NCBI GenBank assembly: GCA_958430865.1
Contig: CAUDNR010002291.1
Coordinates: 24,971-88,970, forward strand
Length of the DNA stretch: 64,000 nucleotides
Reading direction: 5' to 3'
Origin: Entrophospora sp. SA101
Lineage: Eukaryota > Glomeromycota > Glomeromycetes > Entrophosporales > Entrophosporaceae
Under the pieces are notes generated by a model. It had not been told where the DNA came from and made no database searches. It saw nothing but the letters and a program-made list of their open reading frames with translations. This document shows positions 1 through 64,000 of the stretch, piece by piece (position 1 is the stretch's first letter; the number at the start of each line of letters is the position of its first letter). The position numbers and the translations under genes were made by a program.

Positions 1-432
1 TTCTTTCCAGTTCCCATCATGCGATAATCCTTGATGCAAGCTTAACGTACTTCGTATCATAAAATTCGATACAAATTTACTGCATTCTTCTCGTATAGCT
101 GAAGGAATTATTGGTGGTACCATATCTTCCACCGGTTTCTTAAAATGGATCAGAATTTATCAGTTAAGATAACGCAATCCATTCTATACAGAATTCAAAT
201 TTACCCATACCATGAATTTTTTTTTATGTTTCTTTGATAATCATTGGACTAATTGCAAATCATCACTGATAACTCGGCTGGCTAAAGGATCCCTCCAAGT
301 TAGTTCAGAAATTGATAACCCATTCAAAGCGGTAACTAATTCTCGGTGAAGTTTAGATGTACCGTTCTTGGAAAAGTAATATAATGTGAAAAAACCTCTC
401 GATGGTGTTATAAACCGATAAATATATAGCAT
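1..432 (-). pseudogene. Repeated-family hypothetical protein, 5' part, cut by window start
   Basis: Reading the minus strand gives an N-terminal segment starting at 432 (MLYIYRFITPSRGF...), a stop near 241, and then a second in-frame block (VEDMVPPIIPSAIREE...) running off the window at base 1. It is a diverged paralogue of the pseudogene at 51746-53106. From 297 inward the two are identical; outside 297 they differ by about one base in ten, mostly transitions, plus small indels. The two copies carry different stops: CAA-TGA here against CAA-CGA there, and CGA here against TGA there. I associate the family with the large lineage-specific repertoire of Rhizophagus; function unknown. Confidence 0.5.
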
Positions 433-559
433 TAGTTACCATAAGTTTTCCCCTCAACTTTTCTAGATTTTGTTTGATCTTCTCAGAGGTAAGAGGCTTC
501 TCTTTATTCTACGAGTAAAATATTACATTACAAACTGTTCTGTTACAAACTGTTCTGTA

Positions 560-1207
560 ATGAAATCAATCAATTAGAAAATGAGTCAAATGGATTGACA
601 ACAAAATTAAAGCAAACCAAATATAAATAAATGTGTCCAACTTATTATTATTAATGAGGTCAAAAAAAGTAAATGACAATGCAACAATTAGCAAAAGAAG
701 GTATTAAAGGAAGGAAATGAGGACATAAACCAATTATAACCAATAAGGATTAGCAATATCAGAAGTTAAAGGATAAAAAAATAAAAGATTTAGAGAATGA
801 TTATAATAATGAACAAAAAAACAAAGAGGAGAGCAAGCAAATAAATAATCAGCAACTAGAGAATGATATTGCTCAATTAAAACAGCAGCTAAATTTTTAA
901 ATGATGATAATAAAGAAAACAACCCTGAACAGCAAAACTTATTCAGTAACTTAGAATAAAGTTAAAGAATTAAAGAGTCAAAACTCTAAATCAATGAAAA
1001 TTATTCAAGAATTAATTAAACAAAAAAAACAAAAATGGTAATCCAAACTCGAAAATTAGAAAGCAAAATTCAACAAATTAAGCTAGATAAAACCTGAAAG
1101 TAAAGGTGAAAGAGATGAAAGAAAAGTAAGCTCCAATTATTCTGTATGGAAGTTATTGAATAGGAAAAGAATAATGAAAGCACATTGTGACATAATGTTC
1201 GCATTGT
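560..1207 (+). pseudogene. Decayed coiled-coil gene, TGA-as-Trp type
   Basis: From ATG 674 the plus strand reads MTMQQLAKEGIKGRK, then TGA, then GHKPIITNKD, then TAG, followed by a long Lys/Glu/Gln/Asn-rich coiled coil. Reading TGA as Trp continues the frame. Further stops (TAA, TAG) lie where Gln or Trp would fit, as expected from C-to-T or G-to-A decay. A coiled-coil scrap also precedes the ATG (near 570-620). At 1195-1207 a 13-mer differs at two positions from the terminal repeat seen at 21443. The segment looks like an old, mutated relative of the element at 17766-21455. Confidence 0.4.
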
Positions 1208-1455
1208 CTAGTTTTGTCACAGCATTGCCCACTTATTAAATTTGTTAAGACCACTATCAACTCTAATCTAAAGTGACCAGGATTTTCAGCCACTCTTGTA
1301 TCTTTGAAAGATATTCAAATTTTTGCTTCTGATACCCAAGGTCTGTTACATTTCGGCGGCTTTAACGCCGGAAATTATCGTTCCCGTGTTACAAGCATAC
1401 AATAGTAATAGTAATAGTATTTTTTGTGGCACAATTGAATTTTTTTAAAAAAAAA

Positions 1456-1959
1456 ATGTCAAGTCATCCATATGTAAAAGCATTGTTTGCAGGCACCTCA
1501 ATAATCGGATTTGGATATTTATTAATGAAATTTTCAACACCAACCAGAGAGCAAATATATGAAGTTATTATTTTTAATATATAATTGATGTATTTTTTAA
1601 ATTATTATATAAATTTTTTGGATTTTATTTTATTAGAAATTATCACCTGAAGTTAAACATTCAATCGAAGGTCCTGAAAATCAAGAAAGAATGAAGCAAA
1701 TCATGACAGTAATGAGAAAAGCTGCAGAAACTGATAAAACAAGTAAAAAAAAGCCATTTCATACATGGGAACTGTGCCAATAAAATATGGTTCTGGCAAA
1801 AACTAAAAATTGTTGGCACAATCCCATTTATTTATAATTTAAGATTATTATTATTATTTAATGTTACTAATGTCATAACAAATTAATTCACTATTAGTAT
1901 TTGATCCTAAACAATTGATCGAAGAGATTAAAAAAGAAAAAGAAAAAGAAAATAAATAG
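1456..1959 (+). CDS. CBP4: CBP4-like cytochrome bc1 assembly factor
   Basis: Three exons (1456-1563, 1637-1742, 1898-1959) encode 91 aa. An N-terminal hydrophobic segment (about residues 8-27, ALFAGTSIIGFGYLL) is followed by a TPT motif, KLSPEVK, and a Lys/Glu-rich tail ending EKEKENK. One membrane helix followed by TPT...LSPE matches the fungal Cbp4 family, small inner-membrane proteins that help cytochrome b enter ubiquinol-cytochrome c reductase. Length is in the family range. Introns are GT-AG; the first has an unusual GTTATT donor. Identification rests on the short conserved block, so it is likely but not certain. Confidence 0.65.
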
Positions 1960-3262
1960 ATTATATAAAATACAATTTATAATAATAATAACAATAACAA
2001 TAAAATTATTGGCTATAACCATTTAACATTTGCAATAATAAGGTTACATTTTGATCATACCAATCTCTTGGTGATATTGACATATAAAAATTGTTTCTAA
2101 TTTTATTTTTAAATATTTTTTATATATCCAGACTAAAGGTCAAAAAAATTATGCAAAGATAAGTGAGGAAACATAAAATCTGAGTTGAGGCATTCCTGCA
2201 AATTTATGGTCTGATTGAGATTTTACTATATCATCTTTTATTGGATGTGTGATTTCTATATCACTGCAATACCTTTAATGGCCAATATAATTAAGATTCA
2301 GATTATTGTTAAGATTTGAGATTGTAAAAACAGCCAAATGTATTCTGTTAAATTTATTGTAATCAAGAAATCAAGAAATCTGTAACCTGATGATTTCAGT
2401 CAAGTGACAAGACAAGAATTTTCACTTGAATCAATTAATCAAATAATAACTATAACTTCTTGTTTGAGTATGATGATACCCATGTATTTTTATTGCCATC
2501 ATTATATGCAATCATAAACATATGTAAACCTATACAATGATCCTGGTTCTTTATTTAATTTTGAATCACAAGGTGTAATGCCATCAGAACTTTTCAAAAT
2601 TAGCAACAGAAACAGTGTATTCAGGTGGAGATGGCAAATGCCCTTCATCTCCTTCTGGTGATAATGATGATTTACTTGAGTCATAATAATAATTCTTCTT
2701 TTGTTTTTGTTGTTAAGTAAATGTGAATTCACTATTATTATTTTCTCTAACAACAACTTTACCAGGTGATTGAATATTTCTTTCAAATGAATTCTTATCA
2801 ATTACAGAGTTGTTGTTAATGGGATATAAGGGTTGATTATTATTATTTGATAATTAGAACCAGTATCTTGGAATATTTTAGCATTTCTTGCACGTTATAA
2901 TAATAAATATATAGCAAAGAAATTTTTTTAAAGGTGTTAATAAGAATATTATCTGTAAAAATTATTTATTAAAAAATTATATGTTTACTATGTAGTGAAT
3001 TTAAGTCTTTGTGTATTGTACTAGTACTTTGTTAAAATAAATGGAACAATTTCTCCTTGTTGAATTCCATTGACTAAACGTTCAATTTAAAATCTTTCCA
3101 AATCATAAACTCCGTTCAAATTTAACTCTATATAGTAACAGCATGCAAATTTTTTTTGAATATCAGAAATTTTTGTCGGTTTTTAAATCATGTGATTTGA
3201 GATTATCAACAAATTTTTTATAAATATTGGGTGGGAGCTTTTTTGATTATAACAAAATAAAA
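1960..3262. other. Intergenic, AT-rich, contains one degraded coding scrap
   Basis: Between the CBP4-like gene and the Pol I gene I see no intact gene. A minus-strand stretch at 2584-2848 is described separately. The 3' half is AT-rich and ends with the putative promoter of the polymerase gene, including TTATAAATA just before 3227. Confidence 0.6.
2584..2848 (-). pseudogene. Low-complexity coding remnant
   Basis: The minus strand gives an Asn-rich reading (NNNQPLYPINNNSVIDK, later SPGKVVVRENNNSEFTF), one in-frame TAA, then DSSKSSLSPEGDEGHLPSPP and a TGA. The Ser/Pro/Asn-rich composition looks like the disordered part of a fungal protein. No start, splice frame or conserved domain is visible. 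It could be an exon of a gene whose other exons I cannot place. Confidence 0.3.
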
Positions 3263-6200
3263 ATGTCTTCAAGTTTTAACACACTCGAGAGAGAAAAATT
3301 GTTTTTAAATCCAAATTCAAAGAAATTCGGTGTACCTAGATTACAAGAAATAGTAAAGCCTCATGTTGATTCGTTTAATTGTTTATTAGAACCTCCTACA
3401 AAAAGCTTGTTGAATTTTGCTATTGATGATATTGGAGTTCGGGAAATTTTTGATGTTCCCGTTGATAGTCTTGTAGCAGGAAATAAATTATCAAGTAATA
3501 ATATTTTATTTGAATTTACTTTTAATTAATTTTACATGTACATTTTAATTGAGTATATGACATTATTTATTTGGAAAACAAAAGTATGGATTGATGAAGT
3601 AAATATTGCAAGGCCATTATTGCCAGAAAATGTTAGTGTTAGACTTACTAGTACAAGATTAATATATCCTACAGAGGTACTATCATTTATTTATAATATG
3701 TCAGCCATTTTATAATATATACGTATATATATATAAATTGATATATATAATTTTGATTAATTTAGTGCCGTGAAAGATTGACAACTTATGCAGGAAGGAT
3801 GACTATTAAATTGTGTTGGAAAGTAAATGATGGGCCTGTTAATATCGAATCTAAGTATATGGGAATGGTTCCTATAATGGTCAAAGTAATTTGATAAATT
3901 TTATTAAACATTTGATATATTATCATTAAATTATAATGTTCTTATTCTTGCTATTTCGTATTACTCCTTAATTAAGTCTAATCGATGTAATTTACAAAAT
4001 CTTTATTCAAAACAATTGATCCAACATCATGAAGAATCGGAAGAAATGGGCGGATATTTCATAGTAAATGGAATAGAGAAAATCATTCGTCTTTTAATGG
4101 TTCAAAGACGTAATTATGTAATGGCACTCGTTCGTCCCTCATTTGCAAATAGGGGTACAAATTATTCAGAATATGGAGTAACAATTAGATGTGCTAAGCC
4201 TGATCAAACAACATTTACAAATACATTACATTATTTAAAAGATGGTGGTTGTAATTTAAGATTTTCTTGGAGAAAAAACGAATATGTCATTCCAGTTATT
4301 TGGGTACTAAAGGTATTAACATAATATCATTTTCTATAAAAATCTTAAAACAAAAAATATATTTACTACTCATTATCATCACTTACTAAAAAAAAAAAAG
4401 GCACTTTGTGATGTTACCGATAAAGAAATATTTGAGATGTTGATGCAAGGAAATTTTGATAATACATTTTTAGCAGATCGTATTGAATTAATGCTTGTGA
4501 ATTTCCGGGGATATAATATCCTGAAACAAGATCAATGTGTTTCCTTGCTAGGTGAAAAATTCCGGATAATATTTTCATTTCCAAGTTTTTATTCCAATAA
4601 AAAGGTTGGAGAATACATGTTAAAAAAAGTGATATTAGTTCATCTTAAAAATAATAGAGATAAATTTAATTTATTATGGTAAATATATACATATACACAC
4701 GTATGATTTTATTTTTCATTTAATAATTTACTTACTATTTTGATATATTTTTTTGAACCTTTTTAAAAAACAAGTTTTATGATTCATAAACTTTATTCTC
4801 TTGCTGCAGGAAAATGTTGCCCAGACAATCCTGACTCGCCACAAAATCAAGAAATTCTTTTAAGTGGATATTTATATGCAATTATTATCAAAGAAAAGTT
4901 ATCAGATTTTCTTTATGAAATTCGTAGTACAGTAACTACGCAACTTAGATCAGGAAAAGAAGTAAACTTTAATGATAGTAAGTAAACTATTGATTTATTA
5001 TTCTATTTTGATTTCTCAAGTTAATTTATATTAAAAAAATTTTTATATAGAAAAATATATAAATAATCTATTCGCAAAAATTCCTTGCGATATTGGAAAG
5101 AAATTATCGTATTTCTTAGCAACAGGGAATCTTATATCACGTACAGGATTAGATTTAATGCAGGTATTTATTGAAAAGTTTTTTCTTTCTTAATTATTAT
5201 TAAATCCCTCCATGTTAATTAATTTATACATTATTATTACTTGTCGATTTTTCAGACTTCCGGTTATACAATAGTTGCTGAAAAACTTAATTTCTACAGG
5301 TTCATTTCACATTTTCAATGTGTTCATCGTGGTTCTTTCTTTACTGAGTTAAAAACCACAACAGTAAGAAAACTCTTGCCTGAATCTTGGGGTATCTATC
5401 TATTTTATTTATTTATTTTAATTTTTTTAAATTATAAAAATCAATTCACAAAGACTAAACATCAAAAATTTTTTTTTGAAGGATTCATTTGTCCAGTCCA
5501 CACACCAGATGGTACTCCTTGCGGATTACTTAATCATTTTTCACATGCTTGTAGAATAGTTACCGAAAGACTTAATACAAATGATTTACCAGAAATATTA
5601 TACATGTTAGGTGTACAAGAAGCTATTTCTTCAGATTATTCACATAAACCTAAAAAAAATCAATTATGTGTTCAGTTGGATGGGAAAATTCTTGGGTGGT
5701 GTGAAAACAAATTTTCTGGGAAGCTTATAGTCATACTACGATCAATGAAATATGATAAGAAAAAAAAAGTATTTATATATACGATAATAAATACGATATA
5801 ATTATTATTGTTTTATTACATTATAATTTAATTAATTATGTTCGTATATTATATATAAATCAACATGTAAAGGTACCTCTTGATCTTGAAATTGGTTATG
5901 TTCCTACTTCGAATGGAGGTCAATACCCAGGCATTTATCTATTTTCATCACAAGCACGTATGATGCGGCCAGTTAGATATTTGGCTAATAATAACATTGA
6001 TATGGTTGGTTCATTTGAACAGGTAAATTTTTTAAGGAATTTTTAATTAATATATATATATATATTGTATTTATCTAACAATATATATACAATAAATATA
6101 GGTATATATGAATATTGCTTGTACGAATGAAGATATAGTTGAAGGAGTCACAACTCATCAAGAGATTTCTCCGACAAACATTCTAAGTATTCTTGCTAAT

Positions 6201-7919
6201 TTAACACCATTTTCTGATTATAATCAAAGTCCACGTAATATGTATCAATGTCAGGTATTTATATATATGACTTGATTTCTTTTGTTTTTAATATTTTTTT
6301 TTTTTGGAAATGAGGAAGAAAACATATCGTTAATTAATTGATTAATATAAATATATAGATGGCTAAACAAACGATGGGTACGCCATCAACTGCTATTATG
6401 CATAGAACAGATAATAAAATGTATCGATTACAAACAGGTCAAACACCTATTGTTAGGTCTAATGTAATTCACAATAAATATGGTTTAGACGGGTTTCCCA
6501 ATGGTATAAATGCTATTGTTGCAGTAATTTCATATACAGGTTAGTTGGGATTTAAAATTATTTAGAGAAAACCTCTTTTCTTAGCATTAAAATAATCAAT
6601 AAATACATCTTTTTTTCTCCATTGCAAAATTTTCAAAAAAAAAAATTTAAGGTTATGATATGGAAGATGCTATGATCATCAACAAGTCTTCACATGAAAG
6701 AGGTTTTACATATGGAACCATATATAAATCAGAAGTGATTAATCTTGCTGATTATCGAATAGGTAGTGAAATAAACGTTCATTTTGGTCTTGGGCCAGAT
6801 GCTCCTGCATCTTTACGTAAGAAGATTGATGATGACGGATTTCCATATATTGGGATAAAGTTGACAAATGGTGATCCTTTATGTACCTACATTGACTCAA
6901 AAGGTGTTACTAAAATAAAAAAATACAAAGGATTAGAGGATTGTTATGTGGATAAAGTACGGGTTTTAGGTGATGATTTGGGACTTTATGAGGCTCAAAA
7001 AGTCCACATTATGTTAAGAATTCCGAGACCAGCTATCATTGGTGATAAATTTTCTTCAAGGCATGGACAAAAAGGTGTTTTGTCACAAAAATGGCCCCAA
7101 GTTGATATGCCATTTACAGAAAGTGGTATGCAGCCAGACATTATCATCAACCCTCATGCTTTCCCCTCGCGTATGACTATTGGGATGTTTGTGGAGAGTT
7201 TAGCTGGGAAATGTGGCGCTATGTTTGGTGTGCCGCAAGATTGTACGCCATTCCGATTTGATGAAGACCACACTGCAATTGATTATTTTGGTGAAGAATT
7301 GAGAAGAGCTGGATTTAATTATCATGGTAATGAACCTATGTATAGTGGAATCACTGGCGAGGAATTTCAGGCAGATATTTATATTGGTGTTGTTTATTAC
7401 CAACGTTTACGTCATATGGTTTCGGACAAATGGCAAGTTAGATCCACAGGACCAGTTCATAACCTTACTATGCAACCTATAGGAGGACGTAAAAAAAGTG
7501 GTGGTATAAGATTCGGTGAAATGGAGCGTGATTCACTTTTGGCACATGGAATGAGTTTTTCTTTACAAGATAGATTATTAAATTGTTCAGATTATTCACA
7601 GGTTTTGTATATACTTTGCAGGTGGGGGGTTTTAAAAAATAATATTATATATTCCTAATTACTAATCATCAAAAATTTTTTTATAATAATAATTTAGTGT
7701 CATGTATGTCGAAATTGTGGTTCACTTTTTACTTCAGTCTCTTTTAATACACAATACTTGGCAAAAAGTCAGAGAAATTTCGAGAAACATTCTATGAAAT
7801 GTAATATATGCGATAACTCTAAGTGGATTGCTTTAATAAAAATACCTTATGCATTTAAATATTTAGCTACAGAGCTTATTAGTATGGGCGTAAAGATTAA
7901 AGTAGACGTCAAATCATGA
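3263..7919 (+). CDS. RPA2: DNA-directed RNA polymerase I second-largest subunit
   Basis: Fourteen exons sum to 3453 nt (1150 aa): 3263-3494, 3585-3676, 3766-3885, 3977-4312, 4401-4678, 4775-4977, 5051-5163, 5256-5391, 5482-5768, 5873-6022, 6102-6254, 6359-6539, 6652-7601, 7698-7919. The N-terminus ([25 protein letters not shown]) is the Pol I type. [32 protein letters not shown] and [12 protein letters not shown] (about residues 890-901) are hallmark RpoB-family blocks. The C-terminal zinc ribbon begins CHVCRNCG at residue 1078 and ends with CNIC. The protein is the catalytic partner of the largest subunit and transcribes rRNA in the nucleolus. Met 3263 is preferred over 3227 because [12 protein letters not shown] matches the family start. 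Confidence 0.96.
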
Positions 7920-8026
7920 TTGGTAATGGCGATTTAGGTATTTCCCTTCTTATGTCAAAAAAAAAAAGATCTTGTATTTTTTTGTACTATATAATTAAAT
8001 TAAAAAAAACAGACTTATTTTTAAAA

Positions 8027-8028
<2 letters not shown>

Positions 8029-8062
<34 letters not shown>
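8029..8062. repeat. AT dinucleotide microsatellite
   Basis: A run of alternating A and T about 34 bp long lies in the interval between the convergent RPA2 and RPS20 3' ends. The same run is mirrored at 44116-44149. Confidence 0.9.
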
Positions 8063-8066
<4 letters not shown>

Positions 8067-8158
8067 TTGATTGATTGATTTAAACAATGTTTTGTTTTTT
8101 TACAAATAAATGAATTTTAATTTAATCATTATTTTGTTTTTTCGAATAATTAAAATTT

Positions 8159-8754
8159 TCAAGAAGCAATAGTCACTTCAACTTCAACACCAGGTTCGAT
8201 AGAAATCGAAGTCTAAAGAAGAATGAGGGAAAGGGAAGAGGCAAAGGAAAAAAAGTAGAGGAATAAGAGACAAAAATAAAAAAATTTAATTATTACATAA
8301 AAATTCATACTAAAAATAAATAACTTACGATCTGTTTAACGATTTCACTTGGGCTATGTAAATCAATCAATCTTTTATGGATTCTCATTTCATATCTATC
8401 CCAAGTTTTACTACCCTCACCACAAGGAGTTTTACGTGTAGTAATACGTAAAACTTTAGTTGGCAAACGTACAGGTCCTTTCACACGTAATTGTTTATCT
8501 TTTGCTCTGTTTATCAAATCTGTGCATACTTTTTCTAAAGCTTTGACTTTCCGTGAAGTTAAAGTTATACGAATACGATGAACCTGTCAACAAAAAAGTT
8601 TTAATTAATTTGAGGTAATAATAATCTATTTGATGAAAGTGTTGATATAAAATTTAAATTTTTTTTAATCTAATTTATCAAATTTGCCATTATCTACTAC
8701 CTTTGGAGCTTCGTCGATGTAATCGTCTTTACCTTTTGATGTATTATAACTCAT
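8159..8754 (-). CDS. RPS20: 40S ribosomal protein uS10 (Rps20)
   Basis: Three exons (8754-8701, 8583-8329, 8212-8159, minus strand) encode 120 aa. The sequence runs [18 protein letters not shown], then [54 protein letters not shown], and ends [12 protein letters not shown]. This is the full-length eukaryotic uS10 pattern, a component of the small-subunit head. The start is 124 bp from the divergent mS37 gene, so both may share a promoter. Introns are GT-AG, the first directly after the lineage-variable N-terminus. Confidence 0.97.
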
Positions 8755-8878
8755 AGTTATTTAAAAGATATTTTTATTAATAAAATTTTAAAAAAAAATT
8801 TTTTTTTTTAACAATCGAAAAAAAAATAAAAAGGAAAAGATCATCGATAAAAAAATTTTTTTTTGATTTATTTTTATT
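8755..8878. promoter_or_regulatory. Shared divergent promoter of RPS20 and mS37 genes
   Basis: The 124 bp between the two start codons consists largely of A and T homopolymer runs. A cytosolic and a mitochondrial ribosomal protein gene diverge from it. No TATA box or factor site is identifiable; the promoter role is inferred from spacing alone. Confidence 0.5.
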
Positions 8879-9201
8879 ATGAAAATTACAAAGCTTCGGG
8901 CAAAACCAAAAAAACTTGAACAATTAGGTCCATGTACACCTGAAGTAGCAGCATTATTGACTTGTTGGGCCAATAATACAATGAATTCTTCTGCTTGTAT
9001 ACAAAATGTGCAAGCACTTTCTAATTGCATGCGTAATGTGGTGAGTAAACGATCATTTATATTTTATTAAAATCTATTATTGAAAATTAATCTATTCATC
9101 AAATTTTATATATAAATACACATGTGTATATTTAGCCAAGAAAAACGAAACCTCCCAATACTATCAATTATCATCTTTCAAGACTTGGTAAATTATTATG
9201 A
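8879..9201 (+). CDS. MRP10: Mitochondrial small-ribosomal-subunit protein mS37 (Mrp10/CHCHD1)
   Basis: Two exons (8879-9040, 9136-9201) encode 75 aa. A basic N-terminus (MKITKLRAKPKKL) precedes a twin CX9C arrangement (C-TPEVAALLT-C, then C-IQNVQALSN-C), the disulfide-bonded CHCH fold. The C-terminus, PNTINYHLSRLGKLL, matches the NINYH...RL ending of yeast Mrp10. The protein is a structural part of the mitochondrial small ribosomal subunit, and CHCH proteins are normally oxidised by Mia40 on import. The exon junction falls just after CMRNV. Confidence 0.85.
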
Positions 9202-9314
9202 ATCGATTTAATCTTTTTAGAATATTAATAAATGAATGATTAATGATGATGATGATTGGCCGATAAAAATTTTGTATCAAAAAAAATATTAACTAAAAAA
9301 ATAATATAAATAAA

Positions 9315-10124
9315 ATGTTTTTTAAAAATATTATTAAATCAATTTATCCAAAAAATTTAATTCACCCAAGAAATTTAATTTATCCAAAAAGAATATTTAC
9401 GAACAATCCATCATTATTGATTTTTATTAATATTAACAACTATATTACTAATAGTCACAGTCACAATCATAGTCTGTATTATAATTATAATACAGTAGCA
9501 ATCAATGAGAATAGAGAGGAGAAGGAAAAACAAGTTAAAGTGAGTAATTATGAGAACGAGAACGAGGAAAAGAAAAAAAGTTGTGTTGATGAAGATGAAA
9601 GAGAAAAGAAGAATTCTAGAAAGAGAAGAGAAGAAAAAAGAAATCAATTACTTAAAGAACAGAGAAAACAATATTATATTGATAATTATGTTGATGTGAA
9701 TTTTGATCTTTTAAAAGGAAGTTAACATAGAAAATTTATTCTGTTAACTTTAATAAATAATAAATGTATATTAATTTATTAATTTTATTAATTTTCATAG
9801 ATTTTCCCAAATGGTTATATGGAATTAGAATGCATAGATATGTAAAAAATTTTGAAAATATGAAATGGGAAGAGATTGTTGAATTGGATTCTGAGGGATT
9901 AGAACAATTAGGAATTGAAGAACATTTTGATAGGAAAAAATTGTTAAAAGAATTTAGAAATATTAGAAATACCATATATGTGTTGGTAAGTGTTTGTCCC
10001 TTTAATATTCACATTATTTAATATTATTATTGTACTAGTAGCAACATGCTATTATATTATTAACAATATTTTTGGTTATATATAGTCATTATATGATAAT
10101 AGAAATGGCGAGGAACCTTTATAA
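9315..10124 (+). CDS. SAM-domain protein, Vts1/Smaug-like
   Basis: Three exons (9315-9720, 9801-9985, 10086-10124) encode 209 aa. The N-terminus is basic and Asn-rich (MFFKNIIKSIYPKNLIHPRN), possibly a mitochondrial presequence. A charged Lys/Glu stretch (about residues 60-120) follows. A SAM domain (about residues 136-195) is spread over exons 1-2: FPKWLYGIRMHRYVKNFE, WEEIVELDSEGLEQLGI, RKKLLKEFRNIR. The WL..LRLH.Y...F pattern resembles SAM domains of the Vts1/Smaug RNA-binding family, but the mitochondrial IGR/mS41 family has a related fold, so the function is open. It lies tail to tail with the flippase gene. Confidence 0.65.
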
Positions 10125-10316
10125 TCCCTAAAATGGAATTTTTTAATTAATCAATTTATTGTCTATAATTTCTAATATTACAATTAATTACAAAAAATAA
10201 AATTAATTTATAAATATAGCAAATTAAATAAAAACACTATATTCCAAAAAAAAAGGATTATCTATGTAACTAATAATCCCTTCTTATCATCACCACTATT
10301 ACCACCACCACTAATA

Positions 10317-13300
10317 TTATTCTACAAATTCGACATGAATTGTAGGTGGTGATATCTTTTCTTTAGGTTTTCTCTTTGGTGATTCATTTGCTACTTCTCT
10401 TGTAATTATTGAATGTTTTTCCAATTTTTCTTTTTTTCTAATTTGTCTCGCCAAATCCAAATTATCTGGATACCACCATTGTTTAACGAATGTTATAATA
10501 TATCTTGGTAACAATGACAACCAAATTACGAATAATAATCCAAACCAAAATATCGGCTCACTGAACAACTGTGCACCAATTCCATATATTGGACTATCCA
10601 CAAACATCCCGTAAATTGTAACGAACGCAAATACTGAAAAAATTTCTACGACTAAAGATGCCCAAGTAAAAAATGTCCAATGGTAAGTATTATAGCTAAC
10701 AAACAGATTTGCTATCACTATCACTGAAACTGCTACTGCTGTAGAAAATTCAATTGGACCAGCTGCCGCTCCTTCGATTGTCACCACATTTTCGGACAAT
10801 ATATATATAAAGTGATGGATGAAATATACAACTAACGATTGCCAAATTCCATCAAGAAAATAGATTGTAAACAGGAATTTCGAGTATCTTTTTTGTTTAA
10901 TGCCCAATATATAAATACTTGGATATCGCAAACAATACGATTTACTGACCGATTGGTCCATTGCACCTAATACAATTACAGGTGCGACTGTAAATATCAT
11001 GTTGTAAAGTTGTACAAAACTATAATCGTAAAATATATTTCCTGAAAATCTAATATTAATGATTCAATTAATTAGTGCTGATTAATAAACTATTAATATC
11101 ATTCAATTACGAAAACACTTACAGGCAAAATATTTGATACCATAATACAGGAAATACCCATATCACATTCTTATAAAAGAAATTCAATATCATTTCAGAA
11201 ATTCTCAAGTAATCCCAATGGCCATGTACTAATAATAAATTTCCAAGAAAACGAAATTGTGGCATAGAATAATCAGCTGCCATTGATGCTTGAACTCCTA
11301 TAAAATATTTATATGTGAGATATTTAGCAAACTAAATTTTCCATCCGGATATTATAATAATAATAAGTATTATTTTACCTTCTTGTCCAGATATTCCAAT
11401 ACCAACATTTGCTGCTTGAATCATACTTACATCATTAGCACCATCTCCGATGGCCAAAGTTGTAGTCCTTTTACCTGTTCTTATTAGCTCTACAACAAAA
11501 GCTTTTTGTAAAGGACTTACACGACAACATATCACTGAATGAAAAGCCTCTGATAATGATATCAATTTGTTTCTAGCACTATCGTCATTTAATAAATGTG
11601 CCAAAGATGCACCATCAATTATTAAAGCATGTTGTACATTTTGCATATTATCATTATTATCATCATTAAGATCATCTTCATAATCATTATTATTATTGAC
11701 TTCTTGCATCTGTTGATTTTGTTGTTGCCCATTAGGTGTCGCAATATTGTTTCCAAGTAAGGAAGCCACTACATCATCTAATTGCTTCATTACGCTATCT
11801 TTTTTAGATCCTCTTATAATCCATAATCTCATTTCTTTTGTTAATAGTTGAGCTGCAAATCCAATATTAATTGCAGTCTCTAGCTTATCACCAGTCAACA
11901 CCCAAACTTTAATTCCTGCCTCTCTTAATGACGTAATACATTCAGGCACTCCTTCTTGGAGTTTATCCTCGATTGCTGTTGCACCTAACAAAGTTAAATC
12001 CTTTTCTATTTCTTCAGAAATTTGGTCAATTTTCTGTGATCGATTTTCTAAAGATGTCGATGCCTCATTGTATTTTTGTGACCATGTTTGATAATGCGAT
12101 TCATCTATTTTACGATATGCCAAGGTCAATGTACGAAGTCCTAAATAATATTAATGGTTTTATTAAAAAAAAAAATAACGATAATAACGATTTAAAGAAA
12201 TTTATATTTATAATTTTAAAAGTTACCATAATTAGAAAAAACATCAATATCATTGGAAGTTTTTTCGATTAAATCATCTTGCCCAGGAGCCAATAGTTCA
12301 AAAATGACGTTATCAGCACCTTTACAAAACAAAAGGATCTCGCTACCTAATTCTTCTGGACTTTTAACAATAACACTCATTCTTTTACGAGTAGAATTGA
12401 ATTGTAATATGTTGAGGATTTGGTAGGTATATTCTTTACCGAAAATATCGATTGTGATAGAATCAGTAGACCTACCCAAGAATACAAATCCAAGATTTTT
12501 AGCTGCCGAGACAAGAGCTGCCTCATCAGGCGATTCAGCTTTATATATAAGATTTTTTTCTAGTGATTTGTCAATTGGAATTGCTTTAATGGTACCAGGA
12601 TTTGATGGGCCAACTAGATTTGTAACTGAATCAAGAGCTTTCAATGATGGTAGTATACTATTAATATTAATAAATGATTCTCTGACTTTTCTCTTTGCTT
12701 GATAAATATATGAACCATTTTCATCATCATTATTATTCACATTATTATCATTATTATTATCATTGACATTTATGTTTTCTTCACTACTAAAATTTGATTC
12801 TTGATCTATTTTAGTATCATTATTATCGTTATTAGTATCGTTATTATCATTGTTATTATCATTGACATTATCATTGCCATCATTATTATTATCAGAATCA
12901 ACAACTACAGTATGGCAAATTGCCAATAAGGTGAAAAATTTTGTAATCAAGCCTGCTCTATCTATCAAATCTTGATGATGACTGTCATCACCACTGCTAC
13001 TGCCGCCAATGTTATCGTCATTGATTTCATATTCAATTTTACTATCGTTATAATTATCTTTTTTTTGAGCTCTAAGATCTCTAAATAATTCAGGATCAGC
13101 AAATGACAAGAAATTGGAATCGGTACTTGAATATTTTGGTTTAAATGTTTTTGTTAACTCTCGTAAATAATCATTAAAAATTTGATCTTTAGATGACTTG
13201 TTATTATCGTCATCACCATCAACAACATCAACCTGACTTTGTATCATTTCTTTTCCTCTTTCAGCATCTGTTTTATCACCCCAACCATTTTTACCATATA

Positions 13301-15356
13301 TTTTAGCACCAATAGAACATTGCCTGAATTCCATTATGTTACGTGTGAGTGTACCTGTTTTATCAGAAAATATATATTCTATTTGTCCTAGATCATCTGA
13401 TAGATTCCACTATTGATTTTGTGATTAAAAATTTGGATTAAAATATGTAGAACTTTTTTAAAGAAAAATAATTAATATACTTGCAGATTTTGGAACACAT
13501 GAAGCCTGAGAATCTTCATCCCACATATCAAGATCATTATAAATAAAAAATGCCTAATTCGATCCATAAATATTTATATATAAAATATTTTTTTAAATAA
13601 AATATAATTAATCAATCAATCAACCAATCAACTAATTACCTGAACTATTCTCACAAATTCTATTGAAATGTATAATGAGATTGGAATAATATTTTGAAAA
13701 ATAATTAAACTTGCCCTGTTAAAATATAATTTTATTTTTAAAATTTAAATAATTATTTACTTTTTTTTTTTTTAAAAAAAAAATAAGAACAACATACCAA
13801 AAAGTGACAAATGAAGCCAATTCAATTGAGTCTCTATTTGAATCTAATCTTTCAACAGCATCAGGTACTTGATCTTTCAATACATAAGTTGATATAGCAC
13901 TTCCTATTGCGCAAGTTAACGCAAGCATAATAAGAATGATAAAATTTAAAATAACCTTTTGGAAAATAGGGGTAAGAATTAATTGTAAGATTAATATGAA
14001 TGTGTATATTTTAGATTTCAATAATTAATTGATTTATAATAAAATTACCTCATGATTCATTTCCTTCTCAATTCTACTACGTTTACTTGGAGTTTCGCCA
14101 GAATTAAGCATAATTTTTGTTTCAATGCCAGTAAAAATAGTAATTGCTATTACCCATTTTGTATTTCTAATAACATGAGCTCTTAACAGCAAATTATTTA
14201 CATCTAAAGGTACTATTCTTTTTTCTTCGTCAATAGCTTCTTCTTCTTGTATTTCACCTTGTTGCACCGATTTATTTTGAATTAATACAAGTTTCGCACT
14301 GTAAGAATACAAATTAGAATTTGGAGCTTCTGATTCAATATAAAATTTCAGTTGTGTACAATCTTTAGCACTGTTAATGATATCTTTTGTATCAGGCACA
14401 CATCTACGAGGTTTTAGATTAGTTTCACCGTCAAGATCTTTAGTTTCAACATAACAAGTTCCTGACTGTTCTGATGTTGATAAAATTATTGAATCAGCAG
14501 GTACAACATCTCCATTCCTAAGAAATATGAAATCACCAACACGAACATTTCTCCATGTAGTTTTTTTAAACAATGGCTGACCATCTATAGTATTTGACGG
14601 TTCTGATGGTGGAGATTCTTCATCAACACCTTCTAGCCGATCATTATCATCATTATCTATTTGTTGTTCATTGTCATTATTATTTTGCTCGATTTGATCA
14701 ATTTGTCGTGTATTATCATCATCATAATTATTGTTGATTGATCGTTTTTGACTTTTGTCGGATTTAAAGAATAATTTATACAATATTTTTTCCCAAGCAG
14801 TAATTAATTTTTCTCGAGGATAATTTACATTATAAAAATTTTGCAATACATAACAAGTATCACTATTGAATTTCTTGTCTATTTCATGTCTATTTCTATC
14901 CTCGATAGCATCTTTCATAGCAGTGAAAAAGACTACAGTTGATAAAGGGAGAACAGTCAAAATGGGGTTGTTTGTTGCAAGTTGTGGTAAAAGTCCAAGT
15001 ATGGCCATGAATAAAAAATACATATTCGCAGCTTTACGAAACTGTTCAAATAAATTTTTTGGTAAAAAAGTCCAAATTGTATATTTCGAGGTTACTATTT
15101 TATTTGTCACATATTTAATTTTTGGATTCCCTTTATGATCTATGTCGGTTTTTGGCAATTCTAAATTAGCATGCACTTTACGTTCTTTTTTACTTGCTTT
15201 TCTTTCCTTAATTTTTGATTTTTTTCTCTTGGTCTGTTTTTTGGAAACCTTTTTAGCTTCATTATTGATAGACTTATTATTAGAATTAGTAGCAGTAGTT
15301 GTGTTTATATTAGAATTATCGTTATCGTTATCATTAAATTTAAAAATCGATGGCAT
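10317..15356 (-). CDS. P4-type ATPase (phospholipid flippase), Dnf-like
   Basis: Eight exons on the minus strand sum to 4464 nt (1487 aa); exon positions are given with the mirror copy at 36822. The protein has a disordered basic N-terminus, TM1-2 (about residues 110-155), the dephosphorylation loop DGETNLK (about 308), the phosphorylation motif DKTGTLT (Asp about 553), KGADN (about 900), TGDKLETA and GDGANDVSMIQAANVGIGI (about 1163), and six C-terminal helices. Such enzymes move phospholipids from the outer to the inner leaflet, usually with a Cdc50 partner. Within the nucleotide-binding domain an Asn/Asp-rich insert (about residues 700-765) is unusual. One intron has a GC donor. Confidence 0.93.
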
Positions 15357-16152
15357 GATAAAAAAGTGAATATAAATGATCTTTACATTAATATTAATAA
15401 TGAAATTTTTGAATTATTAACACGCATGGATATAATGAGCATAGTGAGTGAACATTTATATTGGTTGGTAGTACTCGTGTCAATCACTTTGTATTAGTAT
15501 GTATGTCACAATAAGGGGACCTCGGAATAGATTCTGTCTATCCCGTCTTTATTGTATATTATTTTTTAGGAAGTTTGCGTCACAAATACCCAAAATGTTA
15601 CAATGATGTTATTTAACGGATTATCTAAAAATAAAAGATGCAGTGCAGATCGTCTATACCAAGGTTGGCTATGATACCGATTCATTGATGGTCATTGGAC
15701 CCATTGGTGTAACAATTTAACCATATGGAGTAATTTATTAATAGCGTAGCAACATGAATTTTTTCCATTATTAATTTGACGGACAATCCTTTAAAATCGG
15801 TACCCACCGACCATCCTAAACCATTAAACATTCCCATTATCATCTTTAATATTTAAAAGTTTTTAAAAGTTCTTCAAGGTATTTTTTATTTACTCTATTT
15901 CCAACAATGTTGCAATCCTGTTTTTATATTCATTGTGTTTCACGTTTTATAGGGGGGGCGACATTTATATGTGTAGCATTTGTTGATAATATATCACCCT
16001 TTTCGGAAAGACATTTACCATATTTACATATTAATTAATTTCTTTTTTTGCCCAAATTGAAAAAGTGATTATGGAAATCATTTTGACTATAAATGAATGA
16101 GCATGAATAAACAAATTAACGAGTTCCGATCATTTATAATAAAGGTGATCTC

Positions 16153-16262
16153 ATATATACATGACCTTCTTAATTTGGATGTGGAACCTATAGAACATGA
16201 ATTAACAAGGGTTCACGCACATCATAGATGGCGCTTCCAAATTAGGAAGGTCCTGTATATAG
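16153..16262. mobile_element. Hairpin MITE-like element
   Basis: Arm one contains ACATGACCTTCTTAATTTGG; arm two ends the element with its near-perfect reverse complement (about 25 of 27 bp). About 55 bp separate the arms. No coding capacity, so a non-autonomous inverted-repeat element. Mirror copy 35916-36025. Confidence 0.55.
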
Positions 16263-16781
16263 GATTTTCCTTGTAATTTTTCGAGAAAATGGTTTTGGGA
16301 TTTAAACTATCAAATGCTTTTATCATTGACTGATTTTGGTTTCAATCAGATTATCTGTTTGTTACCGAATTTTATTGTATCATAATTCACTTTTAAAACA
16401 GATATTATTACCTTTAGATGCTCAACTAAAAACTTTGGAAATTTCAACTATTTCTTGTCTGAAAAAATCATGTGACTTTTTGATGCTTACCCAAAATTTT
16501 ACCATCTAACTAATATACTAATATGACGATTCTCCGGGTTCTTCTGTTCAACTTCACTAAGCACTTTATCTTCTTTAGAGAACTATACCATATCAGACAA
16601 CATTTCTTCGTCTTTGTAAAAAAATAAATTGTTTTTCCAAAAAAAAAAAAATCAATCGCGTCAACAATATAAAAAAACCAATAGGGGATTTCTTGTACAA
16701 CCCATATAAAAATCAATTCATTTTCATTTGGATCAAAATCTTAATCTTGAACAAATAAATAGATGATCAACCTGTCAGAGC

Positions 16782-16934
16782 CAGGGTTGGCAAATTGACT
16801 GGTCCATTGAGAATTGTGTACTTTGGACTGATCCATTGCCATTAATAAATACTAAATATGGTTAATGGTTACATTAATGGGCTCAATAGATCACCAATGG
16901 ACCACCAATGGACCACATATTTGCCAACCTTGGT
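16782..16934. mobile_element. Inverted-repeat element with GGTTGGCAAAT ends
   Basis: It starts with CAGGGTTGGCAAAT and ends with the complementary ATTTGCCAACCTTG; GGTCCATTG-type motifs repeat inside both ends. A related end (CCAAGGTTGGC) occurs near 15660, so the sequence is part of a dispersed family. Confidence 0.45.
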
Positions 16935-17305
16935 CAGAGCTCCTAAATTATATCAAAAGTATAGATACTTCGAGTTTCACGAAACCAATTGTCTCAATTG
17001 ATCTATTTTTAATTTTGAAGAATCTTTATGAAATGGTATATCACATATTATTAATGAATAAATCCATAATGAAACAAATAATGATAATAATACCGATAAT
17101 AACAATCACTTTGAGGTTATTGACAATAATGACATTGATATCAACAATATTGAGATGACTGATAATAATAGCAATCAATCAATTCATAATAATTGAATTG
17201 AAATAAATAACAATTCACAATGTCATTGAAGAAAAAGGTGGTTGGTCACACCATGAAATAAATATCCTAGTAGAATTTATTTTAGACAAAAAAATTGAAA
17301 TGAGA

Positions 17306-17451
17306 AAACTCAATCACAGTCAACCCCCTCTAAGTGCAACCCTCCTTGAGAACATATCACTATTTCTCATGAATGTGCATTTAGAGAGGGTTTACATAGT
17401 GAGTGCATTTAGAAAGTGTGCACTTAGAGGGGGTTTACTGCAGTTGAGTTT
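17306..17451. mobile_element. Short pogo/Tigger-like MITE
   Basis: The core ends read CAGTCAACCCCCTCTAAGTG and, on the opposite strand from the other side, CAGTAAACCCCCTCTAAGTG; the similarity extends outward through AACTCAA. CAGT...ACTG ends with pyrimidine-rich AACCCCCTCT are typical of pogo/Tigger elements. No transposase is inside, and no clear TA duplication is visible. Confidence 0.55.
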
Positions 17452-17741
17452 ATATAGAACTAAAGATGCAATATTAAATAAGAGCAGAATAATCAAACGG
17501 CAAATAAGAAATTTATTTAATGTTTAGCACATTGCAAAACCTTCAAATAATTTTTTTTTCAATAATTCAAAATAAAATAAATTGATATTCGCATTATATT
17601 CAGTTGAGTTTATATAGAACTAAAGATGCGATATTAAATAAGAGCAGAATAATCAAATGGCAAATAAGAAATTTATTTAATGTTTAGCTCATTGCAAAAC
17701 TTTCAAATATATTTTTTTTTGATAATTCAAAATAAAATAAA
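17441..17741. repeat. 141-bp direct repeat, two units 160 bp apart
   Basis: Units at 17441-17581 and 17601-17741 both begin CAGTTGAGTTTATATAGAAC and share nearly all bases to AATAAAATAAA, with a few transitions. The first unit overlaps the right end of the preceding hairpin element. Confidence 0.85.
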
Positions 17742-17914
17742 ACGGGCATGCTGCAACAAAACCAGACAAAGTGAACATTGGTATAACCAAGAATTTCAGG
17801 GATCAAAATTTAGTAATGTGATTATTATTATTAAAATCTCCCATTCGTTCATTTGTTTGTTATCTTTGTTTTTTCCTTGATATATAGAATCACCTCTATA
17901 TAAAAATAGTTAAT

Positions 17915-18118
17915 ATGAAGCTAATTTACATTAGGTCTACTATGGAACCCAAGAATTATAGTACCATTAGAGGTATCCTGAAGAAAGAGCAAGGTGAAAT
18001 TGCTCCTTATATTTTCAAAATAAATGACACTCAAACACTGGAAATTTATCTAAAAAAAGAAAGGATTACTTATGAAATTTACCAAGAAGAAAGGAAAATA
18101 ATAAATGTTGGAAAATGA
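17915..18118 (+). CDS. Small ORF of unknown function, 67 aa
   Basis: The product starts MKLIYIRSTMEPKNYSTIRG and has mixed charged and beta-like composition with no Trp, so it does not test the genetic code. It converges on gene B, whose end lies 143 bp downstream. No Shine-Dalgarno sequence is clear. It is present identically at 34060-34263 on the minus strand. Unknown; possibly cargo of the surrounding element. Confidence 0.4.
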   Translation: MKLIYIRSTMEPKNYSTIRGILKKEQGEIAPYIFKINDTQTLEIYLKKERITYEIYQEERKIINVGK

Positions 18119-18260
18119 AAACATCATGATGATGCATTATTACCTAATAAAAAGCAAAAATCTTTAAAAGGAAAATAACTACCATTTCCTTTAATAGTTG
18201 GAATGAATTTCAATTTATAGAGAGGAAAATTATTTTCTTATTTTCAATCAAGATCATCTT

Positions 18261-18817
18261 TTAGTCTCTTTGACTTCAATTTGAGCAATTTGACCATTCT
18301 GTTGATCTTTTAATTTCCTTGTTTTCTTCTTCCAGATGATTAATTTTTTCTTCTAAACTTTTTATCTTATCTAATAACTCCTGTTTTTGCTTTTTACTTC
18401 ACTCTTCAGATTTTTCCTGAAACTTGGCTACTTCTTCTCTTTCTATTTTCAACCCCTCCTTGGCAGTTTTCAATTCCTTTTCAAGTTCCTTTGTTTTCTT
18501 TGCTAAGCGAGCTTCAATAGTTTGAGAAGAAGATGATTGAATTGGTCTTTCTTTTTGAAGACTACAAAAGCAATATCCTCTGTTTCTTTTTAGTCTACCA
18601 CATTCCTCACAATAAGGAAGTGTGCCATTTTCTAAATCTTTCTTACAATTATCACAGATAGAAGCAATATCAACACATTTATCTTTCTTATCATAAGCCA
18701 CTATCTCATAATTAGCAGGAGTGAAAGTAAGTTCTTGTCAAAGGGAACATCTAACAAACAATAATTACAACTCCGTGTTTTATTTTCTGCTTCTAAAATT
18801 CTGTATTCCAATTTCAT
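18261..18817 (-). CDS. Gene B: zinc-ribbon/coiled-coil protein (code 4, one frameshift)
   Basis: From ATG 18817 the protein begins MKLEYRILEAENKTRSCNYC. A one-base frameshift near 18740 moves it into the frame carrying CDNCKKDLENGTLPYCEECG, RLKRNRGYCFC and a long coiled coil ending EKSEE-W-SKKQKQ, where W is TGA at 18399. Cysteine pairs (CNYC, CDNC, CEEC, CFC) suggest a zinc ribbon. The start lies 2 nt after the stop of gene A, bacterial-operon spacing. A diverged homologue sits at 33336 with the same architecture. The C-terminal end is uncertain because the coiled-coil frame shifts again near the end. Confidence 0.55.
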
Positions 18818-18819
18818 AA

Positions 18820-19458
18820 TTACCTGTTATTTTGTAAAATGTAAGTGTTGAATTTTTCTCTTGCTTGCTCTTTTACTCTATTTGCTAATTGTTGTAATTT
18901 AATCTTTTTCTCTTTTGCTAGCCTTGTTGTTTTGAACTGTAATTTTTTAAGTTTGCTTGGTTTACACTTCTTTCTTAATTCTTGGTTCTCTATCATCAAA
19001 TCAAATATAACATTACCTTTATCCATGCCTAGATTGAAAAGATTTCTATCATGATATTCTTTGGACTTGTCTAGTGCTTTCAAGTTCATTTCAACTTCTA
19101 TGTCTACTCTTTCTTCTAAATTCTCCATTATGTTATCTTTTTCTTCCACATTTGCTTCTAATTCCTTAATTTTTTCAAGCAATTCATTCCTCTCTTTCTC
19201 TAAACTAGATGTTAGTGACTGTAGACTTTTAACTTCTTTATCAGCTTCTACTCATCAATTCATTGCATTTTTATGCATGTAAATAAGGAGAACAAAACTT
19301 TTTCTAAATTTTTTGTCTTCTAAGTGTTTTAATGCATAAGGGCGAAGTCAAAAATAATCTATAACTGCTCTTATCTCTGTTTCATCTGGATTTTGGTTTA
19401 AACCACCAATTAGTTCTCTTATTTCTTCTTCAGTCAAAATGTTGTTTTGGTTTGTCAT
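18820..19458 (-). CDS. Gene A: coiled-coil protein with TGA Trp codons
   Basis: Read with TGA as Trp, a 212-aa frame runs from ATG 19458 (MTNQNNILTEEEIRELIGGL) to TAA 18820. Three TGA codons fall at 19348 (DYF-W-LRPYAL) and 19252/19255 (AMN-WW-VEA), and no TGG is used. The N-terminal 75 residues look globular; residues 80-212 are a Lys/Glu coiled coil ending NTYILQNNR. AAAGG lies about 8 nt upstream of the ATG, resembling a Shine-Dalgarno site. With the standard code only the part from 19182 would be open. The equivalent gene at 32724 shares the QNNR/QKNR ending. Confidence 0.55.
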
Positions 19459-19658
19459 GATTTTACCTTTTTTTTTTTTTTTTTTATTCTTTTAATATAC
19501 TTATATCCTTTTTATGCATATTAAGTATATAAATTATTTTAGTGCTTTTTTACTTTAAAACTAACAATATTTGTCAAAAGATTAAACTTATTAAACTTAA
19601 TGACAGCAAACAAATTAATGGGTGACAAAGTCATGGAAGTGATTTTATTCCAAATATT

Positions 19659-21414
19659 TTATTTGTTGCCAGTATAGAATGGTCTTGGACAAGTAATATC
19701 TTTGTATTCATCCTTTACAAATGGGCGAATATTATTATAAAGATACTCTTGTCTTTTGTAATCCAAAGGAGGAGGTGTTAATACTAAAATGGATAAAGCT
19801 CTAATTTCTTCAAAAATATCTGCTCTCTTGGATTTCAATAAATTGAATTCAGTAAAAGGTCCATTAGCAACTTCTTGAACTTTGACCATACCAAGATTAG
19901 GTGCTTCAAAAAGAAAATGTTGATATTTGTATACTTGGTAATTTCTTGAAATAAATTCCCAAAATTGCTTTAATATCTAAATATTGAAAGCCTTTTCCAC
20001 TTTCATAACATTGAGCCTTATTCAATCCTGCTGGACTAGACTTTTTTATCACTTCAACCACATGATCTAGACAATCTACTCTCGTTCTTCTATAGAGTTT
20101 TTTAATCATGCCAAAATTACCATCACATTTGAATTTAGTATGTCCTGGAATCATGAAATTCAATTCAATACTTTCATAATAACCACAAATTACTAAATAT
20201 AAATAAAATCAAATAGTAGTGTTATTTTTATTCTGTCCTCCAGCATTATCACAAGTAATCTTTAAATGCTTTTCACCTTTATTCAATTTCTTAATTCCAT
20301 CAAAAATCATGCTAAGAGTGCCATTGGGTCCTTTGCCTATAATTTCATCTTCATTAAGAACATAATTAGTTTGTTCCCTTACTGCTTCATCTTGAATACC
20401 AAATAAATGAACTTTACATGGACTAAGATAATAAATCTTACTTACTTGTTGATCAGAATGGGGCACATGAACATTTTGGGCTCAATCATAACTATAATGT
20501 GCAGTGGCATCAATACTGCAATATGGTGTTTTACCCTTTGAATAATTTTGATTAATCAATTTTCTTTGTTCTTCAGCTAATTTAGTATTTTTATTGTAAT
20601 AATTTCTTTCTAATCTTGCCTTGGACAAATGTTCTTTGAATCTTTTGAGCAGATCTTTGGCTTCTTCCTCTTGGCGAGCATTGTAATGTAAACCATTTCG
20701 AAAATGTTGACAAGTATCACACAAGTCAGTCCTTGGACTCATAATTTGAATTTCTGGTGTCAATTGATGTCATAGTTTTCTGAAAGCATCATATTTTAAG
20801 GATTTCAAATTACTATCTTCTTCCAGACCAGCCAGAAAATCTCTATACACTGATTTATAACTCATTTCAGCTGGTAAAAAGATAACTGACTGAGTTATTC
20901 TATTAACACTTCTGCCTGGGCTTGGTAATCCATGAACTTCTGCATAATTTTCTAGAAAATTCCTTACCACCTCAGCAACATTTTTGTCAATCACTATTTA
21001 GTTTTCCATTGAGGCATCCTTTTAATATTGCCATGAACTCTTGCTAGAAGACCATTTTTTATCAAATGATTTCTAATGTTTCCAAAATAAGTTCTACCAA
21101 TTCCTAACATATTGAGATAAGTTTCTTGACAAAGAGGTGTATTGTGATTCAGTGATAGAAAGTTCTTTTATTAGATCTAGTTTTCTTTTTAAGGCATCTG
21201 CTAGCACTTGTTAATCCCCCATCCATGGCTTTAAGTTGAGCCATTAAAAATATGTCTTGTTCTACTTTAGAAAGAGCTTGAAAAGATTCTCTTAATTCTG
21301 CAATTGTTCTTTGGGAATTCTTGAAGAACAACCACAATTACAACCTTTTTCTAAAAAATCAATGGCTTTTTGATATTCATTAGAACCATTATATTTATTA
21401 TTATTACCTTTCAT
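19659..21414 (-). pseudogene. Transposase-like protein with DNAGGQNKNN core, TGA = Trp
   Basis: Fragments joined across frameshifts cover about 585 residues: a Cys cluster (GCNCGC), KKKTRSNKRTFYH, a long middle with PRTDLCDTC, CSIDATAHYSYD, CDNAGGQNKNN, and FMIPGHTKFKCDGNFGMIKK. I know the DN-GQNKNN plus PGHTKF pattern from an RNase-H-like transposase-related family (I believe DUF7869). Trp is TGA at 20209 (TTI-W-FYL), 20482 (SYD-W-AQN), 20770 (RKL-W-HQL) and 21149 (YH-W); one Trp is TGG (PQWK). Apparent one-base deletions near 19905, 20995, 21150 and 21300 break the frame, several in A-rich runs. Confidence 0.6.
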
Positions 21415-21503
21415 ATACACTTATCCCTATATATATAATTTTATGTTCACTTTGTAGTTTTTTATAAAATTGAAGGAGAGTATATGAATGGAATTAAACT
21501 TAG

Positions 21504-21662
21504 ATGACCAATTGAATAGTTTTAGGTAAATGATTTAAAAGATATAATTGTGATGTTGAAAAATTTGATCAATTGGCTCCAATGAAAAATAATTATGGCA
21601 TCATCAATAATCAAAATGGGAAAAGACAACTTAAAAAGCAAACAATAAATGAATATTTGTAA
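21504..21662 (+). CDS. Small ORF open only with TGA = Trp, 52 aa
   Basis: With TGA as Trp the frame reads MTN-W-IVLGK-W-FKRYNCDVEKF and ends QTINEYL-TAA. Both Trp codons are TGA (21513, 21531). A perfect AAGGAG (21473-21478) lies 5 nt before an ATG at 21484 in another frame, which opens only 11 codons, so a frameshift may separate start and body. It lies just outside the inverted repeat. Unknown function. Confidence 0.35.
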
Positions 21663-24099
21663 TATTTTACTTCATCAATAACAAGTTAATAAAAAATTGA
21701 TTGCCTTTACCAATGAATTTTTCCACACATTGTTGATCATAAACATAGAAAATACTATTATTGTAGAAAAATTATATCAATTTTTGAAAACCTAAGTTAA
21801 AAATTAATTTGATATAATGATTATTACATTAAGGTAAATAACTTGATTTGTAAAATGCAACCTACAAGAGCAATGAAAGATGTGACTCTAAATTAATATA
21901 AAAGGATTTTAAATTGCATACAAAAGTGCACCAATGTATTCAAATAATTGCTTGAATGACCTTGAAACATGCATATAATTGTGTTATTGGTCCAGCCTTG
22001 TATTCCATGCAATCGCTCTGGCAATTTTTTATTTTATATATTTTCAATATAATTAATTATATATCTTGGATAGAATAAAAAATAAAATAGACAAACACAA
22101 TATTGCTATTTAATACTTTCCTCATATATGAATTCCTTTGTTCCCACATACATCACAATGATTATTCAATACATTTGATATCATCATTGACATAACCAAC
22201 AATTGCATCACCCAGGTAGTAATGATAACAAGGCCATGCATAAACAAAACTCTTAACAATGCGTGTCTACCCAGATCTCTGGGATTCACAATAATAAATT
22301 ATTCTTCCTGATTATCAATTATTGTTGCTCATGAATAATAAATCTGATGTTGATCACAAGTGTCAGATTTAATTAAAACTTTCCTATCACAAACAAGCAA
22401 GCGCCGTGCAATTAAGCACCATTCAGCACCATGGAATTTTTTTTTCCACAGGTGAAAGCGACTTGAACAAGTTGGAAGGCTTTGGACAAAACTTTTCTTA
22501 TCTCCTCAGACCAGGCTTGGCTGTTATCATATGGGCAATGATCACTGATAGCTGGCATTTGTGTGATGATTGCTGCATGTTATACCTCTCCAGTACAAAG
22601 TTGGCATTAAGACTGGCTTGAAAATTCTCCAACTTGGAAGTTGCAACCTGGGTTTTTGTTTTGGTTTTTCCCTGGATTCAGAGTTTTGAGTCCTGGGTTG
22701 CTGTAGTTTTTATGAAAAGAAAAGCATTAATATTTAACAATTAATTATTTAAATGTTTATTTTGTTGAAAAAAAATATAACTGATAGTGTACATTTTCTG
22801 TGCTTAACATCCATGTGACCCTAAGTCTGGACAAAAGATCCCTTTCTATGAGTTTGGCTGGTATATCTCAAAGGTGTCTCCTGTCTTGTCAGTGGCATGC
22901 CTGCTCACCAATAACCCTACCCCCATTTGAAAAACAAATTCAGTTGGTCAAACAAAAATTAAAGAGAAACAGAAAATTTATGGGAATGATTAATTTATAA
23001 CATAACATACCAAACAAAATCCGAGCCATTTTTATAACTTTTTCTTGTTGGCCATATTGCTGACAAAGATGTATATAATCGTGTAATAATTTTAACCTAC
23101 ATGACAGAGGACTGGTTGGGCAAAAACCCAACCCAGTCCCCTACTCAAAATTATTAAATTAATTAGTATCAAAAAAACAGAGAATTTATGAAAGTGATTA
23201 CACAAAACAAACACTATTTTACAACTTTCCTCTTAACATCAGAGCCCAAATGCAATTTCAGGGTCACAAACCCTGCTCTGGATTGTGACCTCCTACACTT
23301 GGAATGAGTTGCAGATTCTCTTAATATTCCTTCAGAGTTGCAACATCTTGGCCACAGAGCCATCATTGCCCTAGAGGTGGGATCATTGCAGGTGACTTTT
23401 CGACCAGCGTGCCAGCAGCCATCTCTGGTCTGGGAAGATTAGTGAAAGCGTCATTGACGATCGATGCAGTCTCGGTCGGTAAACTCCAGGGCCATGCGCC
23501 AACCCCCTGGAATTCTGTAGCATCATTATATCCATAGGACGGAGCTGGTCAGATTAGCCTTGTGAACATGAGGAACATGTGTGAATGACTGTAAAGTGTT
23601 CAAAGCGATGTGCGTGCTTCAACACCTGCCAATCTTCGATAATCAAATGTCGCATTTCGAAATGTTTCTTTTTCAACAGTCTGCTGCCTTGACATCATCT
23701 TGTAATTATATATTAATAATAATAGTATTATTAATGATTACGAAAAGCAAAATATTACCAATGAAAATCTTGTAATTACCCAGCAAGATCTGTTCCGCGT
23801 TTTGATTCCAATTAAAATATTTATAAGCTAAAATAAAAATATCAATCAATACAAATAAAAAATAGTACCTCTGGTTAGTTATTAAAACGTATTCTTTAGG
23901 AGACCCAAACCAAACAAAACAACAACACTCACGTTTTGTCACCTTGGACTCTGTCAAAAAATAAATTGTTTTTATTGTTTTTCCAAAAAAAATCAATTCG
24001 CGTCTGACCTACCAAATAAAAAAAACCAATAGGATAAATAATTAATGTGTACGCATCGATCATTCACAAACTTTATTTTTTTTATAAATTTTTGAAATC
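21663..24099. other. Intergenic, mosaic of repeats
   Basis: Around 21690-21795 a plus-strand reading with TGA as Trp (KIDCLYQ-W-IFPHIVDHKHRK) is open but has no start. From about 22400 to 23600 base composition becomes less AT-rich with no convincing ORF. The stretch 23940-24040 repeats part of the 16600-16700 sequence. No intact gene seen. Confidence 0.5.
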
Positions 24100-25992
24100 A
24101 TGCCGAAAGACGTGAAATCAAGAGTTGGAAGAAGCAGAACAAATGAACTGGGAGGTGAACGTGGGTAAGTGTTTTAAGAAGAATGGTGGTGGTGGCTATC
24201 ACCTTCCACTCGTCGTCACTCTAGTTAATTAAAATTAAAATGTTTGTTCCTTAGACGACAACATAATAAAGAAAATAAAGAAGCTGCTGCTATCCCAGCA
24301 AATCCATTGGCTGGAATTAAAGATCATTTAACAAAATATGGAATAATTACTTTATTCGATAGAGAGTATCCATATACGAAAAAGCTTTATGATACACTTG
24401 GTAATGAAAGGATGAACTTATATAGACAGCAATGGAATGAGGTGGATATATTTTGTAAATCAATTAAGGTTTAAAACATTATTTAAGAGGTATAAATTCT
24501 TTTGTGACTATAGACCGAAGATAGGATTAATGAAGCTATTCAACTGACTTCTAATAAGAGAGAAACAGTTATATTGATAAACAAATATCACCAAGTTGCT
24601 TCAAACTATTTGGATAACAATTACACTAGTCTTGAGCCTCTATTATCGGAAATATACGAAAAACCTTTCAGAAACTATGTTCATAAAAGTGTTTATGAAC
24701 TAACTTGGTATCAACATATTTATATTACTTTGTAAGTTTTGAGAATTTGATATCTTTTTATTTGTACTGTTATATTTCCACTAAAAATTTATAGCCAATG
24801 TTTGTTTACACACTAGTATAAGTCAGTTTATAAGAAAACGGGGTTCACTAACTGATAGCTCTTCATCTGAGTTAAAATACAGTGAGGAAATTATAAATCC
24901 CTTGTTTTCTGCAATTTTTCAAGACACAGAAGACAAATTTTGGATGGAAACGTAACCATTTTTTTTTTAAATTGTCATTTTGGATTGAATTTGTCTTTAT
25001 TTTTTTTAATGCATTTTGGTTATAGTGGCGAGTTGGAAAATTTAACAATAAAAATCCAGAAGAATAGTAGAAAAGAAGAGAATGAAAGATTGAAGATTGG
25101 TGACAAGCATGACAGGATTCTTTATATGAATTTACATGGTGAAAGTGCCCAAGTAGGATTCGTTGAAGTGGCTGGCAATGCATTTGATAAAGATCTGGCT
25201 AATCGTAATCATGATTTGACAAAGCTATTGAAGGGTATGTTTGTTAAATTTCTTCTATATGTTTTAATCAGGGTTTCATACTAGACCTGTTTTAATCACA
25301 ATACCAATGAATTTCATATTTGTGGATTATAGCCATGTCACTTTCTATTTGGAGTCAACATGAACACATCCATTTTAATAATTTGAAATTAATGTCATTT
25401 GCTGTGCTTGTTCATGGTAAATATGAGGTTTTAATCATTTATTCCTGCATCACCATCACTGCCATTGCCATCATTAGATGATAATATCGATCTGATAGAT
25501 CCATTATTACCAATGCCGCCTTCGTTTTTTGGTGGATCAAGAGCACCATAAATTACCGCAAGAAGTTTTAAGTCTTCTCCATTACTATACTTTGCTAAAG
25601 ATTACTGATTGGCTAAAACAATTTTTTTGTTCGTTTTGTGCAGGTAAAAAAGTCCATTTACTAATAATGCATTCAATTGATGGAAAAAACATTATTAAAA
25701 ATTTTGATGAATTTTATCTCCCTTCAACTAATATATGCCTTTTGAGAATGAAGGAAATAATTTTTTCAATATTAAGATTTAAAGTAAGTTTCTGTGACTT
25801 TTCAAGTGTACATGGGCTGCTCTTAGGTGGTAATGGTTTTATCAATGGTACCATGATTGGTTTCTTTGCTAAATTGTTCATAATTTTTTATAGATAAGAG
25901 TTAGGAATTATTATGATATGCTAACCCATTATCCTAGAAAGGTTACAAGATCTCCAAATTCTACTCCTCCAGATTCATCACCAAAACGTTGA
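24100..25992 (+). CDS. Hypothetical protein of a glomeromycotan family, 387 aa
   Basis: Eight exons sum to 1164 nt: 24100-24164, 24255-24468, 24514-24731, 24817-24951, 25026-25234, 25333-25416, 25644-25783, 25894-25992. The N-terminus is basic (MPKDVKSRVGRSRTNEL). The middle has an Asp- and Glu-containing region, GELENLTIKIQK...RILYMNLHGESAQVGFVEVAGN, followed by a helical region and VHLLIMHSIDGKNII. The spacing before GFVEVAGN recalls the lineage-specific Rhizophagus families with a nuclease-like core, but I see no certain catalytic set. Intron 6 (25417-25643) contains extra coding-looking sequence. Unknown function. Confidence 0.6.
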
Positions 25993-26079
25993 TTTTATTT
26001 TTTATATAGTGCAAGTCACTTAGTCCCACAACTTTCTGCGCCACACCGCCAATTTTGGGAAAAATTCCCAATCAAAAAT

Positions 26080-26089
26080 NNNNNNNNNN
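26080..26089. other. Assembly gap of 10 N
   Basis: Ten unresolved bases join two contigs. The gap lies on the symmetry axis (26089) of the flanking inverted repeat. Confidence 1.
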
Positions 26090-26138
26090 GGTTAGGCCAT
26101 TTATTAGCCAATTAATATTAAATATAGTTAACAAAATC

Positions 26139-26220
26139 TTGTCGGAGAAATGTCCTGTCGGGGAAATGTATTTGTCGGGGAAACGTCCTGTCGGGGAAAC
26201 GGTTGTCAGGGAAACGTACC
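26139..26220. repeat. Short degenerate tandem repeat
   Basis: Units of the form GTCGGGGAAACGTCCT recur about five times with variation immediately right of the gap. They are unusually G-rich for this window. Confidence 0.65.
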
Positions 26221-26231
26221 AGACCCCCAAA

Positions 26232-26410
26232 ACTATATGTTTCAAATTTGGAAAATTTTATATGTAACATATAAAAATCGCATGATTTTAAAAGCTAATA
26301 ACTCCAGAACCAATAATTTTTTTAAAAATATCTAGACGATAGATTGTAGAACTAGTCAAAAGCTATCAAATATCGTCTCTAATTTTTTCAGACAAGCACA
26401 CAATATTTCC
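26232..26410 (+). repeat. Dispersed repeat, copy 1
   Basis: The stretch from TATGTTTCAAATTTGGA to CAGACAAGCACACAATA is about three-quarters identical to 28577-28720, including GATTGTAGAACTA and AAAAGCTATCAAATATC. Confidence 0.7.
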
Positions 26411-26742
26411 TTTATAGGTTTTATGCAAACACTGGACAATGCTATCGGAAGATTATATGAAGCCTATCATAACAATCTGTATCCAAGTATTGGAGGAGTA
26501 TATTTAGTAGAATTTTGGAGGGACAATACATTTGAAGTTTCCAAAAGATGGCATGTTTTTTATTGAGATGTTGAGATGGTTTGCTATTTTGAGACACTAA
26601 TATAAAATATTGAGGGCATGAAGTATACATGTTTACATAAAAAATGTAGTTTTCAAATATGTTATTAGAATTGTTTGTATTCTGAATAAAGTACTGGAAT
26701 AGCTATCAGCTTATTGAAATACAAATTTAAAGTTATGATTTA

Positions 26743-27160
26743 TTAAATAAGACCCAATTCTCAAAGATGCTCTGGAATAACTATATATGGGTCTTCATAA
26801 TACCAAATATATCTTAAAACAATCCAATTCTCTTCACATAATTCATTCTTGAGTTGATCACACTCTTGCTGTTTGACAAAATTATTGGGATTGCTTCTGT
26901 GAAAAAATTCTGTGTATTTTACATGCTGTACTCCTTGTATTTCTATAGCTAAACCATATTGTAGATAGTAACATCAAGTTGTAGTCCTCGAGGATATTCA
27001 GAAGTTTTAAGAAAGTCAGGTTGATGAATTGGTGAAAGAGGACAATCCAGATACTTTGTTACAATTTCACAACATAAATTTTCTCACTTAAATTTTGAGC
27101 ATAATGGACACCAGGTATTCTTGTTTTTTATATCTACTCTGTTTCTTACAATTCTTTTTT
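26743..27160 (-). pseudogene. Zinc-ribbon plus PD-(D/E)XK-like nuclease, degraded
   Basis: The minus strand reads NTWCPLCSKFK, then TGA, ENLCCEIVTKYL, PDFLKTSEYPRGLQLDVTIY, a one-base deletion, QYGLAIEIQGVQH, VKYTEFFHRSNPNNFVKQQ, and ends EDPYIVIPEHL, TGA, ELGLI. The L-D...AIE-QG-QH arrangement is the core of a PD-(D/E)XK-like endonuclease family seen in giant viruses and in Rhizophagus, preceded by a CPLC half zinc ribbon. TGG is used for three Trp, so the two TGA codons may be mutated CGA or GGA rather than code 4. Upstream sequence as far as 28576 holds no other gene I can support. Confidence 0.6.
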
Positions 27161-28576
27161 AAGAAAAAATGAAAAAATTTTTAATAATAAAAATCCGCAC
27201 AACTTTAAATCCTTATAAATCCTTTTTTTACTAATAAAATTAAAAAAAACTCTCTGTCAGCTTAGTATTTAAGTCACAAAGAATAAAATCGTGGAAAGAT
27301 TTTTGCTTTATTTTGTCTAGTTATCAAGCCTATCTATATACTTCAAAGTTCAACTGTATTTTTGACATTTTTAGATGCATTTTACTAATAAAACTCTCTT
27401 CATCATCACATTTATTTACAATCTCTCTTAATTTCATAGTTGTATCTTTTTTTTTGGAGGAGGAGATACATTTCTTTTTTTTATATTTATTGAAAAAAGT
27501 TTATTAGTAAATTTTATATGATATTAACTAGTTTTGATTTACATAGGCCATGTTACACCCCAATAAAAGATCGCCAACTGTCACGTGATATTGGATTAAA
27601 TTTTATTGGGTTTAAATCAATGTTTATCGTTCATAGTGTTTATTTTCTAGAATTATTTTCATGTCTGCCTATTTGGTTTTTGATCACATTAATTGATGTG
27701 GATTTTTAATATAGTAATAGTAATAGGAAATCACTGTATCTAAAGATTTTAACAGTTCCGTTGTAGTAATTGTTTGTAAAACAACACCGTCATCTTCTGG
27801 TTCTGTTTGAAGTATTGTTGGCTTTACACAGCTAATTATTTATTTATTAGTAGTTCGTACCTCCGAATTCTAATTATTATCATTATCAATCGTGATAAAA
27901 TCTGTGCATCCATCTTATTTGAAATTCTCTAGGAATACGTTTTCTAGATGAACCTTTTATTTCAGAAAAAAAAGTAAATTTAGGAAGGGCCGGGATTTGC
28001 AGATTATTAAAGTTGTCAAAAGCAATTTATTTTAGAGTAAAAATTATATTCGATATAAATACCAAAGTTATTGCTTTATTTGACGTACAATCAAACACCA
28101 ATCAAACACCATTATTAAATATTCGACTGGTGGTGTGTTGTGTGTATTAAAGACGATTCAATAACAATTGAGATAATAGAAATTCCAGATTTATTACAAT
28201 TTTTTAACTAAATAATATCATTTTACGCGTAAAAAGTATCCGGAGAATATTATTATGTTACTTCGGAAAGACTTTGAATGTTTTTGCGGCATATATTATT
28301 AGGCTTATTTATATTATGTTAACCAATTTAAAGGTTAATCATAGTAAAGGCTTTACGCCGAGGGGTCGGGCATCCCTTATCCTGCCTAATTAACATTTAA
28401 TCTGAGTAGTGTAATATTGTATATATCTTTTATTAAATATTTCAATGCGGTAATCTCGATTTAACTAGTACATATTTAGAAACTATCTGCAATCTATAAC
28501 TTTAAAGCTAAATAGGGAAATAGATGATATTTATCCTATCGTTGAAATTTTTAAAAGCTTATAATTATCTCAAATA
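27161..28576. other. Intergenic, no gene recognised
   Basis: AT-rich sequence with only short unsupported ORFs. A dispersed-repeat copy begins at its end (28577). Confidence 0.5.
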
Positions 28577-28720
28577 ACTAAATGTTTCAAATTTGGAGAA
28601 GTTTATATTTTTTAAAAGCAAATAACCTTGGAACCAGTAATTTTAAATTATCTCGACGACGGATTGTAGAACTAATCAAAAGCTATCAAATATCATTTTC
28701 AGATAAGCACGAAATACTCG
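28577..28720 (+). repeat. Dispersed repeat, copy 2
   Basis: Homologous to 26232-26410 in the same orientation, 2.3 kb away. It ends about 120 bp before the SUZ-domain gene. Confidence 0.7.
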
Positions 28721-28839
28721 TTAAATCGAGTAATTCTCTAGGGCATGTGATTTCAACCAACCAATTAAACATACTCGCTACCTGCCAATAAAATTCATTA
28801 ATTAAAAGAAAATAAAATATTTACAACTTTTCAAACATA

Positions 28840-29868
28840 ATGACAGACGATCCCTGGGATGATTGGGAAACTGCAGCTGATGCAAATGTAAGTTAAAATA
28901 TATTGAAGCGTTTTTATGGTCAATAATAGTAACAACAATGATGAAGCATGCTAATTTTCTTCCATAATGGCTAGCTAGATCCAAAACCAAGAAAGATTGT
29001 AGATGAACATAAAACAAACTTAAAGCTATGGCAAGAAGCGTATGTAAGACTCAATTTATTTTTATGAAATTTATTCTATGGTAAAAAATGGTTTTTAAAA
29101 ATATTGTTATCATCAATAGAAATACTTTTACACACCCAGAAATAATTCGTACTGATTCAACACGAACAGAATATGTTCCAGAAGTATACAATACTTTTTA
29201 TTTTTGTTACCTATATAATTATTTTAAAAACAACAATCTGACATTTATATTAATTTATGATTTTTATGAGAAACCAGCTTCATATCTTAAAACGTCCTAC
29301 AAAACCTGGATCTACAACCACCACTAATCCAGCTCATTTATTATCATTAGTTGATTCATCAATTCCTGATTTTTCAAAAAAGTCTTTGCAAGAACGTGAG
29401 ACAGAATATTTATTAGCTAGACAAAGGATCTTTGGTAGTATTGATAATAGCGATGGTGGTGGTGGTGGTAGCAGTACTACCGGAGATCATGTTAACATTA
29501 TTAATAGTAATGATAACAATCATGGAATTATTAATGCAGGTGGAGGCAATGATGGTGTTCAATTGAAAAAAATATTAAAAACTTCATCTTCATCTACTAC
29601 ACCATCATCACTGCCAATAGTTTCATCTTCAACTTCAACTTCAACTTCGTTAGTTAACGATGATAAAATAGACATTAAACAGATAAAAATAAAGAAAAAA
29701 GAAAAAGACATACATTACGAAAAACCGAAAATCAATCTTAATATTAAAAAAAATCAGTCTTCATCACAATCAAATATCATATCAAGAGAGCCAAAACCAC
29801 CTCCTGCTAATGGACAAAACATTGGATTTTGCAAAGGGTTTAAGGATGCGAATTATGGAAATAAATAA
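28840..29868 (+). CDS. SUZ-domain protein, SZRD1-like
   Basis: Four exons (28840-28887, 28975-29039, 29120-29183, 29278-29868) encode 255 aa. The acidic start MTDDPWDDWETAADAN resembles the EEAADSGE-type start of SZRD1. LHILKRPTKPGS (from about residue 60) and SLQERETEYLLARQRIFGS (about 95-115) form the SUZ domain, which binds RNA in related proteins. A Gly/Ser-rich low-complexity region follows, and the C-terminus has ISREPKPPPANGQNIGF, a SUZ-C-like motif. Exon 4 starts precisely at the SUZ domain. Role in mRNA metabolism is inferred from the family. Confidence 0.8.
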
Positions 29869-30113
29869 TTATTATTATTATTATTTATAATCATTAAATT
29901 TTAGGGTGATGATAGTCTTAAATTATTGGACTTTTCATCATGTTTAAATTACGCCAACTTAGTCCTTACAATCAAAATATTTTAGCATATAAATATTATT
30001 TTAGTAAATCATTAATTAGATTATATAAATTATTTATGAGCATTCATTATACAATTACTAACAGCTATTATAATTATCATTATTATTAATACAAATAATG
30101 TTTATTTATTTTT

Positions 30114-31115
30114 TTATTTTTTTTTAATATCACGAAATTCACCTTCAATTATTGGAGGTGATTCATCTTGATCATTGCTTTTTTCGAACGGTGGAATATT
30201 GTTGATATCTTCCGAATGTAATAAAATTTCTTTATTGGTATTTGGCCAATAAATAGTAATTTTTTCCAATATTGTGTTATTATCTTTAACAGCCCCAGTT
30301 ACTTGAATACGTGCTTTATCGTTATTAGCCTTACTTGCAGCCCAGTATTTGATATTTATCATGTCTTGTTTATAATTTTTTCCAATTAAAGAACTTGTAT
30401 ACATAGAATCCAAAGCTGTGAACGTTATTCCTCCTGAGTTAGTAATATATCCATCAAATGATGTCTTTAAATTTTTATAATTATTTTCGTAACCTCTTTG
30501 AACCATTGCCATAGAATCATAGTATACTTGATTAAGTGGAGAATTCTTATAATCTCCCGTTTGTCTAAATACAGGATCATCAAACAAAGCTTTATTGAAT
30601 TCTACCCATGGCGAAAGAGCATTACGCCTTCTAAATAGTTGAGATGGTGCTTCACTGGTTATGTCAACTTTATATTTTGTTGTTTTATTTGGCCAAATTG
30701 CATCCAGAATCCTTCTTAATAATCTATAAGTTCCTATAGCAATTATTATATTTACAATAAACATAAACGTTGATTTTAAGATCCAATAAACTATGATCGC
30801 ACCACTAAATGCCATAATTTTTTTATTAAGTGGTGATGATGATGACGATATTTCTATAATACTTTTAAAATTCTTGGTTGTAATAAATCTAATAATGTTA
30901 TGATGATGACCTGCACTGTCAATAACAAAGTTATTATTCCTAATAAGAATTGATGGAAATTCAACTTTTTTTTTGAATCTTGGATAATTCTCTAAGCTCT
31001 TTGATCCAACAATTTTGTTATTATTAAACAAACAATGATATTTTTGTCTGTGTATAAAAAAATTATTATTACCATTATTAATACTATTCAACAATAATTT
31101 TTGTTTGAAGAACAA
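30114..31115 (-). CDS. Putative mitochondrial membrane protein, unknown, 333 aa
   Basis: A single open frame. Residues 1-90 are basic, Asn/Ser-rich and poor in acids, suggesting a mitochondrial presequence. Two adjacent hydrophobic segments follow (about residues 100-140: KIMAFSGAIIVYWILK, FMFIVNIIIAIGTYRLL). The soluble C-terminal domain includes RRRNALSPWVEFNKALFDDP and WAASKANNDKARIQVTGAV, and ends in acidic and Lys-rich residues. No family recognised. The Ala/Arg-rich IQVTGAV...ITIYWPN part looks like a small beta domain such as those of inner-membrane assembly factors. A further 5' exon cannot be excluded. Confidence 0.6.
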   Translation of the reverse strand: MFFKQKLLLNSINNGNNNFFIHRQKYHCLFNNNKIVGSKSLENYPRFKKKVEFPSILIRNNNFVIDSAGHHHNIIRFITTKNFKSIIEISSSSSPLNKKIMAFSGAIIVYWILKSTFMFIVNIIIAIGTYRLLRRILDAIWPNKTTKYKVDITSEAPSQLFRRRNALSPWVEFNKALFDDPVFRQTGDYKNSPLNQVYYDSMAMVQRGYENNYKNLKTSFDGYITNSGGITFTALDSMYTSSLIGKNYKQDMINIKYWAASKANNDKARIQVTGAVKDNNTILEKITIYWPNTNKEILLHSEDINNIPPFEKSNDQDESPPIIEGEFRDIKKK

Positions 31116-31376
31116 AATATCATTTTTTTTCTTTTCAGTTAAATGTGAGAAAACTATATTAAAAAAAAAAATAAATTATCAGATCGTTATTCAAAATAAA
31201 AAAAGAAGACAATTTGTAAATATTTTTATCACCTTTAATATTTTTTACAAGTTTTATAGGATTGATGCGTCTTGTTATTAGGAAAATATTATTATTCATT
31301 GTTAGAAAAAAAAATCTCGAGAACAAAAAAATGATAAGTCAGCGCCATAAATCACATGATTTCTTTGAGGTTGAAC

Positions 31377-31690
31377 AGAAGAACCCAGACAATCGTCATA
31401 TTAGTATATTAATATTAGCAATTTTGGGGTAAGCATCAAAAAGTCACATGATTTTTTTTCATTTTCGGCCAAGACAAGAAAGTAGTTGAAAGCTCCAAAG
31501 TTTTTAATTGAGCATCTAAAGGTAATAATATCTGTTTTAAAGTGAATTATGATACAATAAGATTCTATAACAATCAGATCATCTGATTTGAAACCAAAAT
31601 CAGTCAATGATAAGAGCATTTGATAGTTTAAATCCCAAAACCGTTTTCTCGAAAAATTACAGACTAATAGGAGATTTTTACAAGGAAAGT
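31377..31690 (+). repeat. Dispersed repeat shared with both arms
   Basis: From GAACAGAAGAACCCAGA to the TTTCTCGAAAAATTACA block, this copy is about 85-90% identical to 35628-35920 (plus) and 16258-16550 (minus). Confidence 0.8.
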
Positions 31691-32317
31691 CCGCAACATT
31701 TCAATTTTTTATTAAATTTATTAATTTTGAAATAATAACAATTTGTTTATTTTTATTACTTGTCTAAATTCAAAGGAAATTTCTTCTAAAAATTTTCTTT
31801 CTTTCGTCAGGACTAATTAGATTGACAAGCGGATTGATTTCACAGCTTATTTTCACCAAAATCCAATTATATTTATATACTTAACAACATATAATATAGA
31901 GTTTATATAATATATATATCTTGATTACCACATACTATACAAGGACCAAAATTTTTTCGGCTTACACCTTTATTCATTTTATTACAGTATTAATGATAAA
32001 TGATAGTTAGAAATGTTATTTTATTTTTACTATTGCTTGAATTATATATTAATATATATATTAGTCTTATTTTTTATGTTACGCGCAACTTTGTTAATAA
32101 AAATCCAATTCCGCTCAGGAAATAACAATAATAACAGAACATTTGTGCAAATTTTGAGGTGGTGTTATATATTCTGTGCAGCGCCACTTTTCTAAGTGGT
32201 ATTTTTTCAATTTTACAATACTCTTCACATAAATTGTTGATCTTTTTTTTGAAATAAATGTGTGTAACGCAGATCTATCCATAAAAGGATTTTTATCTAT
32301 GCTGCAACCAAGTCAGA
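31691..32317. other. Intergenic, no feature recognised
   Basis: AT-rich sequence without a supported ORF. The second inverted-repeat end expected for a full mobile element next to gene A' was looked for here and not found. Confidence 0.5.
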
Positions 32318-32575
32318 TTGTCAAAAGTAGAAAATGAACTGGTTGTTGATAAATCAATAATTATCTCAGAGATAAAAACTGAACAAATGACAGCAATTGT
32401 TAATTCACTAAAATTAAAATTTCAACTTGTAAAAACAAACATTGAATTACCAGATATAGATATTCCACCATATCATTGGAATTCACAAAATGAAGATAAA
32501 CAAATTAATTGGTGATTACATTATTTTAAGAATATTACGAATCTTCTTGAATCATTGGTACTTGATGGGAAATAA
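32318..32575 (+). CDS. Fragment of unknown protein, one internal TGA
   Basis: The frame reads MSKVENELVVDKSIIISEI, KLKFQLVKTNIELPDIDIPP, YHWNSQNEDKQINW, then TGA, LHYFKNITNLLESLVLDGK and TAA. If TGA is Trp the product is 85 aa. The PPY-W...Q-WW pattern vaguely recalls the Crinkler-like families of Rhizophagus; not assigned. It could equally be a decayed fungal gene end. Confidence 0.3.
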
Positions 32576-32723
32576 CTTTCAGTATATAAAGCACCCAAAG
32601 AATGTTTATGCAAAGTTTCACGCATTTTTGTTTGTGTAATTTTTATGTTACATTAATGAGTATTTTAAAGTACTTTTTCAATTAATTTTGTTAGTTGCAC
32701 AATATAAATATGATCGTCACTTT

Positions 32724-33329
32724 ATGTCACATTTAGTGTTAAAATCGAAAGTCCACTATGCTAATGAAACTAGGGAATGAGCTAAAAACTGTAAAAGAGT
32801 TTGATTTGACAATATTACCATTGAAGAGATGTTAGATGGATTTATTGATAGTTCTAATGAGTTAAGTTCAGAATGATTAGACTATGTTGGAAAATTAAGC
32901 AGAACCAATAGTAAACTTTATGAACAAAAGAGAGACTATGAAAAGAAAATTGAGGAGTTAGAGGCAAAAAAGGAGGAATTGGAAGCAAGAGTAGAAGAGT
33001 TAGATGACGGAGTATGAATGGAGTGAGAAGAGGCTGAAAAAGCACTAAATAAAGCCATGGAATGGAGAAAATGACAAATGTTTGAAACTTTGTTGAAGCA
33101 TGATGCTGCAATGGGCAAACTTCAAGACCAAATAGATTTATTGGAAAATAATTTAGCTGCTAAAAATCAGGAAATAAACTGAAAAGATTATTTAGCAACC
33201 AAAGAATTACCAGCTCTACCAAAACAACAAAAAGAAAGTAGATTATGTAAACTCAAAAAATTAGTAAATAAAGTAAAAGAAAAAACTAAAGAGAAGTTTC
33301 AGACTTTTATTGTTCAAAAGAACAGGTAA
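32724..33329 (+). CDS. Gene A': coiled-coil protein with seven TGA Trp codons
   Basis: With TGA as Trp the frame runs 201 aa from MSHLVLKSKVHYANETRE to FQTFIVQKNR-TAA. TGA falls at 32778, 32802, 32874, 33015, 33024, 33072 and 33180 (for example ETRE-W-AKNC, RK-W-QMFE); only one Trp is TGG. Residues 65-130 form a strong Glu/Lys coiled coil. With the standard code the stretch would be shattered. The start is uncertain, because the frame is open back to 32640. Gene B' begins 6 nt after the stop, the same layout as A-B on the left. Confidence 0.6.
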
Positions 33330-33335
33330 GCCAAT

Positions 33336-33917
33336 ATGAGATTAGAATATAGAATTCTGGAAATAGCCCAGGGAGATGAACAAGAGTGTAATTTCTGTTT
33401 TCTAGATTTTGATGACCCAACTCTCCTTAATTTCGATACTGCTCTTGCTACTCATCAAATGGTGGCTCATAATACTCCTGATGGTTATTCTGACATTGTC
33501 TTTATCTGTGGTGAATGTAAAAATGATTATGATAATAATACTCTTCCATGATGTGAGAAATGTGGTAGGTTAAAAAGGAATAGAAACAGATGTTTTTGTA
33601 GTCATTTAAAAGCTAAATCAACTAAACCACTTTCTGACAAAGAACTACTTTCACAAGCTTTCAGTTTTCGCCTAGAAAATAAAACTAGAGAACTAGAAAA
33701 AGAGTTATCAATTACCAAAGAAGAATTAAAAATTGAAAGAGAAGAAATAGCCAAGTTTCAGGAAAAATCTGAAGAGTGAAGTAAAAAGCAAAAACAGGAG
33801 TTATTAGATAAGATAAAAAGTTTAGAAGAAAAAATTAATCATCTGGAAGAAGAAAACAAGGAAATTAAAAGATCAACAGAATGGTCAAATTGCTCAAATT
33901 GAAGTCAAAGAGACTAA
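33336..33917 (+). CDS. Gene B': zinc-ribbon/coiled-coil protein (code 4)
   Basis: With TGA as Trp, 193 aa from MRLEYRILEIAQGDEQECNFC. Cys pairs CNFC, CGEC, CEKC and CFC match gene B, and NNTLP-W-CEKCGRLKRNRN is the counterpart of GTLPYCEECGRLKRNRG. TGA codons lie at 33549, 33777 and 33900. A coiled coil covers about residues 110-175. Similarity to gene B is clear but moderate up to 33747, and exact from 33748 onward, where the inverted-repeat arm starts. A frameshift near the last 15 codons would give an alternative ending. Confidence 0.6.
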
Positions 33918-34059
33918 AAGATGATCTTGATTGAAAATAAGAAAATAATTTTCCTCTCTATAAATTGAAATTCATTCCAACTATTAAAGGAAATGGTAGT
34001 TATTTTCCTTTTAAAGATTTTTGCTTTTTATTAGGTAATAATGCATCATCATGATGTTT

Positions 34060-34263
34060 TCATTTTCCAACATTTATTATTTTCCTTTCTTCTTGGTAAA
34101 TTTCATAAGTAATCCTTTCTTTTTTTAGATAAATTTCCAGTGTTTGAGTGTCATTTATTTTGAAAATATAAGGAGCAATTTCACCTTGCTCTTTCTTCAG
34201 GATACCTCTAATGGTACTATAATTCTTGGGTTCCATAGTAGACCTAATGTAAATTAGCTTCAT
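34060..34263 (-). CDS. Small ORF of unknown function, mirror copy
   Basis: Identical to 17915-18118. It faces the C-terminus of gene B'. The terminal-repeat 13-mer lies 137 bp beyond its start at 34400-34412. Confidence 0.4.
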   Translation of the reverse strand: MKLIYIRSTMEPKNYSTIRGILKKEQGEIAPYIFKINDTQTLEIYLKKERITYEIYQEERKIINVGK

Positions 34264-34412
34264 ATTAACTATTTTTATATAGAGGTGATTCTATATATCA
34301 AGGAAAAAACAAAGATAACAAACAAATGAACGAATGGGAGATTTTAATAATAATAATCACATTACTAAATTTTGATCCCTGAAATTCTTGGTTATACCAA
34401 TGTTCACTTTGT

Positions 34413-36821
34413 CTGGTTTTGTTGCAGCATGCCCGTTTTATTTTATTTTGAATTATCAAAAAAAAATATATTTGAAAGTTTTGCAATGAGCTAAACATTA
34501 AATAAATTTCTTATTTGCCATTTGATTATTCTGCTCTTATTTAATATCGCATCTTTAGTTCTATATAAACTCAACTGAATATAATGCGAATATCAATTTA
34601 TTTTATTTTGAATTATTGAAAAAAAAATTATTTGAAGGTTTTGCAATGTGCTAAACATTAAATAAATTTCTTATTTGCCGTTTGATTATTCTGCTCTTAT
34701 TTAATATTGCATCTTTAGTTCTATATAAACTCAACTGCAGTAAACCCCCTCTAAGTGCACACTTTCTAAATGCACTCACTATGTAAACCCTCTCTAAATG
34801 CACATTCATGAGAAATAGTGATATGTTCTCAAGGAGGGTTGCACTTAGAGGGGGTTGACTGTGATTGAGTTTTCTCATTTCAATTTTTTTGTCTAAAATA
34901 AATTCTACTAGGATATTTATTTCATGGTGTGACCAACCACCTTTTTCTTCAATGACATTGTGAATTGTTATTTATTTCAATTCAATTATTATGAATTGAT
35001 TGATTGCTATTATTATCAGTCATCTCAATATTGTTGATATCAATGTCATTATTGTCAATAACCTCAAAGTGATTGTTATTATCGGTATTATTATCATTAT
35101 TTGTTTCATTATGGATTTATTCATTAATAATATGTGATATACCATTTCATAAAGATTCTTCAAAATTAAAAATAGATCAATTGAGACAATTGGTTTCGTG
35201 AAACTCGAAGTATCTATACTTTTGATATAATTTAGGAGCTCTGACCAAGGTTGGCAAATATGTGGTCCATTGGTGGTCCATTGGTGATCTATTGAGCCCA
35301 TTAATGTAACCATTAACCATATTTAGTATTTATTAATGGCAATGGATCAGTCCAAAGTACACAATTCTCAATGGACCAGTCAATTTGCCAACCCTGGCTC
35401 TGACAGGTTGATCATCTATTTATTTGTTCAAGATTAAGATTTTGATCCAAATGAAAATGAATTGATTTTTATATGGGTTGTACAAGAAATCCCCTATTGG
35501 TTTTTTTATATTGTTGACGCGATTGATTTTTTTTTTTTTGGAAAAACAATTTATTTTTTTACAAAGACGAAGAAATGTTGTCTGATATGGTATAGTTCTC
35601 TAAAGAAGATAAAGTGCTTAGTGAAGTTGAACAGAAGAACCCGGAGAATCGTCATATTAGTATATTAGTTAGATGGTAAAATTTTGGGTAAGCATCAAAA
35701 AGTCACATGATTTTTTCAGACAAGAAATAGTTGAAATTTCCAAAGTTTTTAGTTGAGCATCTAAAGGTAATAATATCTGTTTTAAAAGTGAATTATGATA
35801 CAATAAAATTCGGTAACAAACAGATAATCTGATTGAAACCAAAATCAGTCAATGATAAAAGCATTTGATAGTTTAAATCCCAAAACCATTTTCTCGAAAA
35901 ATTACAAGGAAAATCCTATATACAGGACCTTCCTAATTTGGAAGCGCCATCTATGATGTGCGTGAACCCTTGTTAATTCATGTTCTATAGGTTCCACATC
36001 CAAATTAAGAAGGTCATGTATATATGAGATCACCTTTATTATAAATGATCGGAACTCGTTAATTTGTTTATTCATGCTCATTCATTTATAGTCAAAATGA
36101 TTTCCATAATCACTTTTTCAATTTGGGCAAAAAAAGAAATTAATTAATATGTAAATATGGTAAATGTCTTTCCGAAAAGGGTGATATATTATCAACAAAT
36201 GCTACACATATAAATGTCGCCCCCCCTATAAAACGTGAAACACAATGAATATAAAAACAGGATTGCAACATTGTTGGAAATAGAGTAAATAAAAAATACC
36301 TTGAAGAACTTTTAAAAACTTTTAAATATTAAAGATGATAATGGGAATGTTTAATGGTTTAGGATGGTCGGTGGGTACCGATTTTAAAGGATTGTCCGTC
36401 AAATTAATAATGGAAAAAATTCATGTTGCTACGCTATTAATAAATTACTCCATATGGTTAAATTGTTACACCAATGGGTCCAATGACCATCAATGAATCG
36501 GTATCATAGCCAACCTTGGTATAGACGATCTGCACTGCATCTTTTATTTTTAGATAATCCGTTAAATAACATCATTGTAACATTTTGGGTATTTGTGACG
36601 CAAACTTCCTAAAAAATAATATACAATAAAGACGGGATAGACAGAATCTATTCCGAGGTCCCCTTATTGTGACATACATACTAATACAAAGTGATTGACA
36701 CGAGTACTACCAACCAATATAAATGTTCACTCACTATGCTCATTATATCCATGCGTGTTAATAATTCAAAAATTTCATTATTAATATTAATGTAAAGATC
36801 ATTTATATTCACTTTTTTATC
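34413..36821. other. Repeat-rich intergenic region of right arm
   Basis: Mirror of 15357-17765: direct-repeat pair at 34437-34737, pogo-like MITE 34727-34872, inverted-repeat element 35244-35396, dispersed repeat from about 35480, hairpin element 35916-36025, then the flippase promoter. Confidence 0.7.
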
Positions 36822-39800
36822 ATGCCATCGATTTTTAAATTTAATGATAACGATAACGATAATTCTAATATAAACACAACTACTGCTACTAATTCTAATA
36901 ATAAGTCTATCAATAATGAAGCTAAAAAGGTTTCCAAAAAACAGACCAAGAGAAAAAAATCAAAAATTAAGGAAAGAAAAGCAAGTAAAAAAGAACGTAA
37001 AGTGCATGCTAATTTAGAATTGCCAAAAACCGACATAGATCATAAAGGGAATCCAAAAATTAAATATGTGACAAATAAAATAGTAACCTCGAAATATACA
37101 ATTTGGACTTTTTTACCAAAAAATTTATTTGAACAGTTTCGTAAAGCTGCGAATATGTATTTTTTATTCATGGCCATACTTGGACTTTTACCACAACTTG
37201 CAACAAACAACCCCATTTTGACTGTTCTCCCTTTATCAACTGTAGTCTTTTTCACTGCTATGAAAGATGCTATCGAGGATAGAAATAGACATGAAATAGA
37301 CAAGAAATTCAATAGTGATACTTGTTATGTATTGCAAAATTTTTATAATGTAAATTATCCTCGAGAAAAATTAATTACTGCTTGGGAAAAAATATTGTAT
37401 AAATTATTCTTTAAATCCGACAAAAGTCAAAAACGATCAATCAACAATAATTATGATGATGATAATACACGACAAATTGATCAAATCGAGCAAAATAATA
37501 ATGACAATGAACAACAAATAGATAATGATGATAATGATCGGCTAGAAGGTGTTGATGAAGAATCTCCACCATCAGAACCGTCAAATACTATAGATGGTCA
37601 GCCATTGTTTAAAAAAACTACATGGAGAAATGTTCGTGTTGGTGATTTCATATTTCTTAGGAATGGAGATGTTGTACCTGCTGATTCAATAATTTTATCA
37701 ACATCAGAACAGTCAGGAACTTGTTATGTTGAAACTAAAGATCTTGACGGTGAAACTAATCTAAAACCTCGTAGATGTGTGCCTGATACAAAAGATATCA
37801 TTAACAGTGCTAAAGATTGTACACAACTGAAATTTTATATTGAATCAGAAGCTCCAAATTCTAATTTGTATTCTTACAGTGCGAAACTTGTATTAATTCA
37901 AAATAAATCGGTGCAACAAGGTGAAATACAAGAAGAAGAAGCTATTGACGAAGAAAAAAGAATAGTACCTTTAGATGTAAATAATTTGCTGTTAAGAGCT
38001 CATGTTATTAGAAATACAAAATGGGTAATAGCAATTACTATTTTTACTGGCATTGAAACAAAAATTATGCTTAATTCTGGCGAAACTCCAAGTAAACGTA
38101 GTAGAATTGAGAAGGAAATGAATCATGAGGTAATTTTATTATAAATCAATTAATTATTGAAATCTAAAATATACACATTCATATTAATCTTACAATTAAT
38201 TCTTACCCCTATTTTCCAAAAGGTTATTTTAAATTTTATCATTCTTATTATGCTTGCGTTAACTTGCGCAATAGGAAGTGCTATATCAACTTATGTATTG
38301 AAAGATCAAGTACCTGATGCTGTTGAAAGATTAGATTCAAATAGAGACTCAATTGAATTGGCTTCATTTGTCACTTTTTGGTATGTTGTTCTTATTTTTT
38401 TTTTAAAAAAAAAAAAAGTAAATAATTATTTAAATTTTAAAAATAAAATTATATTTTAACAGGGCAAGTTTAATTATTTTTCAAAATATTATTCCAATCT
38501 CATTATACATTTCAATAGAATTTGTGAGAATAGTTCAGGTAATTAGTTGATTGGTTGATTGATTGATTAATTATATTTTATTTAAAAAAATATTTTATAT
38601 ATAAATATTTATGGATCGAATTAGGCATTTTTTATTTATAATGATCTTGATATGTGGGATGAAGATTCTCAGGCTTCATGTGTTCCAAAATCTGCAAGTA
38701 TATTAATTATTTTTCTTTAAAAAAGTTCTACATATTTTAATCCAAATTTTTAATCACAAAATCAATAGTGGAATCTATCAGATGATCTAGGACAAATAGA
38801 ATATATATTTTCTGATAAAACAGGTACACTCACACGTAACATAATGGAATTCAGGCAATGTTCTATTGGTGCTAAAATATATGGTAAAAATGGTTGGGGT
38901 GATAAAACAGATGCTGAAAGAGGAAAAGAAATGATACAAAGTCAGGTTGATGTTGTTGATGGTGATGACGATAATAACAAGTCATCTAAAGATCAAATTT
39001 TTAATGATTATTTACGAGAGTTAACAAAAACATTTAAACCAAAATATTCAAGTACCGATTCCAATTTCTTGTCATTTGCTGATCCTGAATTATTTAGAGA
39101 TCTTAGAGCTCAAAAAAAAGATAATTATAACGATAGTAAAATTGAATATGAAATCAATGACGATAACATTGGCGGCAGTAGCAGTGGTGATGACAGTCAT
39201 CATCAAGATTTGATAGATAGAGCAGGCTTGATTACAAAATTTTTCACCTTATTGGCAATTTGCCATACTGTAGTTGTTGATTCTGATAATAATAATGATG
39301 GCAATGATAATGTCAATGATAATAACAATGATAATAACGATACTAATAACGATAATAATGATACTAAAATAGATCAAGAATCAAATTTTAGTAGTGAAGA
39401 AAACATAAATGTCAATGATAATAATAATGATAATAATGTGAATAATAATGATGATGAAAATGGTTCATATATTTATCAAGCAAAGAGAAAAGTCAGAGAA
39501 TCATTTATTAATATTAATAGTATACTACCATCATTGAAAGCTCTTGATTCAGTTACAAATCTAGTTGGCCCATCAAATCCTGGTACCATTAAAGCAATTC
39601 CAATTGACAAATCACTAGAAAAAAATCTTATATATAAAGCTGAATCGCCTGATGAGGCAGCTCTTGTCTCGGCAGCTAAAAATCTTGGATTTGTATTCTT
39701 GGGTAGGTCTACTGATTCTATCACAATCGATATTTTCGGTAAAGAATATACCTACCAAATCCTCAACATATTACAATTCAATTCTACTCGTAAAAGAATG

Positions 39801-41861
39801 AGTGTTATTGTTAAAAGTCCAGAAGAATTAGGTAGCGAGATCCTTTTGTTTTGTAAAGGTGCTGATAACGTCATTTTTGAACTATTGGCTCCTGGGCAAG
39901 ATGATTTAATCGAAAAAACTTCCAATGATATTGATGTTTTTTCTAATTATGGTAACTTTTAAAATTATAAATATAAATTTCTTTAAATCGTTATTATCGT
40001 TATTTTTTTTTTTAATAAAACCATTAATATTATTTAGGACTTCGTACATTGACCTTGGCATATCGTAAAATAGATGAATCGCATTATCAAACATGGTCAC
40101 AAAAATACAATGAGGCATCGACATCTTTAGAAAATCGATCACAGAAAATTGACCAAATTTCTGAAGAAATAGAAAAGGATTTAACTTTGTTAGGTGCAAC
40201 AGCAATCGAGGATAAACTCCAAGAAGGAGTGCCTGAATGTATTACGTCATTAAGAGAGGCAGGAATTAAAGTTTGGGTGTTGACTGGTGATAAGCTAGAG
40301 ACTGCAATTAATATTGGATTTGCAGCTCAACTATTAACAAAAGAAATGAGATTATGGATTATAAGAGGATCTAAAAAAGATAGCGTAATGAAGCAATTAG
40401 ATGATGTAGTGGCTTCCTTACTTGGAAACAATATTGCGACACCTAATGGGCAACAACAAAATCAACAGATGCAAGAAGTCAATAATAATAATGATTATGA
40501 AGATGATCTTAATGATGATAATAATGATAATATGCAAAATGTACAACATGCTTTAATAATTGATGGTGCATCTTTGGCACATTTATTAAATGACGATAGT
40601 GCTAGAAACAAATTGATATCATTATCAGAGGCTTTTCATTCAGTGATATGTTGTCGTGTAAGTCCTTTACAAAAAGCTTTTGTTGTAGAGCTAATAAGAA
40701 CAGGTAAAAGGACTACAACTTTGGCCATCGGAGATGGTGCTAATGATGTAAGTATGATTCAAGCAGCAAATGTTGGTATTGGAATATCTGGACAAGAAGG
40801 TAAAATAATACTTATTATTATTATAATATCCGGATGGAAAATTTAGTTTGCTAAATATCTCACATATAAATATTTTATAGGAGTTCAAGCATCAATGGCA
40901 GCTGATTATTCTATGCCACAATTTCGTTTTCTTGGAAATTTATTATTAGTACATGGCCATTGGGATTACTTGAGAATTTCTGAAATGATATTGAATTTCT
41001 TTTATAAGAATGTGATATGGGTATTTCCTGTATTATGGTATCAAATATTTTGCCTGTAAGTGTTTTCGTAATTGAATGATATTAATAGTTTATTAATCAG
41101 CACTAATTAATTGAATCATTAATATTAGATTTTCAGGAAATATATTTTACGATTATAGTTTTGTACAACTTTACAACATGATATTTACAGTCGCACCTGT
41201 AATTGTATTAGGTGCAATGGACCAATCGGTCAGTAAATCGTATTGTTTGCGATATCCAAGTATTTATATATTGGGCATTAAACAAAAAAGATACTCGAAA
41301 TTCCTGTTTACAATCTATTTTCTTGATGGAATTTGGCAATCGTTAGTTGTATATTTCATCCATCACTTTATATATATATTGTCCGAAAATGTGGTGACAA
41401 TCGAAGGAGCGGCAGCTGGTCCAATTGAATTTTCTACAGCAGTAGCAGTTTCAGTGATAGTGATAGCAAATCTGTTTGTTAGCTATAATACTTACCATTG
41501 GACATTTTTTACTTGGGCATCTTTAGTCGTAGAAATTTTTTCAGTATTTGCGTTCGTTACAATTTACGGGATGTTTGTGGATAGTCCAATATATGGAATT
41601 GGTGCACAGTTGTTCAGTGAGCCGATATTTTGGTTTGGATTATTATTCGTAATTTGGTTGTCATTGTTACCAAGATATATTATAACATTCGTTAAACAAT
41701 GGTGGTATCCAGATAATTTGGATTTGGCGAGACAAATTAGAAAAAAAGAAAAATTGGAAAAACATTCAATAATTACAAGAGAAGTAGCAAATGAATCACC
41801 AAAGAGAAAACCTAAAGAAAAGATATCACCACCTACAATTCATGTCGAATTTGTAGAATAA
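36822..41861 (+). CDS. P4-type ATPase (flippase), mirror copy
   Basis: Exons: 36822-38129, 38223-38380, 38463-38538, 38625-38693, 38769-39951, 40038-40799, 40881-41055, 41129-41861. Intron 4 (38694-38768) begins GCAAGT and ends AG; only this junction joins CVPKS to WNLSDDLGQIEYIFSDKTGT in frame. The other introns are GT-AG. The product is identical to that of 10317-15356. Confidence 0.93.
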
Positions 41862-42053
41862 TATTAGTGGTGGTGGTAATAGTGGTGATGATAAGAAGGG
41901 ATTATTAGTTACATAGATAATCCTTTTTTTTTGGAATATAGTGTTTTTATTTAATTTGCTATATTTATAAATTAATTTTATTTTTTGTAATTAATTGTAA
42001 TATTAGAAATTATAGACAATAAATTGATTAATTAAAAAATTCCATTTTAGGGA

Positions 42054-42863
42054 TTATAAAGGTTCCTCGCCATTTCTATTATCATATAATGACTATATAT
42101 AACCAAAAATATTGTTAATAATATAATAGCATGTTGCTACTAGTACAATAATAATATTAAATAATGTGAATATTAAAGGGACAAACACTTACCAACACAT
42201 ATATGGTATTTCTAATATTTCTAAATTCTTTTAACAATTTTTTCCTATCAAAATGTTCTTCAATTCCTAATTGTTCTAATCCCTCAGAATCCAATTCAAC
42301 AATCTCTTCCCATTTCATATTTTCAAAATTTTTTACATATCTATGCATTCTAATTCCATATAACCATTTGGGAAAATCTATGAAAATTAATAAAATTAAT
42401 AAATTAATATACATTTATTATTTATTAAAGTTAACAGAATAAATTTTCTATGTTAACTTCCTTTTAAAAGATCAAAATTCACATCAACATAATTATCAAT
42501 ATAATATTGTTTTCTCTGTTCTTTAAGTAATTGATTTCTTTTTTCTTCTCTTCTCTTTCTAGAATTCTTCTTTTCTCTTTCATCTTCATCAACACAACTT
42601 TTTTTCTTTTCCTCGTTCTCGTTCTCATAATTACTCACTTTAACTTGTTTTTCCTTCTCCTCTCTATTCTCATTGATTGCTACTGTATTATAATTATAAT
42701 ACAGACTATGATTGTGACTGTGACTATTAGTAATATAGTTGTTAATATTAATAAAAATCAATAATGATGGATTGTTCGTAAATATTCTTTTTGGATAAAT
42801 TAAATTTCTTGGGTGAATTAAATTTTTTGGATAAATTGATTTAATAATATTTTTAAAAAACAT
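42054..42863 (-). CDS. SAM-domain protein, mirror copy
   Basis: Exons 42863-42458, 42377-42193 and 42092-42054 on the minus strand; identical 209-aa product to 9315-10124. It converges on the flippase gene with about 190 bp between stops. Confidence 0.65.
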
Positions 42864-42976
42864 TTTATTTATATTATTTTTTTAGTTAATATTTTTTTTG
42901 ATACAAAATTTTTATCGGCCAATCATCATCATCATTAATCATTCATTTATTAATATTCTAAAAAGATTAAATCGAT

Positions 42977-43299
42977 TCATAATAATTTACCAAGTCTTGA
43001 AAGATGATAATTGATAGTATTGGGAGGTTTCGTTTTTCTTGGCTAAATATACACATGTGTATTTATATATAAAATTTGATGAATAGATTAATTTTCAATA
43101 ATAGATTTTAATAAAATATAAATGATCGTTTACTCACCACATTACGCATGCAATTAGAAAGTGCTTGCACATTTTGTATACAAGCAGAAGAATTCATTGT
43201 ATTATTGGCCCAACAAGTCAATAATGCTGCTACTTCAGGTGTACATGGACCTAATTGTTCAAGTTTTTTTGGTTTTGCCCGAAGCTTTGTAATTTTCAT
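42977..43299 (-). CDS. MRP10: Mitoribosomal protein mS37, mirror copy
   Basis: Exons 43299-43138 and 43042-42977; identical 75-aa CHCH protein to 8879-9201. Confidence 0.85.
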
Positions 43300-43423
43300 A
43301 ATAAAAATAAATCAAAAAAAAATTTTTTTATCGATGATCTTTTCCTTTTTATTTTTTTTTCGATTGTTAAAAAAAAAAATTTTTTTTTAAAATTTTATTA
43401 ATAAAAATATCTTTTAAATAACT
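43300..43423. promoter_or_regulatory. Shared divergent promoter, mirror copy
   Basis: The same 124-bp homopolymer-rich spacer between the mS37 and RPS20 start codons, here with RPS20 on the plus strand. Confidence 0.5.
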
Positions 43424-44019
43424 ATGAGTTATAATACATCAAAAGGTAAAGACGATTACATCGACGAAGCTCCAAAGGTAGTAGATAATGGCAAATTTGA
43501 TAAATTAGATTAAAAAAAATTTAAATTTTATATCAACACTTTCATCAAATAGATTATTATTACCTCAAATTAATTAAAACTTTTTTGTTGACAGGTTCAT
43601 CGTATTCGTATAACTTTAACTTCACGGAAAGTCAAAGCTTTAGAAAAAGTATGCACAGATTTGATAAACAGAGCAAAAGATAAACAATTACGTGTGAAAG
43701 GACCTGTACGTTTGCCAACTAAAGTTTTACGTATTACTACACGTAAAACTCCTTGTGGTGAGGGTAGTAAAACTTGGGATAGATATGAAATGAGAATCCA
43801 TAAAAGATTGATTGATTTACATAGCCCAAGTGAAATCGTTAAACAGATCGTAAGTTATTTATTTTTAGTATGAATTTTTATGTAATAATTAAATTTTTTT
43901 ATTTTTGTCTCTTATTCCTCTACTTTTTTTCCTTTGCCTCTTCCCTTTCCCTCATTCTTCTTTAGACTTCGATTTCTATCGAACCTGGTGTTGAAGTTGA
44001 AGTGACTATTGCTTCTTGA
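43424..44019 (+). CDS. RPS20: 40S ribosomal protein uS10 (Rps20), mirror copy
   Basis: Exons 43424-43477, 43595-43849 and 43966-44019 give 120 aa. The GT-AG introns interrupt after DEAPK and after IVKQI. Identical to 8159-8754. Confidence 0.97.
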
Positions 44020-44111
44020 AAATTTTAATTATTCGAAAAAACAAAATAATGATTAAATTAAAATTCATTTATTTGTAAAAAAACAAAACATTGTTTAAAT
44101 CAATCAATCAA

Positions 44112-44151
<40 letters not shown>

Positions 44152-44258
44152 TTTTAAAAATAAGTCTGTTTTTTTTAATTTAATTATATAGTACAAAAAA
44201 ATACAAGATCTTTTTTTTTTTGACATAAGAAGGGAAATACCTAAATCGCCATTACCAA

Positions 44259-47200
44259 TCATGATTTGACGTCTACTTTAATCTTTACGCCCATACTAAT
44301 AAGCTCTGTAGCTAAATATTTAAATGCATAAGGTATTTTTATTAAAGCAATCCACTTAGAGTTATCGCATATATTACATTTCATAGAATGTTTCTCGAAA
44401 TTTCTCTGACTTTTTGCCAAGTATTGTGTATTAAAAGAGACTGAAGTAAAAAGTGAACCACAATTTCGACATACATGACACTAAATTATTATTATAAAAA
44501 AATTTTTGATGATTAGTAATTAGGAATATATAATATTATTTTTTAAAACCCCCCACCTGCAAAGTATATACAAAACCTGTGAATAATCTGAACAATTTAA
44601 TAATCTATCTTGTAAAGAAAAACTCATTCCATGTGCCAAAAGTGAATCACGCTCCATTTCACCGAATCTTATACCACCACTTTTTTTACGTCCTCCTATA
44701 GGTTGCATAGTAAGGTTATGAACTGGTCCTGTGGATCTAACTTGCCATTTGTCCGAAACCATATGACGTAAACGTTGGTAATAAACAACACCAATATAAA
44801 TATCTGCCTGAAATTCCTCGCCAGTGATTCCACTATACATAGGTTCATTACCATGATAATTAAATCCAGCTCTTCTCAATTCTTCACCAAAATAATCAAT
44901 TGCAGTGTGGTCTTCATCAAATCGGAATGGCGTACAATCTTGCGGCACACCAAACATAGCGCCACATTTCCCAGCTAAACTCTCCACAAACATCCCAATA
45001 GTCATACGCGAGGGGAAAGCATGAGGGTTGATGATAATGTCTGGCTGCATACCACTTTCTGTAAATGGCATATCAACTTGGGGCCATTTTTGTGACAAAA
45101 CACCTTTTTGTCCATGCCTTGAAGAAAATTTATCACCAATGATAGCTGGTCTCGGAATTCTTAACATAATGTGGACTTTTTGAGCCTCATAAAGTCCCAA
45201 ATCATCACCTAAAACCCGTACTTTATCCACATAACAATCCTCTAATCCTTTGTATTTTTTTATTTTAGTAACACCTTTTGAGTCAATGTAGGTACATAAA
45301 GGATCACCATTTGTCAACTTTATCCCAATATATGGAAATCCGTCATCATCAATCTTCTTACGTAAAGATGCAGGAGCATCTGGCCCAAGACCAAAATGAA
45401 CGTTTATTTCACTACCTATTCGATAATCAGCAAGATTAATCACTTCTGATTTATATATGGTTCCATATGTAAAACCTCTTTCATGTGAAGACTTGTTGAT
45501 GATCATAGCATCTTCCATATCATAACCTTAAATTTTTTTTTTTGAAAATTTTGCAATGGAGAAAAAAAGATGTATTTATTGATTATTTTAATGCTAAGAA
45601 AAGAGGTTTTCTCTAAATAATTTTAAATCCCAACTAACCTGTATATGAAATTACTGCAACAATAGCATTTATACCATTGGGAAACCCGTCTAAACCATAT
45701 TTATTGTGAATTACATTAGACCTAACAATAGGTGTTTGACCTGTTTGTAATCGATACATTTTATTATCTGTTCTATGCATAATAGCAGTTGATGGCGTAC
45801 CCATCGTTTGTTTAGCCATCTATATATTTATATTAATCAATTAATTAACGATATGTTTTCTTCCTCATTTCCAAAAAAAAAAAATATTAAAAACAAAAGA
45901 AATCAAGTCATATATATAAATACCTGACATTGATACATATTACGTGGACTTTGATTATAATCAGAAAATGGTGTTAAATTAGCAAGAATACTTAGAATGT
46001 TTGTCGGAGAAATCTCTTGATGAGTTGTGACTCCTTCAACTATATCTTCATTCGTACAAGCAATATTCATATATACCTATATTTATTGTATATATATTGT
46101 TAGATAAATACAATATATATATATATATTAATTAAAAATTCCTTAAAAAATTTACCTGTTCAAATGAACCAACCATATCAATGTTATTATTAGCCAAATA
46201 TCTAACTGGCCGCATCATACGTGCTTGTGATGAAAATAGATAAATGCCTGGGTATTGACCTCCATTCGAAGTAGGAACATAACCAATTTCAAGATCAAGA
46301 GGTACCTTTACATGTTGATTTATATATAATATACGAACATAATTAATTAAATTATAATGTAATAAAACAATAATAATTATATCGTATTTATTATCGTATA
46401 TATAAATACTTTTTTTTTCTTATCATATTTCATTGATCGTAGTATGACTATAAGCTTCCCAGAAAATTTGTTTTCACACCACCCAAGAATTTTCCCATCC
46501 AACTGAACACATAATTGATTTTTTTTAGGTTTATGTGAATAATCTGAAGAAATAGCTTCTTGTACACCTAACATGTATAATATTTCTGGTAAATCATTTG
46601 TATTAAGTCTTTCGGTAACTATTCTACAAGCATGTGAAAAATGATTAAGTAATCCGCAAGGAGTACCATCTGGTGTGTGGACTGGACAAATGAATCCTTC
46701 AAAAAAAAATTTTTGATGTTTAGTCTTTGTGAATTGATTTTTATAATTTAAAAAAATTAAAATAAATAAATAAAATAGATAGATACCCCAAGATTCAGGC
46801 AAGAGTTTTCTTACTGTTGTGGTTTTTAACTCAGTAAAGAAAGAACCACGATGAACACATTGAAAATGTGAAATGAACCTGTAGAAATTAAGTTTTTCAG
46901 CAACTATTGTATAACCGGAAGTCTGAAAAATCGACAAGTAATAATAATGTATAAATTAATTAACATGGAGGGATTTAATAATAATTAAGAAAGAAAAAAC
47001 TTTTCAATAAATACCTGCATTAAATCTAATCCTGTACGTGATATAAGATTCCCTGTTGCTAAGAAATACGATAATTTCTTTCCAATATCGCAAGGAATTT
47101 TTGCGAATAGATTATTTATATATTTTTCTATATAAAAATTTTTTTAATATAAATTAACTTGAGAAATCAAAATAGAATAATAAATCAATAGTTTACTTAC

Positions 47201-48915
47201 TATCATTAAAGTTTACTTCTTTTCCTGATCTAAGTTGCGTAGTTACTGTACTACGAATTTCATAAAGAAAATCTGATAACTTTTCTTTGATAATAATTGC
47301 ATATAAATATCCACTTAAAAGAATTTCTTGATTTTGTGGCGAGTCAGGATTGTCTGGGCAACATTTTCCTGCAGCAAGAGAATAAAGTTTATGAATCATA
47401 AAACTTGTTTTTTAAAAAGGTTCAAAAAAATATATCAAAATAGTAAGTAAATTATTAAATGAAAAATAAAATCATACGTGTGTATATGTATATATTTACC
47501 ATAATAAATTAAATTTATCTCTATTATTTTTAAGATGAACTAATATCACTTTTTTTAACATGTATTCTCCAACCTTTTTATTGGAATAAAAACTTGGAAA
47601 TGAAAATATTATCCGGAATTTTTCACCTAGCAAGGAAACACATTGATCTTGTTTCAGGATATTATATCCCCGGAAATTCACAAGCATTAATTCAATACGA
47701 TCTGCTAAAAATGTATTATCAAAATTTCCTTGCATCAACATCTCAAATATTTCTTTATCGGTAACATCACAAAGTGCCTTTTTTTTTTTTAGTAAGTGAT
47801 GATAATGAGTAGTAAATATATTTTTTGTTTTAAGATTTTTATAGAAAATGATATTATGTTAATACCTTTAGTACCCAAATAACTGGAATGACATATTCGT
47901 TTTTTCTCCAAGAAAATCTTAAATTACAACCACCATCTTTTAAATAATGTAATGTATTTGTAAATGTTGTTTGATCAGGCTTAGCACATCTAATTGTTAC
48001 TCCATATTCTGAATAATTTGTACCCCTATTTGCAAATGAGGGACGAACGAGTGCCATTACATAATTACGTCTTTGAACCATTAAAAGACGAATGATTTTC
48101 TCTATTCCATTTACTATGAAATATCCGCCCATTTCTTCCGATTCTTCATGATGTTGGATCAATTGTTTTGAATAAAGATTTTGTAAATTACATCGATTAG
48201 ACTTAATTAAGGAGTAATACGAAATAGCAAGAATAAGAACATTATAATTTAATGATAATATATCAAATGTTTAATAAAATTTATCAAATTACTTTGACCA
48301 TTATAGGAACCATTCCCATATACTTAGATTCGATATTAACAGGCCCATCATTTACTTTCCAACACAATTTAATAGTCATCCTTCCTGCATAAGTTGTCAA
48401 TCTTTCACGGCACTAAATTAATCAAAATTATATATATCAATTTATATATATATACGTATATATTATAAAATGGCTGACATATTATAAATAAATGATAGTA
48501 CCTCTGTAGGATATATTAATCTTGTACTAGTAAGTCTAACACTAACATTTTCTGGCAATAATGGCCTTGCAATATTTACTTCATCAATCCATACTTTTGT
48601 TTTCCAAATAAATAATGTCATATACTCAATTAAAATGTACATGTAAAATTAATTAAAAGTAAATTCAAATAAAATATTATTACTTGATAATTTATTTCCT
48701 GCTACAAGACTATCAACGGGAACATCAAAAATTTCCCGAACTCCAATATCATCAATAGCAAAATTCAACAAGCTTTTTGTAGGAGGTTCTAATAAACAAT
48801 TAAACGAATCAACATGAGGCTTTACTATTTCTTGTAATCTAGGTACACCGAATTTCTTTGAATTTGGATTTAAAAACAATTTTTCTCTCTCGAGTGTGTT
48901 AAAACTTGAAGACAT
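44259..48915 (-). CDS. RPA2: RNA polymerase I second-largest subunit, mirror copy
   Basis: Fourteen exons mirrored from the left copy (start codon 48915, stop 44259); 1150 aa. A second intact copy of this normally single-copy essential gene is a reason to examine whether the arm duplication is real. Confidence 0.96.
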
Positions 48916-50218
48916 TTTTATTTTGTTATAATCAAAAAAGCTCCCACCCAATATTTATAAAAAATTTGTTGATAATCTCAAATCACATGATTTAAAAACC
49001 GACAAAAATTTCTGATATTCAAAAAAAATTTGCATGCTGTTACTATATAGAGTTAAATTTGAACGGAGTTTATGATTTGGAAAGATTTTAAATTGAACGT
49101 TTAGTCAATGGAATTCAACAAGGAGAAATTGTTCCATTTATTTTAACAAAGTACTAGTACAATACACAAAGACTTAAATTCACTACATAGTAAACATATA
49201 ATTTTTTAATAAATAATTTTTACAGATAATATTCTTATTAACACCTTTAAAAAAATTTCTTTGCTATATATTTATTATTATAACGTGCAAGAAATGCTAA
49301 AATATTCCAAGATACTGGTTCTAATTATCAAATAATAATAATCAACCCTTATATCCCATTAACAACAACTCTGTAATTGATAAGAATTCATTTGAAAGAA
49401 ATATTCAATCACCTGGTAAAGTTGTTGTTAGAGAAAATAATAATAGTGAATTCACATTTACTTAACAACAAAAACAAAAGAAGAATTATTATTATGACTC
49501 AAGTAAATCATCATTATCACCAGAAGGAGATGAAGGGCATTTGCCATCTCCACCTGAATACACTGTTTCTGTTGCTAATTTTGAAAAGTTCTGATGGCAT
49601 TACACCTTGTGATTCAAAATTAAATAAAGAACCAGGATCATTGTATAGGTTTACATATGTTTATGATTGCATATAATGATGGCAATAAAAATACATGGGT
49701 ATCATCATACTCAAACAAGAAGTTATAGTTATTATTTGATTAATTGATTCAAGTGAAAATTCTTGTCTTGTCACTTGACTGAAATCATCAGGTTACAGAT
49801 TTCTTGATTTCTTGATTACAATAAATTTAACAGAATACATTTGGCTGTTTTTACAATCTCAAATCTTAACAATAATCTGAATCTTAATTATATTGGCCAT
49901 TAAAGGTATTGCAGTGATATAGAAATCACACATCCAATAAAAGATGATATAGTAAAATCTCAATCAGACCATAAATTTGCAGGAATGCCTCAACTCAGAT
50001 TTTATGTTTCCTCACTTATCTTTGCATAATTTTTTTGACCTTTAGTCTGGATATATAAAAAATATTTAAAAATAAAATTAGAAACAATTTTTATATGTCA
50101 ATATCACCAAGAGATTGGTATGATCAAAATGTAACCTTATTATTGCAAATGTTAAATGGTTATAGCCAATAATTTTATTGTTATTGTTATTATTATTATA
50201 AATTGTATTTTATATAAT
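48916..50218. other. Intergenic with mirrored coding scrap
   Basis: Mirror of 1960-3262. The Asn/Ser-rich remnant lies at 49330-49594 on the plus strand. Confidence 0.6.
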
Positions 50219-50722
50219 CTATTTATTTTCTTTTTCTTTTTCTTTTTTAATCTCTTCGATCAATTGTTTAGGATCAAATACTAATAGTGAATTAATTTGT
50301 TATGACATTAGTAACATTAAATAATAATAATAATCTTAAATTATAAATAAATGGGATTGTGCCAACAATTTTTAGTTTTTGCCAGAACCATATTTTATTG
50401 GCACAGTTCCCATGTATGAAATGGCTTTTTTTTACTTGTTTTATCAGTTTCTGCAGCTTTTCTCATTACTGTCATGATTTGCTTCATTCTTTCTTGATTT
50501 TCAGGACCTTCGATTGAATGTTTAACTTCAGGTGATAATTTCTAATAAAATAAAATCCAAAAAATTTATATAATAATTTAAAAAATACATCAATTATATA
50601 TTAAAAATAATAACTTCATATATTTGCTCTCTGGTTGGTGTTGAAAATTTCATTAATAAATATCCAAATCCGATTATTGAGGTGCCTGCAAACAATGCTT
50701 TTACATATGGATGACTTGACAT
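50219..50722 (-). CDS. CBP4: CBP4-like assembly factor, mirror copy
   Basis: Exons 50722-50615, 50541-50436 and 50280-50219; identical 91-aa product to 1456-1959. Confidence 0.65.
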
Positions 50723-50970
50723 TTTTTTTTTAAAAAAATTCAATTGTGCCACAAAAAATACTATTACTATTACTATTGTATGCTTGTAACACGGGAACGA
50801 TAATTTCCGGCGTTAAAGCCGCCGAAATGTAACAGACCTTGGGTATCAGAAGCAAAAATTTGAATATCTTTCAAAGATACAAGAGTGGCTGAAAATCCTG
50901 GTCACTTTAGATTAGAGTTGATAGTGGTCTTAACAAATTTAATAAGTGGGCAATGCTGTGACAAAACTAG

Positions 50971-51618
50971 ACAATGCGAACATTATGTCACAATGTGCTT
51001 TCATTATTCTTTTCCTATTCAATAACTTCCATACAGAATAATTGGAGCTTACTTTTCTTTCATCTCTTTCACCTTTACTTTCAGGTTTTATCTAGCTTAA
51101 TTTGTTGAATTTTGCTTTCTAATTTTCGAGTTTGGATTACCATTTTTGTTTTTTTTGTTTAATTAATTCTTGAATAATTTTCATTGATTTAGAGTTTTGA
51201 CTCTTTAATTCTTTAACTTTATTCTAAGTTACTGAATAAGTTTTGCTGTTCAGGGTTGTTTTCTTTATTATCATCATTTAAAAATTTAGCTGCTGTTTTA
51301 ATTGAGCAATATCATTCTCTAGTTGCTGATTATTTATTTGCTTGCTCTCCTCTTTGTTTTTTTGTTCATTATTATAATCATTCTCTAAATCTTTTATTTT
51401 TTTATCCTTTAACTTCTGATATTGCTAATCCTTATTGGTTATAATTGGTTTATGTCCTCATTTCCTTCCTTTAATACCTTCTTTTGCTAATTGTTGCATT
51501 GTCATTTACTTTTTTTGACCTCATTAATAATAATAAGTTGGACACATTTATTTATATTTGGTTTGCTTTAATTTTGTTGTCAATCCATTTGACTCATTTT
51601 CTAATTGATTGATTTCAT
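50971..51618 (-). pseudogene. Decayed coiled-coil gene, mirror copy
   Basis: Mirror of 560-1207 with the same stops and the same terminal 13-mer at 50971-50983. Confidence 0.4.
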
Positions 51619-51745
51619 TACAGAACAGTTTGTAACAGAACAGTTTGTAATGTAATATTTTACTCGTAGAATAAAGAGAAGCCTCTTACCTCTGAGAAGA
51701 TCAAACAAAATCTAGAAAAGTTGAGGGGAAAACTTATGGTAACTA

Positions 51746-53106
51746 ATGCTATATATTTATCGGTTTATAACACCATCGAGAGGTTTTTTCACATTATATT
51801 ACTTTTCCAAGAACGGTACATCTAAACTTCACCGAGAATTAGTTACCGCTTTGAATGGGTTATCAATTTCTGAACTAACTTTGAGGGATCCTTTAGCTAG
51901 CTGAGTTATCAGTGATGATTCGCAATTAGTCCAACGATTATCAAAGAAACAAAAAAAAAATTCATGGTAAATTTGAATTTTGTGTAGATCGGATTGTGTT
52001 ATCTTAAATGATAAATTCTGATTCGTTTTAAGAAACCGGTGGAAGATATGGTGCCATCAACAATACCTTCAGTTATACGAGAAGAATGCAATAAATTTGT
52101 ATCGAATTTTACGACACGAAGCATGTTAAGGTTGCATAAAGGATTATCGCATGATGGAAACTGGAAAGAAAGTAACGATAGGCTTAAGGAAGTTGCATTA
52201 AAGATTCTGGATACAATGAGAAATGTTTGGAATAATCCAGCTTTTCGTCCCGAATTCGTTGAATCGTTGAATGAAGGTACTTATGTAAATAATGTAGTTG
52301 TATCCGCAATTCATGTTTCATTATTTGATAACCCCTTTAGAGAATGTGCATTTATTACCACGTAAGTTCTTGTAATATCATATAACGATATCAAATAAAT
52401 TGATTTCTGAAATTTGGAAAGATACTTGTTCTTTTTTTTTTCAGCTTTGAACGCCAGAGTCTCGCGAGTGCGGATAGGAAAAAAAATAGATAAACGAATG
52501 GGGCGACGGCCAGGTATTACATCAGGAAAATAAATCTTACGTAAACCTACATAGGGTTCAGAATTGGCCAGCATTATGTCGATATTTTGGTAATTCTGTT
52601 AACATTTCCGCATAATGCTGGTCAGTTTTAGGTTTACGTGAGATTTATTTTCCTGATGTATGCTTATCTCTAAGGAAAGCAATAAATTATATGAACTTAT
52701 GTATGCGGAATGTTTGCGAATTATCTGTACCATACAAAAAGAGGAAGCTGATAGTATGAAATTATGGCGCGAAACGAATGATGGAATGTATTGGGCACTT
52801 AAAGGCCGTAGGGTAGAAAATAGCCAGTTTGGCATTGTTGGAGTACAAGTGTCGGGTTGTAAATTACGTTTGAATGTTCTTATCAGAGATTCGGTCGAGG
52901 TGCATCGTTATTATAATTTGCGGGAATCTGAAATATCGATCAGATATTCAAACGATCCTTCTATTCTAGAGGAATTCATAAATACTTTGCTAATTTTACG
53001 GAATATCTTAATAGTTAATATGTCCTTATTACGTAGTACACGCCCACGTAGATCAAGTAGAAATTTAGAAGAAGATAGTTCAACTATATCATCTGATGTC
53101 GAATAA
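51746..53106 (+). pseudogene. Repeated-family hypothetical protein, broken
   Basis: It begins MLYIYRFITPSRGF, meets a TGA after RDPLAS, and resumes as VEDMVPSTIPSVIREECNKF...SLNEGTYVNN (52027-52372). An intron (52373-52444) leads to FERQSLASADRKKNR, a one-base frameshift in an A run, then RMGRRPGI. A 139-bp hairpin element follows, and the frame continues MLISKESNKLYELMYAEC through VEHRYYNLRE-type sequence to SSDVE. The SASADRK...RRP...YELMY...LWRE.NDGMYW layout is one I know from a large Rhizophagus family of unknown function. At least one stop, one frameshift and one insertion make it a pseudogene. Confidence 0.75.
52520..52658. mobile_element. 139-bp hairpin MITE with TA target duplication
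   Basis: Ends CATCAGGAAAATAAATCT and the exact complement; similarity continues to about 48 bp per arm with one mismatch and a small gap. TA flanks both sides (52518-52519, 52659-52660). Removing the element and one TA joins RRPGI to MLISKESNKLYE in frame, so the insertion is precise. Confidence 0.85.
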
Positions 53107-54789
53107 ATATATATATATAGTTTTTTCCGATAATTTTTCTCTACATGCTGAGAATATTTGAATCGAGATTATTCGCTTTGAGATATCTACATAATCAAAT
53201 ACCTCATTTACATCTTGTGTCTTCTTATTTATAATAGTTATATGACCTTCATGAATAATGTGATCATATTTACCCAGTTTTGATATTGCATATACTGTTT
53301 TGAGTTCATAGTAAATATGCCTAGAGTTTTTTCTTAGAATTGCGAGACATAGTAATATATTATGTATAATGACGTATTGTATCAAAGCATTGAAATTCAA
53401 TTTTTTTTTTCTTGGCAAAAGTGATCGGCGTGGACAATGCTTATACGTTTCCTAAAATCATCAGTTATTAATGTTAAAATAATTGTGGATTCTTTACTTA
53501 CTGTTCATTGCAGATTAATAAATTCGTTACGACCATTTTTAATATTATCATTGATATGGGGATATTTTTAAAAAATTGCAATTTAATAGCAAAATAGTAG
53601 TATTAAAAGTTACTGAGCAAATCAGTCACTATGTAGGAGTTTACGTTTATAAATCTAATAAGCTAACACTAATACATGATTATCTGTAAGATACATATAA
53701 TAATTATACCATTTCTATTGTGCTATTTTCTATTATAGAATAGATTTATAATTTTTTATTTTGCACCTTAATGATCGATATTGTTTATAATATCACCGAA
53801 TGTTCTTTTATTTTTGAGTAGATTGAATCGATATAATACTGAAATAAGTTAATTGCTAATAACAATAATTTTTTTTGCCATTAAATTATAATTTATTGTA
53901 GCAAACCAAAGGAATAATGTATAGTATTTAATGCAAACAGAAATATCTTGAAATAGACAGGACATTTTTGTTTTATTATTAAAAAAAAGGAAAAAAAACC
54001 GATTAGATTAAAAAAGTTTCAATACACGTAAAAAGATAATACTTTCTATTTTATATTTTTCAAGAGATAAAGAATATTATTAAATTGTCCATAATTTTGA
54101 TAATTTCAGCTGAAATTCGTTTAGCTCTTGTTAATTTTTTAGTAAAAAATTTCTAGAGATTAAGGTTTGAATCATAATAGATAAATTTCTTATCAAGATA
54201 AAACTTTGTATGCATTTGTACATCGTTAACATAATGATTATTAATCATTATGTACTAGAACAAACAATGTTAGCAAATATATTCATTAATGCTACCAGTC
54301 GATCGTTATTTCACAAAAATTAGATAATAAAAAATGTTGTGTCACGCGGTACCAATTTTTTTGTATATATATATGAAAAAATCGCCGAAAAATAATTGTG
54401 TAACTAAGCTTTATTAAGTAAAGCTATGATGCTGTCTAACAATAAAAACAACCCAGATTTAAAAAAACTCAAACCAATAATAATAAATAAATTTTTGAAT
54501 GAGATACATGTAATAAAATATTTATTTACATGATACGAACCAATAAACCACGAAGAAAAATGTCCTATATTAATATACTGGCTTTAAATACCGATGATCT
54601 ACGATGGATGCACAACGTTTGAGGTCAATGCTCATCCTCTCTTTTTTTTTTTTTCTGTTATTAATAAATAATAGAAAGAAAATAAATAGTTTCACACCAT
54701 TTTCATTGGTTACCAAAATTAAGTTCAATTTTTGCAAATATAAAAAGGATGTTTTTTCGTCGGTCTTTTTTTAAATGAGTTAGATAAAA
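53107..54789. other. Intergenic, no gene recognised
   Basis: A minus-strand 109-codon ORF at 53089-53418 is open but unsupported. The rest is AT-rich. ATATAAAAAGG near 54738 is a plausible TATA element for the receptor gene. Confidence 0.5.
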
Positions 54790-56413
54790 ATGAGAAGATT
54801 TTTTTTTATTTCTTTGTCGTTCCTTTATAATATAAATTTTGTTTTTTCACAAGATGAAAGTCAAAAAACCGAAGATTACAGATATCCAAATAACGATCGT
54901 GTGGGATATTACGTTTTCTTAACATTCACTTTGATCACTTTGCATTTAAACTTAATAGGTAAATTTTTTAAATCGAATCAATTAATTTTGAAATGGTTTC
55001 GTTTTATTTTTAATTCATTGTATGAAATTTATTTACCATCAGGTTGTTGTTACATATTTTATTGGACTTTCATATACTGGAGAAGAATTGGATCACTCCC
55101 AATGGTTTTAAAAGTTCCATTTTATATCGCATGCAGCGACTCCTTAATAACATTAAGCGAGCTCCCAGAATTTGTAATAAAATTACATATACTGTCTAAT
55201 TTTTAATCAACCAACCAAACCAAATACCATAATAACATTTTTTTATTTTTTTAAATTTTTTTAAAAAAAGTATTATTTAGCAACGCATGGCAAACTTTTA
55301 CCGGAACTTCAATGTAGAATTACTGGAGTGTTTGTAATATTAATTGTACTGGCAAACGTTTTGTTGGGAGCCTGTATTTCAATAAACACATTTATAAGGT
55401 AAATCGAGTTTTATGCATTGAATTGTAATCTTTCAAATACATTTTCGTTACATAACATCATTTTTATTCTTATAAACTTTCAAAGGGTATGTTTAAATAA
55501 GCACCCAGGTTTAGGGAAATACGATTGGAAATTATTATCACCTGTCATAATAATAAGTCTTATTTCTACGTCACCAAGTATCGAAAGGTCTGGATCTGAC
55601 GAATTCTGGTAATTCATCATCATCATAATCATCATTGTTGTTGTTGTTTCGCCACCGTAATTCACGAAATAACAACGCTAATTAATCAATTAGGTGTGGG
55701 TCTAGAGACTTGCAAGGCACGTTAATACTATTGACGTCAACTGTGGTCATAATAACGTTTTGTTATGGAAGTATACTTTATAAAGTCAAAAAAATTGATC
55801 GACAAACATTAAACGGTAAAAAGCAAGGAAACATACGTACACGTGTATACAAAAAAATAGCTGGATATATTTTAATTTTGATTTTTCAGTAAGTGATTGA
55901 AACAAGTGAATTAAAAATTTAAAAAGAAACTATATTTTCATTTACATATAATATATCGTTTTCTAGATGGGCTCCTTCTTTATCAAGATTTGTTTATATC
56001 TTGTTCTCGCCGACCACACCGACTTGGCTTTACATTTTAATAGGTGAATAATCAAATCTAAATATGCTTGCTTAATATATTCACGTATTTAACATGAATA
56101 TATACAATATTTAGGCGTAACAATAAATTCAGGCGGTATCGCGAATGCCTGCATGTATCACTTCCAAGAAGCATTTAAAGAAGAGTTCAACTCTTTTTCA
56201 TTAAAAGGTACGATGGATGGTAGTAGTAACGAAAATAACCGTAGTGAAGACAATAACAATAACAATGATGGTGGTGGTGATGGTGGTGGTGATGGTGATG
56301 GCGACGGTGATGACGATGGTATAAACAGCGAAACCTTAACAAAAGTAGAACTTCATGAAATACCAATTGCAACTAAAGTAGATTTTTATAATGACGATAA
56401 TAATAAATTATGA
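54790..56413 (+). CDS. Seven-helix receptor, GPCR-like
   Basis: Six exons (54790-55173, 55271-55398, 55486-55608, 55694-55888, 55967-56043, 56115-56413) encode 401 aa. A signal peptide (MRRFFFISLSFLYNINFVFS) precedes seven hydrophobic segments: VFLTFTLITLHLNLI, LYEIYLPSGCCYIFYWTFIYW, FYIACSDSLITLSEL, TGVFVILIVLANVLLGACIS, LLSPVIIISLIS, LLTSTVVIITFCYG, and IAGYILILIFQWAPSLSRFVYI. LGKYDWKL and the basic loop before IAGY are features of a Rhizophagus family of class-A/cAMP-receptor-like GPCRs. The cytoplasmic tail has an Asn, then Gly/Asp-rich low-complexity run. Ligand unknown. Confidence 0.7.
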
Positions 56414-57011
56414 ACATTTTTATATTTAACAATTATTGAAGTGTTGACTGATTATTTTTCGTTAAATAACAAATCAAAAATATATAGCTAAAAAATATAT
56501 GATAATCCATTATGAATAAGTTATAGATGGAACTTTATTTCATATTATTAATATTAATATTAATGTTATTGGTGTCGGTCGGTGACCGTCACGCTTTTTT
56601 CCTTTTTTTCTTTCTTCGTCTTTAATATGTATCGATGAATTGTTTTGTAAGATTTTAAACAAAATATATATTGACCATAATCATTATCTTCAAAAATCAG
56701 CCAGAAGTTTAATTGTAAAAAATAGCCAAATCATTTTCAAAACACAAGAAGAGCCTTTATTTTACAAATCGACACAGACAATAAGATAAATCGTGGACCA
56801 ATTAATTTCATTGGTCAATGTTAGTACACAGTGAATGACTTATAAATTCATCAATTCGAGGTTGTCTTTTTCTTGGATATTCCTATATATAAGAAATTTC
56901 TCTTTTCAACTTTAATACCATTTTTTTGAATGTTTAAAATAGCAAATGATCAGGATTTTACAGCATGGTTAAAAATCCTTTTATGGATAGATTTGCAAGT
57001 CACGATTACTA

Positions 57012-57122
57012 CCGTAAAGTCTGGAAAGATAGCATCCCCTTTTTACATATGTGTAACATTTTTTTTTATATTGACGCTCAATTGTTTTAAAGTAGGGGGT
57101 GCTATCTTTCCAGACTTTACGG
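57012..57122. mobile_element. 111-bp hairpin MITE
   Basis: Terminal repeats CCGTAAAGTCTGGAAAGATA... match in 29 of 30 positions counting the flanking TA (57010-57039 against 57095-57124). TA flanks both ends. The sequence differs from the 52520 element. Confidence 0.8.
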
Positions 57123-57623
57123 TATTGATATTTCTACAATTTATATGTATAAAGTATTTTAAAATCGAAAAAAGGACCTATTATAAAAACATGTAAAACA
57201 TGGGACACACCACATAATTACTATATCTCAAATTTTACCAGATATTCTTGTTTCTAGAACCGGTGGTCGTTTTACGAGTTTATTTGTAATAAAGTTGACT
57301 CTGAATTTCATTTATTTCAGTCATAGTACCTAAATTTGTTAATGATCTACATCTTTTAATTCCCGCCAACTAAGAAAAGTCATAGAATAATAGTGTTTAA
57401 ACATGCTACTTTTTGTGTTCTCATGTACAATCGAGCTAATTTAGCTATTATTAGAACGTGTAAGAGGTCAGTTGATATATTTGTGCGATTATATACAGGA
57501 TATCAAAATTGGATTAACTACACATGGTTTAGATTCTTGTTAAAAATCATGCATATTAAATGGGGGGTTTTCCAGAAAAATCGGGCTCTGAGAATAATAT
57601 ATAAAATTTTTTTGAAAAAAAAA

Positions 57624-58535
57624 TACAGCGAGTCTCGCTCGGTATAACGGGATATGTTTGTTACAGTAAATTTATCCGCTATACTGAGTCATCCGTAACA
57701 CCGAGATATCCATAAAAAATCGAATTTTTGACTAAATCATGTGATACATGTTACGTAAAAAATTTTTATTTTTAATAATATGAATGCAAATAATAATGAT
57801 GATAATAAAAATACAGTTGGTAAAAAATTAAAAAAAAAAACAATTCATTCACTTAAAACGTTGACATTATAATGATCTTCCATTCTTGTTTGCGCTTGTT
57901 CTTGAGAATTTTTGCAAGAAATTTCACTTTTTATTCTTTTGACATTTCTAATTACTTGAAAATCAATATATAAAATTTCTTGCTTTACATATTAAGTATA
58001 GTTTCCGGAGCTTTTATAGCTTTCATATTAATGACCATCATCTCAGGTTCATTTGTTTCATTTGTTTCATCGTTATCAACTTCACTTTGTCCTTTTACAA
58101 TATTTACGATTTTAGCATATATTGATGGTGTCATTGCCAAGAAATAGCTAGAAATATGTTAGATTAAATTGTGGATGTATTGCTGATTATTACAATTTAT
58201 TTCTAATTACTACTTTTTTTAAAATCCTTGTCCGCTTTTTCGATAGTTTGTAATTGCATAGTAATTTAGCAAAGAATAAAAAGCGGAAATTAATTATTAA
58301 AATAGTAATATTTACGTTCTTAATATTAATATTTAATAATTGCGCGTCATTACTTTTATTAGCCCAAAATAGTAAGGATCATTGTTATACGTATATCAAA
58401 AAAAATTTATTACAAGTGACATATAAAAAATATCCGGTAAACCGAATTTATAAAATTGTTATAGAAAAATTTGGGTTTGAAATTTTATCCGCTAAACCCC
58501 CAAATCTGGTCCGCTATACCGAGACTCACTGTGTA
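57624..58535. mobile_element. Degraded pogo/Tigger-like DNA transposon
   Basis: The left end reads TACAGCGAGTCTCGCTCGGT; the right end read from its own side is TACACAGTGAGTCTCGGTAT, then AGCGGACC. About 0.9 kb lies between. A minus-strand scrap (about 57990-58140: PSIYAKIVNIVKGQ, EPEMMVINMKAIKAPETI) could be the transposase C-terminus. No intact DDE domain. Internally deleted copy. Confidence 0.6.
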
Positions 58536-58740
58536 CAGTCGGCGCTCGATATAGTGTACCTACTATATAGTAAATCACACGATATAGCAAAGTTGGAAAA
58601 TTTCCCATTTCATTACATATAAATTCTGCTCGATATAGTGATTTTTAATATAAACTCTCGATATATATAATGAAGTTTTACTTGGTACCCATTATATTAA
58701 CTAGAGCTCGATATAGTAAAGTCTTTATTAAAATTTTGTC
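58536..58740. repeat. Cluster of CTCGATATAGT motifs
   Basis: GCTCGATATAGT and close variants occur about five times within 200 bp, directly after the transposon remnant. It starts with CAGTCGGCGCTCGATATAGT, similar to a pogo-type end, so this may be a second solo terminus. Confidence 0.5.
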
Positions 58741-58910
58741 GATCATTACTTAATATTAATATTAATTGTATTAAATAATAAATTTGAATTTAGTAATTTG
58801 TCGCAAAAAATTTTTCATTGACATCATTAATATTAACATTAATATGAATTTGGTAGTTTGTCGCAAAAAAAATTTTAAATTTAGTAATAATATTGGAAAA
58901 TAAAAATAAT

Positions 58911-59085
58911 TGAATTTAGTAATGTGTCGCGAAAAATAAAGCAATTGAATTTAGTAATATCTTGCGAAAAATAAAATAATTGAATTTAGTAATATCTTGC
59001 GAAAAATAAAATAATTTAATTTAGTAATGTCTCACGGGAAATAAAATAATTGAATTTAGTAATGTCTCGCGAAAAATAAGGTAAT
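58911..59085. repeat. 35-bp tandem repeat, five units
   Basis: Units start at 58911, 58946, 58981, 59016 and 59051, each like TGAATTTAGTAATRTCTYGC followed by GAAAAATAAAATAAT. Partial, diverged units precede (58790-58905) and follow. Confidence 0.92.
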
Positions 59086-59261
59086 GTGTCGCGAAAAAAC
59101 AATTTAGTAATAGGGGTGTTCAAAGTTGTTCCGTTCCTGTTTCCTGTTCCTTGTTACACAGTCAAAATTAAATTTTATTGACTGATCAGAAGGAACAGGA
59201 AACGGAACAAATTTGTTGTTTCTCCTTGTTTCCACTTCCAAATTTGGAAACGATTTTAAAA

Positions 59262-59314
59262 AAAAAAAAATAAAAAAAAAAATAAAAAATAAAAAATAAA
59301 AAAAAAATAAAAAA

Positions 59315-59410
<96 letters not shown>
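59262..59410. repeat. A-rich homopolymer tract
   Basis: About 150 bp of A with scattered T, on the 3' side of the YIP1 stop. Its length is likely unreliable in any assembly. Confidence 0.95.
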
Positions 59411-59411
<1 letters not shown>

Positions 59412-59415
59412 AACA

Positions 59416-60488
59416 TTAAAAAATTGTCATAAGAGCAAAACAAACATATAGTAATGCGATAGGATAAGCAATTAATAAATGTTGTTCTTTCATTTGTAAT
59501 ACTGTTACAAATATTGTTGAAGATGAATATGTGCTCCAGATTATTGAAATGGCTGAAATAATGAATCCAAATGGTTCGCTAAATAATAATCATAATAAAA
59601 ATAATTAGTAACTTATTATGTAGATCAAAAGAAAGAAGAAAATAAATAAATACCTTAAAGGTATGCCGATACCAATACAACTTAATAGTACTAGTGGTAA
59701 TAAACAATACCCAAGTACACTTGCTATACAATATCCATCTACGCTTGACTCACTCATGGAATTCAATATCAAATAAATAGAAGCCCATCCAAGTAATGCC
59801 ACTCCATAAATATATCCAAAATGTACTTTTCCTGTCTACACAAATAGATCGATTAATCTGTGTAAGATTTGCGTATAGATTTTTTGTAAACATAATTTTT
59901 TTATAATCATACCAGTAACAAAGAAATGCCAAATATTAAACAGAATAAAAGTGGCCCAAATAAATCCGCATCATCCATTATGTGTTTGTTCACTGTTTTA
60001 AATGGATTTAATACTGCCAAGCTCTAACAAACGAATATAAATTATATTTTCACTTTCACTATCATGTATATCTCTTTCATTTTATAATATATATTTAATT
60101 TGTACCTTGGTCTTTATATGATCAAAATTAATTCCAAGCTCTATAATATAATAAATAATAGTTGATTAGTTTAATTTTATTCTCTGAATATTCGCTTTTT
60201 AGTTATACATTTTTATTTACCATCAAGCAAAGGTGGTTCGTCAGCAAATCCGCCTGTACCAAACGCACTCAAAAGGCTTCCAGTGCTACCTCCAAATTGA
60301 TAATTATGATGATGTGAAAAAGTTTGTTGCATTGGTGGTGGATAGAAAAGGGAATTTGACTGTGCTGAATATACACCATCAGGATCCTCATAAGGAGTAG
60401 GGTAAAATTGTAAATTTTCTGGTGAGCCATAAACATTGACGTCTGTTCCCTCAAAAAGTACAGAATGTACATGTCCTCCTTCCGCCAT
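59416..60488 (-). CDS. YIP1: Yip1/YIPF5 family Golgi-ER membrane protein
   Basis: Five exons (60488-60221, 60140-60106, 60023-59913, 59835-59654, 59578-59416) encode 252 aa. A Pro/Ser/Gln-rich cytosolic N-terminus leads to [20 protein letters not shown], the conserved entry to the Yip1 domain, then [48 protein letters not shown] and a C-terminal helix ending [16 protein letters not shown]. Five membrane segments are typical. Yip1 proteins bind Yif1 and Rab GTPases in COPII vesicle formation and Golgi traffic. Length and motifs match well. The stop lies directly against the poly-A tract. Confidence 0.95.
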
Positions 60489-61556
60489 TGTTAATTTATT
60501 TTTTTAGAGAAGTCTTGGATTTTTTGATTTACAAAAAATTTTGTCGAATTGTACTATAGTGAGTGCGGTCTAAAGGCCTATCAAGTTTTGCACAAATTTT
60601 AAAAGTATAGAGATCACTTTCCGACCTACCTTTTAAAAAATAGTTCTATTAGTTCTATTAGTTGATAGAGTAAGCTCTCCCACCAGCTTTAATGTAGAGT
60701 TCCATTTTTTTTTTGGTACATCTCGAGAATCATTACTAAATTTAGGATAATTTACGAAAATCATAACTAAAGTTGAAAGTGATAGTCGAGTTATTTCAAC
60801 AATGACTTTTTGATGCGTATTGTGATTATTTACACTGTTATTACAATTTAACATAGTATGTTTTTATGAATACGAAGAATTTTGTAAGAAGTAATAATAT
60901 TGAAGTAGAAAGAAACTTGTTCATGGAGAATACAAACATAAAAAAACTGTATCCCCAAGGTCTCTTGAGACAATTTACATAACCTTACACCCGTTCAATA
61001 TTGATTCCTCTTAACATAGTGATATGTGATCGCGGACCAAAAAAGTGAGTTTGTCATCAGGGTAGAATATAAGGTAGGCGACCTCCACGAACATATTCAC
61101 GTATTAGTATGGAATGAAATCCGAACACCTCTTATATGAGGATTCCCATTTAGTGTGAATTTAAACTAACTACCAATCTCACTCATTGTTTCCGGAAGAG
61201 CCATCTCAACGATGCAACGAAAAAAAAAAGAGTATGTAATCTAATAAAAACTAAAAACTAAAAACTGAAAACTAAATAAAAGCTAACTATTAGACTATTA
61301 AATACTACTACTAAATGAATATTCTTTTTGTCCACAAAGCCTCTACAAACCTACTTTAATAACAATAAATCCGAATAACATGCTACTTAATCAGTGTTGG
61401 AAAATTATTACATTAAACCAAGTTTACTTGAGGCAATGAATAGCCTTGGAGTGTGTTGTTAGTTTTTTCTGGAGATGTCTGTCAATCATTTTATAAAACT
61501 GAATCTCAGTGTCCACGTTTATTAATCCTACACAAAAATTTAAAATACAACTTTAG
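60489..61556. other. Intergenic, no gene recognised
   Basis: YIP1 promoter side followed by repeat-like DNA without supported coding sequence. Confidence 0.5.
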
Positions 61557-61849
61557 TAATTGGTAAAATCAATCAAACTGTCCATTATGGCCCATTTGAC
61601 ATTTATTGGTGGAATTTTATTAACAAAGAAAGAAATACAAAAAACCATGTTATCCAATTAAGAATTAATATGAGAATTGAAGATGAAAAAGAAATTGTTA
61701 TCCGAATAGTTGTAAATACAGATGAGAATGGAGTGATTTATTCAACATCAAGCGAAGTGATAAATGAAAATTATAATTTTTTTTTGATAAATGACACGTT
61801 ATTTTGGGCCAAGCATTTGATGATATTTGTTGATGTTACAATTACCTAG
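61557..61849 (+). CDS. Orphan exon-like ORF
   Basis: An open frame after a possible acceptor (TTTAG) reads VIGKINQTVHYGPFDIYWWNFI, RNTKNHVIQLRINMRIEDEK, VVNTDENGVIYSTSSEVINE and ends DVTIT-TAG. The composition and 97-codon length look coding, but no start or upstream exon can be placed. Probably a gene remnant; domain unknown. Confidence 0.35.
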
Positions 61850-62924
61850 TGGTTCACTATTATTACCATTACTATTATTATTATCATTACTACTATTCTT
61901 ATCATTATCACTTCCACTATTACTACTGCTAATAATAATATTATTATTATTCAATGATATACCCTTAATTCACCGCCATTATTATTATTTAATGGTTCAC
62001 CATTACTATTACTACTATTATCTTTTATTCTGCTACGAGTATTATGGTTTTGGGGGTGGGGCAAATTAATGGTAGATTTTTTCCTCTTCGTAATTCTAAG
62101 TAGAGAATATCATTTTTTTATCATTGTATAAAAAAAATTACATTTATCAGCCGGTTAAACCATTTTTTTTCTCTGCCGGTTGACATCACTAACAAATTAT
62201 TTATTTATTTATTTTTGATTAGGACTATCTTATGTTAAAAAGGAGTAATAGTAAGAGTCATCTTTCACAAAAAATAAACTAACTCGAATAGCTCAATTGT
62301 GTTGAGTGCTCACAGTTTTAATCATAGTGTGTGTAATGAAAGCTGGCAATCTTTGGAGTTTGGAATCCACCTTTCGCCCAAGATAACCCGAACCAATGAA
62401 AATACTCAAGAATGTTCGAGGATATATTTACTGTAGCGCACAAATAAACATAAACATTATGGAACAAATGAGAGAACTAATTACGAATATATAAAGGTGG
62501 CGTCCACTTTACACAAGTTTCCCGATTAACTGCAAAAGTATCGATTGATTCGGATGTCATAATAATATATATCAAAGGTATATGGAATAGCAAAATGTCA
62601 ATAGATATAATCAGACACAACAACTATTTTCTTCCCTTCTGGGATTTTTTCTTGTTGACAACATCTGAATGAGAGATTGGTGGTTACGAAATATTCTTAA
62701 TTTGTTCGATTTGGATGGACGCAATATCATTATTAGTATTTTTGTTTTAACTCAACAAATATCAAATTAATTAAATTTCAACAAAAAAATGAAAATTTTT
62801 GAAATTAATAAAGATATTTGAAGATTATATCCCGTCTCCAAATTTACTTGATATTGTGAATACTCCCACCCACTCTCAAAAAAAAAACCAGAAGGTGAAT
62901 TTATTTATCTAAGCTTGAATCGTA

Positions 62925-63150
62925 ATTACAAATTCAGTCGTAGACAAGTAATTAATTATGTATTCGGCTGCAAAATAAATAAATGATTATGGATTTAGTT
63001 GAAAAACAATAATTAATTACGGACCTTAGTTGTAAAACAAAAAATTAATTGCCAAACTGAGACATAAAAAACAATTAATTAAATTAATTACGGATTCACT
63101 TGCAAACCAAATAATAGCAATTACGGATCCAGTCTAAAAACAAATAATTA
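62925..63150. repeat. Degenerate tandem repeat, about 35-40 bp units
   Basis: Units resemble AATTACGGATTTAGTTGCAA followed by AACAAATAATTA, repeated five or six times with much drift. Confidence 0.7.
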
Positions 63151-63275
63151 ATTGGGAAAAAGTTGTAACACCAGATACTTTTTCTTGAGGTCAATTATTT
63201 TCCCATATATTTTGTTCATATATAACCATCACTACTTTTAAATGTTAATGAACAAATAAATATTGTGTTTAGCCA

Positions 63276-63476
63276 TCATATGGGTAGAAAAAATGTAATC
63301 CATAAAGGTTTCGCATGGTGGAAGCATTGAGCACAACGACCGTTTTTTACAACGGCTTTGCAACTGTTTTACAATATTAGTGAAATATTATGTAAGTTAT
63401 CGTAAAAACAGTTGTTATGCTCAATGCTTCCACCATGTAAAATCTTTGTGAATTACATGTTTTCCACCAGTATATC
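63276..63476. mobile_element. Long-armed hairpin element
   Basis: Arms 63276-63348 and 63404-63476 share CATGGTGGAAGCATTGAGCA and continue outward through ATGTAAT and GGTRGAAAA. Most differences between arms are transitions, as in deamination decay. The loop is about 55 bp. No coding capacity. Confidence 0.7.
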
Positions 63477-63825
63477 ATTTTTGCATTCTTTTTCCGCACG
63501 TTTTTAACGAGTGTCTTATAACCATAATGATGGAATGTTTCGCCTTCAAGTATTGTACAGCACCTATCAAGAAGTACCAGATGTCCCGAGTACATTAATT
63601 ATACAAAAAATCATATCGATTTGTAGCTTAAGTTCTGAAGATTATGTGTATAAATTTCATGCCTTTATGTTTTTGGAACCTTGGCAATTAAAAATAAAAG
63701 AAATTCGATTATTTTTGAAAAAAAAAAATTCCAAAGCCTACAAAATAATTTCATGATTTTGGTTAGAAATCAATTTTAGAATTCATGCACCATTCTTTTC
63801 GTAGACGCTTATAAGGATGATGAGG

Positions 63826-63875
63826 ATAATAATAATAATAATAATAATAATTGAAAAATGGTATCGGAATGCAGT

Positions 63876-63908
<33 letters not shown>

Positions 63909-63912
63909 AATA
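63826..63912. repeat. AAT and CAA trinucleotide microsatellites
   Basis: A run of AAT units (63826-63852) followed closely by about ten CAA units (63876-63907). Confidence 0.9.
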
Positions 63913-64000
63913 CTTATTAATTTAATCCAACTACATTTAATTATGTATATCATTCATTCATTATATTGGTAAGATATGTGCAAATTCGGGCGCATTTTAT

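Follow-up and report, generated by a model that had tools for sequence, protein, structure and literature searches.

Positions 17744 to ~21475 of the analysed stretch of DNA (the window, 64,000 nucleotides of the 89-kb contig C1359) are taken up by one decayed copy of a DNA transposon that is dispersed in the genome and in whose genes TGA acts as an ordinary tryptophan codon. The contig belongs to the assembly of Entrophospora sp. SA101 (101 Mb in 2123 contigs), a glomeromycete and arbuscular mycorrhizal fungus (AMF), and the copy is surrounded by fungal genes. The genes flanking the element encode tryptophan by TGG, as the initial annotation of the window had stated. They are divided into exons, and by its motifs one resembles an RNA polymerase second subunit and another a P4-type ATPase. 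A further gene at 30117-30815 (minus strand) presents 100% identity over 97% of its length to an Entrophospora sp. SA101 protein. On balance, and with moderate confidence, the element is interpreted as a transposon copy whose TGA-containing genes would have been translated, and kept under selection, inside mycoplasma-related endobacteria (MRE) before the DNA passed into fungal nuclear DNA. MRE, which comprise Candidatus Moeniiplasma and its kin, reside in the hyphae and use an altered genetic code.

Besides a transposase gene of the DUF7869 family, the element contains the accessory genes A and B; in the window copy all three are carried by the minus strand. Its parts, and those of an inverted second copy, are as follows (code 4 reads TGA as tryptophan):

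17744..17763, plus strand: left terminus GGGCATGCTGCAACAAAACC; most copies seen start GGGG
17766..17778, plus strand: left subterminal repeat ACAAAGTGAACAT, visible in the sequence, with an inverted partner near the opposite end
17915..18175, plus strand: putative small ORF in convergent orientation, containing a single TGA (17888-18178 in code 4)
18261..18764, minus strand: accessory gene B, with a zinc-ribbon-like N-terminal part and a coiled coil; the window copy has a frameshift at its 5' end
18823..19458, minus strand: accessory gene A, 212 aa, coiled coil, three TGA and no TGG
19659..21414, minus strand: DUF7869 transposase gene, broken; start at 21414 placed by comparison with other copies
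19659-19976, minus strand: transposase C-terminal fragment, in a frame different from the other fragments
19897-20997, minus strand: transposase main frame in code 4
21104-21337, minus strand: transposase N-terminal fragment, in a frame different from the other fragments
21443..21455, minus strand: right subterminal repeat ACAAAGTGAACAT, inverted partner of the left repeat
21504..21659, plus strand: 52-codon ORF upstream of the transposase, two TGA, coding doubtful
32706..33326, plus strand: gene A', beside the inverted arm, seven TGA and one TGG
33336..33914, plus strand: gene B', 193 codons, three TGA and one TGG
34415..34434, minus strand: left terminus of the inverted copy, matching the window terminus

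The left terminus (the GGGGCATRCTGC terminus) is matched twice in the window against zero matches expected in shuffles. With its sharp left terminus and inverted subterminal repeat, the element may be a cut-and-paste transposon; a possible 8-bp target-site duplication, TTTAATAT, was observed in one copy only (contig C1532), with no general duplication established. Of the other 19 best copies, 15 have a match to the window that stops at 21425-21475; the match extends to 21597-21764 in three and ends earlier in one. The right terminus varies between subfamilies, and the right end given for the window copy is approximate. Stretches resembling the 52-codon ORF occur in copies L011, L013 and L024. 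The window transposase scores 57.2 bits against Pfam PF25273 (DUF7869; curated cut-off 26) and thus belongs to that family, while frameshifts and seven TAA/TAG codons, the latter inside a misaligned N-terminal part, mark its decay. Asp-171, Asp-250 and Asp-292 are invariant across 35 aligned proteins and constitute candidate catalytic acidic residues of a putative DDE/RNase H-like transposase. No solved structure related by sequence to the transposase was found, and no paper found named DUF7869, or Entrophospora together with SA101, subscription literature being poorly covered.

The inverted second copy results from a repeat of window positions 1-18901, present in inverted orientation at 33248-52170 with a 98.9% match. 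The two arms display zero differences over 1001-18000 and diverge strongly afterwards, inside the element. The left flank is common to A'/B' and A/B; B' lies inside the diverged end of the inverted arm and most of A' beyond that end. Homology of A' to other A genes begins at ~32770, and B' starts 6 bp past the A' stop, its C-terminal end appearing frame-shifted. This arrangement probably arose when the assembly was joined at the repeat, or else by duplication in the very recent past, and it leaves the genome-wide result unaffected.

Across the 101-Mb assembly the left terminus occurs 1280 times (631 + 649) when up to two mismatches are allowed, while a control with the reversed pattern gave no occurrence. 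Among 30 left termini read, 29 distinct flanks were observed, which share the same sharp boundary and are unrelated between copies. The DNA outside 32 left ends has short ORFs and a median GC of 0.269, and in this it is closer to the fungal pieces of the window (GC 0.286) than to the six pieces of MRE DNA compared (GC 0.29-0.44). A transposase search with the 366-residue main frame, in which 112 of 1076 candidates were scored, listed 114 matches, and the TGA-type matches listed are spread over 100 contigs (at least 100 for the family). Of these 114, at least one TGA is present in 111, TAA or TAG in 53 and neither of the latter two in 61, with in-frame totals of 274 TGA, 75 TAA and 19 TAG. Four contigs (C1, C1061, C1181 and C1452) each carry an rve match in addition to a TGA-type match, and two (C161 and C1061) a standard-code DUF7869 match beside a TGA-type one. 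Six copies of the 20 best (L010, L011, L012, L017, L021 and L026) retain one frame over 590 reference residues in code 4, with no TAA or TAG. Several copies of the family share only about 40-75 bp behind the terminus with the remaining ones, and in copy L065 a motif resembling the right end lies 591 bp from the left terminus. The suggestion in the initial annotation that the block might be one piece of endosymbiont DNA, or the product of a chimeric contig, is ruled out by this copy number. A broader artefact, namely MRE repeats misjoined into fungal contigs throughout, would draw on the MRE reads present in the library, on the inverted duplication that runs without a difference over 17 kb and departs inside the element, and on copy pairs that are mosaic, with long stretches lacking amino-acid changes beside diverged ones. 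It is nevertheless very improbable in view of the number of termini and the 29 distinct flanks behind one sharp boundary; moreover, some copies show the TAA, TAG and frameshift lesions that build up in integrated DNA, and the same family is found in gene models of other AMF. Because the copy pairs are mosaic, gene conversion, or else switching during assembly, probably took place.

In this transposon family TGA is an ordinary tryptophan codon, interchangeable with TGG at conserved Trp columns as code 4 requires. In the 20 best transposase copies, Trp-220 and Trp-316 are encoded by TGA throughout (20/20), while Trp-93 displays 13 TGG, 6 TGA and 1 other codon, Trp-141 14 TGG, 5 TGA and 1 other, and Trp-407 13 TGG and 7 TGA. 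When the window copy (L009), the source of both other codons, is set aside, all 95 Trp cells of the remaining 19 copies are TGA or TGG, which bears out the reading of TGA as tryptophan in the initial annotation. On a tree built without these Trp columns, at least five TGA/TGG switches were counted at each of columns 93, 141 and 407 and at least 15 in total. The variation of the Trp columns resembles that of other A/G two-fold codons (Lys, Glu, Gln and TTR-Leu), of which 15/33, 5/14, 7/13 and 4/11 columns, respectively, are all-A. A special lock keeping positions 220 and 316 as TGA is thus unneeded. The accessory genes behave similarly. Gene A has relatives elsewhere in the genome in which TGA stands at the same columns; over ~15 copies, the type of gene A found in L012 contains 59 TGA, 9 TGG and 1 TAG, and over ~27 copies gene B contains 41 TGA, 15 TGG and 19 TAA plus TAG. 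At gene B column Trp-148, the copies compared, window included, have TGA in 18, TGG in 1 and another codon in 4. Within the frames initially annotated (A, B, A', B', three transposase fragments and the ORF at 21504), 23 TGA and 5 TGG were counted, so that the reported abundance of TGA holds while the figures of about 20 and two were low. The proposal that these TGA fall at plausible Trp positions is correct in part, since three of the four TGA in 19897-20997 coincide with Trp positions common to other copies and not every TGA is a Trp site.

The transposase of the best copies evolved under purifying selection, with TGA and TGG freely exchanged as tryptophan. Over the 20 best copies the median pairwise dS is 0.377 and dN 0.061 (dN/dS 0.166), and the 12 closest copy pairs have dN/dS values of 0.12-0.26. 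In 19 copies, six TAA/TAG codons were observed against 64 (45-91) expected from a neutral simulation of the terminal branches, and 0 of 95 Trp cells were lost against 12.6 expected under neutrality. For the whole family these values overstate selection, because the 20 copies analysed are the best-scoring ones.

Relatives that follow the standard code occur in the same genome. A search for this clade listed 83 matches, of which 15 were dropped as TGA-type (by contig and ~39% identity) and 68 kept; the latter include one on C1414 (39% identity, with TAA and TAG) that could belong to either clade, and, matches being pieces, one copy may count twice. TGA is present in 3 of the 27 listed standard-code matches free of TAA and TAG; the corresponding TGA-type figure is 58 of 61. 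An exact-match terminus lies up to 6 kb downstream in 0/9 standard-code copies versus 3/23 TGA-type matches, a weak comparison that covers the exact-match termini listed on contigs up to C434. The standard-code AMF proteins, exemplified by Rhizophagus GLOIN_2v1484099 and the local copies L084 and L085, share with the element the PF25273 domain, a length of ~600 aa, the same conserved Asp residues and the motifs CDN..GQNKNN and GHTKF..D..FG.IK. They differ from it by an identity of only about 34-40% and, in L084 and L085, by TGG at Trp-220 and Trp-316. The initial annotation had held that fungal best hits with TGG at the same sites would favour later mutation; such codons were met only in this distant clade.

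Hypermutation of standard-code genes, with TGG turned into TGA, had been considered a poor explanation from the outset, and we concur. An AT-rich host genome with repeats would suit such a process, but the repeated TGA/TGG switching and a dN/dS of 0.17 rule it out unless the tree is badly wrong. The 274 TGA against 19 TAG in the 114 listed matches, and the totals of 68 TGA, 28 TAG and 90 TAA in the 68 listed standard-code matches, render it scarcely credible. A product of fungal RIP, which converts TGG mainly to TAG and causes general decay, was rejected on the same ratio of TGA to TAG among the matches listed and on the same dN/dS.

The closest database relatives of the transposase are metagenome proteins (jgi, ena) and proteins of Ambispora, Gigaspora, Diversispora and Geosiphon. 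In the protein tree the TGA type and its closest relatives form one clade (SH-like 0.99, UFBoot 97), and the remaining fungal-type proteins another (SH-like 0.82, UFBoot 97). The TGA type joins a Moeniiplasma trio (SH-like 0.87, UFBoot 53), itself recovered with SH-like 0.996 and UFBoot 56 and including two metagenome proteins. The third member, I3273_02745 (P0032), from a metagenome-assembled genome (MAG) of Candidatus Moeniiplasma glomeromycotorum, presents 54% identity over 55% of the query and belongs to the same family as the element transposase, grouping with the TGA clade. It is shorter (329 aa), lies on a 124.8-kb MAG contig and is considered here as a protein alone.

The endobacterial link raised in the initial annotation is plausible, and the Entrophospora assembly itself contains three full bacterial 16S genes judged Mollicutes-like, on contigs of 15, 127 and 107 kb, whose neighbouring genes carry in-frame TGA. 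TGA is also present in 20 of the 24 PF00589 recombinase matches in the assembly. Nineteen MRE contigs were defined from 17 PF00589 contigs plus the 16S contigs (C1178, with no TGA, was kept; C496 and C936, likewise with none, were excluded). Among the TGA-type transposase matches listed, which derive from the 112 scored of 1076 candidates, 0/19 of these contigs carry one, where ~0.9 is expected by contig number, a difference too weak to decide. Likewise, none of the 100 exact-match left termini listed lies on the five MRE contigs up to C434 (P = 0.35, too weak to decide). Third-position GC (GC3) is 0.175-0.208 in six copies of the element versus 0.14-0.25 in three fungal-coded sequences; two local MRE genes, with 0.28-0.30, are unlike the element.

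These values bear on the possibility that the fungus itself translates the element, through a nuclear tRNA-Trp(UCA) or element-specific read-through, the family being wholly nuclear. The many copies in the fungal assembly, the fungus-like GC3, the constraint under which the closest copies differ and the lack of a copy on the 19 MRE contigs among the matches listed are all consistent with nuclear translation, but we regard it as unlikely. Host exons and standard-code relatives use TGG. A CTA placed after TGA constitutes a read-through motif, and it is absent from all 60 TGA sites of the 20 best copies. The 59 TGA against 9 TGG of one gene A type would be hard to accumulate under read-through. 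In addition, gene B starts 1-6 bp after the gene A stop in eight copies, an arrangement awkward for a scanning ribosome.

The proteins were most likely made in a compartment where TGA specifies tryptophan, MRE being favoured, and the short A-B spacing and the uninterrupted frames fit expression in bacteria. A code-4 home other than the MRE chromosome, such as an MRE phage or plasmid, a so far unknown DNA virus or the mitochondrion of the fungus, in which TGA encodes tryptophan, would satisfy the identical code requirement and would agree with the sampled MRE contigs having no copy among the matches listed. Such a home is rather improbable, as no transposase relative was recovered from the plasmid collection at the sensitivity used, nor from GTDB contigs or IMG/VR with the element and the Moeniiplasma protein as queries in a search that needs shared short peptides.

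Under expression in MRE, a eukaryotic DUF7869 transposon would have entered the endobacteria, where its codons would have drifted to TGA, and copies would have entered fungal nuclei repeatedly by transposition, normal translation being impossible there. More speculatively, transposase or element DNA may reach the nucleus by some route, and the shortened copies may be moved by transposase supplied in trans. If the shortened copies moved as such, transposase must have been active in trans inside the nucleus; the endobacteria, occasional read-through in the nucleus or a nuclear recoding could have supplied it, the nuclear option being kept open because GC3 is fungus-like and a local donor copy was not seen. 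The data suggest that mobile DNA crosses between fungus and endobacteria. Continuing trans-kingdom transposition, with MRE-made transposase acting on nuclear chromosomes, where it would have deposited more than 1000 element ends, and the code silencing the gene in the nucleus, is put forward tentatively.

Naito in 2015 and Torres-Cortes in 2015 are said to have described gene transfer from fungus to MRE. Published work reports MRE in 19/389 Mucoromycota assemblies (PMC11423566) and gene traffic between Mucoromycota fungi and endobacteria, the reported direction being from host genes to MRE (Longley 2023, PMC10507103). Such transfer carries host genes into MRE, whereas the present host assembly is rich in DNA written in the endobacterial code. 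In the parts available of PMC11423566, PMC10507103, PMC10386755 and PMC5982333 there is no mention of a nuclear transposon in an endobacterial code, and no code-4 transposon of fungal nuclei was found in the literature, which, with subscription papers poorly covered, is no proof of absence. Eukaryotic transposons are expected to carry genes that the host can translate; more than 1000 termini in a fungal assembly, with selection in a code that the nucleus is not known to use, call for a second compartment from which the nucleus is supplied, or else for a form of recoding not yet recognised. Should MRE be the source, transposition would provide a mass route for endosymbiont-to-host transfer. Such transposon DNA may also be misread in screens that look for MRE contamination or gene transfer.

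AMF gene models seem to stop at or splice around such TGA codons. As judged from the protein models alone, such breaks appear to fall at the same Trp sites in Geosiphon, Ambispora and Diversispora. Among the closest database proteins, P0063 ends immediately before Trp-220, P0004 and P0015 omit the Trp-316 region and P0012 omits both. Other database relatives continue through these sites, pointing to TGG there or to gene calling with code 4. Among the 29 aligned relatives of gene B, four (P0113, P0117, P0174 and P0189) stop just before Trp-148.

Among the element copies at loci L010-L028 of the assembly, gene A, the accessory coiled-coil gene adjacent to gene B, is highly divergent even where the transposases are ~90% alike. 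In spite of this great divergence, the starts and ends of gene A remain similar across the copies, which, together with the likeness of the transposases, suggests module exchange at this region. An additional repeat module adjoins the element at positions 22041-23084 of the window, and parts of it recur at loci L011, L026, L045, L049 and L050; the module may be part of a longer form of the element. Immediately outside the left terminus of the element lies a direct repeat of 141 bp (17441-17581 and 17601-17741; 94% identity).

The window also displays an inverted duplication of ~18.9 kb (1-18901 versus 33248-52170), in which positions 1001-18000 present zero differences between the arms, divergence starting within the transposon. 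This duplication is likely to reflect an assembly join or a very recent event.

Three 16S genes judged to be Mollicutes-like were identified within the fungal assembly, on contigs C1138 (L079), C293 (L080) and C923 (L081), and belong to co-assembled endobacteria. The 16S of L079 is ~82% identical to those of L080 and L081, while the latter two loci share ~95% identity.

Two DUF7869 proteins, P0036 and P0068, are labelled as deriving from a Nitrososphaeraceae archaeon MAG and reside on contigs of ~2.5 kb, their source probably being fungal DNA binned as archaeal.
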